Below are positions 1 through 64,000 of a DNA stretch of 64,000 nucleotides, piece by piece (within the stretch, counting starts at the first letter, position 1; every line of letters starts with the position of its first letter). The notes below the pieces were generated by a model. The model had not been told where the DNA came from. It searched no databases and saw nothing but the letters and a program-made list of their open reading frames with translations. A program made the position numbers and the translations under genes. The DNA is taken from contig NZ_QKTV01000004.1 in the NCBI RefSeq assembly GCF_003362725.1, positions 248,001-312,000 on the forward strand, given 5' to 3'. Origin of the DNA: Winogradskyella aurantiaca. Lineage in GTDB: Bacteria > Bacteroidota > Bacteroidia > Flavobacteriales > Flavobacteriaceae.

Positions 1-426
1 GCCAATTTTGCCTATGGAGAAACTAAATCCATTATTGGAGATGCCTTTATTATGCAATATGTAGAAAATAAAGGCGCATTTCTTGGTATGGGATCGGACC
101 TTAATCCAACGCTTCGATTAGTATTTCTCTTAGTCCTACCAATTTTAGTGTTGGGCTATGTCGCCTACTACATTTTAAAACACAAAGAGTTAGATAGAAT
201 GAGTTTGATTGCCTTTTGCTGTATCATAGGAGGCGGTATTGCAAATGTCTTTGACAGAATTGTACTAGGATCTGTTACCGACTTTTTCTACATCGATCTT
301 GGTGGTGTTTTTAGAACGGGCATTTTCAATATTGCCGATATGTCCGTGACAGCTGGTATGATTATGCTACTAATCGCCAGCTTTAGATCTGGCAAAAAAA
401 AGAGTCTTCAATCTGAAGACTCTTAA
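1..426 (+). CDS. lspA: Lipoprotein signal peptidase (signal peptidase II), C-terminal part
   Basis: The gene enters from the left edge, so the N-terminus is missing; the frame is open from base 1. LspA is the inner-membrane aspartyl peptidase that cuts prolipoproteins before the lipidated Cys. The visible part has the NKGAFLGMG segment, a membrane helix, GGIANVFDRI, the VTDFF motif and FNIADMSV. VTDFF and NIAD carry the two catalytic Asp residues of the family. A further hydrophobic helix precedes a short basic tail. It is relevant here because the window encodes many lipoproteins. The last codons also form the stem of a terminator for the opposite strand. Confidence 0.95.
   Translation, partial: ANFAYGETKSIIGDAFIMQYVENKGAFLGMGSDLNPTLRLVFLLVLPILVLGYVAYYILKHKELDRMSLIAFCCIIGGGIANVFDRIVLGSVTDFFYIDLGGVFRTGIFNIADMSVTAGMIMLLIASFRSGKKKSLQSEDS
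394..424 (-). terminator. Intrinsic terminator of the amidohydrolase operon, inside the lspA 3' end
   Basis: There is a perfect 11-bp stem (400-410 with 414-424, loop ATC). Read on the minus strand it is followed by eight T (394-401). It lies 33 bases beyond the stop of the minus-strand amidohydrolase gene and entirely within the last codons of lspA. Confidence 0.85.
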
Positions 427-456
427 TAAATCATTTTGCTTGCTAGAGGATTAGCG

Positions 457-1734
457 TTAATTCTTATATACCATTCCTTCCTTCATAACAAAGGTTACTG
501 ATTCCATAGTTGTTATGTCCTTTGTTGGATCAGTGTCCACTGCGACGATATCTGCAATAAAACCTTCTTTAATTTGTCCAATCTGGTCTGCCATATTTAA
601 AATTTCAGCATTAACAATAGTAGCACTTTGAATTGCCTCCATCGCCGGCATTCCAGCTTCTACCATATACTTAAACTCCCTTCCATTTTCACCATGTTTA
701 AACACACCTGCGTCAGTACCAAAAGCAATGGCCACACCTTTTTCGTAGGCTCTACTGAATGTCCCCTGTATTTGTGGGCCAACCGCTAAGGCCTTTGGCA
801 CCACTATCTCTGGATAGAAGCCTTTAATTTTTGCCTTTTCCTCAACCTCTTTTCCCGCCGTAATAGTGGGCACTAAAAAAGCCTTATTTTTAATCATTAA
901 GGCCATGGTTTCATCACTCATATAAGTACCGTGCTCAATGGTCTTTACCCCACCAATAACAGCGCGTTGCATACCTTGATCGCCATGAGCATGTGCAGCC
1001 ACATGCATCCCATAGTCCTTTGCGGTTTTACAGATTTCCTCAATTTCTTCAATGGTGAACTGAGCGTTATCTCCACTTTTCGCCACACTAAGAACTCCAC
1101 CTGTAGCCGTGATTTTAATAACGTCGGCACCATTCTTATAACGTTGTCTTACCGCTTTCTTCGCATCCTCAACACTATTAACAATTCCATCTTTGGGTCC
1201 GGGGTCCCCCATTACCTTTTTGTTGCCTCCATTTGTGAGATCACCATGCCCCCCAGTAGAAGCAATAAACTGACCCGCTGTAAAAATTCTAGGTCCTGCA
1301 ATCTTACCTTTATTAATGGCATCTCTAACCGAAATATTGACTCCCTGACCCCCTAAATCTCTAACCGTGGTGAATCCAGCCATAAGGGTGGATTTAGCGT
1401 AACCTACAGCATTTAGTGCAACATCAGCTTCATTGAGTATGTATCCATTAAGTCTGGTATTAGCACTAAACTGTTCTTCAATATGTACATGCATATCTAT
1501 TAAGCCAGGCATAACAGTTTGAGTCTTCAAGTCTATCACAAGATTATCCTTAGAATCAGGATCTATGAACCCAGAACTTACAGACTTTATCTGATTACCC
1601 TCAACAATAATGGTTTGATTTTTTAGAATGGTTCCAGCCTCAGTATCAATAAGCTGACCACAATAAATATAGGTCTGTTGCGCCACTACGCTCCATACAG
1701 AGCATAACAGCACGAGCTGTATAAAAACTTTCAT
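457..1734 (-). CDS. Exported amidohydrolase (imidazolonepropionase/Xaa-Pro dipeptidase-like)
   Basis: A 425-residue metal-dependent hydrolase with a Sec signal peptide (hydrophobic stretch to about residue 19). The metal-site motifs of the superfamily are in order: HVH (82-84), a Lys in VIKITATGG (K207, the likely carboxylated bridging Lys), HAHG (H248, H250), EHGT (H268) and GTDAG (D341). This pattern fits the branch that includes Xaa-Pro dipeptidases and imidazolonepropionase-like enzymes, many of unknown substrate. With the signal peptide it should act in the periplasm or outside. It is last in a minus-strand group after galE, 18 bases downstream, and is followed by a strong terminator. 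The substrate cannot be told from sequence. Confidence 0.85.
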   Translation of the reverse strand: MKVFIQLVLLCSVWSVVAQQTYIYCGQLIDTEAGTILKNQTIIVEGNQIKSVSSGFIDPDSKDNLVIDLKTQTVMPGLIDMHVHIEEQFSANTRLNGYILNEADVALNAVGYAKSTLMAGFTTVRDLGGQGVNISVRDAINKGKIAGPRIFTAGQFIASTGGHGDLTNGGNKKVMGDPGPKDGIVNSVEDAKKAVRQRYKNGADVIKITATGGVLSVAKSGDNAQFTIEEIEEICKTAKDYGMHVAAHAHGDQGMQRAVIGGVKTIEHGTYMSDETMALMIKNKAFLVPTITAGKEVEEKAKIKGFYPEIVVPKALAVGPQIQGTFSRAYEKGVAIAFGTDAGVFKHGENGREFKYMVEAGMPAMEAIQSATIVNAEILNMADQIGQIKEGFIADIVAVDTDPTKDITTMESVTFVMKEGMVYKN

Positions 1735-1752
1735 AAATGTATTATTTGGTTG

Positions 1753-2769
1753 TTAGTTTCTAATCTTCTGCTCCCATTTCCAGGCAGATGCCATGGCATC
1801 ATCCAAACTTAATTGAGTTTCCCAGCCAAGAACATTTTTAGCTCTCGAGGTTTCTGCGTAAGCTGATACCACATCACCAGTCCTTCTGTCTGTAATTTCA
1901 TAGCGTAATTTTTCTCCTGAAACGCGCTCAAAAGAGTCAATTACTTCAAGAACAGAGCTCCCCTTTCCAGTTCCCAAATTAAAAACCTCAAGATTGGATT
2001 CTTGCTGATTATTCAAAAGTCTCTCTAAAGCCACAACATGGGCCTTTGCTAAATCCACCACATGAATATAATCCCTTATACAGGTACCATCAGGCGTAGG
2101 ATAATCCCCTCCAAAGACACTCAATTTTTCTCGTAAACCCATAGCTGTTTGTGTAATGAACGGCACCAAATTCTGAGGAACTCCTAAAGGCAATTCTCCG
2201 ATTTCAGCAGAAGGATGAGCCCCAATTGGATTGAAGTATCTTAAGGCAACCGCCTTAAAATCATTATTAATGTTACAGACATCACTGATAATTTCCTCGC
2301 CAATTTGCTTGGTATTGCCATAAGGAGATTCAGCAGGTTTTACCGCAGCATTTTCAGTTATTGGTAATTCATCAGCCTCCCCGTAAACAGTACATGACGA
2401 ACTAAAAATAAAATTCTTATTCTTTAATTTAATTAGTTCCTCCAGAAGATACACTAATGAATTAATATTGTTTTTATAATACTTGAGAGGGTGTTGCACA
2501 CTTTCACCCACTGCTTTATTGGCTGCAAAATGAATGACTCCAGCCAAATCTGGGTGCTCAGCACAAAGCACTTCTATAGCAGTTTTATATTTGAGGTCTA
2601 GTTCGTAAAATTCTGGTTTAACTCCAGTAATTCTGGTAATACCATCCAATACATCGCGACTTGAATTCTCAAGATTATCAACAATTAGAACTTCATAACC
2701 TTCTTTTTGAAGTTCTACTACTGTATGTGATCCAATAAATCCAAGCCCTCCGGTAACTAATACTTTCAT
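1753..2769 (-). CDS. galE: UDP-glucose 4-epimerase
   Basis: A 338-residue extended short-chain dehydrogenase, the usual length for GalE. It has the NAD-binding GGLGFIGSH motif (7-15), a SSSCTVYG segment with the catalytic Ser/Thr, and the YGNTK catalytic pair (Y150, K154). It interconverts UDP-glucose and UDP-galactose in the cytoplasm, feeding surface polysaccharide synthesis. It sits 6 bases after the DegT aminotransferase gene, so the two are probably co-transcribed and may serve nucleotide-sugar supply for envelope glycans. Confidence 0.93.
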   Translation of the reverse strand: MKVLVTGGLGFIGSHTVVELQKEGYEVLIVDNLENSSRDVLDGITRITGVKPEFYELDLKYKTAIEVLCAEHPDLAGVIHFAANKAVGESVQHPLKYYKNNINSLVYLLEELIKLKNKNFIFSSSCTVYGEADELPITENAAVKPAESPYGNTKQIGEEIISDVCNINNDFKAVALRYFNPIGAHPSAEIGELPLGVPQNLVPFITQTAMGLREKLSVFGGDYPTPDGTCIRDYIHVVDLAKAHVVALERLLNNQQESNLEVFNLGTGKGSSVLEVIDSFERVSGEKLRYEITDRRTGDVVSAYAETSRAKNVLGWETQLSLDDAMASAWKWEQKIRN

Positions 2770-2775
2770 AAAAAT

Positions 2776-3930
2776 TTAGGCATCAATAAAATCCAACACC
2801 GTTTGAGTGATAAAGCTAATTTGCTCATCATCTAATTCTGTATGCATAGGTAAAGAAATAACAGAATCTACCAAATGATTGGTAACTTCAAAATCAGATT
2901 CCACATAGCGCTCATCTTGATAAGCCTTTTGCAAGTGTAGTGGTATTGGGTAGTAAACTCCACAAGGAATTCCATTAGCGTTTAAATGTGCTGCTAAGGC
3001 ATCTCGGTCAACATCTTTCAAAACCAAGGTATATTGATGAAACACATGACAATCGCAAGTGTCGCAAATACCCTTACATTCTTCTTTACCTGATGGAATT
3101 GTAATTTTAGGATGATCTCTAAAAATAGCATTGTATTTTCTAGCGGCATTTCGTCTCGCATCATTGTAGTTATCCAAATGCTCTAACTTGGCATCCAATA
3201 CAGCCGCTTGAATAGAATCTAATCTAGAATTTACACCAACGACATCATGATGATACCGTTTGTACATTCCATGATTAACAATACCTCGAATGGTATGGGC
3301 TAACTCGTCGTCATTTGTAAAAATAGCCCCACCATCTCCGTAACAACCAAGGTTTTTAGATGGAAAGAACGATGTAGAGGCCACATGCCCAATGACACCG
3401 GTTTTTGTTTTAGACCCGTCGGCATGTGTATAACTGGCACCTATTCCCTGAGCATTGTCTTCAATAACAAACAGATTGTGTTCTTTAGCTAAAGCCATTA
3501 ATGGATCCATATCCGCTGCCAAGCCAAATAAGTGCACTGGGACAATTGCTTTTGTCTTCGGTGTTATGGCCTTTTTAACCGCGTCAATGTCAATATTAAA
3601 AGTCACAGGGTCGACATCCACTAAAACGGGTGTCAAATTCAGGAGAGCAATTACTTCAACTGTGGCTGCAAAAGTGAAGTCCGCAGTAATAACTTCGTCA
3701 CCAGGCTCTAAACCTAAGCCCATCATACAGATCTGTAAAGCATCTGTTCCATTAGCACAAGGAATCACATGCTTAACATTCAAATAGGTTTCTAAATTTT
3801 CTTGAAACTGGTGTACCTTTGGTCCGTTGATAAAGGCTGCACTATTTAATACCTCCTCAATCGAAGGGTCAACAACATCTTTTATTTTAGCATATTGACC
3901 TTGAAGATCAACCATTTGAATTTTTTTCAT
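2776..3930 (-). CDS. DegT/DnrJ/EryC1/StrS-family PLP aminotransferase
   Basis: A sugar-nucleotide aminotransferase type protein (384 residues from this start). ANGTDAL near residue 60 and IEDNAQ near 157 are family motifs, and SFFPSKNLG holds the PLP Lys (K192). It would transaminate a keto-sugar nucleotide for surface glycan synthesis. I chose the start at MKKIQMVDLQ because family members begin there; the frame stays open 18 codons upstream to another ATG, but that extension is not family-like. A four-Cys cluster (C285, C289, C292, C294) just before HVFHQY is a noteworthy insert. Divergent from waaA, with about 118 bases between. Confidence 0.87.
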   Translation of the reverse strand: MKKIQMVDLQGQYAKIKDVVDPSIEEVLNSAAFINGPKVHQFQENLETYLNVKHVIPCANGTDALQICMMGLGLEPGDEVITADFTFAATVEVIALLNLTPVLVDVDPVTFNIDIDAVKKAITPKTKAIVPVHLFGLAADMDPLMALAKEHNLFVIEDNAQGIGASYTHADGSKTKTGVIGHVASTSFFPSKNLGCYGDGGAIFTNDDELAHTIRGIVNHGMYKRYHHDVVGVNSRLDSIQAAVLDAKLEHLDNYNDARRNAARKYNAIFRDHPKITIPSGKEECKGICDTCDCHVFHQYTLVLKDVDRDALAAHLNANGIPCGVYYPIPLHLQKAYQDERYVESDFEVTNHLVDSVISLPMHTELDDEQISFITQTVLDFIDA

Positions 3931-4048
3931 TCGTCTGTATTTTGATGAAATTTGACCGTTTAGAACGGTTAAACGAAAATACAAAATTGTAAGTCCAGCG
4001 CCAATGGAAATAATCTAAAGTGGTTATTTTAGCATAAACAGATATCAC

Positions 4049-5290
4049 TTGAGATCGCTTTATTCAATTGGAATTTACATTCTGGGCTTTTTTCTTAAGC
4101 TACTAGCACCATTTAATAAAAAAATTGAACTTGGTGTAAAGGGAAGAAAACAATCCTTTGATTTACTAAGGCAACAACTCAAAGATGATAAACCAAAAAT
4201 GTGGTTTCATTGTGCTTCACTTGGGGAGTATGAACAGGGGCTTCCTGTTTTTGAGGCCTTAAAACAAAAATACACTGAATATCAAGTCGTGTTGACTTTT
4301 TTCTCACCCTCAGGTTATGAAATCAAAAAAGACAATTCGGTTGGAGATATTGTAATTTATTTACCTCTTGATACGTTAAGGAACGCTAAAAGATTTATTG
4401 AATTAGTGTCTCCTGAAATTGTTGTATTTACTAAATATGATGTTTGGCCTAATTATCTTTTATCACTTGGACTAATTGATACTAAGGCCTATCTCATTTC
4501 TGCTTTATTCAGACCTAATCAGCCTTACTTTCAATGGTACGGAAGTTTTATGAAGAATGCTTTAAAATCATTTGAGCATATTTTTACTCAAAATGAGGAT
4601 TCCAAAAAACTACTCAATGCAGCAGGATTTAAAAATGTAAGTATATCTGGAGACACCCGATTTGATAGGGTTAGTACCCAGTTATCAATGAACAATTCAG
4701 TTAATTTTGTTGAGGCATTTAAACAAGGTGATTTATTAGTAGTTTTTGGTAGTTCCTGGCCGGATGACGACAAGCTGTTTTTACCCTTTATTAATGCGTC
4801 TTCAAATGAAAAGGTTAAATATTTAATTGCTCCTCACAATATATCAGAGAAATACACGAGTAACCTTAAAAATCAAATTAAGAAAAAGACCGTAGCCTTT
4901 AGTGATTTAGAGGCCACTGGAAGCGACTCATTAAAAGATTTTGAAGTATTTATATTAGATACGATAGGCTACTTAAGTAAGGTATATAGCTACGCCGATA
5001 TTGCCTACGTTGGTGGAGCAGCTGGTCACACAGGGCTTCATAACATATTGGAACCAGCTGTATTTGGAATTCCTATACTCTTTGGGAAGAATTATGGGAA
5101 ATTTCCTGAAGCTTCAGATCTAATTAAAATCAATGGAGCCGATTCTATTAGTACGACTACTCAATTATCTGAATCATTGGATACGCTGCTAACCAAGGAT
5201 GAATTAAGAATGCACAAGGGGCAGATAAACGCTAATTATATTAAGAAAAATGCTGGTAGTATCGATACCATCATAGACTATCTTTCTTAA
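4049..5290 (+). CDS. waaA: 3-deoxy-D-manno-octulosonic acid (Kdo) transferase
   Basis: A 413-residue GT-B glycosyltransferase (WaaA/KdtA) that adds Kdo to lipid A precursor at the inner membrane. The N-terminus has a membrane helix (about residues 5-22). CASLGEYEQG (56-65) holds the catalytic Glu of the S-x-G-E motif. The C-terminal half has GGAAGHTGLHNILEPA and FGKNY, the CMP-Kdo-binding part. The start codon is read as TTG: a stop (4016) lies in frame just upstream and no ATG exists between, while the residues after the TTG match the normal N-terminus. It converges on the LacI-type gene with only 6 bases between the stops. Confidence 0.9.
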   Translation: MRSLYSIGIYILGFFLKLLAPFNKKIELGVKGRKQSFDLLRQQLKDDKPKMWFHCASLGEYEQGLPVFEALKQKYTEYQVVLTFFSPSGYEIKKDNSVGDIVIYLPLDTLRNAKRFIELVSPEIVVFTKYDVWPNYLLSLGLIDTKAYLISALFRPNQPYFQWYGSFMKNALKSFEHIFTQNEDSKKLLNAAGFKNVSISGDTRFDRVSTQLSMNNSVNFVEAFKQGDLLVVFGSSWPDDDKLFLPFINASSNEKVKYLIAPHNISEKYTSNLKNQIKKKTVAFSDLEATGSDSLKDFEVFILDTIGYLSKVYSYADIAYVGGAAGHTGLHNILEPAVFGIPILFGKNYGKFPEASDLIKINGADSISTTTQLSESLDTLLTKDELRMHKGQINANYIKKNAGSIDTIIDYLS

Positions 5291-5296
5291 CATCCA

Positions 5297-6304
5297 TTAA
5301 ATTATAGTTTCTCCCTTAAGTAACGCACTTTTAATTCTATTTAAGGACTGTTTTTCTCTCAATGTCTTATCCTTAGATAAGATTTTACCTAATAAATTCA
5401 TTGAGGCTTTGCCCATATCTTCGGCGCGTTGATAAATCACCGCCATCTCAGGATTGGTTAGAATTTGAGTTGAGGGACTCCCAAATCCTACCACCGAAAC
5501 ATCATTAGGAATAGTCTTTCCACCCTCCTTTAAATAGTTTAATGCTATGACTCCAGTAAGGTGGTCTATTGAAATTATAGCATCAGCTTGTGGATTGTTA
5601 TCTAGAAATGTACCTATACTTTTTCTTAGGTCCGACTCTCTGTTAAGATTTAATACACTGGCTGTTAGATCATGCTCCTTTAAAGCCTCTTCGTAGCCTT
5701 CAATTCTACGTTTACCCACACTCAAATCCTCGATGTTGCTTAGCAGTAAAATATGTTTACGATGTTCCTTTTCGATCAGGTGTTTCACCACATCATAAAC
5801 CGATTGAAAATCATCAACCAACACATAGTGCCCTTTAAATGAAGGGATGGATCTATCGAATAATACCACAGGTAAATTTTGAAGTTTTAATTCTACCAAA
5901 TGTTTGTTATAGTCTTTGATTTGGGTTTCTTCAGATAAAGCGATGACAAAGCCATCAACACTACCATTAGAGAGTAATTCCACACTGCGAATTTCTTTGT
6001 CTAGAGATTCATCAGACAAACAAACAATGATATCATAGTCGCTCACGGCGGCCTCCTGCTCAATTCCGTGAAGTGCTTCCGCAAAAAAAGGATTTAAAAC
6101 CGTTGGTATAATAACACCAATTGTTTTAGTTTGGTTGGCTTTTAATTGTTGTGCAATGCGGTTAGGACGATAATTAAGCTCCTTAGCCAACTCCAGGATT
6201 CTGGTTTTAGTGCGTTCTCCAATTTCCGGGCTATCGTTGAGTGCCTTGGAGACCGTAGACACCGAAACATTTAAGATTTTTGCGAGTTCTTTTAAGGTGA
6301 CCAT
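5297..6304 (-). CDS. LacI/GalR-family transcriptional regulator
   Basis: A 335-residue regulator. The N-terminal helix-turn-helix (VTLKELAKILNVSVSTVSKA) and the hinge helix (NYRPNRIAQQL) are typical of LacI. The rest is a periplasmic-binding-protein-like sensor domain beginning at TKTIGVIIP and including DGFVIAL, VLFDRSIP and DAIISIDHLTG. It should bind a sugar or sugar phosphate and act on a palindromic operator. It lies 8 bases after the DUF255 gene and at the distal end of the glucan locus, so it may respond to a product of that locus; the sequence does not prove this. Confidence 0.92.
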   Translation of the reverse strand: MVTLKELAKILNVSVSTVSKALNDSPEIGERTKTRILELAKELNYRPNRIAQQLKANQTKTIGVIIPTVLNPFFAEALHGIEQEAAVSDYDIIVCLSDESLDKEIRSVELLSNGSVDGFVIALSEETQIKDYNKHLVELKLQNLPVVLFDRSIPSFKGHYVLVDDFQSVYDVVKHLIEKEHRKHILLLSNIEDLSVGKRRIEGYEEALKEHDLTASVLNLNRESDLRKSIGTFLDNNPQADAIISIDHLTGVIALNYLKEGGKTIPNDVSVVGFGSPSTQILTNPEMAVIYQRAEDMGKASMNLLGKILSKDKTLREKQSLNRIKSALLKGETII

Positions 6305-6312
6305 GGTTTTAA

Positions 6313-8442
6313 CTATTTTTTTATTTGTTCAATTGCTAAAGAGACTTCCTCTACCGGTAATTTACAAGTTCCATTAACGCACACATAAATATAGGTGCTA
6401 TTCTCGACAAACTTATTTTTAAGCAATGGCAAATCACTTTCTACTGTTGATCCAGAAATAATTTTATTAGGCAAGTAGGCTTCATTCAACTCTATAATTA
6501 TGGCCTTACTATCTTCACCCGATACTGCAATCTCATAAAAAGGATTCGAAAAATTGAGTGAATGATTCAACCAATTCGCGTAAGAACTCGGTGAATTCTT
6601 AAATTCTGAGCTTATTATCGAAAGCATTTTAGAAGACCGATCTAAAAAATCTCTATTCGCATAGTAATGACCAAGCTTTAATAAATTTTGAGCCATAACA
6701 GAATTTGATGATGGAATCACATTATCAAAGGTTTCAGTTTTCCGGACAATTAGTTCTTTATCAAGACTTGAAGTAAAATAGAATAGACCATTTTCATTCG
6801 AAAAATGAATGATTGCATAATCCACTAACATCTTTGATGTGTCTAACCATTTAGGATCTAAAGTCACCTCATAAAGACTTAAAAACGCATCAATTGTAAA
6901 TGCGTAATCCTCCAAAAATCCATTTATTGATTTTTCGCCATCCTTATAAACATGATACATTTGTCCATTATCCAAGACTTGATTTACCATTATGAAATTT
7001 GCATTCTGTAAAGCCATGTCAAGGTAATGTGACTCTCCAAAGGCTTTATAAGCACTAATATATGCCTTCAGCATCATAGCATTCCAGGAGCTTAGAATCT
7101 TATCATCTAAGTTCGGACGATTTCGCAGATTTCGATGCGGAAGAAGTTTATCTTTCCATTTTTGGATTAACTTCTTAAGTTCGGACTCAGTCAGATCAAA
7201 TTTAGCAGCAAATTCGTTATCTGGAATTGACTTGAATAAAACAAATCTGTCTTCTTCCCATTTTGTTGATTCATTTAAATTAAAGTACTCTTTGAATAAA
7301 TCTGTATCAGATTTCAGGAGATTCTCTAGTTCGGTCTCATTCCATGTGTAAAACGCTCCCTCTATTTTAGAATCTTCCGTATCCCTGCTATCGGCATCTA
7401 ATGAAGAATAGAATGCTCCAATGTCATTAGTCAACTCTTTTTCAACAAATGCCAGGGTCTCTCTTACCACTTCTTTATAGGATTCTTTACCGGTTAGCTG
7501 ATAGGCCTCCGAATATGTTTGGATAAGAAGAGCATTATCGTAGAGCATTTTCTCAAAATGCGGGATATGCCAATTTTCATCTACACTATATCTCGCAAAT
7601 CCACCACCTAATTGATCATAAATACCGCCGTTTTTCATTAGGTCCAAAGTCCTAACCACAAATTCCCTAAGCTCGACATCATTAAATTGATAAGAATATC
7701 TTAAAAGGTAAGACAGTAAAGTAGGCATAGGAAACTTTGGAGCTCCTTTAAGACCACCGTTATCTTGATCTAAACTATTTTCTAACAAGTCTGTTATGTC
7801 TTTAATTTCTGATGCCGTTATTAAAGACGTTTCTTTATTGGGAGATACTAATGCTAAGCTATTGACCCCTTCCATTAGGTTCTCTGCAAATGCGACCATT
7901 TTTGAAGGGTCTCGATCATAGAGTACTGATAATTCTTCAAGTGCCTTTAGCCATTGGTTCTTGCTAAAATACGTACCACCAAAAACTGGACGTCCATCTG
8001 GTAAGGCCACTACGTTCAATGGCCAACCCCCTCCGCCAGTCATAAGTTGAACCGCACTCATATACACCTGATCTACATCTGGACGTTCTTCCCGATCAAC
8101 TTTTATACTAACAAACTTTTCATTCATCAAACTAGCGACCGAATCATTCTCAAAACTTTCTTCTTCCATGACATGACACCAATGACAAGAAGAATAACCA
8201 ATGGAAATAACAATCAGCTTATTCTCGTCTACAGCTTGCTTTAGAGTTGATTCCGCCCACGGCTTCCAATTTACTGGGTTATAGGCATGCTGCAATAAGT
8301 AAGGGCTAGTCTCATTGATAAGATCATTCGGTATCTGAGAAACTTCGACCTCTTTATCCTTATTTGAGGAACCACAAGCAACAATTAGTAGTAGAGTAAA
8401 AGCAGATATTGCAATTGAAGAAAATGATTTCAAGGCATTCAT
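6313..8442 (-). CDS. Thioredoxin-domain/DUF255 (YyaL, SPATA20-like) lipoprotein
   Basis: A 709-residue protein. A lipoprotein signal (lipobox LLLIVAC, Cys about residue 23) precedes a thioredoxin-like N-domain with [14 protein letters not shown] (CHWC active site at about 86-89). A long C-terminal alpha/alpha-barrel region follows, with [15 protein letters not shown]. This is the YyaL/SPATA20 layout, whose function is not settled. Most family members I know of look cytoplasmic, so the lipoprotein signal is unusual. The start at MNALKSFSS gives a clean signal peptide; an upstream in-frame ATG (8472) lies in the T-run of the preceding terminator and is unlikely. The LacI-type gene follows 8 bases downstream. 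Confidence 0.87.
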
Positions 8443-8448
8443 AAGACT

Positions 8449-8456
8449 CAAAAATA
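8449..8456 (-). promoter_or_regulatory. Possible -7 promoter element for the DUF255 gene
   Basis: TATTTTTG on the minus strand matches the Bacteroidota -7 consensus TAnnTTTG and lies 6 bases before the chosen ATG. I could not see a convincing -33 TTG, which would fall inside the preceding terminator. If real, the mRNA would be almost leaderless. Confidence 0.3.
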
Positions 8457-8472
8457 AATCATGAAAAAACAT

Positions 8473-8504
8473 AAAAAAAGCGTGTTTGACACAAACACGC
8501 TTTT
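8473..8504 (-). terminator. Intrinsic terminator at the end of the glucan locus
   Basis: A perfect 13-bp stem (8476-8488 with 8492-8504, 3-base loop), followed on the minus strand by a T-run. It sits 20 bases beyond the stop of the T9SS-exported protein gene (8524). Confidence 0.9.
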
Positions 8505-8523
8505 GAAAAATGCTATAAATGCA

Positions 8524-10053
8524 TTACTCTTTTACTAATCTCAAATTTTTTGAAGCTTCTACACCTTGAATCTTAGCAAAGTAAACTCCAGATTTTAGGT
8601 TGGACCCATCGATTGTAAAATCATTCATCGCAGGGCTCATATTAATAACTTCTTTTCCAAGAATATCATAAACCGTTACATTCTCAACAAGAGTAGAACT
8701 ATTGACATTCCATAATCCATTAGTTGGATTAGGATAAATTTTAAATCTATCTTGAGTAAACTGGTCCGTACTTAACAATTGATTATTATGAAAATAGATG
8801 TTATCAAAATAAATTGCATCAAATAATGCGCCTCCAGCACCAGAAGCAACCATAACCAATTGACTTAATACTGCTCTAAGAGAAGCTGGGTTAGAAATTC
8901 CACCACCTGCTTCACCAACATTAAATTGGGAAATTTCAATATCTAAAGAATTCCATTGCCCTTCCGCACCTGGTCCAAATGAATGGATTGCTGCATTAGT
9001 TTCACCAGTCAAATGCCCAGCTGAATGATTGGACAATTTAGGATTCATCACCCCGCCTGTTGGAGTTCCTACAACCCAATAGTCCATGTGGAAGTGAGTC
9101 ATTTGTGAAGCATCTGTTCCAACCTCTAAGTTAAAGCCCATGAAATTATCACCGCTGTACTGTATACCCCAATATTCATCGCCATCAACAGTTCCTGTTG
9201 AAGCTGTTGAAGTATTAGCGGGAACATCAAAATTTGTAGCCGTTAAAGCTTGACTTCCTGCATATGCACCACTATAAACATTAACAACATCTTCTGCTGC
9301 TCTTGCAGGTGGAGTAGGTGCAGCTACTGTAGGAGTGGCTGGAGGATCTGGACAAGCATTGGGGCAAGACCCACCGCAATCAACACCCTCTTCATCGCCA
9401 TCCTGAATACCGTTATCACATGACGGCCCGCTGGAAATAGCATCACCGGCATAGGAAGTGACATCATCGATGTAGGTAGTTGTCATTAAAGCTGAGTTTT
9501 GTCCGCAGCCAGCACACCATCCATCTACATTAGTGTCTAAATTAAATAAAGGGAAGAAAACTATACTGGAAAATTGATCAACAGGAGGATTATATCCAGG
9601 CTGGCCTAAGTCAGCACCAACAGTAAAATCTGCGGTCATTGTTTCCCAACCAGTTCCTCCGTGTGAGACAGAGGTCTTAGATTCATCTGCCGTTGTCGAA
9701 CCGAGGTCACCATCAGCCAATTTCACTAAAAATCTTCTGGGGGTATCTGAATACAACTGAAATGTGACTATTTTGTTTGTCCCAACACCTGTAGTTTCGT
9801 CACGCATGTCAATTTTATTGTTCTGCATAAGCAATTTTGCACCTTGCCAAGGCTGACCTGCAGCCGCTGTAATTAATTCCAAAGACTTGGTGCCCGAACT
9901 AGCTTGAGTTGTAGAACTTGCATCCGCTGATGCACCGCCATTATCGTCAAACCAAGTGACAGATGGTTCAGTCCCCTCAAAGTCTTCTAAAACCACCTGA
10001 GAGAAACTCAGAGCAGACATCAAAAGACAGAGTAAAAAAGTAATTTTTTTCAT
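8524..10053 (-). CDS. T9SS-exported multidomain glycan-binding protein (no catalytic domain seen)
   Basis: 509 residues with a Sec signal peptide (to about residue 19). A beta-sandwich-like module (about 20-205, starting VLEDFEG and ending TTYIDDVTSY) is followed by a six-Cys Gly/Asp-rich linker (about 212-237). A second module (about 250-428) begins after a Pro-rich stretch with AAEDVVNVYSGAY and ends FDNIYFHNN. A type A T9SS sorting domain closes it (FKIYPNPTNG to LRLVKE). No hydrolase signature is visible. The second module resembles modules in the two lipoproteins at 23383 and 29702, so a role in holding glucan at the surface or in the medium is likely. Probably its own transcription unit, with a possible operator at 10124. 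Confidence 0.8.
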   Translation of the reverse strand: MKKITFLLCLLMSALSFSQVVLEDFEGTEPSVTWFDDNGGASADASSTTQASSGTKSLELITAAAGQPWQGAKLLMQNNKIDMRDETTGVGTNKIVTFQLYSDTPRRFLVKLADGDLGSTTADESKTSVSHGGTGWETMTADFTVGADLGQPGYNPPVDQFSSIVFFPLFNLDTNVDGWCAGCGQNSALMTTTYIDDVTSYAGDAISSGPSCDNGIQDGDEEGVDCGGSCPNACPDPPATPTVAAPTPPARAAEDVVNVYSGAYAGSQALTATNFDVPANTSTASTGTVDGDEYWGIQYSGDNFMGFNLEVGTDASQMTHFHMDYWVVGTPTGGVMNPKLSNHSAGHLTGETNAAIHSFGPGAEGQWNSLDIEISQFNVGEAGGGISNPASLRAVLSQLVMVASGAGGALFDAIYFDNIYFHNNQLLSTDQFTQDRFKIYPNPTNGLWNVNSSTLVENVTVYDILGKEVINMSPAMNDFTIDGSNLKSGVYFAKIQGVEASKNLRLVKE

Positions 10054-10123
10054 GTTTAATTTGTATAAGTTAATTTTTCTTTAAAAATAGATAAATATAG
10101 GCCATATAATAGGCGTATAATAC

Positions 10124-10142
10124 CTATACACAACCCATACAA
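10124..10142 (-). promoter_or_regulatory. Direct-repeat operator candidate upstream of the T9SS binding protein
   Basis: On the minus strand TTGTAT-N6-TGTATAG lies 70 bases before the start codon. The repeated TGTAT/TTGTAT halves are one helical turn (11 bp) apart. The same arrangement occurs 62 bases before susC (36239-36257). Confidence 0.45.
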
Positions 10143-10228
10143 ATAGCTAATTTTGCAATAAATTAAGGATAATTTTTAGTTTTTGCTAATTTTTAAAGAT
10201 GAAGATTGCTAAAAACTAAAATCTATAA

Positions 10229-10240
10229 GAATCTAGATTC
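10229..10240. other. 12-bp perfect palindrome
   Basis: GAATCTAGATTC, in the 212-base gap between the FG-GAP lipoprotein gene and the T9SS protein gene. It overlaps a looser CGAAT...ATTCG inverted repeat (10240-10259). It could be a regulator site; no function can be assigned. The gap holds no reading frame. Confidence 0.3.
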
Positions 10241-10265
10241 GAATAAATACGGAAATTCGTTTTTT

Positions 10266-13200
10266 TTAATATTTGAATATGTAGGGCTTTGAATTATTAT
10301 TAGTAACCACTAAGTGCGGACTATTTTTTATACTTATTCTCTCTACATTTCTACTATCCTCCGGTACATAGAAACCGCTTTCAAGTGGAGGAATAAATTC
10401 AAAAGAATTTTTCCCTTTTCCTAATAAAATGGCTCCATAACCAGCATCATAACGCGTAGTTTCCACCTCTACACCATAATGATTCCCTGCTACAAGAATA
10501 TCCATTTTACCATCACCATTAAAATCTTCAACTACGGCAGATTTAATTGGAGAAATCTGCACTTCATTTGGTAATGCTAACTGGGTGAATGATTCTCCTT
10601 CATTAATTAAAATTGTACTAGAGAAATCTTTGATTTCATATACAACAGCATCCTCAATTTTATCTTCTGGCAGAATGTCTATCAAATTAGAGGACGCAAA
10701 GCTATGGTAGTCTTTAAATTTTTCAGAGACATAGGGCATTTGCTGGCTTGTGCATTCCCGACCCCTAACTGGTACATAATCATCTTTGTAGAACTTTGCC
10801 AATACTACATCATTTGTTCCATTTTGATCAAAATCATTGGCATACACCTTGAAGGGATGTTCCTCTGAAGCTTTAAATTTGTTATTTAGTCCAAGATTAC
10901 CAATTACATAATCCTGATCACCATCCCCATCCAGATCTCCTTTGGTGATCGACCACCAAATTCCTCGTGTATCACTTAGACCAAACTCTAATGAAACATC
11001 CTCAAAATCCCCACCCTCATTTTCCAATAAAGTGATATTCATCCATTCTCCTACTATAATCAAATCCTCATCTCCATCAGAATCAAAATCAGTAAACTCA
11101 GCATCTGTAACCATACCCAAATTACTAAGCCTAGGCGCATTTTGTGATTCAACAAATTTTCCATTGTTATTGATCAGAAGGTAACTAGTTGCTGGAAACG
11201 CATATTTTCCAGAAATAAGTCGTGTTCCAACAAAGATATCAAGATCACCATCGCTATCGACATCTGCAGTCTTTACGCAACCCGAGCTTTCAAAAATTTC
11301 TGGTAAAACCTCAACACTTTTTGAGAATTGTCCATAACCATCGTTAATGTATAATCTGTCTTGAAGTAGTGGATGTCCTTGATCATATTCATTACCACCG
11401 CTCGCCACATATAAATCCAAGTCATTGTCACTGTCCACATCGATGAAAAGACAACCCATATCCTCAGACATTCTATCTCTAGTCCAAGGTTGGGACTCAC
11501 TTAATCGGAAATTTCCATTACCGTTTTGAATATAGAGTTCACCACTTTGTCCAAGCGCCCCCCCAATAAATATATCTTCCAAACCATCACCATTGACGTC
11601 GGCCACACTTGAAAAAGGTCCATTCTCAGAAAGTTTATGTGGTAAAAGAATTTGTTCCTGAAAATCATTATGCAAGTTCTCTTTATGTTCATAATTTAAC
11701 CCTACCTTGCCTGTAGGAATTGATGCAAATAGAGTTTCTGCAGTAGTCTTAGTCCTTTCTTCAAACGATGCATTTGAATGATTAACTTCAATTTCTTGGT
11801 TGGCCGTAATTTCTCGAAGAACATTCACTTTACCGTCAAACCAATATACTTTGAGGCTATCAATCTTAGTTTGCTTACCAAGACCAAAGAAGGCCTTGCT
11901 ATCAACAGAAGATATAAAACCTCTTGTTAAAACATTTTCAACTACCTGAATGTCATCTTTATAATAAATTTCAGCTCTTGCACCAATACCAAACACATTT
12001 TTTTCTGGGCCATTAAAACTAACCGTTAGAAAATTTCCGTTTGATTTATTCTTGTAAATAAAGGCAGGAGAATCTATGTTGTTCGTCACCACATCCAAAT
12101 CACCATCATTATCCAAATCTCCATAGGCCATGCCGTTAGAAAAACTTGGGGTTCCAAATCCCCAATCCTCAGTAACCTTTCTAAACTTGTGCTCTCCTAT
12201 ATTTTTAAAAGCATAATTAGAAACAGGCTGGGATGGTGTTTCCTGGCTCAATTTAAATAAATCCTCTGCAGTAGAATTTTTGCCCAAATTTTGAACCTTG
12301 TTTCTATAATCATTATTATCAACATCCTTCTTAATTCCATTTGACACAATAATGTCTTTTAGACCATCATTATCCAAATCAACCAATAAGCTTGCCCAAC
12401 TCCAATCTGTGTATGAAATACCAGCCATATTTCCAATATCTGAAAACGTGCCCATTCCGTTATTAATTTGGAGTGTATTGGCCATATATTGGTAATGGGC
12501 TCCTGCATCTACCATTGCCTCAAACGCTTCTGTACTCATTGAGGCCATGTTTGTTTTAGAACGGTAATGGTCCTCCGGCGTCATGTCTGTTGTAATCAAA
12601 TCGATTAGCCCGTCATTATTAATATCACCAGTATCTGAACCCATACTCAATTGAGTAATATGCTTTAATTTTTCATTAATTACGTTTGTAAAGGTCCCAT
12701 CACCATTATTGTAATACATGAAATCAGGCTCGGCGTAATCATTAGCTACATATAAATCCATCCATCCATCATTATTGAAATCTGAAGCATTGACGCTTAA
12801 CCCATAAGCAATATCTTGAGAAATTCCAGATTCCAAGGATACATTTTTATAATAACCATTGTCATTCCTATATAACCGATCCTTAAAAAACTTAAATTGA
12901 TTTTGAGGAATTTTATTTAATAACAAAACCTTTTTATCTGCTACCTGATTAACCTGGTACATGTCCAAGTCACCATCATTATCCATATCAAAAAACACAG
13001 CTTGAGTTGAAAACCCAACATCCGCGAGTCCATATTTTTGAGCAGACTCTGTAAAGGTCAAATCACGATTATTTATGAAAAGTTGATTTTGTCGGTCACT
13101 AGGTTTTGCCGAAATTCCATTTCGGCTAACATAAATATCCAGGTAACCATCGGCATTAACATCTGCCATGGTAACTCCCCACGTCCAACCTGAGTTTCTT

Positions 13201-13550
13201 GCAATTCTTGATTCTTTAGTAATGTCTTCAAACTTAAATTCTCCTTTATTTAGAAATAATCGGTCCTCAACCTGATTTCCTCCAAAAAATATATCGGGCA
13301 ATCCATCATTATTGATATCACCTATAGCTACTCCTGAACCAACATACATTTGGCTATAGTAGTAATGATTAAAATAGGTGGATTCCCTTATGGTATTTTC
13401 AAAATCTATTCCTGTCTGGTCTGCTGCTAACAATTCAAAACCACCAATTAACTCAGATGGATATAAATCTCTTTTTGGACTCTTTGAACATGAGTTTAGA
13501 ACAATCAAACTTATCACTATGGATAGAAAAAATGGGACACTCTTCATCAT
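10266..13550 (-). CDS. FG-GAP/VCBS repeat lipoprotein with ASPIC/UnbV domain
   Basis: A 1094-residue lipoprotein (lipobox VLNSC, Cys 21). It contains about fourteen acidic calcium-loop repeats of the DxDxDGxxD type, for example DINNDGLPDIF, DFNNDGWMDLY, DLDGDGDQDY and DFNGDGKMDIL, which suggest one or two beta-propellers of integrin-alpha type. Between the two groups lies a UnbV/ASPIC-like stretch (GIGARAEIYY to VYWFDGK). Proteins of this type commonly accompany SusC/SusD loci, but their job is not established; surface binding or scaffolding is plausible. It lies between the hydrolase operon and the T9SS-exported protein, all on the minus strand. Two Met codons start the frame; either could be used. 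Confidence 0.85.
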   Translation of the reverse strand: MMKSVPFFLSIVISLIVLNSCSKSPKRDLYPSELIGGFELLAADQTGIDFENTIRESTYFNHYYYSQMYVGSGVAIGDINNDGLPDIFFGGNQVEDRLFLNKGEFKFEDITKESRIARNSGWTWGVTMADVNADGYLDIYVSRNGISAKPSDRQNQLFINNRDLTFTESAQKYGLADVGFSTQAVFFDMDNDGDLDMYQVNQVADKKVLLLNKIPQNQFKFFKDRLYRNDNGYYKNVSLESGISQDIAYGLSVNASDFNNDGWMDLYVANDYAEPDFMYYNNGDGTFTNVINEKLKHITQLSMGSDTGDINNDGLIDLITTDMTPEDHYRSKTNMASMSTEAFEAMVDAGAHYQYMANTLQINNGMGTFSDIGNMAGISYTDWSWASLLVDLDNDGLKDIIVSNGIKKDVDNNDYRNKVQNLGKNSTAEDLFKLSQETPSQPVSNYAFKNIGEHKFRKVTEDWGFGTPSFSNGMAYGDLDNDGDLDVVTNNIDSPAFIYKNKSNGNFLTVSFNGPEKNVFGIGARAEIYYKDDIQVVENVLTRGFISSVDSKAFFGLGKQTKIDSLKVYWFDGKVNVLREITANQEIEVNHSNASFEERTKTTAETLFASIPTGKVGLNYEHKENLHNDFQEQILLPHKLSENGPFSSVADVNGDGLEDIFIGGALGQSGELYIQNGNGNFRLSESQPWTRDRMSEDMGCLFIDVDSDNDLDLYVASGGNEYDQGHPLLQDRLYINDGYGQFSKSVEVLPEIFESSGCVKTADVDSDGDLDIFVGTRLISGKYAFPATSYLLINNNGKFVESQNAPRLSNLGMVTDAEFTDFDSDGDEDLIIVGEWMNITLLENEGGDFEDVSLEFGLSDTRGIWWSITKGDLDGDGDQDYVIGNLGLNNKFKASEEHPFKVYANDFDQNGTNDVVLAKFYKDDYVPVRGRECTSQQMPYVSEKFKDYHSFASSNLIDILPEDKIEDAVVYEIKDFSSTILINEGESFTQLALPNEVQISPIKSAVVEDFNGDGKMDILVAGNHYGVEVETTRYDAGYGAILLGKGKNSFEFIPPLESGFYVPEDSRNVERISIKNSPHLVVTNNNSKPYIFKY

Positions 13551-13605
13551 TAATCTAGTTTTTCATTGACTGCTAAATATACTGAATTACACCTGTTATA
13601 ATCAT

Positions 13606-13640
13606 AAAAAAAGCCTATTTACTAATTAATAAATAGGCTT
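13606..13640 (-). terminator. Intrinsic terminator after the cytoplasmic GH17 gene
   Basis: An 11-bp perfect stem (13611-13621 with 13630-13640), 8-base loop, followed on the minus strand by seven T (13606-13612). It ends the main hydrolase/transporter operon 19 bases beyond the GH17 stop. Confidence 0.88.
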
Positions 13641-13658
13641 AACTATTGTGACTAATTC

Positions 13659-14567
13659 TCAAAACTTCAATTCCTCATGCTTGTCCCAAAGCCCCCAATA
13701 AGCTCCAACATCACCTTCAGCGCCTACCTTCCATGACTCATCAAATGACGAAAAATAGAAGATATCAATATCATCTGCTTTGGACCAGGCCTGTGTGTTT
13801 ATAAAATAGGTCATGGCATTCACATCTGAAGGTTCAGAACTTCGTAATGCTTCACCCATGTTCGGCCAACCGGTTTCCGTAATAATTACCTTTTTACCTT
13901 TTCCAGCTCCGACCGCCTGTGCAAACATATTCTGCATATGGTTCAAGGAGTACTCTATAGGACAACCCTCCCAAAAAGGGTAGCAATTACTCAAAATCAC
14001 ATCACTGATCTCAACCAATTCGGGATGCGCAGAGAATTCATAATAGGCATCTACATAACCAACAGGAATCCCAGGAATGGCATCTTTAACCCTTTGAATA
14101 TATCCTAGTAATTGTTCCAGAGTTAAATCGTTTCGGTACAACACCTCATTTCCAACAGCAGCAATATCCACAACACCCTCACGCGCTAGTTGTATTAAAC
14201 CCTCAATTTCCTTTTCATTATCCTCCATATCGTCACCTAACCAGGCTCCAACCATAGTCTTTAAGCCATGTTTATGCGCCATTCTCGGTACATGCTCATT
14301 TCCTTCAATACAAGAAAATGATCGTACCCATTTGGTATAAGGTTTCATGATTTTAATGCGTCTCTCAACCTGCTCAATAGTAATAACGTCGCCTGGGCTT
14401 TGCCCATCCTCATACATACTAAAACACAAACCATGCATTCCTGAATCCAGTGTTTTTCTCCACAATGCTTTTAACTCTTCTAGTGAGTACCCTGATAAGT
14501 CTAAGGCACCCTGCTGCTTAAACTTTAAAACTTCTTCGTTAAAAAAACGATCGTATCTATAAGACAT
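13659..14567 (-). CDS. GH17-family beta-1,3-glucan-active enzyme without signal peptide
   Basis: A 302-residue (beta/alpha)8 enzyme of family GH17. AAVGNEVLY holds the acid/base (E141) and IITETGWP the nucleophile (E231); both are the family signatures. GH17 members hydrolyse or transglycosylate beta-1,3-glucans. No signal peptide or lipobox is present (MSYRYDRFFN), so it should be cytoplasmic. It is 9 bases after the sugar symporter gene, which fits action on imported oligosaccharides. It is last in the operon, just before a terminator. Whether it is a hydrolase or a transglycosylase cannot be judged from sequence. Confidence 0.88.
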   Translation of the reverse strand: MSYRYDRFFNEEVLKFKQQGALDLSGYSLEELKALWRKTLDSGMHGLCFSMYEDGQSPGDVITIEQVERRIKIMKPYTKWVRSFSCIEGNEHVPRMAHKHGLKTMVGAWLGDDMEDNEKEIEGLIQLAREGVVDIAAVGNEVLYRNDLTLEQLLGYIQRVKDAIPGIPVGYVDAYYEFSAHPELVEISDVILSNCYPFWEGCPIEYSLNHMQNMFAQAVGAGKGKKVIITETGWPNMGEALRSSEPSDVNAMTYFINTQAWSKADDIDIFYFSSFDESWKVGAEGDVGAYWGLWDKHEELKF

Positions 14568-14576
14568 ATTTTTAAA

Positions 14577-16142
14577 TTATAACTTTCCTCTTCGTTCTAT
14601 TAGTTTTGCTTTAATCTCACGCGCGCGCTCTTCATTGAGGCTGTATTTCCACATAACCCAAACCGCAAGTGCTGCGGTCAAAGAAGGCACAATGATATCG
14701 GCAATTCTTAAATTATTCATAGTTTCAAGTGACTGTTCCGTCACATTTGGATCAAATCCAACAATTTTTAAAATAACCCCACCAAGCACCAACGCAATGG
14801 ATTGGCCAATTTTTACCATCAACCAGTAGATGGCACCAAAGGTGCCCTCTTTACGAGGCATGCCATTTTCCAATTCATCCAAATCACAGACGTCTGCGGT
14901 CATACTCATCATAAGTGTGAACAATCCTCCCATTCCAAAAGCGAACAACGGGATTGGTACAAATATTAGCCATGGGATTTCGCTACCTGGATCAATACTA
15001 AACCAGGACATCCCTATAGAATCTAAAACAGGGTTAAGTGATTCAAAAATAGATCCAACACCCGCGTTTAAACTTTGACCCAAACTTGTTTGTGCAAATT
15101 GTGCATTCAAATCCTTATCAAAGCCCCACCATTTTAATACGTATCCGATTATTGATAATACAGTTGAAATAATAAATGCGTTCTTCTTTCCCCATCTATT
15201 GGCCATTCTTGAAATAATAGGAATGACAATAAATGCTGTAATCATTGCATTTATGGTATTAAACCATGCTGGCCATGTACCAGCTAATTCATAGCTCCCG
15301 CTATACATGTAAAATACAATTATAAAAACACCAAAAGCAGCTACTAACTGGAACCCATTAAACACCAAAAAAGTTGCTCCACAGAGTTTCATAAAGGGTT
15401 TGTTTTTGGATACTTGTAAAATACCCTGCCATAAATCTTTTAGGTTACTGACCAGTGATTTCAAATTAATCTCTTTACGATTCTCCATGTTGGCCGAATC
15501 AATTCCTCGACAAAAAATTGCTGGTAATATTCCAAATACAATACACATAGCTCCTACAATTAAGGCCATGGTGCGAACACCTTCTGTTTGTGTGTTAAAG
15601 GTGTTACTATCGGGAATTATCACATACAACCAGGGCACAATCATCCAGGCAATTTGTCCCATGGTGTTTGAGAACGCCATTAGTCGTGTGCGCTCATTAT
15701 AATCAGGTGTCATCTCGTAACCAAGTCCAACTAAGGGTGTAGCGAACATTGTGTTTCCAATAAGGAATAGCAATTGCAACACCATCACATGCCAAATGAT
15801 GTATGATTGTGAGGCATTATCATCTATCTGCCACATCAGGAAAAACAAAATTCCGCTAATGATTGCCCCAACAAAAATATAAGGTCTTCGTCTTCCCCAT
15901 TTAGACTTGGTATTGTCTGAAATGAAGCCCATAATTGGATCTGTTATGGAATCGAAAATTCTTGGCAACCCTCCTAATAATCCAGCCCAAAGAGGGTCTA
16001 CCCCCCATGCGGTTAAAAGAAAAAATTGAATAAATACACCTAGTGTACCAGGTAAAATATTTAGAATAAAGTGTCCAGCACCGAAGGCGGCCTTTTGGCC
16101 AACAGGCACTTTGTCTCTGGAAGCTGTTTCTATTTGCGACAT
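14577..16142 (-). CDS. GPH-family sugar:cation symporter (MelB-like MFS)
   Basis: A 521-residue membrane protein with about twelve hydrophobic segments. The first loop has the glycoside-pentoside-hexuronide signature (FDSITDPIMGFISDNTKSKWGRRRPYI). It should carry glucose or short glucan oligosaccharides across the inner membrane using a cation gradient. The central region has an extra hydrophilic loop (about residues 330-385). Its place between GH30 and the cytoplasmic GH17, with 9-27 base spacing, supports import of the products of this locus. Confidence 0.9.
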   Translation of the reverse strand: MSQIETASRDKVPVGQKAAFGAGHFILNILPGTLGVFIQFFLLTAWGVDPLWAGLLGGLPRIFDSITDPIMGFISDNTKSKWGRRRPYIFVGAIISGILFFLMWQIDDNASQSYIIWHVMVLQLLFLIGNTMFATPLVGLGYEMTPDYNERTRLMAFSNTMGQIAWMIVPWLYVIIPDSNTFNTQTEGVRTMALIVGAMCIVFGILPAIFCRGIDSANMENRKEINLKSLVSNLKDLWQGILQVSKNKPFMKLCGATFLVFNGFQLVAAFGVFIIVFYMYSGSYELAGTWPAWFNTINAMITAFIVIPIISRMANRWGKKNAFIISTVLSIIGYVLKWWGFDKDLNAQFAQTSLGQSLNAGVGSIFESLNPVLDSIGMSWFSIDPGSEIPWLIFVPIPLFAFGMGGLFTLMMSMTADVCDLDELENGMPRKEGTFGAIYWLMVKIGQSIALVLGGVILKIVGFDPNVTEQSLETMNNLRIADIIVPSLTAALAVWVMWKYSLNEERAREIKAKLIERRGKL

Positions 16143-16169
16143 AGTTTAGTTAGTTAATTGCATCAAGTT

Positions 16170-17669
16170 TTAGGACGATTTAGGGATGTTTATCGTTTGT
16201 ATGGCCTTGGCATCTATTTCTAGACTCACAATCTGACCATTAAGACTAAGCTGAAATGCTTTTTTATTCTCATTATCGTTAAAGACTACTACGGCTATTG
16301 AACCATCAGGATTTTGTACTGCAGTAATCATTAAACTAGATTCTTTAGAAGTACTAATATCAATTACCTGAGCCCCTGGCCTAATGAATTTGCTAAAATG
16401 GGTCATGGTGTAATAAAGCGGTGTATAGTAGACCTCATCGGCGTCTGGATCAACTATAACTGGTGCTACACACCAATTTTTAAACCAGTTAGGACCCCCC
16501 TGACGATCTAATACCATATTCCAATCTACCCAGCCATCAACCCAGTTATTAAGGCAACCAATAATATCTCTGGCATATCTGTATACAGGCACATATTTTG
16601 GATGCAAGTATTTCTTATCCTCTGGAGCCCAATCGAAACCCCAATCCGTTGCCTCTTTGCTCCAGTACCAATTGTCATCTTTCCATTTGGGTACTTCTGC
16701 ATCCACACATGCTTCTGTTTGAATTAAATACTTATTGGGAACCTTTCGGTGTGCATACTGTAACTCTTCGGGGAAATAATCATAGGTACTCTCATACCAA
16801 TGAATGGCAGTACCAGCATAATATTTTGAAGAGATCTCGTCTCGATACATTTCGTCTACCCATTCTTTTAAGTCGGCACGATTTTGATCATACCCTAGAA
16901 TAACCAAGTCCCCTTTACCATCGGCTTCAAGCCTAGGACCTAGATGATTGGATACAAAATCCGTCATCTCTTCAGGTGTAAAATGCATACTCTCCCAATT
17001 GTTTCCGTTTCCTAGTGGTTCATTTATGACTGTAAACCCCCAAATGTCTATACCTTCTGCTTTGTATGCATCAACATATTTGGAAAAAAACAACGCCCAG
17101 GTATCATTGTACTCTGGTAATAATTTACCACCAACATAGTTCTTATTATCTTTCATCCATGGTGGCGCTGTCCAGGGCGATGCAAAAATTCTAAAGCCAT
17201 CCTCAGAAGCCGCTTGTGCTTCTTTTATAAATGGAATTAAATCATCTTTATCTTCGTCTATATTGAAATGCTCAAGCTTTACATCATCTTCAACCGGAGC
17301 ATAGGAATAATTAGACACTGAAAAATCACAAGAATTCATATGAGTCCTTGTTAACGAATAATTGGAACCTTCCTTTGAAAAATAGGCTTTAATAATTTCG
17401 TTTCTGTTTTCCGTACTCAACTGGTTGAGGAGATGAGCAGAAGCTTCTGTAAAGGCACCTCCAAAGCCAGTAATAGTTTGATATGTCTTATTCGTATTAA
17501 GTGTTAACATAAGATCAGGTTCCTGCTCAGTATTAGGTTGGACTCTGGTTAACTTATTACCAGCAGCTGATGTTTCGTAAACCTCTATTTCTAATTCCTG
17601 TGTACTGTCATTACAACTCATAATAACTAATGATATGACCAGACTAATTAATTGAACCCTATATCTCAT
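16170..17669 (-). CDS. GH30-family beta-glucanase lipoprotein (likely beta-1,6-active)
   Basis: A 499-residue lipoprotein (lipobox VIMSC, Cys 19). The GH30 barrel starts TITGFGGAFTEASA; TVINEPLG holds the acid/base (E217) and LIQTEACVD the nucleophile (E319). A short beta-sandwich ends the protein, as usual for the family. GH30 enzymes in glucan loci cleave beta-1,6 linkages such as laminarin branches; the subfamily is inferred from context. The residues after the Cys (NDST) are less acidic than in the binding lipoproteins, so it may stay in the periplasm. It follows the GH17 lipoprotein gene by 19 bases. Confidence 0.9.
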   Translation of the reverse strand: MRYRVQLISLVISLVIMSCNDSTQELEIEVYETSAAGNKLTRVQPNTEQEPDLMLTLNTNKTYQTITGFGGAFTEASAHLLNQLSTENRNEIIKAYFSKEGSNYSLTRTHMNSCDFSVSNYSYAPVEDDVKLEHFNIDEDKDDLIPFIKEAQAASEDGFRIFASPWTAPPWMKDNKNYVGGKLLPEYNDTWALFFSKYVDAYKAEGIDIWGFTVINEPLGNGNNWESMHFTPEEMTDFVSNHLGPRLEADGKGDLVILGYDQNRADLKEWVDEMYRDEISSKYYAGTAIHWYESTYDYFPEELQYAHRKVPNKYLIQTEACVDAEVPKWKDDNWYWSKEATDWGFDWAPEDKKYLHPKYVPVYRYARDIIGCLNNWVDGWVDWNMVLDRQGGPNWFKNWCVAPVIVDPDADEVYYTPLYYTMTHFSKFIRPGAQVIDISTSKESSLMITAVQNPDGSIAVVVFNDNENKKAFQLSLNGQIVSLEIDAKAIQTINIPKSS

Positions 17670-17688
17670 TTATCATCTTATTTGATCC

Positions 17689-18969
17689 TTACTCCTGTAC
17701 GACCACTTTGGGTGGAACCAATACTTCTTTCATTAAACTGTCTAAATTACCGTTGTAGGTCTTACGGATCTTATTTCCATCTCTCGTTAATCCATCAAAC
17801 ACATTTTTATCCACAAGATCCCAAATTGGATATTTAGCTTCTGCTTCAATTGTGAATAAACCGAAATGGTTTTCTGAGCCTTTAGGATTATTTCCATCCT
17901 TCCACTTTTCATTAAATGCCTCAAAGTAAAAACAAGAAATACCTACTGAATTGGTCCATTCCCGCATATGTCTGTAATACAAGCCTTGCTTATATTCGTC
18001 TGTAGCTTTAGAACCCTTAGGTCCATAATACCCAGTTGATACACTTGCCCATCCTGTTTCACCAATGTGTATTGGCTTGTCAACCCCTAGGCTTTTCATA
18101 TAAGATCTTACACTGTCAACTTGTTTGACGGCAAAGTCTTTAGCTCTCAGCATAGCATTTTGGATTTGTTGGATAGAATCTAATTCCTCTTGTTCATCAG
18201 GAACAAACCAAAAGTCAGGATTATAGTGTGTATTATGGTACGGATATGTATGCATAGAGATGTAATCCACAGCCTTTATCAATGCTTCTAATTCTGGAGT
18301 ATGATATGAAGTATCACCACCACCCCAAGATGAAAAATCGTCGGAAGATGTAATCCACAAATCTTTTGGCAATTCACCTTTTAACTTCAAGTCCTGGAGG
18401 TGATTAACCCATTTAAGAATAACACCAGGCTGCACATAATAGCTGGTAGCCCATTTTACCATAGCTTCATTTCCAACAGCCAGCACCTTAACAATGTCGG
18501 GATATTTATTTACCAGGTTAACCGCCCTTTGAATTTCATTGGCATTATCCGGGCTTTCAACATTATGATCAGGTAACTTATCAGTCCAAGCATTTAAACA
18601 GTCTATCCAGGCACCAAGCATTACATACATTTCAAATCCGGGATCCTCTATTTTAATTTGCTTTATAGCCTCCAAAAGATTAGCCGCATGAGGAAGTTGA
18701 ACATTATAGGTCCTCAAGATTCGGATACCCATTGCATGGAGAATATGCATGTCTTGCTTAAGCTGCTCAATAGTTGGTTGACGCTCTCTAGTTCGTTCTC
18801 TATATCCTCCGTAAGAAATAGCTAGGTAATTGGAATCACCTAAAATATCAGCGGCAGTCTTTTCTAGTTTCATTTGCATTTTTTTTGGGGATTCATTCTG
18901 TTTTTTGCAGCCTACGGACATGACGAGTAGGAAACTAACAAGTATGAAATAGGCTCTACATTTCATCAT
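17689..18969 (-). CDS. GH17-family endo-beta-1,3-glucanase-like lipoprotein
   Basis: 426 residues with a lipoprotein signal (lipobox MSVGC, Cys 21). The barrel has LAVGNEAMV (acid/base E168) and IHIGETGWAS (nucleophile E304). It is about 120 residues longer than the other GH17 here and differs clearly from it, so it is not a recent copy. The Cys is followed by KKQ rather than acidic residues, which suggests periplasmic retention. Its start overlaps the stop of the phosphorylase gene by 4 bases, a coupled arrangement. Probably cuts beta-1,3-glucan oligosaccharides after uptake through SusC. Confidence 0.88.
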   Translation of the reverse strand: MMKCRAYFILVSFLLVMSVGCKKQNESPKKMQMKLEKTAADILGDSNYLAISYGGYRERTRERQPTIEQLKQDMHILHAMGIRILRTYNVQLPHAANLLEAIKQIKIEDPGFEMYVMLGAWIDCLNAWTDKLPDHNVESPDNANEIQRAVNLVNKYPDIVKVLAVGNEAMVKWATSYYVQPGVILKWVNHLQDLKLKGELPKDLWITSSDDFSSWGGGDTSYHTPELEALIKAVDYISMHTYPYHNTHYNPDFWFVPDEQEELDSIQQIQNAMLRAKDFAVKQVDSVRSYMKSLGVDKPIHIGETGWASVSTGYYGPKGSKATDEYKQGLYYRHMREWTNSVGISCFYFEAFNEKWKDGNNPKGSENHFGLFTIEAEAKYPIWDLVDKNVFDGLTRDGNKIRKTYNGNLDSLMKEVLVPPKVVVQE

Positions 18970-21900
18970 TTCAATTTTGTCTCATTAACATTTACTACCA
19001 GATGCGTAATTTCACCACCTCTGTTAAAAATCAAATCACTTAAGTCGTTAGAAAGTGTTTGACCATGAATAATTGTGGTTTCATGATCTTTGGTCACAAT
19101 ATGGATCTGATCTGCATCACTTAGCTTGTACATTACTGGAATCTGACAATATGTAAAAGCCATCATCCCAGAACTCAATTGCAATTGCTTCTCTGAGCCA
19201 TTAACATCGATATAATTAAACGTTTTATCTTCTTGTATAAATTCATTTCGTCTCAGCAGGCACGGATTAAAGCTAATCTGGCCCTTAGAAACAAAAACAC
19301 CTAATTCTCCAATCCTTGAAAGGATATCCTCCTTAACTTGACCTGTCATGCCCGGTTGCTGAGCTCCTTTCGTAAAAGGTGTATGAGAATACGGGTCTGT
19401 AGGAAATGCACCATAAAGTGAGGCTGGTTTATGCACTCCTATGCCTTCATTGATTTCATAATAATGCTCCAATAATTTACCAACAACAACCTCTGAAGCC
19501 TCTTCTCTTATGGCTCTTAAACAACATTCTTGCACAGCTAGCAATAATTTGGACACCATGTGCCAGTAGATAGAGCCGAGTCCTTCATATCCATAAAAAG
19601 TTCCTGATCTTCCAGTAAATGCTTTGTGGTTAAATACTTTTTCAAAAATGCTGAGAATCAAATCTCTTTCTTTTACCGCCAATGGCTGGTAATCACTACC
19701 AGCTAGGGCATCAATGGCTATTTCAAGGTCTTTAGCGTTATTAAAATTTCCATTAAAATGGAAACCGCCAAAAACATCCTTTTTTATAATACTATGATTA
19801 TTATCTGATAATAAGGATTGTAATAATTGAGATGATAACACATCAGATTCTTCTACAGAATTACGCTCTAGGAACCCGGGTAACTGCTTGTTTGGGTAGA
19901 GCAAATAGCTATATTGATCTGGTCTGAAAAGAGCGCTTGCCTTTAAAGCATCTAACGCATCAAGTGCTTGCTGAGATGATAAATATCCTGAGCTCAAAAC
20001 GGCAACTTGTCCTTCGAGCATTTCTTCCAAATAATCAATTTCTACAGCAGTGTTATCTTTAGACGACATGAGGTTGTAGGCATGATACATGCCGTCCTCT
20101 CGTCTATTGGCCTCAATAGATTGGTTCAAATACTCCAATAATACCCCACTAAAGTTTCTAAGATCTTTTAATTCTATGGCCTCCTTAGAACCTGAAAAAT
20201 GGTTCTTATAGACGTCCATTCTATAGTTAGATGCACTCTCACCAAGACCCTTTAACACTAACATACGGTCTTCATCTGTGATGGTTCTATTCAAAACATC
20301 CTGATGACTGACTAAGGTTTGATGAATTTCTGAATAGAATTGTTTTAATTCTGTACTTATCATAACTGATGTTACTTCAACATCTGCTAATAAGTCCTTC
20401 ATGTATGCCATAAAGCGTCTCAAATAACAAAGGGTAACCATAGAGACCCCATTACCGACTAAAGCATTATTGGCATCATTCCATTCTGGGCGCTGGGTAT
20501 TCATCCATATACCTCCTTCTAAAATTAAGTTGGAGGTTTTAGCCAGAACCGTTGCTAGTATCTTTTCTATAAAGTTGACTCTATGAATATCTTTGGATTG
20601 ATTAACAAGAAGTGCACCATCAGCCCCAATACTATCTCTGTTGCTACGAATCTCTAAATCCAATTTATAGTCAAACTCAATAGTATCTTTTGGATTTTTA
20701 AGCAGATCTTCAAAAGACTTTATCTTATAAGGAACATTGGCATAAACAAAGATATCTTGACTAAAATAGCTGGTAAGTTTGTCCTTATGTCGGTCCTTAA
20801 TTATCTCCAAAAACTTCAACAAGTATATAATTTGATGATCACCCCAATAACCAATGTATGACCATGGATCATGCTCCTCAATAATCTCCCAGTCAAAACC
20901 ATCTTTCGTCACCCGGTAAGGATTGTATCCATCAAATGTTGTAGCATTTAAAAACTTGTGAATCATGCCCTCAACAAATTGAGGAAACGAATGCGCCAAA
21001 GCTTCCCAGTTTTGAAAAATATCACGCCAATTACCCTCATAATCCAAAACCTTAGACCCATCTATTTCATCCTTAGTATTTATAGAAAACTTATTCCATG
21101 GACGTGATGGATCTCCGTGGCGTCTACTAAATTTTAAAGGAAGGTATTCGAAGCATAATCTCTTAAAATCAGGATCGATAATAGCCTTTGTTTTTGATAA
21201 CAATTCCTGAAGTGTGAAGGTAATTGGGAGGTCAGATAAAAACGCTTTCTGATTTTCAAAAACCGTTTTGTTTGCTTTAGCGATATATCTTTTAAAGTCC
21301 CAGGATTCTATATAATAGTTAAAATCAAAAATACCCCCTCTCATTATATTGAAAAGTGTATTCGCATAGTGTCTGGTATCTCTCAATCTGTCTGCAGAGT
21401 ATTGTATTCCATCAGATGACGCTACTAGCTGTTTTAGACGCTCAGTACCTTGTTCGATCTCGTTTTTTATTTGATCCTCAATGGCATCATTGGACTTTAA
21501 AACTTGAATTAAACTGGCAATTGCCGACTGGTCCTTGTTAACATCGGCTCCAATCATCCAACTTTTAACCTGTTTATTAGATAAATTGAACGAAGACTGT
21601 ACTAAAAAAGCTCCTTTTTCTGCTTTTACATCGACTTCCAAATTAACTTCACCACTATGCCTAAATTGATCTACCTGAAGTGATGATAGCAAATAAGTAG
21701 GATTTGGCATCCCTCGATGCCATGCCACATTAGCCTTCAATGCCTCACTAGGTTCAGCCTTATCGACGATAATAGAACTTAGGGCAAATACCCCTAGTCC
21801 AACTGAAGGTACTAACTCACTGCGCTTATAGGCATCTACAAGATTGCTTCTTTGTACCTGAAGATTTTCTGAAACCCCATAAGGCATAATATTCTGAATT

Positions 21901-22442
21901 CCGTCAAGGATGCTTATGTCTTTGGAGATATCATCCAGATTGTTCAATTCCGCTTTTCGAATAAACCCAAAGGTTTCACTAGAATTCCACTCATAAACAA
22001 ATGCTAATCCAAGCGTTTGATTAACCTCTTCGAATCGAACTTTATTTCCAAAAACATTCTTATAAAGGTTTCTGGTGATGTCAAAGTTATTTTCGGTCCG
22101 TACTGAAAAGGGTTCCCATATCATTGTGGAATCATGATGACTTGTTCTTATCAGTGTCTTACTACCAGTGGTTTCAACAGCTTCTAAAATCTTGTCGTCA
22201 GTGTAGTATGGAAAGAAGGAATAATCACTGTTTTTACGACCAGCGGATAATGCCCCATTACTTCCTATAAACATCCAATGATTAGAATCACTTACGATAC
22301 TCATCAAGAATGTTCTCATTTCATCGACATGAGTAATTTTAAAAAAATCCTCACCGTTAATTTTAACTTTGGATAATTGACTCTCCATAGTAACATCTGT
22401 TATTGTTTCCTTGACATTGGTCAAAAGAATATCATTCATCAT
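18966..22442 (-). CDS. GH149-like beta-1,3-oligoglucan phosphorylase (clan GH-Q)
   Basis: A very large protein (1158 residues from this start) with no signal peptide, so cytoplasmic. An N-terminal beta-sandwich-like part is followed by an alpha/alpha-barrel region. RPEWNDANN (D about 656) matches the acid-bearing WND motif of inverting phosphorylases (GH94 and relatives), and EGNWRDIFQNWEA and RSGTFYGYEGLGS look like substrate and phosphate-site segments. Size and context fit GH149; GH161 is the main alternative, while GH94 is too short. The product would be glucose-1-phosphate from beta-1,3-glucan oligosaccharides. I chose the ATG at 22442 (or 22439): the longer frame needs a TTG inside a hairpin. 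Overlaps the GH17 gene by 4 bases. Confidence 0.75.
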   Translation of the reverse strand: MMNDILLTNVKETITDVTMESQLSKVKINGEDFFKITHVDEMRTFLMSIVSDSNHWMFIGSNGALSAGRKNSDYSFFPYYTDDKILEAVETTGSKTLIRTSHHDSTMIWEPFSVRTENNFDITRNLYKNVFGNKVRFEEVNQTLGLAFVYEWNSSETFGFIRKAELNNLDDISKDISILDGIQNIMPYGVSENLQVQRSNLVDAYKRSELVPSVGLGVFALSSIIVDKAEPSEALKANVAWHRGMPNPTYLLSSLQVDQFRHSGEVNLEVDVKAEKGAFLVQSSFNLSNKQVKSWMIGADVNKDQSAIASLIQVLKSNDAIEDQIKNEIEQGTERLKQLVASSDGIQYSADRLRDTRHYANTLFNIMRGGIFDFNYYIESWDFKRYIAKANKTVFENQKAFLSDLPITFTLQELLSKTKAIIDPDFKRLCFEYLPLKFSRRHGDPSRPWNKFSINTKDEIDGSKVLDYEGNWRDIFQNWEALAHSFPQFVEGMIHKFLNATTFDGYNPYRVTKDGFDWEIIEEHDPWSYIGYWGDHQIIYLLKFLEIIKDRHKDKLTSYFSQDIFVYANVPYKIKSFEDLLKNPKDTIEFDYKLDLEIRSNRDSIGADGALLVNQSKDIHRVNFIEKILATVLAKTSNLILEGGIWMNTQRPEWNDANNALVGNGVSMVTLCYLRRFMAYMKDLLADVEVTSVMISTELKQFYSEIHQTLVSHQDVLNRTITDEDRMLVLKGLGESASNYRMDVYKNHFSGSKEAIELKDLRNFSGVLLEYLNQSIEANRREDGMYHAYNLMSSKDNTAVEIDYLEEMLEGQVAVLSSGYLSSQQALDALDALKASALFRPDQYSYLLYPNKQLPGFLERNSVEESDVLSSQLLQSLLSDNNHSIIKKDVFGGFHFNGNFNNAKDLEIAIDALAGSDYQPLAVKERDLILSIFEKVFNHKAFTGRSGTFYGYEGLGSIYWHMVSKLLLAVQECCLRAIREEASEVVVGKLLEHYYEINEGIGVHKPASLYGAFPTDPYSHTPFTKGAQQPGMTGQVKEDILSRIGELGVFVSKGQISFNPCLLRRNEFIQEDKTFNYIDVNGSEKQLQLSSGMMAFTYCQIPVMYKLSDADQIHIVTKDHETTIIHGQTLSNDLSDLIFNRGGEITHLVVNVNETKLK

Positions 22443-22465
22443 TTTTAAAAAACTCAGTTTGGGAA

Positions 22466-22504
22466 AAAGGCCTATCAAGATCGAGAAGGACCCGTCCTGA
22501 TAGG
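22466..22504 (-). terminator. Hairpin with short T-run between GH16 and phosphorylase genes
   Basis: A 7-bp stem (22471-22477 with 22498-22504) encloses a loop containing a small GGAC/GTCC hairpin. On the minus strand it is followed by CCTTTTT. It is a weak terminator or an RNA processing or stabilising site inside the operon and could lower expression of the downstream genes relative to GH16. Confidence 0.4.
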
Positions 22505-22526
22505 TTTAGTAGGTATTTACACTATT

Positions 22527-23390
22527 TTAGTTATAGACGCGTACGTAATCTACTTCCATTGTTTGAGGAAAAACCGTGTCAGCTCCAACTGACCCAACAA
22601 ACGTACCTCCAACGGCTACATTTAGGATGATATAGAATTCATCATCAAATACCCACTCACCATCTACATCCTCAGGAGTTATTTGATTATAAAGAACATC
22701 ATCTATATAATAGTTGATAAAGTTTGGCCCCCATTCTACACCGAATACATGGAATCCAGTATCAAGCCTATCATCGACTAGATCATAAGATTTGGTCACC
22801 GCATTTCCTCCAGAATACCCTGGCCCATGAACACTTCCATGGGTAATCGTTGGTTCCTGCCCCCGCATTTCCATAACATCTATTTCTCCAATCTGTGGCC
22901 AAATCTCGGTTCCGCCTTGATCATCACCTAACATCCAGAACGCTGGCCATAAGCCTTGACCCCATGGTAATTTAATTCGTGCCTCAAATCTTCCGTACTG
23001 ACGTTGAAATTTATTCTTAGTTTGAATTCTCGCAGAGGTATATGGTGAGCCCTCAAATTGCTCACGTCTAGCGATAATTTTTAGCACACCATCTTCTACG
23101 ATGACATTCTCCGGTCTATCTGTATAGTATTGTTGTTCATTGTTACCCCAACCCGGGATACCTTCTGCAGCTCCATTTCCTATATCAAAATTCCACAACT
23201 CTGAATCCGGGGAACCATTAGCCCCAAAACCTTCATCTAAAACAAGATTTGTATAATGGTTAATTACTTGTTGGTTCTCGTCTGTATTACATCCAACGGT
23301 CAAAAAGACCAATCCAATAGCCGCAATCAAGGCCATATTGAATTTCTTCATTTTCATAAATTTCATTTTTCTTTTCATTGCTTTAATCAT
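22527..23390 (-). CDS. GH16-family laminarinase (endo-beta-1,3-glucanase) lipoprotein
   Basis: A 287-residue GH16 enzyme. GEIDVMEMRG contains nucleophile E169, D171 and acid/base E174; WPAFWMLGDD and the closing MEVDYVRVYN are also typical of laminarinases. The lipobox is LTVGC (Cys 34) followed by NTDEN; acidic residues at this place often mark surface export in flavobacteria, so it probably cuts laminarin at the surface. Several Met codons lie in the N-terminus: the ATG at 23390 overlaps the previous gene by 8 bases, while MKKFNMALIAAIG (23351) gives a more normal signal peptide. No extra binding module is attached; the locus supplies these as separate proteins. Confidence 0.93.
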   Translation of the reverse strand: MIKAMKRKMKFMKMKKFNMALIAAIGLVFLTVGCNTDENQQVINHYTNLVLDEGFGANGSPDSELWNFDIGNGAAEGIPGWGNNEQQYYTDRPENVIVEDGVLKIIARREQFEGSPYTSARIQTKNKFQRQYGRFEARIKLPWGQGLWPAFWMLGDDQGGTEIWPQIGEIDVMEMRGQEPTITHGSVHGPGYSGGNAVTKSYDLVDDRLDTGFHVFGVEWGPNFINYYIDDVLYNQITPEDVDGEWVFDDEFYIILNVAVGGTFVGSVGADTVFPQTMEVDYVRVYN

Positions 23391-25317
23391 TTAAGACTTG
23401 TATATCATCAAAATAATAAGTGCTTCCATCCCCGGCTACCCCATCTATGAACTCGAAGAAGGTGATAAATCGTTGATAATCCAATTCAGGATTATATACT
23501 GGACCGAAATCAAACTCCAATTCCACCCATTCATTAGCCACCGGAACATTAGCGTCAACGAAGACCTGATTGCCTCCACCAGCAGTTTCTAATGCGAACC
23601 TAACAGGAATATTTGCCTTGGGGGACCATACTTTTACTCTTAATTTCTGTGAACTGCTAAAGTCAATTGGCGCATCTAGATCCAAGAAGGTACCAGCAAA
23701 GAACTGCGCCCCATTGGTTTTAGTTGTCCTCATTATTGTGGCCGTTGGATTAAGACCTGACTGATCAGGATTCGCTTCAATAGCCGATTCGGCACCTTCG
23801 AATGCTACAAAATTATAGGTCACATTTGTAGACTCAAATCCTAGAGGAAGCTCTGCTTGTGTGGCGGCTGAATCATCAACATTTGGTGTTGGGTCCAATA
23901 CTTCCTGATAATAATAGATATTATCTGTATATATGTTTGTAATAGTAGCATCAGAAATAAAGAAAAATAAACCAACCGCATCCCTTTCTGTCAATCCGCT
24001 AAAATTGCCAAGTGGAATATCAAACCCTTTCCATTCATTAGTTGCTAATTCAGAAGCAGTAATAGTGTAATCCCCTGATAACTCATCATCGGTACCAACA
24101 TCATTAAGTATTTGTAATCTAATAAAATCACTTGGCTCAATTTCCTCCTGAACATTGATATCAACATGAACATGAGTCATTTGATTCGTATTTATTGGAG
24201 CAACATTTAAGAATGTTCCAATACCAACGAAGTTCAGCTCGGTATAATTAATGACTTGTTCTCCATTGATTGTCAGTGGAGGCGCCCCACCTTGAGTAGT
24301 CTGAAATGGGGCAAAGAACCCATTGTAATAGTCTACAGGTACATTAGTATAGGCATCACTAAAAACTGAAATAACATTATCCGGATTCCGATCTGGCGCT
24401 GGAGCATGAACAAATTCACCCAGCGATTCCAAAGTTAGGGAACCCTCTGCTTCAAGCCCATTGATCGTTGCCGTTATAACTGTTGTACCAGTTCCTGAAA
24501 TACTTATAGTTCCGTTAGAATCAACATTAGCCACTGAAGTATTTGAAGATGAAAATTCATAATAAGCAGGGAACGGAAAAACAGTAATATCCTGACCATT
24601 CGCCAGATTAAATGTTTCCTCCAAACCATCGACCTGTCTGCTCGAGCCAATAAATGTTTGTTCAATCAAATCCTGACCTCTAAATATTTTTGGTCTAGGT
24701 TGTGCAATTGTACCCAATTTCTCAAACTGAATGTCATCAAACCAGATGGTATATCCTGCCCCACCATTGTCTCGCGTTCCACCTGAGTACCAAAACATAC
24801 CTCTCTCTTGTGTTAGCTTGGATGCGTCCGGTAAAGGGATTGTATATTTAGTCCATTGTGTACTAACAGATAATGGACCTGCATTCACTTGATAGGTGTT
24901 AGAATTAAAATCCTGACCAAAACCAACCTCATCAAAAATAACTCCTCGAGAAGCCCTAGCATAAAAGGTCAGTGCGTCAAACCCACTCAAATCTCGACCA
25001 GCACCATCTATTCTTAAAATAGCCCCAGCATAGGTCCCTGAGGCATTATCTGGATTTGGCACATCAACTCGATATGATGCAGAACTCTCAAAGCCTTCAC
25101 TTTGATCTCTTGAAAAGGCTTCAAAATAGGAATCAGCAAATGGAAGGTAAAAGTCTTCACCCATACCAACAAAATTATCTATAAACACACGTCCCTCTCT
25201 AGAAAAACTAGCAGGTACGGCTTGATCTGAAATTTCACGCTCACAAGACAATAACATTAACAATGCCATTGCTAAAAAACCAACTTTAAGTCCTGATATC
25301 TTTACTATTTCTTTCAT
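23383..25317 (-). CDS. Multidomain surface glycan-binding lipoprotein
   Basis: 644 residues, lipobox MLLSC (Cys about 25) followed by EREISD, suggesting surface exposure. I see four parts: a CBM-like beta-sandwich (about 40-205) ending IWFDDIQFEK; a bacterial Ig-like (BIG2-type) domain around TSVANVDSNGTISISGTG; a module starting RNPDNVISVFSDAYTN and ending YTDNIYYYQE; and a last jelly-roll module ending TYYFDDIQVLND. No catalytic motif is visible. The third module resembles ones in the proteins at 8524 and 29702. The gene lies between the barrel-fused hydrolase (11 bases) and GH16 (8-base overlap). Best read as a SusE/F-like glucan-binding protein. Confidence 0.8.
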   Translation of the reverse strand: MKEIVKISGLKVGFLAMALLMLLSCEREISDQAVPASFSREGRVFIDNFVGMGEDFYLPFADSYFEAFSRDQSEGFESSASYRVDVPNPDNASGTYAGAILRIDGAGRDLSGFDALTFYARASRGVIFDEVGFGQDFNSNTYQVNAGPLSVSTQWTKYTIPLPDASKLTQERGMFWYSGGTRDNGGAGYTIWFDDIQFEKLGTIAQPRPKIFRGQDLIEQTFIGSSRQVDGLEETFNLANGQDITVFPFPAYYEFSSSNTSVANVDSNGTISISGTGTTVITATINGLEAEGSLTLESLGEFVHAPAPDRNPDNVISVFSDAYTNVPVDYYNGFFAPFQTTQGGAPPLTINGEQVINYTELNFVGIGTFLNVAPINTNQMTHVHVDINVQEEIEPSDFIRLQILNDVGTDDELSGDYTITASELATNEWKGFDIPLGNFSGLTERDAVGLFFFISDATITNIYTDNIYYYQEVLDPTPNVDDSAATQAELPLGFESTNVTYNFVAFEGAESAIEANPDQSGLNPTATIMRTTKTNGAQFFAGTFLDLDAPIDFSSSQKLRVKVWSPKANIPVRFALETAGGGNQVFVDANVPVANEWVELEFDFGPVYNPELDYQRFITFFEFIDGVAGDGSTYYFDDIQVLND

Positions 25318-25328
25318 TGCTAATTTTT

Positions 25329-28300
25329 TTATCGTCCAATATTTATGTGAATGTAGGTTCTAATTTCCCACTCCGAACCATTTGGAAATCCAACCGGGCT
25401 AAGTGGTGGTACTGGAGGAAATGTATCTGGTGGTACTGCCGTTGGTAAGTATCTATTAGAAAATTCATCCAATGATCTCCATGTCCCTCTAAGTCCAATA
25501 GTGGTACTTGGCAAAATAAACCAGTCTGGCTTCCCAATTGAAGTGGACAAATCTAACATAAGTTGCAGGGGAAATGTTAAGTTGAAATCTCTATGGTAAT
25601 CGTAAGGTCCCCAATCGTTGACTTTAACATGGGCATTTAAACGCATTTGTTTGTAGAGCGATTCTACATTAAATCCAAATCGGTTAATAGTTCTTGGGCT
25701 ATCACCGTTGGCCTGTCCATTACCAAAATATAAGTTTCCAATAATTCCTAGGTCTGGGCTTAGTTTAGATACCATCCTAGAATGTACTTCCCACAAATCT
25801 TGAGCTGGAGTTGAATTAGCAAAAGCAAAAATGGTACGATCGGCAAGGAAACCGATATGTGCATCCATTGTGGTAGGTAAATGTCTGTAAACGAAACCAA
25901 GATTCATTGCGAATTTTGCATCCTCAGAACGACTGTTATCCCATTGATACATCCATGTCCCAGGGGTTGGATCAAATGTCAAAAGCAATTCAGCTGCCGT
26001 TGTTTCGCGATTACCTCTCACAGAAAAGGGATCATCCAAAATATTACGCAATCTTCCCGGTGGGTTAATCCCCTGAGGCATAGCAGCTACTAAGGGCTTT
26101 TGATACATGAAATTTGGAGCTATTTGAAAATTATCAAAAGAATAGGTAAAACCAGTTAAAACGTGTGTTTGGTTACCACTACCTGTATCTTTTAGCTTCC
26201 ATCCTGTATAAGTTAAAGTTGCATCGGCCCCTCCATTGGCAACTAATCCATAAATACCACCTTGTGCATACCAATTGAATTTTCCACCTTCATAGGTTAT
26301 TTTGGCTTTACCTCCCCAATTGTCCTTCGACTGGATACGGTCTTCAACCACATTGCCGCTAGCATCAACATCCTGATAGCTAATTCCATTAACTGGGCTA
26401 CCAGACCAAATCCCACCAAGGGTTATTCCTACCTTGCCAAATTCTCTATTAACTGCCACAGTTGCCCGTTCTTGAGGCCAGGGTGGAATAATACCAGAAC
26501 GTGTTTGATTTGGATCTAACAATCGTCTTCCATTTTCATCAAGACGAACTCTTGTATCTACGTCTCTATTGTAGATAGCAGCAATATCAAATTTCCCATG
26601 TTTCTTATGGTACTTTAAAAACCAGGTTGGATTGGCACCCCACCATAATTGCGGACCATAGGCAAATTTAAAGCCATCTAATGCCCGTTTTCCGGTTAAC
26701 TCTGCTCCATTAATTTCACCCCCATAAATATCGAGATTTGGACCATAATTAGCCTCTGGATACAAACCAAAAAAGTCTCCTTCATATCCCCAGTGATAGT
26801 GACCCGTTCTGTAGAAGTATTTAAGATTAAAGTCTTTAGCATCCCACTCGAGGTCTGCTTGATAAATATTAACATTATTAACATCCTGGAGGGTCACTTC
26901 TCCTTGATCGGTCTCAATGGTAACAATACGTGCTCTATTTTCGTAAAATATCTCATCAATGGGATTTTGAGCCACATTATTGATGAAGTTAACCACCATA
27001 TTGGCCCGTAGATTTTCAGCAGGGTTTGCTTCAACCCCAACAAAAAAGGACTGCATATGATCAAATCCTAATTGATTTGGAAATACATCTCTATTAGGAT
27101 CAGGGTTATCTGGCGTTGTGATAAGCGAACCACCAGTATTAAATGTAGTAAGCTTAGCCGTAAACTGACTAAGCCTAATTAATTTTGAGTCGTTGCCTTC
27201 TAACGCGGCCTTATCGCCGCGTGCCTTCAAAACCGCGTCCATGAGATTAATATTCTTAAAATAATTCTCAATGAACTCATTGGTCACTCCATCTTCATAA
27301 GGATTTAATTTATGTGCTTCCTGCAAAGCATAATATGCCGCTCTGGGAAAAAGTTCATAAAGACCTCTGGAATTCGTTGGCCCTTTGGCACAAACCCCAA
27401 ACCACTCTTCATTCATATTGTTTTCGCCTGGTACTAAATCTATTGGATAACCACCATTGGCCCATGACGCATTATTATCATGTCTATCTGCATTTTCGCG
27501 GTCATCAAATCCAAATTTCCACCAGCCGTCGCTAAATTGAAAGGTAAAACCACCTATGGAATTTCCTGCTTTTCCTAATCCAGCAGCATTCTGGTATATT
27601 TCCTTCCAATTTCCCACCATGTAGTAGGCCTGTGCTTTTTGATCTTCTTTGTTCTCTTTTGCATTGTAAGCATCAGCCCCAAACTCAGTAAACATAAGTG
27701 GCATATCCAATTTTTCTTTTACCACATCAAACATGTCACCAAATGAGACCCCACGGTAAGTATTAGTTCCATAAATATCGACGTCTGGACACTCCTCAGC
27801 TATAATATCTATAAAAAGAACATCCCCGTTACATATAGCTACGGGATGTGAGTTGTCAATTGCCTTCATGGCCACTGCTGCCTCATTCATTAATTTGTAC
27901 ATAGGGCGACCACGTTTCTCACCTATAAAAGCTTTTTCCTCTTCATCATCAGGAAAATCTTCGGTTTCGGCACCCTGCCAGAATAAACCGTAGTTATTCT
28001 CATTTCCTAAAAGGTACATCAATAATCCAGGTGTATCTTTATAGGCTAAGGCCAACTCCTTCATGTCGTTCATTAACAAATCCATTGTTTTCTGATCGTC
28101 GTAAATAGTCACAGGAGTCCAAACACCATCAATAGTAAGGCCGTATCTACCAAACGAATGATTTAACATGGTGTATATGCCGTATTCCTCATAAATGTAT
28201 TTGATCCATCTTGCTGGTACTCCAGTGTATTGGCGAACTACATTAACTCCCATATTTTTTAATAAGGACATTTCTGTATCCAGACCTGCTTTAATAACAT

Positions 28301-28505
28301 CGTCAGATTTTTTCCAAAACTGAGCATCAACTGTATTGGTTCCAATAGGGATATAATCCCAATTCATACCATTAATCATAAAGTCTTTCCCATCTACTAC
28401 AAGTCTATGGCCACTAGGGTCAGATACCACTTTAACCATATTCTTCTGTGCACTTGCAACAGTGACAAAAACTAATAGGGGGAGTATTAGAAGAAGTTTT
28501 TTCAT
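25329..28505 (-). CDS. Clan GH-A glycoside hydrolase fused to a predicted outer-membrane beta-barrel
   Basis: 1058 residues with a cleavable signal peptide (to about residue 19, VASAQ). Residues about 30-400 form a GH2/GH5-like TIM barrel: MINGMNWDYIPIG, LLMYLLGNENNYG (acid/base E169), MFTEFGADAYN (nucleophile E274) and FSDGWWKFG. The following roughly 620 residues have no hydrolase motif. They show alternating aromatic and polar strands (for example FNLKYFYRTGHYHWGY, LNAHVKVNDWGPYDY, EIRTYIHINIGR) separated by Gly/Asn/Asp turns, as in outer-membrane barrels. This is an inferred fold. Such a layout would hold the enzyme directly in the outer membrane without lipid. First gene after a 120-base gap, so it may have its own promoter. 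Linkage specificity unknown. Confidence 0.72.
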   Translation of the reverse strand: MKKLLLILPLLVFVTVASAQKNMVKVVSDPSGHRLVVDGKDFMINGMNWDYIPIGTNTVDAQFWKKSDDVIKAGLDTEMSLLKNMGVNVVRQYTGVPARWIKYIYEEYGIYTMLNHSFGRYGLTIDGVWTPVTIYDDQKTMDLLMNDMKELALAYKDTPGLLMYLLGNENNYGLFWQGAETEDFPDDEEEKAFIGEKRGRPMYKLMNEAAVAMKAIDNSHPVAICNGDVLFIDIIAEECPDVDIYGTNTYRGVSFGDMFDVVKEKLDMPLMFTEFGADAYNAKENKEDQKAQAYYMVGNWKEIYQNAAGLGKAGNSIGGFTFQFSDGWWKFGFDDRENADRHDNNASWANGGYPIDLVPGENNMNEEWFGVCAKGPTNSRGLYELFPRAAYYALQEAHKLNPYEDGVTNEFIENYFKNINLMDAVLKARGDKAALEGNDSKLIRLSQFTAKLTTFNTGGSLITTPDNPDPNRDVFPNQLGFDHMQSFFVGVEANPAENLRANMVVNFINNVAQNPIDEIFYENRARIVTIETDQGEVTLQDVNNVNIYQADLEWDAKDFNLKYFYRTGHYHWGYEGDFFGLYPEANYGPNLDIYGGEINGAELTGKRALDGFKFAYGPQLWWGANPTWFLKYHKKHGKFDIAAIYNRDVDTRVRLDENGRRLLDPNQTRSGIIPPWPQERATVAVNREFGKVGITLGGIWSGSPVNGISYQDVDASGNVVEDRIQSKDNWGGKAKITYEGGKFNWYAQGGIYGLVANGGADATLTYTGWKLKDTGSGNQTHVLTGFTYSFDNFQIAPNFMYQKPLVAAMPQGINPPGRLRNILDDPFSVRGNRETTAAELLLTFDPTPGTWMYQWDNSRSEDAKFAMNLGFVYRHLPTTMDAHIGFLADRTIFAFANSTPAQDLWEVHSRMVSKLSPDLGIIGNLYFGNGQANGDSPRTINRFGFNVESLYKQMRLNAHVKVNDWGPYDYHRDFNLTFPLQLMLDLSTSIGKPDWFILPSTTIGLRGTWRSLDEFSNRYLPTAVPPDTFPPVPPLSPVGFPNGSEWEIRTYIHINIGR

Positions 28506-28581
28506 ATTAATTTTTTTGCTTGGAGGATTAATTAAGTGTTCTTCAATTTATGTATTTATCAGGTATTCCCACATAAGAATA

Positions 28582-28600
28582 ACTTATACATAATATAAGT
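28582..28600. promoter_or_regulatory. Inverted repeat upstream of the GH-A/barrel gene
   Basis: ACTTATA and TATAAGT separated by 5 bases, about 77 bases before the start at 28505, in the only sizeable gap (120 bases) inside the susC-to-GH17 run. The minus strand contains TGTATAA, similar to one half of the TTGTAT-N6-TGTATAG repeat. Operator or internal promoter site; function inferred. Confidence 0.35.
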
Positions 28601-28625
28601 CTTGTTTTTTTAAGGATTTGACAAT

Positions 28626-29663
28626 TTAATCACAAGATGCCGGTGTTGTTGAAAATCTGAAATACCAGGCCAAATTACCATCGATTCCATCATCGCAACG
28701 CACCCATAATTCATCATTTGAAATTTCAAGAATTTCATATTCAGAGGCTGTAACGTAATAGCTCATGAAATTATCTCCGCTAAATAGAAGTCTTGTTTCT
28801 CTAGGAACCAATGTCGCATCTTCAGGTAATTGACTCCAATCAATTGCTGAAGGTGATAAGCCCACTATGCTTGTGCCAGAGGTATCAAACTCGTAACATC
28901 CTTCATCTCCACCACCAACAATGCCAGTATGGCCACCATTGATAAACGTCTCACCGTTATTGTTGAGTACATAGGTTAGTACGTTACCATCTGGTAATAA
29001 AGTGAATGTTAATTCATCTGTATAAAAGCAATGCAGATCTTCACCCGGCTCGCCACAGTATGTTCCCGGGGGAGCCGCGAAAAAGGCAGGGAAATAAAAC
29101 TGAGAGGGCTGTCCATTAATCTCAATATCAAATGCCTCAGAAGGTCCAACACCAAGGTGTCCATTAGCGGCCGAAGCAACGTACCATGTCTTTGAGTATG
29201 GCTCGTCCACATCAATAATATCATTGCCATCTTCATCTTGGGTTAGAGGTGCTCCTGTTAAAAATGAACGGGCCTCAACATCATCGAAAGCACTAAATAC
29301 AGTAACCTCAAAAGTTTCGGAGGATGTTATGCCTCCAGTCCCTGATGCAATAGCTGTAACAACATAGGTGTTAACACCCTGAACCACGTATCTATGGCTA
29401 ATTTCGCCATTATCTGCTAATTGCATGCCAGAACCATCACCAAATGTGAATCTATAAGCCAATGCATTGTCTGCTGATAATTCAAAATTGACCACACCAG
29501 AACCATCACCGAATGGGTTCTCGTCATCCTGACCCACAATTTGAACGTCCAATTGTAAATTGGTAGGTGTTGTTACAGGTCCAAAAGTTTTGTCTTCATC
29601 TTGACAACCCGTGACTAGAATTAACAAAAATAAACTACTTAATATTATATTTAATTTTCTCAT
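28626..29663 (-). CDS. PKD-domain surface lipoprotein
   Basis: 345 residues, lipobox LVTGC (Cys 20) followed by QDEDK, an acidic pattern that suggests surface export. A PKD-like domain covers about 35-125 (YRFTFGDGSG, SHRYVVQGVNTYVVTA). The C-terminal about 215 residues are a different domain, rich in aromatics and Gly, with YSKTWYVASAANGHLG and ending in CD. The start of that domain resembles a lipocalin-like or GH16-type sandwich but has no catalytic motif. Third binding-type gene after susD; likely a glucan-binding protein. Upstream gene 38 bases away. Confidence 0.75.
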   Translation of the reverse strand: MRKLNIILSSLFLLILVTGCQDEDKTFGPVTTPTNLQLDVQIVGQDDENPFGDGSGVVNFELSADNALAYRFTFGDGSGMQLADNGEISHRYVVQGVNTYVVTAIASGTGGITSSETFEVTVFSAFDDVEARSFLTGAPLTQDEDGNDIIDVDEPYSKTWYVASAANGHLGVGPSEAFDIEINGQPSQFYFPAFFAAPPGTYCGEPGEDLHCFYTDELTFTLLPDGNVLTYVLNNNGETFINGGHTGIVGGGDEGCYEFDTSGTSIVGLSPSAIDWSQLPEDATLVPRETRLLFSGDNFMSYYVTASEYEILEISNDELWVRCDDGIDGNLAWYFRFSTTPASCD

Positions 29664-29701
29664 GTTAAACGTGTTAAAATGATAATCTCTTTTGATTAAA
29701 C

Positions 29702-31666
29702 TTAGTTGATTGACAATACGACATTATCAATATTAACCATCCCTACTTCGGCCCCAACATCAAAAAGGACGCGTGCATCTGGTGCACCAAACCCATCGGC
29801 TGGGAGAGTAAGAGTATAATTGGTAACTGTAGGTGTAATATTTACTGGTTCACTATTATTGGAGAAATCACCACCACTTAATCCAATACCTGCAATAATG
29901 GACCTATTGACATCGGACCAGGCATCAAACGTTAGGGTATAGGTTTCACCTTGAATGATTTCTAGCTTTTGGCTAACATTCACTGAAAATGGTTGACCTG
30001 CAGACGTCACATCAACTGAATAATACGTGTTTCCACCAACTGTAACTACGGGAGCCGGGGCAGTATCATCCACACCAACAATCCAAGGGTCTGCTCCTGC
30101 TTCAAAATCTCCGTTAACTAAGAGATTATCTACAAAAACCTTAAGTGACACATTATCAATATTTACTACTCCAACTTCAGCACCAACATCGAATAATACT
30201 CTAGCGTCTGGCGCTCCAAAACCGCCAGCGGTCAAGGTTAAACTATAGTTTGTGACATTAGTTGTGATATTAACAGGTTCACTGTTATTAGAAAAATCAC
30301 CACCACTTAATCCAATTCCTGCGATAATTGATCGATCAACATTGGACCAGGCGTCAAACGTTAGCACGTAGGTTTCACCCTCGATAATTTCCAATTTCTG
30401 ACTAACATTTACTGAGAAAGGCTGACCAGCTGATGTTACGTCAACTGAGTAGTAGGTATTACCCCCAACAGTCACCACTGGAGCCGGGGCATTGTCATCC
30501 ACTCCAACAATCCAAGGATCAGCACCCAATTCAAAATCACCATTTTCTAAAAGACCATCATCAAATGGAGGTCCTGTTGGTTCTCTTGAGAAATATAGGT
30601 TATCAATAAAAATAGTTGCTCGATTCCCAAGAGCATCAAATAGTAATTGGGTTACTTGAGACCGATCCATATCATAATCATCAAGTGAGAAAACCACACT
30701 TACCCATTCATTTTGAACCACTTCATCAACAGCAATAATATCTTCTTCAACTGGATCTACTGCTGTATTTACAATTTTAAATCCTAAGGTAGTAGCATCT
30801 GTAGTCCAGTAATCAAAATGTACAAAATCCATTCCCGTTAGGTCTGTAGGATTTCCATAGTCTGTCACAATACCTGTAAATGCCATTTCTGTGTACTTAA
30901 TGGTATTATTACCATCGATTTGAATTTCTTCAAATCCAGAATCGGACCATTCCGTTGGGAATTCGTTAGTGGTTATTGGTGTATAAGAGTCACTATATAT
31001 AGCAATAACATCATCAGGTTGGGCAGTTGGATTAGGTGCTGCTTCCAAAGGTTCATTAATTTCAATAACCTCAAAGTTCTCTTCATAAACTGTGGTCTCT
31101 TCAGCAGCACTGTAAGCTGTTACTACAACATTATAGAACCCTCCTGCAGCATACTCATAGATGATTTCATCCCCCATATTCGCACTTTGAATATCGGACC
31201 CATCACCAAAATCAACTTCGTAAAAAATTCCAAAATCAGCTGTTGCGCTTACTCTAACGGTCTTGGATACTCCTGGAATGTTCTCTAAAACCACCTCTAA
31301 ATTCTGTGGTGGAATAAAGGCCACTACCAATTCGCGTTCTAATCGAGTTGTCAGTCCATTTATACCGGTTGCCGTAAGAACCACCGTATAAACACCCTCC
31401 TCATAAACATGAAGGGCTGTATTTCCTGTGTTGAGGGTTTCCATTTCAGAACCATCACCAAAATCAATATCAAATTTGGCCGCGTTTTCTGCGCTAGGGT
31501 TAATAAATACCAATCCTGTATTATCAGGTACTACCCTGAATAAAACATCTACATTAGATGGTGCTTCTACGCTATTAATGAAATCAGTAGAACGGTCTTC
31601 GCTGTCGCATCCTGCCAGTAGGATTAAACCTAAAAAGGCAATAAAATATGTTATTCTTTTCATCAT
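29702..31666 (-). CDS. PKD and CBM-like surface glycan-binding lipoprotein with duplicated C-terminal module
   Basis: 654 residues, lipobox LLAGC (Cys 19) followed by DSEDRS, suggesting surface exposure. Two PKD-like domains come first (FDIDFGDGSEM and YEVDFGDGSDI). A module starting AQPDDVIAIYSDSYTP and ending FIDNLYFSRE resembles those at 8524 and 23383. Two nearly identical 140-residue CBM4/jelly-roll-like modules (372-511 and 515-654) close the protein, both starting NGDFE.GADPWIVG and ending VNIDNV. No catalytic residues are seen. Directly after susD (7 bases), the usual place of SusE-like binding proteins. Confidence 0.85.
   Translation of the reverse strand: MMKRITYFIAFLGLILLAGCDSEDRSTDFINSVEAPSNVDVLFRVVPDNTGLVFINPSAENAAKFDIDFGDGSEMETLNTGNTALHVYEEGVYTVVLTATGINGLTTRLERELVVAFIPPQNLEVVLENIPGVSKTVRVSATADFGIFYEVDFGDGSDIQSANMGDEIIYEYAAGGFYNVVVTAYSAAEETTVYEENFEVIEINEPLEAAPNPTAQPDDVIAIYSDSYTPITTNEFPTEWSDSGFEEIQIDGNNTIKYTEMAFTGIVTDYGNPTDLTGMDFVHFDYWTTDATTLGFKIVNTAVDPVEEDIIAVDEVVQNEWVSVVFSLDDYDMDRSQVTQLLFDALGNRATIFIDNLYFSREPTGPPFDDGLLENGDFELGADPWIVGVDDNAPAPVVTVGGNTYYSVDVTSAGQPFSVNVSQKLEIIEGETYVLTFDAWSNVDRSIIAGIGLSGGDFSNNSEPVNITTNVTNYSLTLTAGGFGAPDARVLFDVGAEVGVVNIDNVSLKVFVDNLLVNGDFEAGADPWIVGVDDTAPAPVVTVGGNTYYSVDVTSAGQPFSVNVSQKLEIIQGETYTLTFDAWSDVNRSIIAGIGLSGGDFSNNSEPVNITPTVTNYTLTLPADGFGAPDARVLFDVGAEVGMVNIDNVVLSIN
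29705..30124 (-). repeat. Second copy of a duplicated 420-bp CBM-like module
   Basis: Codes for residues 515-654 of the binding lipoprotein. It differs from the copy at 30134-30553 at only about 16 of 140 residues by eye, so the duplication is recent or kept uniform by gene conversion. Confidence 0.9.
30134..30553 (-). repeat. First copy of a duplicated 420-bp CBM-like module
   Basis: Codes for residues 372-511 of the same lipoprotein. It is separated from the second copy by three codons (VDN). Confidence 0.9.
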
Positions 31667-31673
31667 TCTTTTT

Positions 31674-33137
31674 TTAATATCCTGGATTCTGTTCCCAATT
31701 ATTGCCTGCTAATTCAATTTCTATTCTTGGAATTGGAAAAAGCTCATTCTTACCTGGTGTAAACCCTGGAATGGCATTAGCTGCTCTTCCAGTTCTCACC
31801 AAATCAAAGAAATGATGGCCTTCCCCTACCAATTCTACACGACGTTCTCGATAGATAGCGTTCGTTAAAGCGTTACCTACTACATTAAGATTGCTATCCG
31901 AATTTCCAAATGCGCGTTCTCTCACACGGTTTAAATATTCCAACGCTCTAGAATCACTAATACCACCTCTATTTAAAGCCTCAGCAGCTAAGAGTAAAAC
32001 CTCAGCAAAACGTATTGCGCGGTAGTTATTAGGATTAGTAAGGTTGGCATCTGGTGTATTTAAATCACCTTCTTGTCTTGCAATATATTTTCTGTTAAAA
32101 TATCCTGTGTGCTCATGACCAGTACTAAACGTTGCTCCAGTTTCTGCTGCCCACGCATCAATATTTAAAATTGCTATATCGCGTCTGTTGTCCCCAAGCT
32201 CGAAGGCATCATAGGCGTTTTGGGTAGGTACATTAAAACTAAAACCAGATTCAAATAATGGTCCTGAATAATTTCTGATTCCATTAAAGCCTACAGCAAT
32301 ATTTCCTTCACTACATTGTAGACAACCAAATCCTGCGCCTTCCTCATCTGTATATTGAACTTCAAAAACAGATTCTACATTGTTTTCATTATCATTTTCG
32401 AACATTGTACTGTAATCGGAAAGTAATTGGTAAGGCCCATTATTAATAAGGTCCTCCAATACAGTAGCAGCTTCCGAAAATTTCTCTTGATAGATATATA
32501 CCTTTCCTAATAATGCCTGAGCAGAGCCTTTAGTAGCCCGACCCACATCCGTTTGGACATAAGGCATGTTCGCTTCAGCATAAATTAGATCAGCCTCAAT
32601 TTGCGCATACACTTCGGCTTTTGGGTTTCGAACAAGATCAAATTGTTCACCAAAGACAACACGCTTATCGACTACAAGAGGCACATCACCAAAGAATTTA
32701 ACCAATTCGAAATAATAATAAGCTCTCAAAAAACGCGTCTGTGCAATGACATTCTCTTTACCCTCAAAATCAGTCTTATCTTGAAACTCCATGATAAAGT
32801 TAGCCCGGTTAACACCAGCGAACATCCATCCCCATATATCTCGTAACTGCTGATTCTCATCCGTATGAATCATGTCATCAATTTCCTGAATACCTGGAGT
32901 ATCATTAGCACTTTCACCACCGGCGAGCGTATTATTAGAGGCGATATCGCCTAACATTACATTGAGATAGGTAGTTTGTAATAGATCATATGCTCCAATT
33001 AATGCATTCTGGTAATCCTGCTCCGAGTTAAAGAAGGTTTCTGAACTTGGAAATTGTGGATCAACATCTACAAAACTGTCGCTACAAGAGGCAATCAAAA
33101 ACATTGCCGCGATTAGATATGTTATTCTCGTCTTCAT
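31674..33137 (-). CDS. susD: SusD/RagB-family glycan-binding lipoprotein
   Basis: 487 residues, lipobox LIASC (Cys 18) followed by SDSFVD. The N-terminus (VDPQFPSSETFFNSEQDYQNALIGAYD) and C-terminus (RERRVELVGEGHHFFDLVRTGRA, FPIPRIEIE) are SusD-like, with TPR-type helices between (GSAQALLGKVYIYQEKF). SusD forms the lid over SusC and captures the glycan. It is 6 bases after susC, so the pair forms the core of the locus. Ends about 7 bases before the first binding lipoprotein gene. Confidence 0.95.
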   Translation of the reverse strand: MKTRITYLIAAMFLIASCSDSFVDVDPQFPSSETFFNSEQDYQNALIGAYDLLQTTYLNVMLGDIASNNTLAGGESANDTPGIQEIDDMIHTDENQQLRDIWGWMFAGVNRANFIMEFQDKTDFEGKENVIAQTRFLRAYYYFELVKFFGDVPLVVDKRVVFGEQFDLVRNPKAEVYAQIEADLIYAEANMPYVQTDVGRATKGSAQALLGKVYIYQEKFSEAATVLEDLINNGPYQLLSDYSTMFENDNENNVESVFEVQYTDEEGAGFGCLQCSEGNIAVGFNGIRNYSGPLFESGFSFNVPTQNAYDAFELGDNRRDIAILNIDAWAAETGATFSTGHEHTGYFNRKYIARQEGDLNTPDANLTNPNNYRAIRFAEVLLLAAEALNRGGISDSRALEYLNRVRERAFGNSDSNLNVVGNALTNAIYRERRVELVGEGHHFFDLVRTGRAANAIPGFTPGKNELFPIPRIEIELAGNNWEQNPGY

Positions 33138-33143
33138 TTTGAA

Positions 33144-36100
33144 TTAAAATTTTAAGTTAACACCTAACAACCATTGACGGGGATTTGGATAAAATCCATT
33201 GTCAATTCCGGCGCCTATAGCACCACCACTACTTGTTGTAGGGTCATATCCTTGATATTTTGTTAATGTAAATAGATTTTGAACGGACACATAAAATCTC
33301 AATTTTGAGATTGTAGAATCCTCTAAGGAAGAATCAGATAAACTGTATCCTAACTGTAAATTCTGCATTCTTACAAATGAACCATCTTCAACGAAGAAAT
33401 CAGAGAACAAATTGTTGGAATTGGCTCCAATTGTAGCCCTAGGAAACGAATTAGAGGTACCTTCTCCTGTCCAACGGTCTAAATAATAGACCGATCTATT
33501 TGTATTTGGCTGAAAACGCTCGTAGTTTCTAACAATATCGTTACCGATTTGGGAAAATACGTAACCAATTAAATCAAAATTCTTGAATTCAAAATTAAAA
33601 TTGAATCCCATAGTTAAATCAGGAATAGGATCCCCTACATACGTTCTATCATTGTCATCGATAACGCCGTCATTATTTAGATCCACGAATATGAGATCTC
33701 CTGGTTTAACATTATCATTTATAGTTACAGAGTTATCCACCTGCTCTTGATTTTGGTATATTCCTGCAGTTCTAAATCCTCTGAAATAACCTATAGGTTG
33801 ACCAACTTCCATTCTAGCAATTGGGTCTTGCCCTACGTTGAAGTTCCCGGCGGCTATAAAATCTCCCTCAGCATTTACACGAGTTACCTCATTGCTAATG
33901 GTGGTCAAATTATAACGTAATGACATTTTAAAGTCATCATTAAAATCTTCGGAATAACCAATAGCAAATTCAAAACCTTGGTTCTCTATAGTCCCCGCAT
34001 TAATTATTGGTGGTCCTGCTCCTGGAGCACTTGCGCCTAGAGTTCCACTAACTTGTGGTTGAAATAATAAGTCTACAGTTCTACGGATGTAATAATCCAT
34101 AGTTATATCAAACTTGTTTTGGAAAAATCTTGTGTCCAGACCAACGTCAAAGGTTTGCTGTTGCTCCCATCTTATATCTGGATTAGCAACCAATCCCGTA
34201 GCTTGTCCATTAACAATTTGACCATTTAATACATAGGTCGCTTCTCCGTCTAAATTGGATGAAAATGCAAAAGCAGCAATTCTGTCATTACCAAGTATAC
34301 CATATGATGCTCTCAATTTCATGAAGTCGAAGAAATTACTGTCGCTCATAAAAGATTCGTCTGACATCACCCAACCTGCTGAGAACGATGGGAAGTATCC
34401 AAAGCGATTGTTAGGACCAAAGGCCGTTGAACCATCACGTCTAATCAAAGCAGAGAACAAGTACTTACCTTTATAATCATACTGGACTCTTGCAAAATAA
34501 GAGAGGAGTCTGCTATCAAAAAATGGATCTTCGGGTAAATTTCTAAATCGACGCTGAACCTCAGCAGCATTTTCAATGCTAGCATTAGCCACAGTGTTCC
34601 CAGGTATATCAAATCCTATTAAACCGCTGAAAAATCCTTGGGTTCTAAATACAGACATACCCAATAGTACCTTGAGGTTATGCGTATCGTCAAAAATACG
34701 TTCGTACTTTAAGAAAGCATCAAAAGTATAATCCTTAAAAATATCCTTGAAATCAGACAATTCGTTCCGATCAACATTAAAGACCTTTCCACTACCATAA
34801 TTGCGCTCTGGTCTAAAGACCTTATTGGTCACTTCAGAATAATTAAACTGAATGTTAGTTTGAGCTGTAAAGTAATCCAAGAAGTTATACTGCAATCCAC
34901 CTACACCTGAGATTCTATTGGTTTGAGTCCGGTTATAGGTATCATTAATTTGCGCTAGTGGATTGATTACCTCATTCCCTAAGCCCTCAGCAAGAGTGTA
35001 TGCTCCATTCTCCTGTCTAACAGGAAGTGTTGGATCCATATTTAAGGCATTATACAAGACAGACCCAATAGCGTTTTCACTGAGATTATTTTTATTAGTA
35101 TAGTTCCAAATTATCCCAGCATTGGCTTTAAGGTTCTCAAGAATGTCATAACTATAATTTAAACTTTGCGTCAAACGAGTGAAGTTGGATTTACTTCCTC
35201 CAACAATACCGTCTTGAGTAAAGAATGAGGTTCCATAGGCATAAGTCGACTTTTCACCACCACCACGCATATTTAAGGATGTATTTGCGATTGGTGCTGT
35301 TTGAAACACCTCGCGTTGCCAATTGGTTCCTTGACCAAGACCTGACACATCTGGAAATCTTGGTGGTTGACCATCAGCTGCGTAGGCTTCATTTGTATAC
35401 AGAGCGTACTCTGTGGCATTTAGAACCGGTATCTCTCTGGTTGTTTCCTGCACTCCACCCCAAACATTAATGTCCACTTGAAGCGGCATGCTTTTTCTAC
35501 CAGTTTTTGTTTTTATAAGAATAACCCCGTTAGCGGCTCTCACACCATAGATACCAGCTGTTGCATCTTTCAATACATTGACACTTTCAATATCTGCTGG
35601 GTTAAGAACACTCAGGTCTTCGATAACATTCCCATCAACTAAGATTAGCGGTCTATTATCTCCATTGGTTGAAATACCACGAATATTGATGGTTAATCCT
35701 GCACCCGGAGAACCAGATGTGGAGGTAATATTTACACCAGTGACTTGACCTTGCAGTGCTTGTTCGACTCGCGTTGGTTTTAACTCATCTATTGTTTCAC
35801 TGGACACTACTGAAACTGCCCCGGTAACTTCTTTCTTGGTTTGAGTTCCATAACCTATGACAACTATTTCGTTTAGTGCCTCCGCATCTTCTTCCAAAAC
35901 AATATCCAATCGATCAGCATTCAAGACTGTTACCTCCTTGGTCCTGAAACCTAAATACGATATCACTAAAGTCGAATTAACAGAAACATCTTCTAACACA
36001 TAATTACCATCAAAATCGGTTGAGGTACCCTTAGTAGTGTTTTTTACAATAATGTTTACTCCTGGAAGCGGTTGTCCAGTAGTGGCATCTGTTACTGTAC

Positions 36101-36176
36101 CAGTTACTGTAACATTCTGTGCTGTTAATCCCCAACAGAACATCACCAGTAAAAGGCCTAATAATTTTGAGTTCAT
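33144..36176 (-). CDS. susC: SusC/RagA-family TonB-dependent outer-membrane transporter
   Basis: 1010 residues with a signal peptide (LTAQ), a carboxypeptidase-regulatory-like domain (VTGTVTDATTGQPLPGVNI), the plug domain (EIVVIGYGTQTKKEVTGAVS, GVILIKTKTG) and a 22-strand barrel region to the C-terminal WLLGVNLKF. It imports glucan oligosaccharides across the outer membrane with TonB energy. Being first in the operon, it follows a 238-base intergenic region with several repeats (36239-36413). No separate STN domain is present, so it is not the type that signals through an anti-sigma factor; control by the adjacent LuxR-type regulator fits. Confidence 0.96.
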   Translation of the reverse strand: MNSKLLGLLLVMFCWGLTAQNVTVTGTVTDATTGQPLPGVNIIVKNTTKGTSTDFDGNYVLEDVSVNSTLVISYLGFRTKEVTVLNADRLDIVLEEDAEALNEIVVIGYGTQTKKEVTGAVSVVSSETIDELKPTRVEQALQGQVTGVNITSTSGSPGAGLTINIRGISTNGDNRPLILVDGNVIEDLSVLNPADIESVNVLKDATAGIYGVRAANGVILIKTKTGRKSMPLQVDINVWGGVQETTREIPVLNATEYALYTNEAYAADGQPPRFPDVSGLGQGTNWQREVFQTAPIANTSLNMRGGGEKSTYAYGTSFFTQDGIVGGSKSNFTRLTQSLNYSYDILENLKANAGIIWNYTNKNNLSENAIGSVLYNALNMDPTLPVRQENGAYTLAEGLGNEVINPLAQINDTYNRTQTNRISGVGGLQYNFLDYFTAQTNIQFNYSEVTNKVFRPERNYGSGKVFNVDRNELSDFKDIFKDYTFDAFLKYERIFDDTHNLKVLLGMSVFRTQGFFSGLIGFDIPGNTVANASIENAAEVQRRFRNLPEDPFFDSRLLSYFARVQYDYKGKYLFSALIRRDGSTAFGPNNRFGYFPSFSAGWVMSDESFMSDSNFFDFMKLRASYGILGNDRIAAFAFSSNLDGEATYVLNGQIVNGQATGLVANPDIRWEQQQTFDVGLDTRFFQNKFDITMDYYIRRTVDLLFQPQVSGTLGASAPGAGPPIINAGTIENQGFEFAIGYSEDFNDDFKMSLRYNLTTISNEVTRVNAEGDFIAAGNFNVGQDPIARMEVGQPIGYFRGFRTAGIYQNQEQVDNSVTINDNVKPGDLIFVDLNNDGVIDDNDRTYVGDPIPDLTMGFNFNFEFKNFDLIGYVFSQIGNDIVRNYERFQPNTNRSVYYLDRWTGEGTSNSFPRATIGANSNNLFSDFFVEDGSFVRMQNLQLGYSLSDSSLEDSTISKLRFYVSVQNLFTLTKYQGYDPTTSSGGAIGAGIDNGFYPNPRQWLLGVNLKF

Positions 36177-36238
36177 ATAATTAATCTTAAAAATCTTTTA
36201 AAACTATATCACTACATTGTTAATTCCTCATTTTTGGT

Positions 36239-36257
36239 CTATACAATTATTATACAA
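36239..36257 (-). promoter_or_regulatory. Direct-repeat operator candidate upstream of susC
   Basis: TTGTAT-N6-TGTATAG on the minus strand, 62 bases before the susC start. It has the same form and nearly the same distance as the site at 10124-10142. Halves are 11 bp apart, as expected for a tandem-binding LuxR-type dimer. Confidence 0.5.
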
Positions 36258-36277
36258 CGCAAAATAAAAGGGGCTTT

Positions 36278-36294
36278 ATTACGGATTTCGTAAT
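36278..36294. promoter_or_regulatory. ATTACG-N5-CGTAAT inverted repeat
   Basis: A 6-5-6 inverted repeat in the susC upstream region, 102-118 bases before the start. Operator-like size; no known protein can be assigned. Confidence 0.3.
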
Positions 36295-36334
36295 CAAAGG
36301 CCTGAAAACATTAACATTAGCTTAACTTAAAAAT

Positions 36335-36380
36335 ACACTACTACAACGTTGTAGTTACTGCCTTAACTTAAATGTAGTGT
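36335..36380. promoter_or_regulatory. Nested palindrome array between susC and its regulator
   Basis: A perfect 16-bp palindrome (36340-36355, ACTACAACGTTGTAGT) sits inside a wider inverted pair, ACACTAC (36335-36341) and GTAGTGT (36374-36380). A direct repeat CTTAACTTAA flanks the palindrome at 36321 and 36362. The order and symmetry look like a protein-binding site, not a terminator, as no T-run follows. Confidence 0.45.
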
Positions 36381-36382
36381 TT

Positions 36383-36413
36383 TTGTATAGGTGATAATTC
36401 AAGTTGTATAGGT
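36383..36413 (+). repeat. TTGTATAGGT direct repeats, 21-bp period
   Basis: TTGTATAGGT occurs at 36383-36392 and 36404-36413, two helical turns apart, immediately beyond the stop of the regulator gene. The core TTGTATAG is also in the susC-proximal operator candidate but on the other strand, so the region has facing pairs. Confidence 0.5.
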
Positions 36414-36414
36414 T

Positions 36415-39213
36415 TTAGATTTGAAGAATATAATCTGTAAGATTTACATCGTGCTCTAAAGACATCTTCTTTCGCAACCTATAACGCTTAACTTCCACAC
36501 TTTTATGGCTAATATTCAATAAAGGTGCAATTTCTTTTGAGGATAAGTTTAAGCGTAAATAAGCACATAAACGCAGGTCATTAGATGTAAGATTAGGGTG
36601 CTTAGATTTAACACTCTTTAAAAATTCCTTATCTGCATTATTAAAGGCTTCTTCAAATACCTTCCAATCCGCTGTTGTATTTAACTGCCGGTTTATTAAC
36701 CGCACAACATCCTTAATATCTTTCAAAGAATTCACTTTACCAAGTTGATTTTTAATATCATTTAAAACCTCGTTCTTTTGGATCAGGTTCATGGTTGACA
36801 GTCCAAGTTCTCTATTTTTATTTTCTATGTCTAGTTGTAAATTTTCATTTCTAAATTGCATAATCTGTTGTTGAGATTCCAATTCTTTAATCTCAAGCTC
36901 CCTTTCTTTGGCAATTATTAAACGTCGTCTTTGCTTTTTATAATACCCTCTATACATGCTGTGAATAATAAAGCCTATAACTAGCGTCAATATCAAATAA
37001 CCTATTATAGCCATGTGACTCAAATACCAAGGTTTTAAAATAGTAAATTGATACGAAGCAATTTTATTATTTATTTGATTACCAATCTTTGATCGTACTT
37101 CAAATTGGTACTTCCCAAAGGACAAATTTTCAAAAGAAGCAGTTGATATTTCACTCCAAGAGGTCCACTCATCATAATATCCTACTAACCTATAACTGAA
37201 TTGGGCGTGCGCGAAAATATCATAAACAGGAGTATAAAATGAAAACTCAAAAGAGTTACTATCACCTGAAAACTCGATCCCCTTTGTAAAATCCACTTGG
37301 CGTGAAGATTCACCCAGCACATTGGTAACTATAGCATCTATGACTACATTAGTTTCACCTATTTGACCCAACGAGGTATCTATTGTTAAATATCCTTCAG
37401 TAGTGCCAATTAAATATCTGCTTTCTGACAATTCAAGAATGTGCTCATATCCAGATTTAGTAGCCCTTTTGTTTAAAGGTAATGCCAAGTTTGATATGGT
37501 TATGTCTCCTGTTAAATTATCTGGTTCTATACAACTAAAACCATTTTCTGAAGCATACCATAATTTTGATCCATCATCAGTTACCATCAGTTTACCCGAA
37601 ACATATGGAGAATATGCCATTAATTTTGAAAACAACGAATCATATTCAAACCTCCTTACAATTTGATTATACTTATAAATGCCGCTATTGGAACCAAAAT
37701 AGATACGGTCCTTATACTTTACAATACTGGAATTTACAGCCTCTCCTAAGCTATCTCTGGATATTGTCTTTATTGCTGAATATGAGTCGTCAATACTCAA
37801 ATAGTAAATGCCCTTGTACTCATGACTAACGACTAAATTTCGGTCTTCAAGAAATTCAAAATACCTCGTGGAGGTATCAAAGCCTTCAATTTTGTTCCGC
37901 ATCGACCATACCCCATTTTTATTTTGTAGAACATACAACCCATTGTAATTACCCTGTATGATGAGATTTGGATTGTCTGGGATTATCTTAAAATCCCAAG
38001 CGCCTTGAACAGAAGAAATACGACTTACACTTCCTTGCTTATCAATAATAAATGTACCCCGATCATGTCCACAAAAAAGAACACCATCCAATTCTTTAAG
38101 ACCCCAAACCTGTCCTTCAGTACCCTCAACCAATTCAAAACTATGCTCTTGATTTTTCTTAAAAAGCCCTTGATTGGTGCCTAAAAACAAGGTGTTATTA
38201 TATTGGACCGCTGCATACAAAGTACCAAGCACACCGTCCTGATCATAATATACTTTGAACTGAGAATTAAAATTAATAACAGAAATTCCATTATCCATTG
38301 CCAACCATATGTTACCAAGACTATCTTCAAACACATCAAGAACCGTATTATTACTTAAGCCATTAGTTTGATTAATTTGGTAGATCAAATTATCTGAGCC
38401 ATCAAATAACATTAAACCATTTGATATGGTTCCAATTGCATATTGATCCTTGGATAATTGTTGCCCACTATAAATACTCTTAGAATTTACAACAGCATTA
38501 ATTCCACAGTTTGATTTTGCGACCTTGTTCTCATTTAATTCGAAAACCCCGTTGTTTTGGGTAATAAAAAACCATATGTTTTCACGTTTAAAGACATCAA
38601 CCAATACCTCCGACTTTAATGATGGATGGTCTGTTAAGAGCATCTCTTGTCCATTTTCTATTATAAACACCCCCTGATCTATCTTTTGAAAAATAATAGT
38701 GTCATCAATAAGAACCATTTCTGTAAGTGTCGTCTCTGAATCAATAATATTGACCCTTTCAAGTTCTTCATTGATGATGTAGATTCTATCTAAGGACTGA
38801 AAAACCAACCATTGGCCCATTGTAGCAATACCCCAAAACTCTTCGTCTTCAAGGGGGACCAATTTAAACTTGTCCATTAAGGAGCTATAGACTAAGGCAC
38901 CGGTTTCAGTGCGATCCCAATATCCAAAATCTCCATAAAAACCTGAATAGATCCTTTCACCCTGAGCTAAAACAGAGCGCATTATAGATTGGTTAGGAGT
39001 AGGGTACAAACGCCATTTAGAACCGTTATAAGAAAGTAATCCTTTGTTATTGGCTACATAAATAATATTGTTGGAATCCTGTGTTATATCCCAATTTTGG
39101 TCACCACCAGAATAATCTTGAGGGTAAAACGATTGTAGTGGAGGTAATTCTTGAGCTCGAATTTGAAATAAACTAAAACATGCAAAAAGAAGAAACGTGT
39201 AGATTCTCATCAT
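36415..39213 (-). CDS. Membrane-spanning sensor-regulator: Reg_prop repeats, Y_Y_Y domain, coiled coil, LuxR-type HTH
   Basis: 932 residues with a signal peptide (IRAQ). The periplasmic part holds two-component-regulator propeller repeats (for example SNNTVLDVFEDSLGNIWLAMDNGIS) and a triple-tyrosine domain ending IASYQFTILKPW. One membrane helix follows (about 733-753), then a Lys/Glu-rich coiled coil and a C-terminal LuxR/GerE-type helix-turn-helix (about 874-925, SSKEIAPLLNISHKSVEVKR). No histidine kinase or receiver domain is present, so it differs from a hybrid two-component system; periplasmic glycan sensing would be passed straight to the DNA-binding domain. Its place 238 bases upstream of susC makes it the likely activator of the locus. 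Confidence 0.9.
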   Translation of the reverse strand: MMRIYTFLLFACFSLFQIRAQELPPLQSFYPQDYSGGDQNWDITQDSNNIIYVANNKGLLSYNGSKWRLYPTPNQSIMRSVLAQGERIYSGFYGDFGYWDRTETGALVYSSLMDKFKLVPLEDEEFWGIATMGQWLVFQSLDRIYIINEELERVNIIDSETTLTEMVLIDDTIIFQKIDQGVFIIENGQEMLLTDHPSLKSEVLVDVFKRENIWFFITQNNGVFELNENKVAKSNCGINAVVNSKSIYSGQQLSKDQYAIGTISNGLMLFDGSDNLIYQINQTNGLSNNTVLDVFEDSLGNIWLAMDNGISVINFNSQFKVYYDQDGVLGTLYAAVQYNNTLFLGTNQGLFKKNQEHSFELVEGTEGQVWGLKELDGVLFCGHDRGTFIIDKQGSVSRISSVQGAWDFKIIPDNPNLIIQGNYNGLYVLQNKNGVWSMRNKIEGFDTSTRYFEFLEDRNLVVSHEYKGIYYLSIDDSYSAIKTISRDSLGEAVNSSIVKYKDRIYFGSNSGIYKYNQIVRRFEYDSLFSKLMAYSPYVSGKLMVTDDGSKLWYASENGFSCIEPDNLTGDITISNLALPLNKRATKSGYEHILELSESRYLIGTTEGYLTIDTSLGQIGETNVVIDAIVTNVLGESSRQVDFTKGIEFSGDSNSFEFSFYTPVYDIFAHAQFSYRLVGYYDEWTSWSEISTASFENLSFGKYQFEVRSKIGNQINNKIASYQFTILKPWYLSHMAIIGYLILTLVIGFIIHSMYRGYYKKQRRRLIIAKERELEIKELESQQQIMQFRNENLQLDIENKNRELGLSTMNLIQKNEVLNDIKNQLGKVNSLKDIKDVVRLINRQLNTTADWKVFEEAFNNADKEFLKSVKSKHPNLTSNDLRLCAYLRLNLSSKEIAPLLNISHKSVEVKRYRLRKKMSLEHDVNLTDYILQI

Positions 39214-39234
39214 TTAGCTAAAATAGGATAACGA

Positions 39235-39762
39235 TCAATTATTAACAAAAGGAGAAAAATCATCAATTGCCTTTGCATCAAAAAAGTGGGTCTTATCAAT
39301 TGTATCCCCTTCTGATGAATCGTAGTCCATGATTATTTTCCATTGTGCATATTGTTTTTTAAATAAAACATGAAATTGCCCATAAAAATAGCTTTGGTTT
39401 CCCTCTTTGTCAGTAATACTCAATTGATAGACCCCTCGCTCACTGGCTATATTAGCATTGTTGATACGTTCAAAAAAACGCAATTCAATATGGCGTGTTT
39501 CGTTACGTGATGTAATGGCCTGAAAGTTGGACTTGTAACTGTTAATGTAAGCATCATAATCACTTATTCTCGCACCACCAGAAATACGGACTAGATCCTC
39601 AGCATGAATTTTAGCCATGTACGTATAATCTAATGAATCAAAAGCCCTGTAAAAATCAGCCCATACTAAGTTGATCTCATCTAATACTTCAGAAGACGTG
39701 TTTTGTCCGTTAGCAAAAGAAAGGAAACTAATGCACCAAATTATGAGTAGTTGTTTTTTCAT
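39235..39762 (-). CDS. Exported DUF4440/SnoaL-like protein
   Basis: 175 residues with a signal peptide (to about residue 19, SFANG). The rest looks like a single NTF2/SnoaL-like cone fold, as in DUF4440 proteins: VWADFYRAFDSLDYTYMAKIHAEDLVRISGG at the start and WKIIMDYDSSEG near the end. Function unknown; no catalytic claim can be made. I chose MKKQLLIIWC as start because the frame upstream runs into the tRNA terminator. The regulator gene follows 21 bases downstream, so they may be co-transcribed. Confidence 0.75.
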   Translation of the reverse strand: MKKQLLIIWCISFLSFANGQNTSSEVLDEINLVWADFYRAFDSLDYTYMAKIHAEDLVRISGGARISDYDAYINSYKSNFQAITSRNETRHIELRFFERINNANIASERGVYQLSITDKEGNQSYFYGQFHVLFKKQYAQWKIIMDYDSSEGDTIDKTHFFDAKAIDDFSPFVNN

Positions 39763-39791
39763 AAAAGCTATTTGGTACTGAAGATAAAACA

Positions 39792-39821
39792 AAAAAGCCA
39801 GAACATAGGTTCTGGCTTTTT
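39792..39821 (-). terminator. Terminator after the tRNA-Gly/tRNA-Leu unit
   Basis: GC-rich 8-bp stem (39797-39804 with 39809-39816), loop ATAG, extended by A/T pairs; a T-run follows on the minus strand. Being symmetric it could work in both directions. Confidence 0.85.
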
Positions 39822-39826
39822 ATCTG

Positions 39827-39911
39827 TACTGAAGGCGGGACTTGAACCCGCACGGCCATAATGGCCATTGGATTTTAAGTCCAACGTGTCTACCAATTCC
39901 ACCACTTCAGC
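39827..39911 (-). tRNA. tRNA-Leu (TAA)
   Basis: 85 bases. The 7-bp acceptor stem has a G-T end pair, the D-loop contains AATTGGTAGA, the anticodon loop is CTTAAAA with TAA, there is a long variable arm (GGCCAT/ATGGCC), and the T-arm is GCGGGTTCAAGTCCCGC. The 3' CCA is not encoded. Confidence 0.95.
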
Positions 39912-39945
39912 AACTTGTTACACGACTGCAACTAATCTTATTGTG

Positions 39946-40017
39946 AGCGAAAGACGGGATTTGAACCCGCGACCCTCACCTTGGCAAGGTGATGCTCTAC
40001 CCCTGAGCTACTTTCGC
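39946..40017 (-). tRNA. tRNA-Gly (GCC)
   Basis: 72 bases. The acceptor stem is GCGAAAG/CTTTCGC, the D-arm AGCTCAGGGGTAGAGC, the anticodon loop TTGCCAA with GCC, and the T-arm GCGGGTTCAAATCCCGT. The 3' CCA is not encoded. It lies 34 bases before tRNA-Leu and is likely transcribed with it. Confidence 0.96.
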
Positions 40018-40050
40018 AATATGTAATGAACTTCGCTTTAAAAGCGGATG

Positions 40051-40079
40051 CAAATTTAAGCTTTTTATAATAAAAGCAA
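40051..40079 (-). promoter_or_regulatory. Promoter of the tRNA unit
   Basis: On the minus strand TTG (40077-40079) and TAAATTTG (40051-40058) are 18 bases apart, matching the Bacteroidota -33/-7 consensus TTG and TAnnTTTG, about 34 bases before tRNA-Gly. Confidence 0.7.
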
Positions 40080-40107
40080 AGATTTTTAGATAATAAATAC
40101 GGATTTA

Positions 40108-42720
40108 TTAGGCCTGCTTTTTCTTGACCAGCATTCGTTTGATTTCGTTGAGCTTCATTAAAGCTTCCACTGGAGTGAGAGTATTAATATCTGTATTAAC
40201 AATCTCATCTTTAATGGAATCTAACAGAGGGTCATCCAATTGAAAGAAACTTAATTGCATGTCGTTATTAAGTTCTTGAATAGACTCTTTATGATCATCA
40301 GTAGCGTGAGACTGTTCTAACTTTTTTAGGATTTTTTGAGCCTTTACAATTACCTGACTAGGCATTCCTGCCATCTTTGCTACATGAATTCCAAAAGAGT
40401 GCTCACTTCCGCCTTCGACTAGTTTCCTTAAAAACAAGACATTGTCTTTAAGTTCTTTTACAGCAACATTGTAATTTTTAATACGCTCGAAGGTATTGGT
40501 CATTTCATTTAACTCATGGTAATGTGTTGCAAACAATGTCTTAGCTCTAGCAGGATGTTCATGCAAATACTCACTTATGGACCAGGCAATTGAAATACCA
40601 TCATAAGTACTTGTACCACGCCCAATCTCATCTAAAAGCACCAGACTTCGCTCGGATAAGTTGTTTAGGATGGAGGCCGTTTCATTCATCTCTACCATAA
40701 ATGTAGATTCCCCCATAGAAATATTATCGCTAGCTCCGACACGGGTAAATATTTTATCAACAATACCAATTTTAGCAGAATCTGCAGGCACATAACTCCC
40801 CATTTGTGCTAATAGCACTATTAAGGCAGTTTGCCTTAAAATGGCAGATTTACCAGACATATTAGGCCCAGTAATCATAATCATTTGCTGCTCATCCCTA
40901 TCAAGAAATACATCGTTGGCAATGTAGGTCTCACCCAATTTCAATTGTCGCTCAATTACGGGATGTCTTCCACTTTTAATAGCTATGGTATGTGACAGAT
41001 TGATTTCAGGTCGATGATAGTTACATTTTTTAGCCAACTGTGTAAACCCGGCCAAAACGTCAACCTCAGCAATAATTTTTGCATTGATTTGAACCTGAGA
41101 AATATACTGCTGCAACCAGTGAACTAACTCGTCATAAAGTTGCTGTTCAAGTATTGTAATTCGTTCTTCAGCTCCAAGAATTTTGGACTCATAGGTTTTT
41201 AATTCTTCTGTTATGTAACGTTCAGCATTGACGAGGGTTTGCTTTCTAACCCAATTCTCAGGAACCTTATCTCTATGGGTGTTTCTTACTTCAAGGTAAT
41301 AACCAAAAACATTATTTGATGAAATCTTGAGACTTGGTATCCCCGTAGCTTCAGACTCTCGAGTTACCAAATCGTCTAAATAGGTTTTTCCTGATTTTGA
41401 GATTTGCCGTAACTCATCCAATTCCTGGGAAAACCCATCTGCAATGGCTTGCCCTTTTTGAATATTCACAGGAGCCTCTTCAAACAAGGTTTGTTTTATT
41501 CGCTCACATAATTCTGTACAATCCACCAACTCTCCTCCTAATTGGCTCAAAACATCATTGGAACTTGAACTAAGTTGCGCCTTAACAGGATCTATAGCCT
41601 CCAGAGAATTCTTAAGTTGAATGGCTTCTCGTGGCTGTATTTTTGAAGTGGCTACTTTTGAAATGAGACGTTCTATATCACCAATTTTTTTCAGCTGATG
41701 ACCAATAAGTTCATAGAGGTTTTGCTCAATAATAAAACTGTCAATAACGTTATGACGTTTTACTATTTCTATTTCGTCCTTTAGAGGTAGGGCCAGCCAA
41801 CGTTTAAGTAGCCGACTCCCCATGGACGTTTTTGTGTGATCAATGACATCTAACAAGGTAGTAGCTTGCAAATGAGGTGACTGATACAATTCTAAATTAC
41901 GAATCGTGAACCTGTCCATCCATACATAAGCATCTCTCTCAATACGACGGATATTGATAATATGGGATAAACGATGATGTTGGGTTTCATTTAAATAGTG
42001 AAGAATAGCACCCGCAGCAATAACCCCTTCAAATAAGTCATGAATGCCAAATCCCTTTAATGAATTTACTTTAAAATGCTTGATCAGAGTTTCATTAGCA
42101 TAATCTGCTTGAAAAATCCAATCTTCAAGGGTATATAAGTGTCCACCATACTCAAATATTCCCTCAAACTCACGCTTAGCCTTTTTGGAGATAATAACCT
42201 CCTTTGGAGAAAAGTTTTGGAGTAATTTATCTATATATTCCGCATTTCCCTGTGAGGTTAAAAATTCTCCAGTTGAAATATCAAGAAATGCAATTCCTAA
42301 TCGGTGGTCCTCCATATAAATGGACCCTAGGAAGTTATTAGATTTAGAATTTAAAATATCATCATTTAGTGCAAGGCCTGGCGTAATCAGCTCTGTAACG
42401 CCTCGTTTTACAATAGTTTTGGTCTGCCTAGGATCTTCTAATTGATCGCAAATAGCAACACGTTCCCCTGCCTTCACTAACTTTGGCAAATAGGTGTTTA
42501 AAGCATGGTATGGAAAACCAGCCAAGGCGGTTTCCCCTTCTGTTCCTGCTGCTTTCTTAGTGAGAATAATGTCAAGAATGGCGGCCGTTTTAACAGCATC
42601 AGGCCCAAAGGTTTCATAAAAATCACCTACTCTAAATAACAACAAGGCATCTGGATATTTAGCTTTGATGCTATTATATTGCTTCATTAGGGGTGTTTCT
42701 TTCTTCGTCTTCTTTGCCAA
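40108..42720 (-). CDS. mutS: DNA mismatch repair protein MutS
   Basis: 870 residues, the usual size. The N-terminal mismatch-binding domain has FRVGDFYETFGPDA, with the Phe-x-Glu mismatch wedge motif. The C-terminal ATPase has GPNMSGKSA (Walker A), VLLDEIGRGTSTYDG (Walker B and signature) and ATHYHEL. It recognises base mismatches and small loops and recruits MutL in the cytoplasm. The short 119-base gap to the divergent methyltransferase gene should hold both promoters. Confidence 0.97.
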   Translation of the reverse strand: MAKKTKKETPLMKQYNSIKAKYPDALLLFRVGDFYETFGPDAVKTAAILDIILTKKAAGTEGETALAGFPYHALNTYLPKLVKAGERVAICDQLEDPRQTKTIVKRGVTELITPGLALNDDILNSKSNNFLGSIYMEDHRLGIAFLDISTGEFLTSQGNAEYIDKLLQNFSPKEVIISKKAKREFEGIFEYGGHLYTLEDWIFQADYANETLIKHFKVNSLKGFGIHDLFEGVIAAGAILHYLNETQHHRLSHIINIRRIERDAYVWMDRFTIRNLELYQSPHLQATTLLDVIDHTKTSMGSRLLKRWLALPLKDEIEIVKRHNVIDSFIIEQNLYELIGHQLKKIGDIERLISKVATSKIQPREAIQLKNSLEAIDPVKAQLSSSSNDVLSQLGGELVDCTELCERIKQTLFEEAPVNIQKGQAIADGFSQELDELRQISKSGKTYLDDLVTRESEATGIPSLKISSNNVFGYYLEVRNTHRDKVPENWVRKQTLVNAERYITEELKTYESKILGAEERITILEQQLYDELVHWLQQYISQVQINAKIIAEVDVLAGFTQLAKKCNYHRPEINLSHTIAIKSGRHPVIERQLKLGETYIANDVFLDRDEQQMIMITGPNMSGKSAILRQTALIVLLAQMGSYVPADSAKIGIVDKIFTRVGASDNISMGESTFMVEMNETASILNNLSERSLVLLDEIGRGTSTYDGISIAWSISEYLHEHPARAKTLFATHYHELNEMTNTFERIKNYNVAVKELKDNVLFLRKLVEGGSEHSFGIHVAKMAGMPSQVIVKAQKILKKLEQSHATDDHKESIQELNNDMQLSFFQLDDPLLDSIKDEIVNTDINTLTPVEALMKLNEIKRMLVKKKQA

Positions 42721-42839
42721 CTTGTTTTAGTTTTAAACTTTATTTTTGCTCTAAATGAATTCAACTAAATTAACCATTTACCTAAGTTGCCCCCCTAATA
42801 GATTGTATAAGTTATCTACAAAATCAGGAAGATTTCAAC

Positions 42840-43370
42840 ATGCGAAAGCTAAAAAATAGTGAACTAAACAGATTGGAAATTGCGGACTTTAAAAAAACCG
42901 CCAAAACACCTATTATTATAATTTTAGATAACATCAGGAGTCTTAATAATATTGGATCAGTGTTCAGAAGTTCGGATGCTTTTCTTATTAAGAAGATTTA
43001 TCTGTGTGGCATCACTGCCACACCACCTAATAATGAGATTAGAAAAACAGCACTTGGCAGCACAAATTCAGTAGATTGGGAATACGCTGAAGACACTATT
43101 GAGGTCGTTAAAATGCTTCAACAAAAAGGAACGATAGTGTGTTCCATTGAACAAGCAGATAAAGCACTTATGCTAAACGAATTTCAGCCCGATGATTCGA
43201 AAGAATACGCCTTCGTATTTGGAAATGAGGTAAAAGGGGTTTCTCAGGAGGTAGTCAGTGCTTCTGACTTTGTCATAGAGATCCCACAATTTGGAACCAA
43301 ACACTCACTAAATATTTCAGTGAGTGCTGGGGTTGTCATTTGGGATGTGTTTTCAAAAATGAAGCATTAA
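42840..43370 (+). CDS. SpoU/TrmH-family RNA 2'-O-methyltransferase
   Basis: 176 residues, a single SPOUT domain without an extra N-terminal substrate domain. The three family motifs are ILDNIRSLNNIGSVFRSSDAF, YAFVFGNEVKGVS and IEIPQFGTKHSLNISVSAG, which form the knotted SAM site. It should methylate a ribose in tRNA or rRNA; the exact target is not clear because TrmH and TrmL relatives look alike at this length. Convergent with the folK-fusion gene, with a 4-base overlap of the ends. Confidence 0.9.
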   Translation: MRKLKNSELNRLEIADFKKTAKTPIIIILDNIRSLNNIGSVFRSSDAFLIKKIYLCGITATPPNNEIRKTALGSTNSVDWEYAEDTIEVVKMLQQKGTIVCSIEQADKALMLNEFQPDDSKEYAFVFGNEVKGVSQEVVSASDFVIEIPQFGTKHSLNISVSAGVVIWDVFSKMKH

Positions 43371-44518
43371 GTCTTTCTTAAAAATGCATCGATCTCAGAC
43401 AGAATCCAGATAAAATCTTTTCTGTTTTTTACAAAATCTTTATTGGATACATCTAAAACTAGAACCTTTAGATCCGTCTGATTTTTAAGAAACTTAAGAT
43501 AGCCTTTTTGAATCTTGTTTAAGTAGTCGACTGAGATTTCTTGTTCATACTCACGCCCACGTTTTTTAATGTTCTCTATCAAGGTTGGACTATTCTGAAA
43601 CAAATAGACATAAAGATTAGGTCTAGGTAGATCTTTGAACATTTGATAGAATAAGGTTCTGTAAAGTCTAAACTCTTCTTGCGATAATGTAATTTCTGAA
43701 AAAATCAAGGATTTGAAGACGTAGTAATCACTTACTAAAAACTCCTTGAAGAGACTTAATTGACCCAAGTCCTCTGTTATTTGCTGATACCGATCTGCTA
43801 AAAAGGACATTTCAAGGGTAAATGCATAGCGCTCTGGATCCTTATAAAATTTAGGCAAAAAAGGATTGTCCGCAAAGCGCTCAAGTATTAATTGACCATT
43901 GAACTCTGACGAGATCAAATGAGCCAGACTTGTTTTTCCAGATCCTATGTTACCTTCTATAGCCAAATAATCTAACTTAGGAAATTGACTGCTTAAACCC
44001 GGAGGTTTTAATTCCTCGTTAGTAGGTTCAATCGGTGTTTTATCATCACAAGACTCCAATAACTCTAATATGGTTTTTCCGGTTATAGGATCAATGAAAT
44101 CAATCGCAATTTCACATAAGGGTTGTAACACAAATCGCCTCTCCCTAAGTCTTGGATGCGGTATTTTTAATTCTGAATAATCAAGACACAGGTTCTCATA
44201 AAATAAAATATCCAGGTCAATTACTCGAGATGTATATCCATCAATAGATTTTTGTGCACGCCCCAATTCCGTTTCAATATGTTGTAATTTTTCAAGTAAT
44301 TCCTCTGGACCAAGGGTAGTTTGTAATGTGCAACAAACGTTATAAAATTTTGGTCCTTCAAACCCAAAAGCTGTAGTCTCATAGACCGCTGAAATGGCAC
44401 TTACTTGCCCTACTTTGGTATGCAATGCGTTAAGAGCAGATTGAAGAAAATGTAGACGCTTCCCCAGATTGCTTCCTAATCCTATATGTACAACATGCCT
44501 TTCCAATTTGGTGCGCAA
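43367..44518 (-). CDS. folK: Fusion of HPPK (FolK) and deoxynucleoside kinase
   Basis: 383 residues in two parts. Residues about 8-155 are 2-amino-4-hydroxy-6-hydroxymethyldihydropteridine pyrophosphokinase (HIGLGSNLGKR, RVIDLDILFYENL, IPHPRLRERRFVL), a folate-synthesis enzyme. Residues about 182-383 are a deoxynucleoside-kinase-type domain with P-loop EGNIGSGKT (188-196), ERF and RGREYEQEIS. Related fusions are known in Bacteroidota. The two activities belong to different pathways (folate and nucleotide salvage) that meet at thymidylate. Divergent from the transporter gene at 44574. Confidence 0.93.
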   Translation of the reverse strand: MRTKLERHVVHIGLGSNLGKRLHFLQSALNALHTKVGQVSAISAVYETTAFGFEGPKFYNVCCTLQTTLGPEELLEKLQHIETELGRAQKSIDGYTSRVIDLDILFYENLCLDYSELKIPHPRLRERRFVLQPLCEIAIDFIDPITGKTILELLESCDDKTPIEPTNEELKPPGLSSQFPKLDYLAIEGNIGSGKTSLAHLISSEFNGQLILERFADNPFLPKFYKDPERYAFTLEMSFLADRYQQITEDLGQLSLFKEFLVSDYYVFKSLIFSEITLSQEEFRLYRTLFYQMFKDLPRPNLYVYLFQNSPTLIENIKKRGREYEQEISVDYLNKIQKGYLKFLKNQTDLKVLVLDVSNKDFVKNRKDFIWILSEIDAFLRKT

Positions 44519-44573
44519 ATTAATTAAACAAAATTTAAAGCCTTATCTTTACTTCAACAATTTATCAGCCTTA

Positions 44574-45278
44574 ATGCCCTTAAAAGACAAGCTCCTTGCC
44601 CATCGTATCTACCTGTTTTTAGGAGCTCTTTTTATAACCTCCTTAGTCGTTTCAAATCTTATTTTTCAGAAATTCTTTTACTGGTATCCCATAGGGTCAG
44701 AAATATTTGGGACAAAATTATTTGAAATCTCAGTGGGGATCTTACCTTATCCAATTACCTTCTTAATTACGGATCTAATCAGCGAAATCTATGGTAAGAA
44801 ACGGGCCAATGATATAGTTATAGCTGGAATATTTGCTTCCTTTTTTTCAATGTTAATTATTTACACGGCAAACGCAGTGCCTGCAACGGAATGGTCGCCG
44901 GTTGACAATGAACTTTTCAGTACCGTTTTTGGGAGTACAGCAATTGCGGTATTTGCTTCAATGATGGCGTATTTGTTAGCTCAATTCTTTGATATACACA
45001 TTTATCATTTTTGGAAAAAAATCACAAAAGGCAAACATCTTTGGTTAAGAAATAACTTCTCTACCTTCTCTTCTCAATTTGTAGATACAGCTACCGTTTT
45101 GCTGCTACTTTGTAGTTTTGGTAAAATTGAATGGGAACGCTTTACGGGTCTTCTTGTGGCAGGTTTCTTGTTTAAAGTTCTTATAGCTGCTTTTGATACA
45201 CCGTTTTTATATCTAGGCGTTTACATTTTTAGAAAACGTTTTAGTTTGAAAGTAAATGAGGAAATTGACCTCAATTAA
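44574..45278 (+). CDS. VUT/YhhQ-family queuosine precursor transporter
   Basis: 234 residues with about six membrane helices. LISEIYGKKRANDIVIAG and LPYPITFLITDLISE are typical of the YhhQ (COG1738) family, which brings in queuine or preQ precursors for tRNA modification. I chose the ATG at 44574: the frame is open 35 codons further, but that part overlaps the divergent folK-fusion gene and is not membrane-like. A terminator hairpin follows, oriented for the opposing gene. Confidence 0.87.
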   Translation: MPLKDKLLAHRIYLFLGALFITSLVVSNLIFQKFFYWYPIGSEIFGTKLFEISVGILPYPITFLITDLISEIYGKKRANDIVIAGIFASFFSMLIIYTANAVPATEWSPVDNELFSTVFGSTAIAVFASMMAYLLAQFFDIHIYHFWKKITKGKHLWLRNNFSTFSSQFVDTATVLLLLCSFGKIEWERFTGLLVAGFLFKVLIAAFDTPFLYLGVYIFRKRFSLKVNEEIDLN

Positions 45279-45297
45279 AAAGCGGCTTAACGCCGCT
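45277..45297 (-). terminator. Terminator of the small membrane protein gene
   Basis: 6-bp GC stem AGCGGC/GCCGCT (45281-45286 with 45292-45297), followed on the minus strand by five T. It may also end the opposing transporter transcript. Confidence 0.7.
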
Positions 45298-45310
45298 CCT
45301 TAATCATTGC

Positions 45311-45553
45311 TTATCTGTAATTTTCTCTTTCATAAGGGACCTTTATCGGTCGATCTTCATAGAAATGATCGAACGTTTTGTCCGTTGTGTAGTTATCTGT
45401 CAAAACCTTGTACACCATTATAACAACCATTACCTGACCTAATACAGTCAAATAAAAGACCCAGTTGAAGGGTAAACTCATTGCGCTCATGATCGTCACC
45501 GTTATAAGTAACAGCGTTGTAATAACAACATATATCATTGGCGAGTGTTTCAA
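45311..45553 (-). CDS. Small two-helix membrane protein, unknown function
   Basis: 80 residues. Two hydrophobic segments (about 7-26 and 31-49) are followed by a polar, aromatic tail (FDHFYEDRPIKVPYERENYR) that should face the cytoplasm or periplasm. I do not recognise a characterised family. It has a normal frame, its own terminator and no overlap with another gene, so it is likely real. Confidence 0.65.
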   Translation of the reverse strand: MKHSPMIYVVITTLLLITVTIMSAMSLPFNWVFYLTVLGQVMVVIMVYKVLTDNYTTDKTFDHFYEDRPIKVPYERENYR

Positions 45554-45644
45554 TTTTTGATTTTGTTTAAATATATATAATAATACTTAAACAAAATTAC
45601 TTTTAACGTTGCTCTAACACTCTAACTAGCTTAATGATTTCATT

Positions 45645-46439
45645 TTAATTCACTTGAATCCGAACTATCATCCCTTCGTTGGATCGTACGTTGAACACCG
45701 TTTCATCTTCAAAAAGTAAATACTGACCCTTAATTCCTTTTAATCGTCCCATATATGAATCTTGCTTCCTCAAGTTCAGGGGTTTAGGTTTGGCAGGATA
45801 CTGTTCAACAGGGAAATGCAGATGCAATTCTTCTCGAGACTCTAAATAAAAGTCAGACACCTCTTCTGGTAGATATTGTTTAAGTTCCTGCCTTACAGCT
45901 AACAAGTCGGCATCCTCCACCTGATTTGTTACCATTCTCCTCCAATTGGTTTTGTCTGATATATGGGCTTTTAGAGCCACTTCAGTGATCCCAGCCAAGT
46001 ATCGATTTGGAACCTCGATAATTTCCAGGGCTTCATGAGCCCCTTGATCAATCCACCTTGTTGGTACCTGTTGCTTTCGTGTGACACCCACCTTGACATT
46101 GCTGGAATTGGCTAAATAGACAATGTGTGGTTGCAATTGTACCTTCCTTTCATATTCCAAATCCCTATCCTCGATTCCTAAATGCGCTTTACTAAGCTCT
46201 GGACGCATGATCCAATCACCCGCCACGGGTTGTTCAAAAAAACAGCTCCTACAGAAGCCCTGTCTAAAAATTTCTTTATGTAAACCACAACTCAAACATT
46301 GCTCACCTGTCATCTCAAATCTGAGTTCTTTATTTATAAGTTGATTTATATGAAGAAAGTCATTCTCAAAGACCAAATAATACTGAATTGGGTCTTTAAA
46401 TTCAGTCTGCATTTTAGTCAATACGCCTTCGTAAACCAT
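45645..46439 (-). CDS. DUF2797 protein with four-Cys zinc-binding motif
   Basis: 264 residues. A CLSCG...CRSC cluster (C48, C51, C63, C66) looks like a zinc site. The following part has HIVYLANSSNVKVGVTRK, which resembles a GIY-YIG-like strand pattern, then RWIDQGAHEALEI. The C-terminus is a small beta domain (GRLKGIKGQYLLFED). DUF2797 has no established function; a nucleic-acid role is possible. Divergent from the GH3-like gene with a 43-base gap. Confidence 0.8.
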   Translation of the reverse strand: MVYEGVLTKMQTEFKDPIQYYLVFENDFLHINQLINKELRFEMTGEQCLSCGLHKEIFRQGFCRSCFFEQPVAGDWIMRPELSKAHLGIEDRDLEYERKVQLQPHIVYLANSSNVKVGVTRKQQVPTRWIDQGAHEALEIIEVPNRYLAGITEVALKAHISDKTNWRRMVTNQVEDADLLAVRQELKQYLPEEVSDFYLESREELHLHFPVEQYPAKPKPLNLRKQDSYMGRLKGIKGQYLLFEDETVFNVRSNEGMIVRIQVN

Positions 46440-46482
46440 AAAAGAAATTTCTTATTTTTAGCGACATAAAGATAGCTATTCC

Positions 46483-47997
46483 ATGCCAATTCCTATTGTC
46501 AATTCTATAGTATCCTGGTTTCTTAAAAAGCGATTTCATCAAATCGATTTTTTTCTAAAATATCCAAATGAGGTACAGTCTGAATTGCTTCAAAACTTGC
46601 TGCATTTGGCAAAACATACCGAAATAGGGAAACAGTTCGACTTTGCCTCTATACATAGCTATGAAGAATTTGCTCAACGGCTTCCGATTGTAAGTTATGA
46701 GGAAGTTCAACCCCTTATTGAGCGCAGTCGTCTTGGTGAGCAGAATATTCTTTGGCCCAAACCTATAAAGTGGTTTGCTAAATCCAGTGGTACCACCAAC
46801 GCAAAAAGTAAATTCATTCCTGTAACTACAGACTCACTTGAAGATTGCCACTATGCCGCCAGTAAAGATTTGCTGTGTATGTACCTCAATAATAATGAAA
46901 ACTCGCAGCTTTTCACTGGAAAGAGTCTTAGACTGGGTGGAAGTAAAGAATTGTACAAGGAAAATGGTACCGTTTTTGGGGATTTAAGTGCCATTCTTAT
47001 TGACAATATGCCGTTCTGGGCAGAATTTAGCAGTACCCCGAGTAGTAAGGTTTCATTAATGAGTGAGTGGGAAGAGAAAATGGCTGCTATAGTAAATGAA
47101 ACTGTTGAAGATAATGTTACTAGTCTTGCCGGAGTTCCTTCTTGGATGTTGGTACTGCTTCAGCACGTGCTTGAAACAACGGGCAAAACCAATCTCCTTG
47201 ATATTTGGCCAAATCTAGAGGTGTATTTTCACGGTGGAGTGAGCTTTCATCCTTATATTGAACAGTATCGGTCTATCATTCCTGACCCCAGTTTCAAATA
47301 TTATGAAATATATAATGCTTCAGAAGGATTTTTTGCGATTCAGGATCAAAACTACACCGGTGATCTTTTATTAATGCTGGACTATGGTATTTTTTACGAG
47401 TTTATACCTATGGACGGATATGGTACTGATGATCAAAAAGTAATTCCCTTAAGTGACGTCAAACTTAACACCAATTACGCTATGATCATTACTACCAATG
47501 CGGGATTATGGCGATATAAAATTGGCGATACAATTCGATTCACATCTCTAAAACCCCATCGCATTAAAGTTTCAGGTAGAACAAAACACTATATTAATGC
47601 ATTTGGTGAGGAATTGATTATTGAAAATGCAGAAGACGCTCTTAAAAAAGTATGCAAACGCACAGGAGCAGAAATTGTTGACTATACCGCCGCACCAATT
47701 TACATGAGTGGCAAAAGTAAAGGGGCCCACGAATGGTTAATTGAGTTTAAATCAGAACCCGAAGACCTCAGTTATTTTCGGGATTTATTAGACAACACAC
47801 TAAAGTCATTAAACTCAGATTACGAGGCAAAACGGTATAACAATATGACTTTGAATCCTCCTAGAATCAATATTGCAAAACCTAATTTATTCTATTATTG
47901 GCTAAAGAAGCATCACAAACTTGGTGGCCAACATAAGGTTCCAAGACTTTCTAATAACAGAACCCTACTTGACGAGCTATTAAAGATGAATATGTAG
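46483..47997 (+). CDS. GH3 (auxin-responsive promoter)-family acyl-adenylating protein
   Basis: 504 residues, the size of plant GH3 proteins, which are acyl-acid amido synthetases (not glycoside hydrolase family 3). WFAKSSGTTNAKSKFIPVT is the ATP-binding P-loop-like motif, YYEIYNASEGFFAIQ the second motif, and RYKIGDTIRF/VSGRTKHYINAFGEE the third and hinge motif. In bacteria of this group the substrate is not known; it probably activates a carboxylic acid and joins it to an amine. Free-standing gene on the plus strand. Confidence 0.87.
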   Translation: MPIPIVNSIVSWFLKKRFHQIDFFLKYPNEVQSELLQNLLHLAKHTEIGKQFDFASIHSYEEFAQRLPIVSYEEVQPLIERSRLGEQNILWPKPIKWFAKSSGTTNAKSKFIPVTTDSLEDCHYAASKDLLCMYLNNNENSQLFTGKSLRLGGSKELYKENGTVFGDLSAILIDNMPFWAEFSSTPSSKVSLMSEWEEKMAAIVNETVEDNVTSLAGVPSWMLVLLQHVLETTGKTNLLDIWPNLEVYFHGGVSFHPYIEQYRSIIPDPSFKYYEIYNASEGFFAIQDQNYTGDLLLMLDYGIFYEFIPMDGYGTDDQKVIPLSDVKLNTNYAMIITTNAGLWRYKIGDTIRFTSLKPHRIKVSGRTKHYINAFGEELIIENAEDALKKVCKRTGAEIVDYTAAPIYMSGKSKGAHEWLIEFKSEPEDLSYFRDLLDNTLKSLNSDYEAKRYNNMTLNPPRINIAKPNLFYYWLKKHHKLGGQHKVPRLSNNRTLLDELLKMNM

Positions 47998-48173
47998 TCT
48001 CTGTTCATCGGAAAAAATAGCAAGTTCCTTTTTAAAATCGTATAAATACTGGTCTTTGTCTAAAAGATGTCTGGATAATTCACTCCAGAAATGAATCCTA
48101 TTATATTAGCATCATCATCTTCAAAAAAGTCGAAAAAAATCAGCTTTATTAATATTAATCCATTATAAAATTA

Positions 48174-48208
48174 ATAGCCACGCACCTCTTGCGAGATCGT
48201 GGCTATTA
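48174..48208 (-). terminator. Terminator downstream of clpX
   Basis: 10-bp perfect stem (48174-48183 with 48199-48208) around a 15-base loop with a small inner hairpin. It lies 22 bases beyond the clpX stop and is followed on the minus strand by an AT-rich tract; it may work both ways. Confidence 0.75.
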
Positions 48209-48229
48209 TATTTTAGTTTATTGCTGTTT

Positions 48230-49462
48230 TTAAGAAACAGCCTTTAACTTCTTAAGGGTGCTTTTCGACAATTTATCTTCAGCATAAGATTTAGTCACGT
48301 TAAGCTTGGTTTCTTCAGAACCTGGTAGATTAAACATCGCATCCGTTAGAATCTCTTCACAAAGAGATCGTAAACCTCTGGCTCCAAGTTTATATTCAAC
48401 AGCCTTTTTCACAATAAAATCTAAAGCTCCGTCGGTAACACTTAGTTCCACATCATCCATAGAAAACAGCTTTTTATACTGCTTGATTATGGCATTTTTT
48501 GGTTCGGTTAGGATAGCTCTCAAGGTATTTGCATCCAATGGATCCATGTGAGTTAATACTGGGAGTCTTCCAATAATCTCAGGAATTAACCCAAAATCTT
48601 TTAAATCTCTTGGCGTTATGTACTGCAGAATATTAGAGTTATCTACGGTTTCTCCTTTATTGATAGAACTATATCCAATAGCCTGCATGTTCAAGCGCTT
48701 GGTGATTACGCGCTCTATTCCATCAAAGGCACCACCAGCTATAAATAGGATGTTCTCTGTATTAACTTCAATAAATTTCTGATCTGGATGTTTACGCCCA
48801 CCTTTTGGTGGTACATTAACAACGGTTCCTTCCAATAACTTTAACAACGCCTGTTGAACCCCCTCACCTGATACGTCTCTGGTTATAGATGGATTATCAC
48901 TTTTTCTAGCGATTTTATCTATCTCATCTATAAAGACAATACCACGTTCTGCCTTCTCAAGGTTATAATCAGCTGCTTGAAGTAATCGTGTTAAGATACT
49001 TTCTACATCTTCACCAACATATCCCGCCTCAGTTAAAACTGTTGCGTCAACAATTGCCAGAGGTACGTTAAGCATTCTTGCAATGGTTTTTGCCATTAAA
49101 GTTTTACCAGTACCTGTCTGACCAACCATGATGATATTACTTTTCTGTATTTCTATATCATCATCCGTTGGAGCCTGAAGCAACCGTTTGTAATGATTGT
49201 ATACTGCAACCGACATGATTCGCTTGGTATACTCCTGACCAATAATGTACTCGTCCAGAAAACTCTTAATGGCTTTTGGTTTTTTAAGCATGAGTTCTGC
49301 AGATAAATCTGCACCCTTATTTTGCTTAGATTCTTCCAGAACAATCCCATAAGCCTGCTCGATACATCTGTCACAGATATGGGCATCCAATCCAGCAATC
49401 AATAATTTGGTTTCAGATTTTTTTCTACCACAAAAGGAGCATTCTAATTCTTCTTTGGCCAT
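48230..49462 (-). CDS. clpX: ATP-dependent Clp protease ATP-binding subunit ClpX
   Basis: 410 residues. The N-terminal zinc-binding domain has C8, C11, C30 and C33. The AAA+ domain has GQTGTGKT (Walker A, 114-121), IVFIDEIDK (Walker B), a GYVGED pore loop, and SIINK-GARGLRS near the C-terminus (sensor 2). It unfolds substrates and feeds them to ClpP. It follows clpP by 44 bases, in the usual order tig-clpP-clpX. Confidence 0.98.
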
Positions 49463-49506
49463 ACTTTTAATTTATTGTTCGTTGCTTAGGTCGCAATTTA
49501 CCTGAA

Positions 49507-50181
49507 TTACTTGCGCTCTAAAACCTCATCAATCATACCGTAATCCTTAGCTTCGTCAGATTTCATCCAATAATCTCTATCAGAATCTTTCTCTACTTGA
49601 TCATAGGGTTTACCAGAATGATTAGAAATGATGGTATATAGTTCTTCTTTTACCTTAATTGTTTCTCTCACAGCAATTTCCATATCAGACACTTGACCCT
49701 GAGTACCACTCATTGGTTGGTGAATCATAACTCTAGAGTGCTTGAGAGCAGATCGTTTTCCGGCTTCCCCAGCGCATAACAATACAGCAGCCATTGACGC
49801 TGCGATACCTGTACAAATAGTTGCCACATCTGGCTTTACAAACTGCATAGTGTCATAAATACCTAGTCCTGCATAGACGCTTCCACCTGGAGAGTTAATA
49901 TAAATCTGGATGTCTTTTGATGAATCAACACTTTGTAAAAACAATAATTGTGCTTGTATAATGTTAGCCACTTGATCATTAACACCTGTGCCTAAAAAGA
50001 TAATACGATCCATCATTAGTCGTGAAAACACATCCATTGCCACGGCATTCATCTGGCGTTCTTCAATAATATTAGGAGTTAAATTAGTAGGGTACATACT
50101 GGTTATGATACTGTCATAATATGTACTGCTAACTCCCTGGTCTTTTATCGCGAATTTCTCAAATTCTTTGGCGTAGTTCAT
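49507..50181 (-). CDS. clpP: ATP-dependent Clp protease proteolytic subunit ClpP
   Basis: 224 residues. GIAASMAAVLL holds the catalytic Ser (S129) and RVMIHQPMSG the His (H154); the Asp follows in the C-terminal part (KDSDRDYWM). It forms the tetradecameric peptidase chamber with ClpX. The N-terminal about 35 residues are a propeptide-like extension. A hairpin separates it from tig. Confidence 0.98.
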   Translation of the reverse strand: MNYAKEFEKFAIKDQGVSSTYYDSIITSMYPTNLTPNIIEERQMNAVAMDVFSRLMMDRIIFLGTGVNDQVANIIQAQLLFLQSVDSSKDIQIYINSPGGSVYAGLGIYDTMQFVKPDVATICTGIAASMAAVLLCAGEAGKRSALKHSRVMIHQPMSGTQGQVSDMEIAVRETIKVKEELYTIISNHSGKPYDQVEKDSDRDYWMKSDEAKDYGMIDEVLERK

Positions 50182-50211
50182 TCTAAATATTTGGTTTTAT
50201 TTTTAATAATT

Positions 50212-50242
50212 AAGGCTCAAAAACCAACGGTTTTCAAGCCTT
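50212..50242 (-). terminator. Imperfect hairpin between tig and clpP
   Basis: A 14-bp stem with two mismatches and a 3-base loop, 27 bases beyond the tig stop on the minus strand. The following tract has only scattered T, so termination may be partial and allow some read-through into clpP. Confidence 0.45.
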
Positions 50243-50268
50243 AAAGATACTAATTTATTAACAGATGA

Positions 50269-51591
50269 TTACTTGTACACTTCCTTTACAAAATCATCGT
50301 AACTAACTTCTTTCACCTTGAGTTTCAATTCTTTCTTAAAGAGGTCTAAAAGCTTCTTACTCATAAGTTGCTCGTTCAATCGCTTAACTTCATCCTGATT
50401 AGACAGTATTCTAGCAGCAATTCCTTCTAATTCTTCTTCAGACGGATTCATCTGACCAAATTGAGCCATTTGTCCTTTGATCATTTCCATGGCAAATGCC
50501 TTTAATTCATCGAATTGATTCTGTAATTCGAAATTCTCAACAAGCTTTCCTTCAATCAACTGATATCGCATACTCTTTTCAGACTTTACGTATTCTTCTT
50601 GAGCCTGCTCAGGGGTCATTGCTTCTTCACCAGCCGTTTGCATCCATTTCTGAAGAAAATCTGCAGGAAGATCAAACTTGGTATTCTCAATTAAATACTC
50701 AGTAGCATCGTTTAACAACTTCTGCTCACTTTGCTGGGCAAATTGCTTTTCTGAATCTTCCTTAATTCTATCTTTTAATTCGGTCACCGTTGTTACCTTA
50801 CCGTCACCAAACAACTTATTGAACAGGTCTTGATCCAAATCTGCTAATTCACGCGTGTTGATTTCTGACACCTCCAAAGACACTTCAATATTTAAATCTT
50901 TAGCCTGGTCTCTTTCTACCTTAAGAAAGGTTACCAAATCAAGTTCATCCTTGAATAAATTCTTAGTTTTTAAGGTTATTACATCACCAACTTTTGCGCC
51001 AATGAACTTCTTAATATTGGTCTTACCCTTTATCTTATCTAACTCAAAAGTGGCTACGTTTTCAATACCAGCTTCTTCATTTGCAAACTTTCCAGTAATC
51101 TCTGAATTTTCTTCAATGGACTCCTGAGAAATCAACTTCCCATATTGCTTTTGAATATGCTCAACCTGATTATCAATCATTTCCTTGGTGGCAACAATAT
51201 TGTATTGGGTGATGGCCTTCTTATTCTTCAAGCTTACCTCAAATTTTGGCGCCAACCCTAGTTCAAACTCAAAAGAAAAGGCATCAGAGTCCCAGTTTAG
51301 ATCGTCTTGAGGTTTTGGTAGAGGATTTCCTAAAACATCTAATTTTTCTTCAACCAAATATTTACCAAGAGCGTCTTGTAATAATTTATTGACCTCGTCC
51401 ACCAAAACAGCCTTTCCATACTGCTTTTTCACCATTGACATTGGCACATGCCCTTTTCTGAAACCGGGAATGTTTGCTGATTTTCGGTAATCAGATAGTA
51501 CTTTTTCAACCTTATCCGTATAGTCTTCTTTAGAAATATCAACTGTTACTACAGCATTTAAATCATCAATGTTTTCTCTTGTAATATTCAT
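50269..51591 (-). CDS. tig: Trigger factor (ribosome-associated chaperone)
   Basis: 440 residues. The N-terminal ribosome-binding domain has the signature SANIPGFRKGHVPMSMVKKQYG. A central FKBP-like domain region (about 150-240) and a long helical, Glu/Gln/Lys-rich C-terminal arm follow (for example EELEGIAARILSNQDEVKRLNEQ, in part). It helps new proteins fold at the ribosome exit. It heads the tig-clpP-clpX group. Confidence 0.95.
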   Translation of the reverse strand: MNITRENIDDLNAVVTVDISKEDYTDKVEKVLSDYRKSANIPGFRKGHVPMSMVKKQYGKAVLVDEVNKLLQDALGKYLVEEKLDVLGNPLPKPQDDLNWDSDAFSFEFELGLAPKFEVSLKNKKAITQYNIVATKEMIDNQVEHIQKQYGKLISQESIEENSEITGKFANEEAGIENVATFELDKIKGKTNIKKFIGAKVGDVITLKTKNLFKDELDLVTFLKVERDQAKDLNIEVSLEVSEINTRELADLDQDLFNKLFGDGKVTTVTELKDRIKEDSEKQFAQQSEQKLLNDATEYLIENTKFDLPADFLQKWMQTAGEEAMTPEQAQEEYVKSEKSMRYQLIEGKLVENFELQNQFDELKAFAMEMIKGQMAQFGQMNPSEEELEGIAARILSNQDEVKRLNEQLMSKKLLDLFKKELKLKVKEVSYDDFVKEVYK

Positions 51592-51671
51592 TTGTAATAC
51601 AATCTAAAATTGGCCTGCAAAAATACAACATTTTTCACAACCCAACAACAGATTAAACCGTTGAATCTAAG

Positions 51672-52019
51672 TTACTTTTCTTCCGTTTTAAAAACAGAAA
51701 ATAATAAGGCTTCTGAAATAGCTAAAAGGATACTAAATACTATGGCGCTCCAGACACCATCCACGCTAAATCCAGGAACAAGAGAATTAGCTAATAAGAT
51801 GATAAAGGCATTAATAAAAAGTAGAAAAATCCCAAAAGTAATTACCGTTACAGGTAAGGTTAAAATAATTAAAATAGGCTTTATAAAAAGATTTAAAACC
51901 GCAAGTACTACCGCAACAATAATAGCAGTTAAGTAACTACCAACGTATACACCGCTTAAAATATTGGCTAGTACTACAACTGCAATTGCACTTAATAGTG
52001 TTCTTAGTAATAAGTTCAT
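51672..52019 (-). CDS. Phage-holin-4_2-type small membrane protein
   Basis: 115 residues with four hydrophobic helices (from MNLLLRTLLSAIAVVVLAN to SILLAISEALLFSVF). The pattern and FIKPILIILTLPVTVITFGIFLLFINA match the phage_holin_4_2 (YvlD-like) family of chromosomal membrane proteins. There are no phage genes nearby, so this is not a prophage remnant; its role is unknown. Confidence 0.87.
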   Translation of the reverse strand: MNLLLRTLLSAIAVVVLANILSGVYVGSYLTAIIVAVVLAVLNLFIKPILIILTLPVTVITFGIFLLFINAFIILLANSLVPGFSVDGVWSAIVFSILLAISEALLFSVFKTEEK

Positions 52020-52054
52020 ACCCTGTAATTCTCACCTAAATATAGGTAAATATG

Positions 52055-52816
52055 TTAAACGAACTTACTCACAGCAGTGTAAAACTCTTGGGGATTCTCT
52101 GCATGTAACCAATGGCCAGCATTGCTAATTGTGACGATTTTAGAATTAGGAAAATGTTGCTTGATGAGTGCCTCATCTGCAAACTGTATGTATTCTGATT
52201 TGTCACCTCTTAGGAACAGCGTTGGCCCTGAAAAAAGTGATGATTTATCAAGTGCTTCACCCACCTCTTCCACATTCTCTTTTAGTACTGGAAGATTAAT
52301 TCTTAACCCAAGAACTCCCTTTTCAACCCAATACAAATTCTTAAGTAAGAATTGACGCGTACCGATTTCAGTAACATACTTACTCAACTCTATATCAGCC
52401 TCGTAACGTGTACTTATTGTTGTGAAATCCAATGCTGAAAGACCTTTAAGAATGGCATCATGATGTACTGGATAGAATCTAGGTGAGATGTCAGCAACAA
52501 GAAGTTTAGAAACTTTAGTAGGATAGGAAGTTGCAAAGTTCATAGCCGTTTTACCTCCCATTGAGTGCCCTAATAAAGTCACCTCATCTAAAGTGTTTGA
52601 ATTTATGTATTCCAATAAATCCTGCGCCATTATATCATAGTTAAATTCATTTGAATGAGTACTTCTTCCATGATTTCGCTGATCGACTAAATGAACCTGA
52701 TATCCTAAATTAGCAAAACGACGCCCAAGGGTTTTCCAATTGTCTCCCATCCCTAAAAATCCATGAAGGATTATGAAAGGGCTCCCCTCTCCTATGACAT
52801 TAGCATGTAATTTCAT
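52055..52816 (-). CDS. Alpha/beta-fold hydrolase (YbfF-like esterase)
   Basis: 253 residues. LHGFLGMGDNW is the oxyanion-hole segment, LLGHSMGGKTAMN the nucleophile elbow (S85), and ISNAGHWLHAENP the catalytic His region. QRNHGRSTHS is typical of the YbfF/PldB-like subgroup. It is probably a cytoplasmic esterase or thioesterase of unknown substrate. Its ATG overlaps the pdxJ stop by 4 bases, so the two are translated together. Confidence 0.9.
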   Translation of the reverse strand: MKLHANVIGEGSPFIILHGFLGMGDNWKTLGRRFANLGYQVHLVDQRNHGRSTHSNEFNYDIMAQDLLEYINSNTLDEVTLLGHSMGGKTAMNFATSYPTKVSKLLVADISPRFYPVHHDAILKGLSALDFTTISTRYEADIELSKYVTEIGTRQFLLKNLYWVEKGVLGLRINLPVLKENVEEVGEALDKSSLFSGPTLFLRGDKSEYIQFADEALIKQHFPNSKIVTISNAGHWLHAENPQEFYTAVSKFV

Positions 52817-53526
52817 TGCAAGCGATGTAAATACATTTGTACAACATTTTCAATACCAAAATAAAGGCTTTCCGAAATCAAGGAATGACCGATAGACACC
52901 TCGAGTAAGCCCTCAATATTCTCTCTAAAAAACCGGATATTCTCAAGAGAAAGATCATGACCTGCATTAACACCTAATCCAATTGAGTTGGCCAGTTGAG
53001 CGCATTTGGCATACGGCTCTATTGCAGAAGTATTGCCTTGAGCAAATTGTTGTGCATAATCTTCGGTGTAAAGTTCAATACGGTCCGTTCCCACTTCTTT
53101 AGCACCTTCAACCTTTTTTAAATCCGGATCCAGGAATATAGAAGTCCTAATCCCTTTTGAATTAAACTCAGCAACCATTTCTTTTAAGAAAGATTTATGC
53201 TTGAGGGTATCCCATCCAGCGTTTGACGTTATAGCGTCTTCAGCATCCGGCACCAAAGTTACCTGTGTAGGCTTAATACTGCTAACCAAATCTACGAAAG
53301 AAGGAATCGGATTGCCCTCAATATTATACTCAGTAGTAACCACTTGTTTTAAATCCCTGGCATCTGCGTACCGTATATGACGTTCGTCTGGTCGTGGGTG
53401 CACCGTTATTCCTTGTGCCCCAAAGCCTTCTACATCTTGAGCAAACTTCAAAAGATTTGGCACATCGCCGCCACGGCTATTTCGCAGTGTCGCTATTTTA
53501 TTAATGTTCACACTTAACTTAGTCAT
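52813..53526 (-). CDS. pdxJ: Pyridoxine 5'-phosphate synthase
   Basis: 237 residues, the standard length from MTKLSVNINKIATLRNSRGG. It has ITVHPRPDERHIR and VTLVPDAEDAITSNAGWD, and the C-terminal GLGVNAGHDLSLENI and VSIGHSLISESL motifs. It condenses 1-deoxyxylulose-5-phosphate with the aminoacetone phosphate product to make pyridoxine phosphate. The frame extends upstream but that part is not family-like and would reach into the divergent CBS gene. Confidence 0.96.
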   Translation of the reverse strand: MTKLSVNINKIATLRNSRGGDVPNLLKFAQDVEGFGAQGITVHPRPDERHIRYADARDLKQVVTTEYNIEGNPIPSFVDLVSSIKPTQVTLVPDAEDAITSNAGWDTLKHKSFLKEMVAEFNSKGIRTSIFLDPDLKKVEGAKEVGTDRIELYTEDYAQQFAQGNTSAIEPYAKCAQLANSIGLGVNAGHDLSLENIRFFRENIEGLLEVSIGHSLISESLYFGIENVVQMYLHRLQ

Positions 53527-53614
53527 ACCCTGAATAATTTGAAGTGCAAAAATACAAAGGCCTAAGTGCTTTACTGACGATATTATGATAAATTTGTAGT
53601 AGAAAAGGAGGGCC

Positions 53615-54274
53615 ATGCAATTAGAGAATTTTATTATCAACGATATTAAACCTGTAGATTTAACTGAAACGGTTGGTGAGTTACAGCAGTCTTTTAATCA
53701 ATTGACCTATTCGCATATTCCAGTGCAACAAGATGGAGTCTATTTAGGCTGTATATCAGAAACTGATGCTCATTGCTTTGATGCTAATGAAAGCATTAAT
53801 GAACTTCGTTATGCAGCTGAAGGGTTTTTTGTAAAGTCAACGACGAATTGGTTAGATGTATTAGAGGCATTTGCTCAAAACAACACCAACATCATGCCTG
53901 TTTTGGACGTTTCGGATAATAGGTATTTAGGCTATTATGAGTTAAATGACTTCATTCATCTGTTTCATGAAACCCCATTTTTATCAGAACCTGGAGGAAT
54001 TGTTATAATCGAAAAGGGTATAAAAGATTACTCCTTTAGTGAGATTGCACAGATTGTTGAGTCCAATAATGCAAAGCTCTTTGGCGCCTTTATTTCTAAA
54101 ATTGATAGTGATTTAGTTCAAATTACACTGAAAATAGGCGATAGTGGTATTAACGACATTCTCCAAACATTTAGGAGATATAGTTATGAAATCGTTGCAG
54201 GACACGAGCAAGATGATTATATCGAAAGTCTAAGAGACCGCTCGAAGTATTTGGATAAATATCTCAACATTTGA
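53615..54274 (+). CDS. CBS-domain protein
   Basis: 219 residues. Two CBS motifs cover the first about 130 residues (SHIPVQQDGVYLGCISETD; NIMPVLDVSDNRYLGYYELNDF). The rest is an ACT-like regulatory domain (LKIGDSGINDILQTFRRYSYEI). Such proteins sense adenine nucleotides. It lies 2 bases before nadK and is likely co-transcribed, so it may tune NAD(P) or energy response. Divergent from pdxJ with an 88-base gap. Confidence 0.85.
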   Translation: MQLENFIINDIKPVDLTETVGELQQSFNQLTYSHIPVQQDGVYLGCISETDAHCFDANESINELRYAAEGFFVKSTTNWLDVLEAFAQNNTNIMPVLDVSDNRYLGYYELNDFIHLFHETPFLSEPGGIVIIEKGIKDYSFSEIAQIVESNNAKLFGAFISKIDSDLVQITLKIGDSGINDILQTFRRYSYEIVAGHEQDDYIESLRDRSKYLDKYLNI

Positions 54275-54276
54275 AT

Positions 54277-55140
54277 ATGAAGGTTGCTATATATGGTCAA
54301 ATTCAAAACGACCTCAATACCCATACATTTCATTCACTGGTTTCTATTTTAAAGAGCTATGATGTAACTGTATTAGTTGAACAAAATTTTTATAACCTCA
54401 TGAGTGCTGATGAGCCCTTTGAGACCTATAAAGAACTAGACAGCAGTTACTCGTTATTAATAAGCATTGGCGGTGATGGCACTATATTAAGAGCAGTTAC
54501 TTTAATTAGAAATTCCGGTATTCCTATTGTTGGGATTAATACCGGTAGACTAGGTTTCTTAGCTACGATATCACTTGATCAATTTGAAACCTCTATAGAA
54601 CAATTGCTAAATGGAAATTACCAACTATCAAAACGTCGCCTGTTAAGCGTTTCTACGTCAATACCTAACAAAGATATTGAACACACCAATTTTGCACTAA
54701 ACGAAATAACTGTAAGCAGAAAAAATACAACTTCGATGATTACTGTCGAAACCCACTTAAACTCTGAGTATTTAACTTCATATTGGGCCGACGGGCTCAT
54801 ATTATCTACCCCAACGGGTTCAACAGGATATTCGTTAAGTTGCGGAGGACCCGTAATTACTCCTGAATCTAAAAACTTTGTTTTAACACCTATCGCGCCT
54901 CATAATTTAAATGCTAGGCCTTTAGTAATTAATGACGATACAATTGTAAAGCTAAAAGTTACTGGAAGAGAGAAAGAGTATTTAATATCCTTAGATTCAA
55001 GAATTGTTACGCTTCCAAATGTCTGTGTTGTAACTGTAAAAAAAGCTGAATTTTATATAAATCTGGTTGAATTGGAAGACAAGAGCTTTCTTAAAACAAT
55101 CAGGAAAAAACTACTTTGGGGAGAGGACCAGCGGAATTAA
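54277..55140 (+). CDS. nadK: NAD kinase
   Basis: 287 residues from this ATG. SIGGDGTILRAV (GGDG at 65-68, catalytic Asp 67), INTGRLGFLA and TPTGSTGYSLSCGGP are the NAD kinase motifs; the C-terminal domain is beta-rich. It phosphorylates NAD to NADP in the cytoplasm. A TTG 6 bases upstream (54271) would overlap the CBS stop, but the ATG gives the normal N-terminus MKVAIYGQ. First gene of the Bacteroidota block leading to bamA. Confidence 0.95.
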   Translation: MKVAIYGQIQNDLNTHTFHSLVSILKSYDVTVLVEQNFYNLMSADEPFETYKELDSSYSLLISIGGDGTILRAVTLIRNSGIPIVGINTGRLGFLATISLDQFETSIEQLLNGNYQLSKRRLLSVSTSIPNKDIEHTNFALNEITVSRKNTTSMITVETHLNSEYLTSYWADGLILSTPTGSTGYSLSCGGPVITPESKNFVLTPIAPHNLNARPLVINDDTIVKLKVTGREKEYLISLDSRIVTLPNVCVVTVKKAEFYINLVELEDKSFLKTIRKKLLWGEDQRN

Positions 55141-55215
55141 ACAATAAAAACAGTCATTATTAGTTAAAAGCTAAGACCTTTTAGTGTCAAATTATTATCA
55201 GCTTATCATAATTAT

Positions 55216-55223
55216 TATATTTG
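55216..55223 (+). promoter_or_regulatory. -7 promoter element before the DUF6089 gene
   Basis: TATATTTG matches TAnnTTTG and lies 17 bases before the ATG at 55241. No clear -33 TTG was found at the right distance. Confidence 0.5.
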
Positions 55224-55240
55224 CAAACTTTTAACAATCA

Positions 55241-55930
55241 ATGCGTCACGTCATCCTAGTTTTTACGGTATTTATGGTCTCTCATATATCACACTCTCAA
55301 ATTTATGAAGTTGGTGTTTTTGGCGGAGGCAGTAATGTTATTGGCGACGTAGGATCAACGCAGTACATTAACCCAAATTCTCTTGCTTTTGGTGCTATAG
55401 CTAAATGGAACAGAAGTCCAAGACACTCCTTTAGAGCATCTGTTATCTTTTCAAAATTACAAGGTAAAGATTCGAAGTCTGGTGATCCGAGAAGACAACA
55501 GCGAAATTACGATTTTGAAACCCAGTCTGTAGAAATCTCTGGAGGTATGGAATTTACATTTCTGGACTTTGACCTTCATGATTCAGCTTTAAAAGTCACA
55601 CCATATTTATACACAGGTATTACTGCGTTGCATCACGATAATTATTTTTTTGATGCAAACGGTATATATACCTCAGAAAATACCAGTAGTTGGGCTTGGG
55701 GTATTCCAATGGTAGTTGGTGTAAAAGCCAATATTACTACGCACTTTATTTTAGCTTTAGAGGTTGGCTTTAGATATACATTTTCCGATGAAATTGACGG
55801 CAGTGTTCCTGATAGTCCCGAACGAAGTAATCTAAGTTTTGGCAATACAAATAGTAATGACTGGTATAATCTTACGGGATTAACTTTAACTTATACCTTT
55901 GGACGACGACCATGTTATTGTAATTTCTAA
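55241..55930 (+). CDS. DUF6089-type outer-membrane beta-barrel protein
   Basis: 229 residues with a signal peptide (SHSQ). Alternating strands with EVGVFGGGSNVIGDVG at the start, HSFRASVIFSKLQG in the middle and a closing LTYTFGRRPCYCNF indicate a small outer-membrane barrel. In Bacteroidota this family is regularly found between nadK and uppS, next to bamA, suggesting a role in outer-membrane biogenesis; this is not proved. Ends 2 bases before uppS. Confidence 0.85.
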   Translation: MRHVILVFTVFMVSHISHSQIYEVGVFGGGSNVIGDVGSTQYINPNSLAFGAIAKWNRSPRHSFRASVIFSKLQGKDSKSGDPRRQQRNYDFETQSVEISGGMEFTFLDFDLHDSALKVTPYLYTGITALHHDNYFFDANGIYTSENTSSWAWGIPMVVGVKANITTHFILALEVGFRYTFSDEIDGSVPDSPERSNLSFGNTNSNDWYNLTGLTLTYTFGRRPCYCNF

Positions 55931-55932
55931 TT

Positions 55933-56676
55933 ATGACCTTAAAGGACCAAATAAATAAAACCAAGCTCCCAGCACATATCGCCATTATTATGGATGGTAA
56001 TGGGCGTTGGGCTAAGCAAAAGGGAATGGTCCGGGTATTTGGTCATGAAAATGGCACAAAGGCAGTACGTCAAGCTGTTGAAGCAAGTGCTGAAATTGGA
56101 ATTAAAAACTTAACACTTTACGCATTCTCGACTGAAAATTGGAATCGACCTAAACTCGAGGTCCAAACCTTGATGAAATTGCTAGTAAAGTCGTTAAAAA
56201 AAGAAATCAAGACCCTTCAGGATAACAAAATTAAGCTTCAAGCAATCGGTCATTTGGAGGATTTACCAAAAAATGCGATTGCAGAGCTTAGATATGTTAT
56301 CGATCAAACTAAGAATAATGAGAATATGACATTAACCTTGGCTTTAAGTTACGGAAGTCGTGATGAAATTGTTAAAGCCTTTAAAGATATTTCAACTAAA
56401 GTTAAAAATAACATAATTTCAGTTGACACTATAGACGAATCCATTATAAATAAGCATCTTTACACGCAAAATTTACCAGATGTTGACCTACTAATCAGGA
56501 CTAGTGGCGAGCACCGAATTAGTAACTTTTTATTATGGCAAATCGCCTACGCTGAATTGTATTTTACAGATATTTTATGGCCAGACTTTGCGAAGGAAGA
56601 CCTATATGAGGCCATATTAAATTATCAAAATAGAGAACGTAGATTTGGAAAGACTAGCGAACAACTTACCTCTTAA
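55933..56676 (+). CDS. uppS: Isoprenyl (undecaprenyl) diphosphate synthase
   Basis: 247 residues, the family size. IAIIMDGNGRWAKQKG holds the catalytic Asp (D21), and LTLYAFSTENWNRP and LLIRTSGEHRISNFLLWQ are the other cis-prenyltransferase signatures. It makes the C55 lipid carrier for peptidoglycan and O-antigen. It overlaps the start of bamA by 32 bases if the TTG start of bamA is used. Confidence 0.96.
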   Translation: MTLKDQINKTKLPAHIAIIMDGNGRWAKQKGMVRVFGHENGTKAVRQAVEASAEIGIKNLTLYAFSTENWNRPKLEVQTLMKLLVKSLKKEIKTLQDNKIKLQAIGHLEDLPKNAIAELRYVIDQTKNNENMTLTLALSYGSRDEIVKAFKDISTKVKNNIISVDTIDESIINKHLYTQNLPDVDLLIRTSGEHRISNFLLWQIAYAELYFTDILWPDFAKEDLYEAILNYQNRERRFGKTSEQLTS

Positions 56677-59221
56677 TATAACATCACTCTTAAAGCACTT
56701 TGTAATGACACTATTTTTTATGGTGTCATTAGTTGTTTCTGCACAATCCACCATTTCCAATTTGGGTGAAAAGTATACCATTAGAGATATAATTGTTACT
56801 GGTAACACATCTTTTAACGCCAATACTATTATTACATTCTCTAGACTTAGAAAAGGGGATGAGATTGTAATTGGTGGCGAAAAAATTGGTGCTGCCGTAA
56901 CCAAACTCTGGGGTTCAAATTTGTTTAGTAATATTGATATTTACCTCACTAATATTGAGGGTAATTTAGCTGATGTCGAAATTTACATTCTAGACTTACC
57001 CGAATTACGTGAGATAACATTGGAGGGAGTTAAAAAAGGTAAAATTGAAGAAACCCTTAATGAAAACAACCTTAAAGCCGGTGTTAAGGTTACAGAAAAC
57101 CTCATTGCTACCACAAGAAACTACCTTACAGAAAAATATCAAAAGAAGGGTTTTTATAACACCAAAGTAAATATCATCACGAGAGAAGTACAGGACTCTG
57201 TTGAAAAACAGCGGGTTGATATGTTTGTTGGTGTTGATAAGGGTGAAAAGGTTAAGGTGAAATCCATTACCATTAATGGTAATAATCGCTTGTCAGACAG
57301 CAAGGTGAGAGGTGCTATGAAGAACACGAAAAAGAAGATGCTTTTACGTTTCTACAAGCGGTCTAAATACGTTGAAGAGGATTATCAAGAAGATTTAAAA
57401 AATATCATTGACTTATACAAAGAAAACGGATATCGCGATGCACGTATTTTAAGTGACTCACTAATTGTTCATGATAAGAAGAATATCTCATTGGTTATAA
57501 ACCTTGATGAAGGAGAACAATATCGCTATGGTAAAATTGACTTTGTAGGAAATACAGTTTTCGGTGATGAAACCTTAGGCGCCATTTTGGGTATTGGATC
57601 GGGTGATACCTATAACGGTGTAGAATTAAGACAGCGTATCATGGATGATAGTAAACCAGATGCTCTTGACCTGACAAATTTGTATCAGAACAATGGTTAT
57701 ATGTTTTCTCAGATTAATGCTGTGGAGGTTAGTGCAGAAGGCAACACAATTGATTTAGAGGTGCGAATTATTGAAGGTAAGCCTGCTTATTTTAATAATG
57801 TGACTATTACTGGAAACGATGTTACCAACGACAGAGTAATCTATCGTGAGATCAGAACAAGACCTGGTGATCTTTATAGTAAGGCTAATATCATTAGAAC
57901 AATACGAGAATTAGGTGCACTCGGATTCTTTGACCCACAGCAACTAACACCTAATATTACAAATCCTAACCCAGTTGATGGCACACTTGACATTGAATAT
58001 GCAGTTGTAGAAGCAGGATCAAGTCAAATTGAGCTCCAAGGAGGATACGGAGGCGGAGGTTTTATTGGAACTTTAGGACTTTCCTTTAATAATTTTTCAA
58101 TTAAGAACATATTTAATAAGGAGGCCTATACACCTGTTCCAAGAGGAGATGGACAAAGTCTTGCTCTGAGGCTTCAAGTGAGTCAGTTTTTTCAAACGTT
58201 TAGCTTTTCATTTGCCGAGCCATGGTTTGGCGGTAGAAAACCAACCCAACTGTCAACATCCTTATCCTATTCGAGGCAGTTTTTATTCGATCCTATATCT
58301 CGAAATGCCGATAGAGACCGGAGTTTTAATATTATAGGAATTACATTTGGTAAGTCCAATCGATTATCAGACCCTGATGATTATTTTGTACTATCTCAAG
58401 CACTGAGTTTTCAAAACTATGATTTAAATAACTACAGAACACAGTTATTTACATTTGAAAATGGCTACTCCAATAACCTTTCCTACACCATAGCATTGAA
58501 CAGAAACAACACCTATACAGATCCAGTTTATCCATTAGGAGGTTCTAATTTTCTGGTATCACTTAAGTTTTCTCCCCCGTATTCCTTATTTGACGGAAGA
58601 GATTATAAAGCCCTTGCTGAGGAACGTGAATTACTAGATCCAGGAGATCCTGATGATCTTACACGTATTGCTCAGATTGACCAGCAACGTTTTGATTGGT
58701 TGGAATTCTACAAGGTTAAATTTAAGTTTGATTGGTATCAGGAATTGGCAAAAAAATTAGTACTCAGACCAAGTATCGAATTTGGGTTCCTCGGTGCTTA
58801 CAATCAAGACAGAGGAGTAATTCCATTTGAACGCTTCTTCTTAGGAGGTGATGGACTTGGTAATTTCGCACTAGACGGAAGAGAAGTAATTCAGCTACGA
58901 GGATACCCTAACCAATCCTTATCAACAGTAGATGGAAGTTCTATATACAACAAATTTTCGCTGGAACTCAGATATCCAATAACATTGGGGGCTCAAGCCA
59001 AGATTTATGGATTGACCTTTTTAGAAGGGGGATCCTCATTTGTAGATTTCAAAAATTTTAGTCCGTTTAGATTAAACAGATCTGCTGGTTTAGGGTTACG
59101 TGTATTCATGCCAGCATTTGGATTATTAGGTATTGATTTTGGTTATGGATTTGATCCATTACCAGGATTAACACAACCTAATGGATGGGAAACACACTTT
59201 ATAATTGGACAGCAGTTTTAA
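56645..59221 (+). CDS. bamA: Outer-membrane assembly factor BamA
   Basis: 858 residues. POTRA domains follow the signal peptide (YTIRDIIVTGNTSFNANTI; VKVKSITINGNNRLSDSKVRGAMK). The C-terminal barrel has ERFFLGGDGLG, a variant of the RFFAGG motif, and LGIDFGYGFD. It folds barrel proteins into the outer membrane. The start is doubtful: the first ATG (56705) gives a hydrophobic but uncharged signal peptide, while the TTG (56645) adds a basic N-region and overlaps uppS. Essential housekeeping gene in a Bacteroidota-typical place. Confidence 0.93.
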   Translation: MERLANNLPLNITSLLKHFVMTLFFMVSLVVSAQSTISNLGEKYTIRDIIVTGNTSFNANTIITFSRLRKGDEIVIGGEKIGAAVTKLWGSNLFSNIDIYLTNIEGNLADVEIYILDLPELREITLEGVKKGKIEETLNENNLKAGVKVTENLIATTRNYLTEKYQKKGFYNTKVNIITREVQDSVEKQRVDMFVGVDKGEKVKVKSITINGNNRLSDSKVRGAMKNTKKKMLLRFYKRSKYVEEDYQEDLKNIIDLYKENGYRDARILSDSLIVHDKKNISLVINLDEGEQYRYGKIDFVGNTVFGDETLGAILGIGSGDTYNGVELRQRIMDDSKPDALDLTNLYQNNGYMFSQINAVEVSAEGNTIDLEVRIIEGKPAYFNNVTITGNDVTNDRVIYREIRTRPGDLYSKANIIRTIRELGALGFFDPQQLTPNITNPNPVDGTLDIEYAVVEAGSSQIELQGGYGGGGFIGTLGLSFNNFSIKNIFNKEAYTPVPRGDGQSLALRLQVSQFFQTFSFSFAEPWFGGRKPTQLSTSLSYSRQFLFDPISRNADRDRSFNIIGITFGKSNRLSDPDDYFVLSQALSFQNYDLNNYRTQLFTFENGYSNNLSYTIALNRNNTYTDPVYPLGGSNFLVSLKFSPPYSLFDGRDYKALAEERELLDPGDPDDLTRIAQIDQQRFDWLEFYKVKFKFDWYQELAKKLVLRPSIEFGFLGAYNQDRGVIPFERFFLGGDGLGNFALDGREVIQLRGYPNQSLSTVDGSSIYNKFSLELRYPITLGAQAKIYGLTFLEGGSSFVDFKNFSPFRLNRSAGLGLRVFMPAFGLLGIDFGYGFDPLPGLTQPNGWETHFIIGQQF

Positions 59222-59224
59222 GTT

Positions 59225-59240
59225 TGGCACGGTATTTTCT
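59225..59240 (+). promoter_or_regulatory. Sigma-54-like -24/-12 element before ompH
   Basis: TGGCAC-N5-TTTCT differs from the sigma-54 consensus TGGCAC-N5-TTGCW at one base. It starts just beyond the bamA stop and would give a leader of about 125 bases. Whether an rpoN gene is present cannot be seen here. Confidence 0.35.
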
Positions 59241-59312
59241 TAGGTCAGACTGTGGTTTTCAAGTTGATGCCAAAATTTTTAATGATTTATTTCGTTAATT
59301 TGATGTATAATT

Positions 59313-59360
59313 GCACCGTCTTTTACCTATGGGATCACATTTGTTTTGCTTTTACGGTGC
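59313..59360 (+). other. Inverted repeat in the ompH leader
   Basis: GCACCGT (59313-59319) and ACGGTGC (59354-59360) enclose 34 bases and end 16 bases before the start at 59377. A large-loop RNA hairpin could influence translation; it is not a terminator, as no T-run follows. Confidence 0.3.
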
Positions 59361-59376
59361 GCAGGCTAAATCAACA

Positions 59377-60564
59377 ATGAAAATAACTAAGTACAACGTT
59401 CTTTTTTTATTATTCTTTTTTGCATGCTTTTGCAATACCCTTAAGGCTCAAAAGAGTATACGAATTGGCTATATTGACACTGAATACATTTTAGAAAATA
59501 TTCCCGATTATCAGGAGGCTACAAGACAATTGGATCAGCGAATCGCCAAATGGAAAACGGAGGCTGAAACCAAACTCAAGGATATTGAGCAAAAGAAAAA
59601 ACAGCTTGAAAACGAAAGTGTATTACTGACGAAGGAGTTGTATGACGAACGAATGGAAGAAATTGCTTTTGAAGAAGCTGAAGTATTAAATTTTCAGGAA
59701 AAACGATTTGGACCAAACGGCGATGTGTTCTTACAAAAACGCCAACTTATGCAGCCGATCCAAGATCAAATTTATGCTGCCGTTCAAGACATAGCAGATC
59801 GCAGAAAGTATGATTTTATTTTTGATAAAAACTCAGATTTTTTGATGCTCTACTCGGCCGAGCGTTATGATATAAGTGATTTAGTAATTAGAACCATAAC
59901 ACGCGCTGATCGACGGAAGCAAGCTAATAGTTTTGATGAACGCAAAGCGTTGAGAGAAGAAGAAGCTATCGATTCAAAGACCTTTGAGGAAATTGAACGA
60001 GAAACTGAAATTGCCACACAGCAAGCAAAAAGAGACAGTCTACTTTCAGACAGACGTGCTCAAAGAGAAGCGGACCTTGCTGAACGAAAACGTCTTCAGG
60101 ATTCAGCCAGAGAGGCTAGGAAAGCAGAAGCTCAAGCAAGACGCCAAAAAGCATTGGATGAGCGCAATGCAAGAAACAATCCTGTAGAACAGAAAGATTC
60201 TGTGTCATCAGATGCAGCAGGAAAAGCGGCTGTAGGTGCTGCTGCAACGTTACCACCAGCAGGTTCTGATGCTAAATCCGTTGGTAAAGAAGCAACGAAT
60301 AAAGCATCCTCAGAGGCCGAATCAACAGAAAAAACAGCAGCGCAACTTCAAGAAGAAAGAAGACAACAAAAGCTACAAGAACGTGAAGAACGTCGAAAAG
60401 CTCTTGAGGAACGAAAAAAGAAAATTTTGGAACAACGACAAAAAGCAAGAGACGAGCGCGCTTTAAAAGCTAAGAGAGCTGATTCAATTGCCAAGGCCAA
60501 GAAAGAGGCGGAGAAGAAGGAAAAAGAGGAAAATGAAGAAGAGAATGTTGAAAACGATAATTAA
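59377..60564 (+). CDS. Long OmpH/Skp-family periplasmic chaperone-like protein
   Basis: 395 residues from MKITKYNVLF, with a signal peptide (to about residue 25, TLKAQ). The N-terminal half is Skp/OmpH-like (SIRIGYIDTEYILENIPDYQEA, RKYDFIFDKNSD). Unusually, the C-terminal half is a long Arg/Lys/Glu/Ala-rich coiled-coil-like stretch (repeats such as QEERRQQKLQEREERRK), with an Ala/Gly/Thr linker between. Skp normally has about 160 residues, so this is a long variant. It is between bamA and a normal ompH, so a role in outer-membrane protein delivery is likely. An upstream in-frame ATG (59311) is less fitting. Confidence 0.88.
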   Translation: MKITKYNVLFLLFFFACFCNTLKAQKSIRIGYIDTEYILENIPDYQEATRQLDQRIAKWKTEAETKLKDIEQKKKQLENESVLLTKELYDERMEEIAFEEAEVLNFQEKRFGPNGDVFLQKRQLMQPIQDQIYAAVQDIADRRKYDFIFDKNSDFLMLYSAERYDISDLVIRTITRADRRKQANSFDERKALREEEAIDSKTFEEIERETEIATQQAKRDSLLSDRRAQREADLAERKRLQDSAREARKAEAQARRQKALDERNARNNPVEQKDSVSSDAAGKAAVGAAATLPPAGSDAKSVGKEATNKASSEAESTEKTAAQLQEERRQQKLQEREERRKALEERKKKILEQRQKARDERALKAKRADSIAKAKKEAEKKEKEENEEENVENDN

Positions 60565-60613
60565 TAATAACTAGTAAATAACAATTAATATATAACAAGT
60601 AATACACGAAGAA

Positions 60614-61123
60614 ATGAAACAATTTAAATCATTAGTATTTGCAACGTTGCTTTTTGTTGGGGCAGTAAGTTTTAGTGGAGCGCAGAGTAAAATTGCACAT
60701 ATTAACACTCAGGAGCTGATTGAAGCAATGCCGGAAATGAAGACCGCTGAGGCTGAAATACAAAAATTGGGTAAGACTTACGAAGCTGAAATTCAAGCTT
60801 CTCTTACTGAACTTCAAAATAAGGCTAAGCAATACCAAGCTGAAGCGGAAGCGCAAACGCAAGAGGAAAATGAAAAGCGTGCTGTAGAAATAGATGGAAT
60901 GCGTCAAAGTATTGCACAATATCAGCAACAAGCACAGCAGGATATTGAAAAGAAAAAGTTTGAATTACTAAAACCAATTACAGATAAAGCCAAAGCTGCA
61001 ATTCAAAAAGTGGCTAGAGCTCAAGGGTTCCAATATGTCATTGATTCAACCGAAGGTGGTGGAGTAATCCTAGCTGATGGAAAAGATCTTTTGGCTGATG
61101 TAAAAAAAGAATTAGGATTTTAA
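60614..61123 (+). CDS. OmpH/Skp-family periplasmic chaperone
   Basis: 169 residues, the usual Skp length, with a signal peptide (SFSGAQ). SKIAHINTQELIEAMPEMKTA and GFQYVIDSTEGGGVILADG are family ends, with coiled-coil helices rich in Gln/Glu/Lys between. It carries unfolded outer-membrane proteins across the periplasm to BamA. It lies 49 bases after the longer paralogue, from which it differs strongly in length; a terminator follows. Confidence 0.93.
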   Translation: MKQFKSLVFATLLFVGAVSFSGAQSKIAHINTQELIEAMPEMKTAEAEIQKLGKTYEAEIQASLTELQNKAKQYQAEAEAQTQEENEKRAVEIDGMRQSIAQYQQQAQQDIEKKKFELLKPITDKAKAAIQKVARAQGFQYVIDSTEGGGVILADGKDLLADVKKELGF

Positions 61124-61144
61124 GCAATTGAATAAATTCCTTTG

Positions 61145-61173
61145 AAGCCACTCCAATCGGAGTGGCTTTTTTT
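61145..61173 (+). terminator. Terminator after ompH
   Basis: 10-bp perfect stem (61145-61154 with 61159-61168), loop AATC, followed by a T-run (61167-61173). It ends only 8 bases before the murI start codon. Confidence 0.92.
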
Positions 61174-61181
61174 ATTTTTAC

Positions 61182-61961
61182 ATGATGACAAAACCCATTG
61201 GTATTTTCGATTCTGGCGTTGGCGGTACTTCTATCCTCGAAGAAATTCATGACTTGCTTCCCAACGAAAACATTATCTACTTGGCAGACAGTAAGAACGC
61301 TCCATATGGTGACAGATCATCTGAGGAGATTAAAGAACTAAGTATTAAGAATACAGAATTCTTATTAGCAAGAGAATGTAAAATTATAGTTGTAGCATGC
61401 AATACAGCCACCACTAACGCCATTGATAACCTTAGGTCACAATATGAACTCCCATTTGTAGGAATAGAACCAGCTATTAAACCAGCTGCCTTACATACAA
61501 AAACCAATACCATCGGGATCCTGGCAACTAAGGGAACTTTGAGTAGTCGTTTATTTCACAAAACATCTAATCTTTTTGCCAGCGATATTGAAGTTATCGA
61601 ACAAATTGGTGAGGGAATCGTGAGACTCATTGAAGAGGGTCTGTTAGAGTCGCAAGAAATGGTTGATCTCCTACAGACCTACTTGGACCCTATGATAACA
61701 GCAAATATTGATTATTTAGTGCTTGGATGTACCCACTACAGTTATCTTATCCCTTTACTAACAAAGTTACTGCCACAGAGTGTCACCATAATCGATTCTG
61801 GCGAAGCCGTGGCCCGGCAGACAAAACATCTTCTCAGAAAGAATGGATTACTGTCAAATTCTACCAAAAAAGGAACGGTTTCCCTGCTAACAAATGGTAA
61901 TCCTGAAATTATAAAGACAATTACCCGACATAAATATCAAGTAACCCAAGAAAGGTTTTAA
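61182..61961 (+). CDS. murI: Glutamate racemase
   Basis: 259 residues. IGIFDSGVGGTSIL (D10, S11), VVACNTATTNA (C73) and VLGCTHYSYLI (C183, H185) are the active-site motifs, with the two Cys acting as acid/base pair. It makes D-glutamate for peptidoglycan in the cytoplasm. Two ATG codons (61182, 61185) may start it. The start is 8 bases after a strong terminator, so expression must rely on read-through or on a promoter hidden in that hairpin. Last gene of the Bacteroidota envelope block. Confidence 0.95.
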   Translation: MMTKPIGIFDSGVGGTSILEEIHDLLPNENIIYLADSKNAPYGDRSSEEIKELSIKNTEFLLARECKIIVVACNTATTNAIDNLRSQYELPFVGIEPAIKPAALHTKTNTIGILATKGTLSSRLFHKTSNLFASDIEVIEQIGEGIVRLIEEGLLESQEMVDLLQTYLDPMITANIDYLVLGCTHYSYLIPLLTKLLPQSVTIIDSGEAVARQTKHLLRKNGLLSNSTKKGTVSLLTNGNPEIIKTITRHKYQVTQERF

Positions 61962-61966
61962 ACCCT

Positions 61967-62338
61967 ATGCCAGGTAAATTAGTTTTTGTTTACAACGCAG
62001 ATTCTGGAATATTAAATGCAGTCATGGACTCGGCGCACAAATTAATAAGTCCATCTACCTATTCTTGTAGTCTTTGTGCTCTTACCTATCACACCTTTGG
62101 AGAAAAGAAACTCTGGAAGAAATTCCGCAAAGAAAGTTCTTTAGAATTGGATTTTCTGCATAAAGATGAATTTGAAAATAAATATCCAGATCAGAATCAC
62201 GAATTACCAGTCATTTTCTATGAAGAAGATTCAGACCTTACTATGATTATGACAAATAAAGAATTGAATAGCACAAAAGATTTAAGAAGTTTAATCGAAA
62301 CCCTTACTCAGAGGTATCAAACCAACTTGAATAGGTAA
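61967..62338 (+). CDS. Small conserved protein with CxxC motif, unknown function
   Basis: 123 residues, soluble and without signal peptide. Near the N-terminus LVFVYNADSGILNAVMDSAHKLISPSTYSCSLCALTY has a CSLC motif (C34, C37), possibly redox-active or metal-binding. The rest is charged and helical. Similar short proteins seem to occur in flavobacteria, but I know of no tested function. It lies 5 bases after murI, probably co-transcribed. Its 3' end overlaps the convergent carbonic-anhydrase-like gene by 35 bases. Confidence 0.7.
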   Translation: MPGKLVFVYNADSGILNAVMDSAHKLISPSTYSCSLCALTYHTFGEKKLWKKFRKESSLELDFLHKDEFENKYPDQNHELPVIFYEEDSDLTMIMTNKELNSTKDLRSLIETLTQRYQTNLNR

Positions 62339-62825
62339 CGTAATTATTGGCTATTCTGTCGATTTCACCTGATAATAATTCCGGACTCACATCTTTGATC
62401 TTCTTAGCTGGGGTGCCAGCATATATACTTCCAGCTTCCACATAAGTTCCTTTAGTAACAACAGCACCTGCCGCAATTATAGAATTACTTTCAATAATAC
62501 AGTCATCCATAACAATACTTCCCATTCCAATAAGAACATTGTCCTTAATAGTGCAACCGTGAATAATGGCATTATGGCCAACAGAAACATTATCACCAAT
62601 ATTAGTGGGTGACTTCTGATATGTGGCGTGAATAACAGCCCCATCCTGAATATTCACTTTATTACCAATTTTAATGTAATGCACGTCACCTCTAATCACC
62701 GCGTTAAACCAAACACTGCATTGCATCCCCAAAGATACTTCTCCTACTATAGTAGCATTTTCGGCTATAAAACAATCGGATGGAATAACTGGAAATTGAC
62801 CTTTAACGGGAAGAATAACCGGCAT
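62304..62825 (-). CDS. Gamma carbonic anhydrase-like hexapeptide-repeat protein
   Basis: 173 residues, a left-handed beta-helix. Repeats such as VWFNAVIRGDVHYIKIGNKVNIQDG and VSVGHNAIIHGCTI carry the metal His triad (H66, H84, H89). The three His match gamma carbonic anhydrases, but many members (YrdA/CaiE-like) have no shown activity. It acts as a cytoplasmic trimer. Its 3' end overlaps the murI-side gene by 35 bases, tail to tail. Confidence 0.88.
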   Translation of the reverse strand: MPVILPVKGQFPVIPSDCFIAENATIVGEVSLGMQCSVWFNAVIRGDVHYIKIGNKVNIQDGAVIHATYQKSPTNIGDNVSVGHNAIIHGCTIKDNVLIGMGSIVMDDCIIESNSIIAAGAVVTKGTYVEAGSIYAGTPAKKIKDVSPELLSGEIDRIANNYVTYSSWFDTSE

Positions 62826-62852
62826 AACTGAAACTAAAATTGTGAATAATAC

Positions 62853-63860
62853 TTAATTAACGGCTGGACAGTTACACTCAAATTTCTTTCTTCTACAACC
62901 AAAGTTGTAACCTAGTGTAAGTTGATGGAATCCACCCGTATTAAAATTCACCGTATTGGCTTGATAGGTATAGGTATAAGCAAAAACAAATTGCTTGTAA
63001 TCAATTCCTAGAAAAGGCGTAATGCCTTGAAAATTTTCACCAGCTGCCTGATCACCACCAAGGACATTAGCGCTATCTAATGCCAACCTATAAGATAATC
63101 CACCCCAGACTTTTCCAAAATTCATTTCTTTATATGCCTTAAAATTAAAATCAAAAGAACTTTCGGAAGTAGCGTCTCGCCTCATAAACATAATGGATGG
63201 CTCGTAACTCCACTCACTGCCATATTTATTTATTACATAACCAGCTGATACTAGATATGTTCTCAAATTTCTAAACTCTAAACCTTGTTCATTAAAATTA
63301 ATACCATCGTTCTCAAGTAAATTTTTTACTGTCGCATGGGCGTAGAAATCTAAATAATGATAAGAAAAGCCAACATCTATATTGAAGTTTGTTGCCGATT
63401 GTACCTGACCAGATACAATCTGATCAAAATCACCTGGGGCAAGCCAAGATGTTTCGTCTACCGTATATTGTAAAAACCCTGCATTGATACCGAAGGACAA
63501 CATATTAAGATCGATTTCATTTCTTGAAAACATCAAATGGTAAGCGAAAGAAGCATATCCTCCTATAGTTGAATGGTAACCATTTTCGTCATTGAAGAAA
63601 ATACCACCAATACCAACAGGACCTTCACCAACACGACCATTAGCACTTACCGTTTGTAAATTTGGAGCATTATCCACACCAAACCACTGGTTTCTTGCTG
63701 TTAGTCTTATCTTAGCACAATTAGCAACACCAGCCATAGACGGGTGTATTAAATAATAATTATCTGTCAAATAATCTGAATAAACTGGAACCCCCTCTTG
63801 TGCAAATCCGAACGAAGTAGTGAGGGTGATTAATGCTATTAACCAATACTTTTTAAACAT
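62853..63860 (-). CDS. PorP/SprF-family T9SS outer-membrane protein
   Basis: 335 residues with a signal peptide (GFAQ). VYSDYLTDNYYLIHPSMAGVANCAKIRLTARNQWFG is the typical N-terminus, and the rest is an outer-membrane barrel ending in a Cys-rich tail (FGCRRKKFECNCPAVN). PorP/SprF proteins hold T9SS-exported adhesins on the cell. It starts 5 bases after the stop of a T9SS type B protein, the usual partner arrangement in gliding bacteria. Confidence 0.93.
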   Translation of the reverse strand: MFKKYWLIALITLTTSFGFAQEGVPVYSDYLTDNYYLIHPSMAGVANCAKIRLTARNQWFGVDNAPNLQTVSANGRVGEGPVGIGGIFFNDENGYHSTIGGYASFAYHLMFSRNEIDLNMLSFGINAGFLQYTVDETSWLAPGDFDQIVSGQVQSATNFNIDVGFSYHYLDFYAHATVKNLLENDGINFNEQGLEFRNLRTYLVSAGYVINKYGSEWSYEPSIMFMRRDATSESSFDFNFKAYKEMNFGKVWGGLSYRLALDSANVLGGDQAAGENFQGITPFLGIDYKQFVFAYTYTYQANTVNFNTGGFHQLTLGYNFGCRRKKFECNCPAVN

Positions 63861-63865
63861 AATAA

Positions 63866-64000
63866 TTAGCGTTTCAAGGTAAAATGGGCTTTAAATATTT
63901 TGGGGTCCCCTGTCCGTGGTTCTGTATAGTTCACCGTAAACCAGTAATCATCACTTGGCATACGACTTCCATTGTAGGTGCCATCCCAGCCTGGCCCTGT
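63866..64000 (-). CDS. C-terminal end of a T9SS type B sorting-domain protein
   Basis: Only the last 44 residues lie in the window. GWDGTYNGSRMPSDDYWFTV and the end FKAHFTLKR are characteristic of the gliding-motility-associated C-terminal domain (type B), which directs export by the type IX system. The rest, likely a large surface adhesin, is outside the window. Paired with the PorP/SprF gene downstream. Confidence 0.88.
   Translation of the reverse strand, partial: TGPGWDGTYNGSRMPSDDYWFTVNYTEPRTGDPKIFKAHFTLKR

Follow-up and report, generated by a model that had tools for sequence, protein, structure and literature searches.

The locus considered here raises the question of what a glycoside hydrolase would do when it is joined, in a single chain, to a C-terminal region resembling an outer-membrane barrel. 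The gene lies in a 64,000-nucleotide stretch of the Winogradskyella aurantiaca genome (positions 248,001 to 312,000 of contig NZ_QKTV01000004.1), referred to below as the window. It is an open reading frame with an ATG start at 25329..28505 on the minus strand, encodes 1058 amino acids and is present in a single copy in its own genome, and the opposite (plus) strand of the same interval, read in one frame, contains many stops. Along the chain, a signal peptide, a clan GH-A TIM barrel, a helical linker and approximately 615 residues of membrane-type beta strands follow one another, and the product is therefore called the fusion.

Genes around the fusion

All of the genes described around the fusion are encoded on the minus strand. 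Downstream lies a 644-aa CBM-type lipoprotein, the steady neighbour of the fusion (23383..25317; weak Big_2/CBM_4_9 match), followed by a GH16 glucanase lipoprotein (22527..23390; Pfam, with the signal seen in relatives), a GH149 beta-1,3-glucan phosphorylase (18966..22478; NCBIfam NF058639 and PDB 6hq6), a GH17 glucanase lipoprotein whose relatives are mostly without an acidic signal (17689..18969; Pfam), a GH30 enzyme (16170..17669; Pfam) and an MFS/GPH-type sugar transporter (14577..16142; Pfam, with NCBIfam matches below their cut-offs). Upstream are a 345-aa PKD lipoprotein (28626..29663; Pfam, below cut-off), a 654-aa lipoprotein with PKD and CBM_4_9 (29702..31666; Pfam), a SusD-family lipoprotein (31674..33137; Pfam), a SusC-family TonB-dependent transporter (33144..36176; Pfam and TIGR04056) and a regulator with propeller, Y_Y_Y and LuxR-type HTH (36415..39213; Pfam).

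The glycosidase domain

Residues 1-19 (MKKLLLILPLLVFVTVASA, with Q next; 28449..28505, minus strand) were judged by eye to be a type I signal peptide. A lipobox was matched by only 4 of 101 fused homologues, a count that, like the acidic-signal counts given below, rests on a pattern of our own and not on SignalP. The glycosidase domain covers residues 20-405 (27291..28448, minus strand) by Pfam PF02836 and by profile and structure matches. Its predicted acid/base, E169 (27999..28001, minus strand), stands in GNEN, and its predicted nucleophile, E274 (27684..27686, minus strand), stands in TEFG, which aligns with TEWG of BuGH158. Both residues are invariant across 57 aligned full-length homologues, and also across a set of 23 GH domains, barrel-less homologues among them (numbered E149 and E254 in that set). 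With a (beta/alpha)8 barrel, Glu on strands 4 and 7 and an NE motif, the domain is predicted to be a clan GH-A retaining glycosidase. In the full-length AlphaFold2 model, the TIM barrel is followed by helices at 409-436 and then by long strands over 443-1056; its pTM is 0.51, so that the model does not predict how the enzyme is placed with respect to the barrel. DSSP of the model gave a helical linker at residues 406-442 (27180..27290, minus strand), near which barrel-less homologues stop. The first-pass annotation had read one frame with a signal peptide, a GH-A barrel and both catalytic Glu, and the ORF, the alignment and AlphaFold2 agree with that reading.

As fold matches of the domain, GH157, GH158 and GH2 were tied. 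PF02836 scored 20.7 bits with the whole protein and 24.5 bits with the domain alone, the cut-off being 21. Profile comparison matched BuGH158 (6pal) with an E of 2.4e-7, which is a sum over three weak pieces, and 9oro with an E of 2.6e-4; structural alignment with 9oro (VIA-align) gave Z 26.8 and an rmsd of 2.9 with 282 aligned. The GH158/GH157 endo-beta-1,3-glucanases (BuGH158 6pal, GH158(Pro) 9oro and LaGH157 9g4n) share with the fusion the clan GH-A TIM barrel, a beta-1,3-glucan context and a likeness in the sequence around both Glu, but show just 18-21% identity to its domain in structural alignment, and an outer-membrane barrel is appended only in the fusion. The likeness to GH2 consists of the near-cut-off match to the PF02836 TIM-barrel model alone; sugar-binding and Ig-like domains were unmatched and the TIM barrel starts directly after the signal peptide, at residue 20, and GH2 membership was rejected. 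Judging from the neighbouring genes and these distant kin, the substrate would be beta-1,3-glucan.

The outer-membrane barrel

Residues 443-1058 (25332..27179, minus strand) were assigned to an outer-membrane beta barrel of about 24 strands on the basis of models, Foldseek, VIA-align and strand analysis. With the full-length model, the 50 rows listed by VIA-align were TIM-barrel enzymes, and the barrel was therefore folded separately. AlphaFold2 of residues 436-1058 alone produced a barrel of moderate confidence (pTM 0.70, pLDDT 70.7), and all of the 50 Foldseek matches listed against the PDB were outer-membrane barrels; because their TM-scores were low (about 0.2-0.4) and their rmsd large (about 12-20 A), the strand number and the lumen are unsure. 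In VIA-align, PapC 7lhh (rmsd 4.7, 369 aligned) and AlgE 4afk (rmsd 5.0, 274 aligned) tied at Z 14.6, and the solved SusC 5t3r reached Z 13.7 (rmsd 6.3, 389 aligned). The in/out alternation of hydropathy over the 24 strands, whose limits come from the model itself, was 2.54 units, compared with 1.39 +/- 0.21 after within-strand shuffling, where the highest of 2000 shuffles reached 2.13, and with 1.06 +/- 0.16 in random GH-domain stretches. At the sequence level, no solved barrel relatives were found up to E 1, and across 42 members the C-terminal half gave Pfam matches at chance level (best E 0.017) and, in NCBIfam, TonB-receptor matches that stayed below threshold (best E 0.0031). Taken from the signal peptide, the amphipathic strands and the fold matches, the prediction of an outer-membrane beta barrel is well supported. 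The proposal made at first pass for the approximately 620 C-terminal residues therefore holds in the modelling, Foldseek, VIA-align and strand analyses alike, and the structure prediction suggested at that time returned a barrel rather than a globular fold.

A SusC-like TonB-dependent receptor was ruled out, as the plug was not found (PF07715 was unmatched in the full protein at E 0.1, and TIGR04056 at E 1). The approximately 24 strands of the model do not fit a type Va autotransporter. The final residue of the fusion is Arg, as had been remarked from the start, and such non-aromatic endings are typical of the family: of 101 fused homologues, 78 end in K, 12 in N, 4 in I, 3 in R and 4 in some other non-aromatic residue. 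The Bacteroides finegoldii copy ends in F, and a final F was seen in 14/19 SusC frames of the same loci.

Eight of the 11 turns on the C-terminal side have 2-3 aa and the others 6, 10 and 20, while nine of the 12 loops on the opposite side have 20-35 aa and the others 7, 7 and 11. Since the strand number is even and the short turns lie on the side of both barrel ends, the linker and the enzyme would be periplasmic, and the glycosidase appears to sit in the periplasm rather than on the cell surface. Inward residues are more conserved than outward ones (mean entropy 0.87 v 1.24, p 4e-5). Four outer loops, which include TGHYHWGYEGDFFGLYPEANYGPN, QLWWGAN and GPYDYHRDFNL, are highly conserved (entropy 0.16-0.56); when pooled, the outer loops are no more conserved than the strands (mean entropy 1.05 v 1.06). 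By its roughly 24 strands, its conserved inward residues and these four loops, the barrel resembles a channel or receptor more than it does an anchor. The first-pass annotation had imagined a self-anchoring enzyme; the attached barrel stands, but the turn lengths and strand number point to the periplasmic side and not to a surface enzyme held by the barrel. Of its two ideas the stronger is the second, in which the enzyme makes a pore of its own, although this is unproved.

Distribution and gene order of the family

Relatives of the fusion were found in genome contigs in 578 cases, and the best 80 of the 578, which lean to Flavobacteriaceae, were kept (77-65% identical). The alignments comprise 57/81 rows (A1 and A3), 42 rows (A2) and 23 rows (A4). 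Profile A2 matched 35 of 395 Bacteroidota genomes, 33 of which carry a long fused frame (at least 1028 aa) with this GH; the remaining two hold a remnant (G119) and a broken copy (G235), and one genome (G204) has, besides its fused frame, a short A2-matching piece on another contig. No intact barrel without the enzyme, or fused to another domain, was detected with A2 in the 395 genomes. The search for the same two-part layout in other glucan loci, also suggested at first pass, thus showed that the layout recurs, and the full-length homologues keep the barrel rather than being soluble periplasmic enzymes.

The usual gene order is regulator, enzyme-barrel, CBM-type lipoprotein, GH16, GH149, GH17, GH30 and MFS. 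The lipoprotein gene, which is not a SusD by Pfam, is next after the fusion in 98 of 101 fused loci versus 0 of 10 barrel-less loci. It is also next in all of 12 further fused loci, which were hand-picked to include SusD-free genomes (two with short upstream stretches of 5.7 and 4.6 kb). GH149 was not found in the stretch covered of the G066, G051 and G255 loci. The Bacteroides finegoldii record has a DUF6377 protein, the fusion, the lipoprotein, GH16, two others and GH3, with no SusC/D within the 27 kb covered.

Adjacent SusC and SusD, the criterion for a Sus-type PUL, are present in the window and in 15 of 86 scorable fused loci, and both genes are missing from 68 of the 86; in L005, L058 and L072 they lie somewhat farther away. 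No same-strand SusC/D match was found within 8-10 kb upstream in those 68 loci, although a pair lying farther than about 10 kb upstream would escape detection, and in 45 of them the regulator is the sole named operon gene upstream. Neither SusC nor SusD was seen in the 12 further loci (12/12). At the genome level, in sets of 48 and 11 that were hand-picked and not random, G726, G404, G066 and G255 (99-100% complete) and G543 (80% complete) had no match to the SusD model PF07980 and no SusC over the cut-off, and other TonB-receptor-like matches occurred in all 11 genomes examined for SusC/D. Loci with short flanks, 15 fused and 4 barrel-less, were left out of the locus counts; the broken G235 copy is one of the 11 barrel-less loci. 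SusC/D are likewise lacking in 4 of 7 scorable barrel-less loci. Their absence therefore does not set the fused form apart, and it was not taken as proof of import by the barrel. Among these four, GH16 was unmatched in the stretch in L112, L114 and L116 and lies on the opposite strand in L115; L111, L118 and L167, the barrel-less loci in which GH16 is on the same strand, all have SusC/D, although the numbers are small.

Barrel-less homologues occur in the same kind of locus and are scattered among the fused forms on a quick tree, with at least six changes of state between the fused form with its lipoprotein and the barrel-less form; of the ten barrel-less rows, L114, L115 and L167 are on long, unsure branches. 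The tree used 64 of 131 distinct domains; identical domains and the broken G235 copy were omitted, as were, to keep it short, about 5/6 of loci L002-L081.

Proposed function and alternatives

Starting from the computed fold class, family distribution, neighbourhood, lipoprotein co-occurrence and missing nearby SusC/D, the reading that appears reasonably probable, if far from secure, is that of a porin-hydrolase for beta-1,3-glucan (laminarin), which with its lipoprotein would admit fragments and cut them on entry. The wide C-terminal barrel of about 24 strands, with no recognisable plug domain, would form an open pore in the presumed topology. Together with the downstream lipoprotein, it may capture glucan fragments freed by the surface GH16 and let them through. 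The clan GH-A domain, which its short helical linker would keep at the mouth on the periplasmic side, would then be handed the incoming chain and cut or transglycosylate it, and this could make entry one-way. Products would feed GH17/GH30, presumably periplasmic, an inner-membrane MFS carrier and GH149, presumably cytoplasmic. The fusion-lipoprotein pair occupies the position expected of SusC/SusD in most loci seen and is found alongside a SusC/SusD pair in the window. We more tentatively entertain a roughly 24-stranded glucan importer, SusCD-independent, possibly TonB-independent and widespread in Bacteroidota, with its own periplasmic hydrolase and a dedicated surface lipoprotein, in which hydrolysis at the inner mouth rather than TonB energy would drive uptake.

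It seems unlikely that the barrel is only a closed anchor, which would keep a periplasmic glucanase attached to the inside of the outer membrane near SusC/D or general porins and would transport nothing. Such an arrangement would suit the 15 fused loci that also carry SusC/D, and the enzyme seems to work without the barrel, as barrel-less homologues keep GH149, GH17 and MFS neighbours; a lipobox in 5 of 12 barrel-less frames, a total to which one broken gene contributes two pieces, might represent one anchor swapped for another. However, 24 strands far exceed the needs of an anchor, conservation is high among inward residues and in four outer loops, the lipoprotein gene follows the fused form alone, and the majority of scorable fused loci show no SusC/D.

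Self-export, in which the barrel would bring the N-terminal enzyme to the cell surface in the style of type V secretion and yield a surface-displayed glucanase, is less plausible again. Type V systems (autotransporters and patatin-type PlpD) also combine an N-terminal enzyme and a C-terminal barrel in one chain, and the order signal peptide, enzyme, helix and C-terminal barrel, with helices predicted at 409-436, matches that of classical autotransporters. Nevertheless, these have a 12-strand C-terminal translocator, as against about 24 strands here, the enzyme of the fusion is probably periplasmic, and autotransporters are absent from the 50 Foldseek matches and the VIA-align matches listed, which is weak evidence. 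Among lipobox-bearing frames, the acidic surface signal occurs in just 1 of 5 barrel-less homologues, unlike GH16 (74/84) and SusD (17/20); it was found in 88/97 partner-type lipoproteins and in 5/57 GH17 frames. A laminarin sensor or SusC/D-GH16 docking base made of barrel and lipoprotein, with a non-catalytic or regulatory GH, is highly improbable: a regulator does lie directly upstream on the same strand in 51/101 fused loci, but both catalytic Glu are invariant and the unit is retained where a genome has no PF07980 match and no SusC over the cut-off.

Relation to known systems and significance

As a candidate porin-hydrolase, the fusion resembles SusC/SusD importers in having a barrel and an adjoining lipoprotein gene at the head of a glycan operon, but differs in that no carboxypeptidase-like or plug domain was found, the partner is not SusD by Pfam and an enzyme is fused on; SusC has 22 strands, against about 24 in the barrel of the fusion. 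Chitoporin, maltoporin, AlgE and OccK, outer-membrane barrels for sugars or small acids, are among its structural matches but have 16-18 strands and carry no enzyme. Small laminari-oligosaccharides might use general porins.

No enzyme-barrel fusion of this kind was found described in the literature searched, which was largely outside subscription papers, was wholly outside preprints and was available in part. A homologous cluster in Muricauda, with one gene named GH2, is described in the accessible portion of PMC13188888; gene order and two shared genomes (L010 by strain, L021 by contig name) suggest that this gene belongs to the fusion family. In the accessible portion of PMC10108472, expressed laminarin PULs contain a 'GH0', which at a guess is the same family, and an NS4 PUL is without susCD. 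Surveys such as this one, to the extent given there, define a PUL by susC or susCD, and operons led by the fusion would consequently be filed as CAZyme clusters or broken up. The family is found in numerous marine bacteria and in one or more species of Bacteroides, and its gene frequently takes the position of the standard sugar importer, which hints at an uptake route for algal storage sugar that has been overlooked. If the fusion is an importer, it would represent a second dedicated route in which passage is physically coupled to cutting, and would make it possible to test directly if outer-membrane pores of great width become selective and one-way without TonB. So far the fusion has been filed under a 'GH2' enzyme name, as in the NCBI name of one homologue, 'glycoside hydrolase family 2 TIM barrel-domain containing protein'.

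The Fusion Gene and Its Operon

The gene at 25329-28505 is a single open reading frame on the minus strand encoding a product of 1058 aa; the plus strand of the same interval, read in one frame, contains many stops. The product comprises a signal peptide, a TIM-barrel glycosidase (residues 20-405), a helical linker (406-442), and approximately 615 residues of long strands, which bears out the one-frame layout (signal peptide, GH-A barrel, and long C-terminal beta part) proposed in the first-pass annotation. The surrounding operon is of the laminarin type, with all genes on the same strand in the order regulator, SusC, SusD, two PKD lipoproteins, fusion, CBM-type lipoprotein, GH16, GH149, GH17, GH30, and MFS carrier. 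The fusion gene is preceded by 120 bases and followed after 11 bases by the lipoprotein gene, and the lipoprotein/GH16 and GH149/GH17 gene pairs overlap.

By eye, the 654-aa PKD lipoprotein (29702-31666, minus strand) has two near-identical C-terminal CBM_4_9 repeats (approximately residues 375-510 and 514-654), which look like a recent duplication. The GH149 gene (18966-22478) is listed with a TTG start that seems too far upstream: the match to 6hq6 begins only at residue 22, and internal ATG codons lie just ahead of this residue. A small DUF4440/SnoaL-like protein gene (39235-39792, minus strand) is located directly upstream of the regulator.

Predicted Fold and Topology of the Barrel Half

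Scanning the barrel half of 42 family members against Pfam yielded nothing beyond chance level, and no solved relative was detected by sequence up to an E value of 1. When this half was folded alone with 57 sequences (pLDDT 70.7, pTM 0.70), every one of the 50 Foldseek matches listed was an outer-membrane barrel (BtuB, ZnuD, chitoporin, PfeA, AlgE, OccK, LptD, and ushers), in agreement with the C-terminal barrel previously proposed. In VIA-align, ushers, AlgE, and OccK porins were tied (Z about 14); ushers span the entire model (7lhh: Z 14.6, rmsd 4.7, 369 aligned), and the solved SusC 5t3r was also among the matches (Z 13.7, rmsd 6.3, 389 aligned). NCBIfam gave only faint TonB-receptor matches for this half. 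From the model, 24 strands were assigned (strand 612-618 is short, so the count may be off); ushers have 24 strands and TonB receptors 22.

Connections alternate between long and short (20-35 aa in nine of 12 on one side, 2-3 aa in eight of 11 on the other), and outward positions are hydrophobic beyond all of 2000 shuffles. Both barrel ends lie in the model on the short-turn side, which in outer-membrane barrels is the periplasmic side, and the glycosidase is therefore expected to project into the periplasm, a prediction at odds with the rival reading of a self-exported surface enzyme. Conservation is higher at inward than at outward residues, and four outer loops with many W, Y, H, D, and E residues show high conservation across 42 sequences 53-76% identical to that of the window. 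The remaining outer loops are variable, and thus the loops taken together are no more conserved than the strands. Such conservation does not amount to proof, but it would be expected if the barrel were a channel that binds a ligand and not simply an anchor.

The Enzyme Half

The Pfam TIM-barrel GH2 model was matched close to its cut-off of 21 bits, scoring 20.7 with the whole protein and 24.5 with the isolated domain. Of 23 family members, 21 matched this model and six matched GH72. With a profile of 23 GH domains, the best solved-sequence match was BuGH158 (6pal; E 2.4e-7, summed from weak pieces), followed by GH158(Pro) and then by GH2 galactosidases and LaGH157. Structural alignment placed GH157 (9g4n: Z 27.6, rmsd 2.7, 303 aligned), human beta-glucuronidase (3hn3: Z 27.4, rmsd 2.9, 293 aligned), and GH158 (9oro: Z 26.8, rmsd 2.9, 282 aligned) in a tie. 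The two glutamates earlier named as catalytic, E169 and E274, proved invariant among aligned homologues. The enzyme half is a predicted clan GH-A retaining glycosidase, with GH157, GH158, and GH2 as candidate families, and its substrate is most likely beta-1,3-glucan, as judged from neighbour genes and kin.

Distribution and Co-occurrence with the Lipoprotein

Among genome contigs, 578 relatives were detected, and in the best 80 of these, which were kept, the match covers residues 29 to 1053 or more. Some match was present in 54 of 395 Bacteroidota genomes, the non-fused ones being the GH part, fragments, or weak matches. The barrel profile matched 35 of the 395, and the same two-part layout, sought elsewhere, was found as long barrel and GH frames in 33. 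A further sample of genomes taken within the class included 18 with the GH, and 17 of these had the fused form. The other two barrel-profile genomes hold a barrel-less copy whose stop codon is followed by a short leftover of the first part of the barrel (G119, locus L117) and a broken fusion gene (G235, locus L169). Both are traces of barrel decay, and the former points to loss of the barrel at least once.

The CBM-type lipoprotein is the next gene in 98 of 101 fused genes and in 12 of 12 further fused loci, versus none of 10 barrel-less homologues, seven of which are followed by GH149. On a quick, unrooted tree built from 54 fused and 10 barrel-less GH domains (64 in all), which does not prove direction and places three long-branched barrel-less rows unsurely, the fused or barrel-less state requires at least six changes versus a mean of 9.5 for shuffled labels; the states are therefore clustered, yet not of one origin. 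Together, the next-gene counts and the tree indicate that barrel and lipoprotein are gained and lost together, which is the pattern of interacting pairs.

In G304, a barrel-less relative, longer proteins encoded upstream of the free GH (locus L111, 4839-9167) seem to have absorbed parts of the CBM lipoprotein, and one of them contains a GH16 domain. By eye, genes resembling those of LacI-type regulators lie beside loci L112, L113, L114, L117, and L183, replacing the propeller/LuxR regulator of the window. A homologue annotated as 'glycoside hydrolase family 2 TIM barrel-domain containing protein' occurs on a record (L202, NZ_OY725931.1) labelled as a plasmid of Bacteroides finegoldii, a gut species; this record may be a chromosomal piece, since it carries rpsA and valine-tRNA ligase. 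Its genes run DUF6377 protein, fusion, lipoprotein, GH16, fimbrillin, hypothetical, and GH3, with SusC/D absent from the 27 kb examined.

Predicted Cell Location of the Parts

Surface-exposed Bacteroidota lipoproteins tend to have acidic residues right behind the lipid cysteine. Among frames with a lipobox (our own pattern), at least two acidic residues at +2 to +6 were counted in 88 of 97 partner-type lipoproteins, 74 of 84 GH16, 17 of 20 SusD, and 26 of 27 and 12 of 12 PKD proteins, and in five of 57 GH17, 10 of 31 GH30, and one of five barrel-less GH homologues. These signals suggest that GH16 and the partner lipoprotein are outside and that GH17 and the barrel-less relatives are inside, the latter agreeing with the topology predicted for the fused members.

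Occurrence of SusC and SusD

SusC and SusD are both absent from 68 of 86 scorable fused loci (those with sufficient upstream sequence). Another 15 have both genes, and the remaining three score as partial, with the pair slightly more distant. No same-strand SusC/D was found in the 8-10 kb upstream of those 68 loci, where the named operon genes comprise the regulator alone in 45 and none in 20; neither gene was found in the stretch examined of 12 further fused loci. A search of 48 genomes with PF07980, which is only one among the SusD-type Pfam models and could miss a divergent SusD, left nine without any; the fused gene is present in eight of the nine. Among these eight, SusC exceeded the cut-off in G144, G711, and G051 and did not in G726, G404, G066, G255, and G543 (the last only 80% complete). 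In G066, G051, and G255, the locus runs from fusion and lipoprotein through to GH16 and MFS, with no GH149 in the stretch examined.

Replacement of SusC/D by the fusion is counted against by the 15 fused loci, and the window, that carry SusC/D as well, and by four of seven scorable barrel-less loci that also lack them. Those four have no same-strand GH16, and the three barrel-less loci with same-strand GH16 all have SusC/D; in these small numbers, the pattern is in line with a need for outer-membrane entry beside surface enzymes.

Proposed Role and Relation to Known Systems

In the proposed porin-hydrolase role, GH16 and the CBM lipoprotein would work outside the cell, glucan fragments would cross the barrel inward, and the fused glycosidase at its inner mouth would shorten them on entry. 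GH17 and GH30 may then finish the fragments in the periplasm, after which the MFS carrier and GH149 would come into play. Of these elements, the fold, family, operon, and co-occurrence come from computation, and the passage, its direction, and the cutting are inferred. Less likely readings are that the barrel is only an anchor, that it exports its own enzyme to the cell surface, or that it serves as a receptor.

A Muricauda study (PMC13188888) describes the same cluster type with one gene called GH2, which by gene order should belong to the fusion family; in its text, 'porin' and 'outer membrane' were not found and 'barrel' refers only to TIM or alpha/alpha barrels. No enzyme-barrel fusion was found described in the portions of the literature searched. 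As a putative importer, the fusion would be a new form among outer-membrane glycan importers, and there is a real chance that it makes up a class by itself. PMC10108472 reports unclassified 'GH0' genes, whose identity with the fusion family is a guess, in expressed laminarin PULs; one such PUL is without susCD, and in one genome these genes are among the top 10% of expressed genes.
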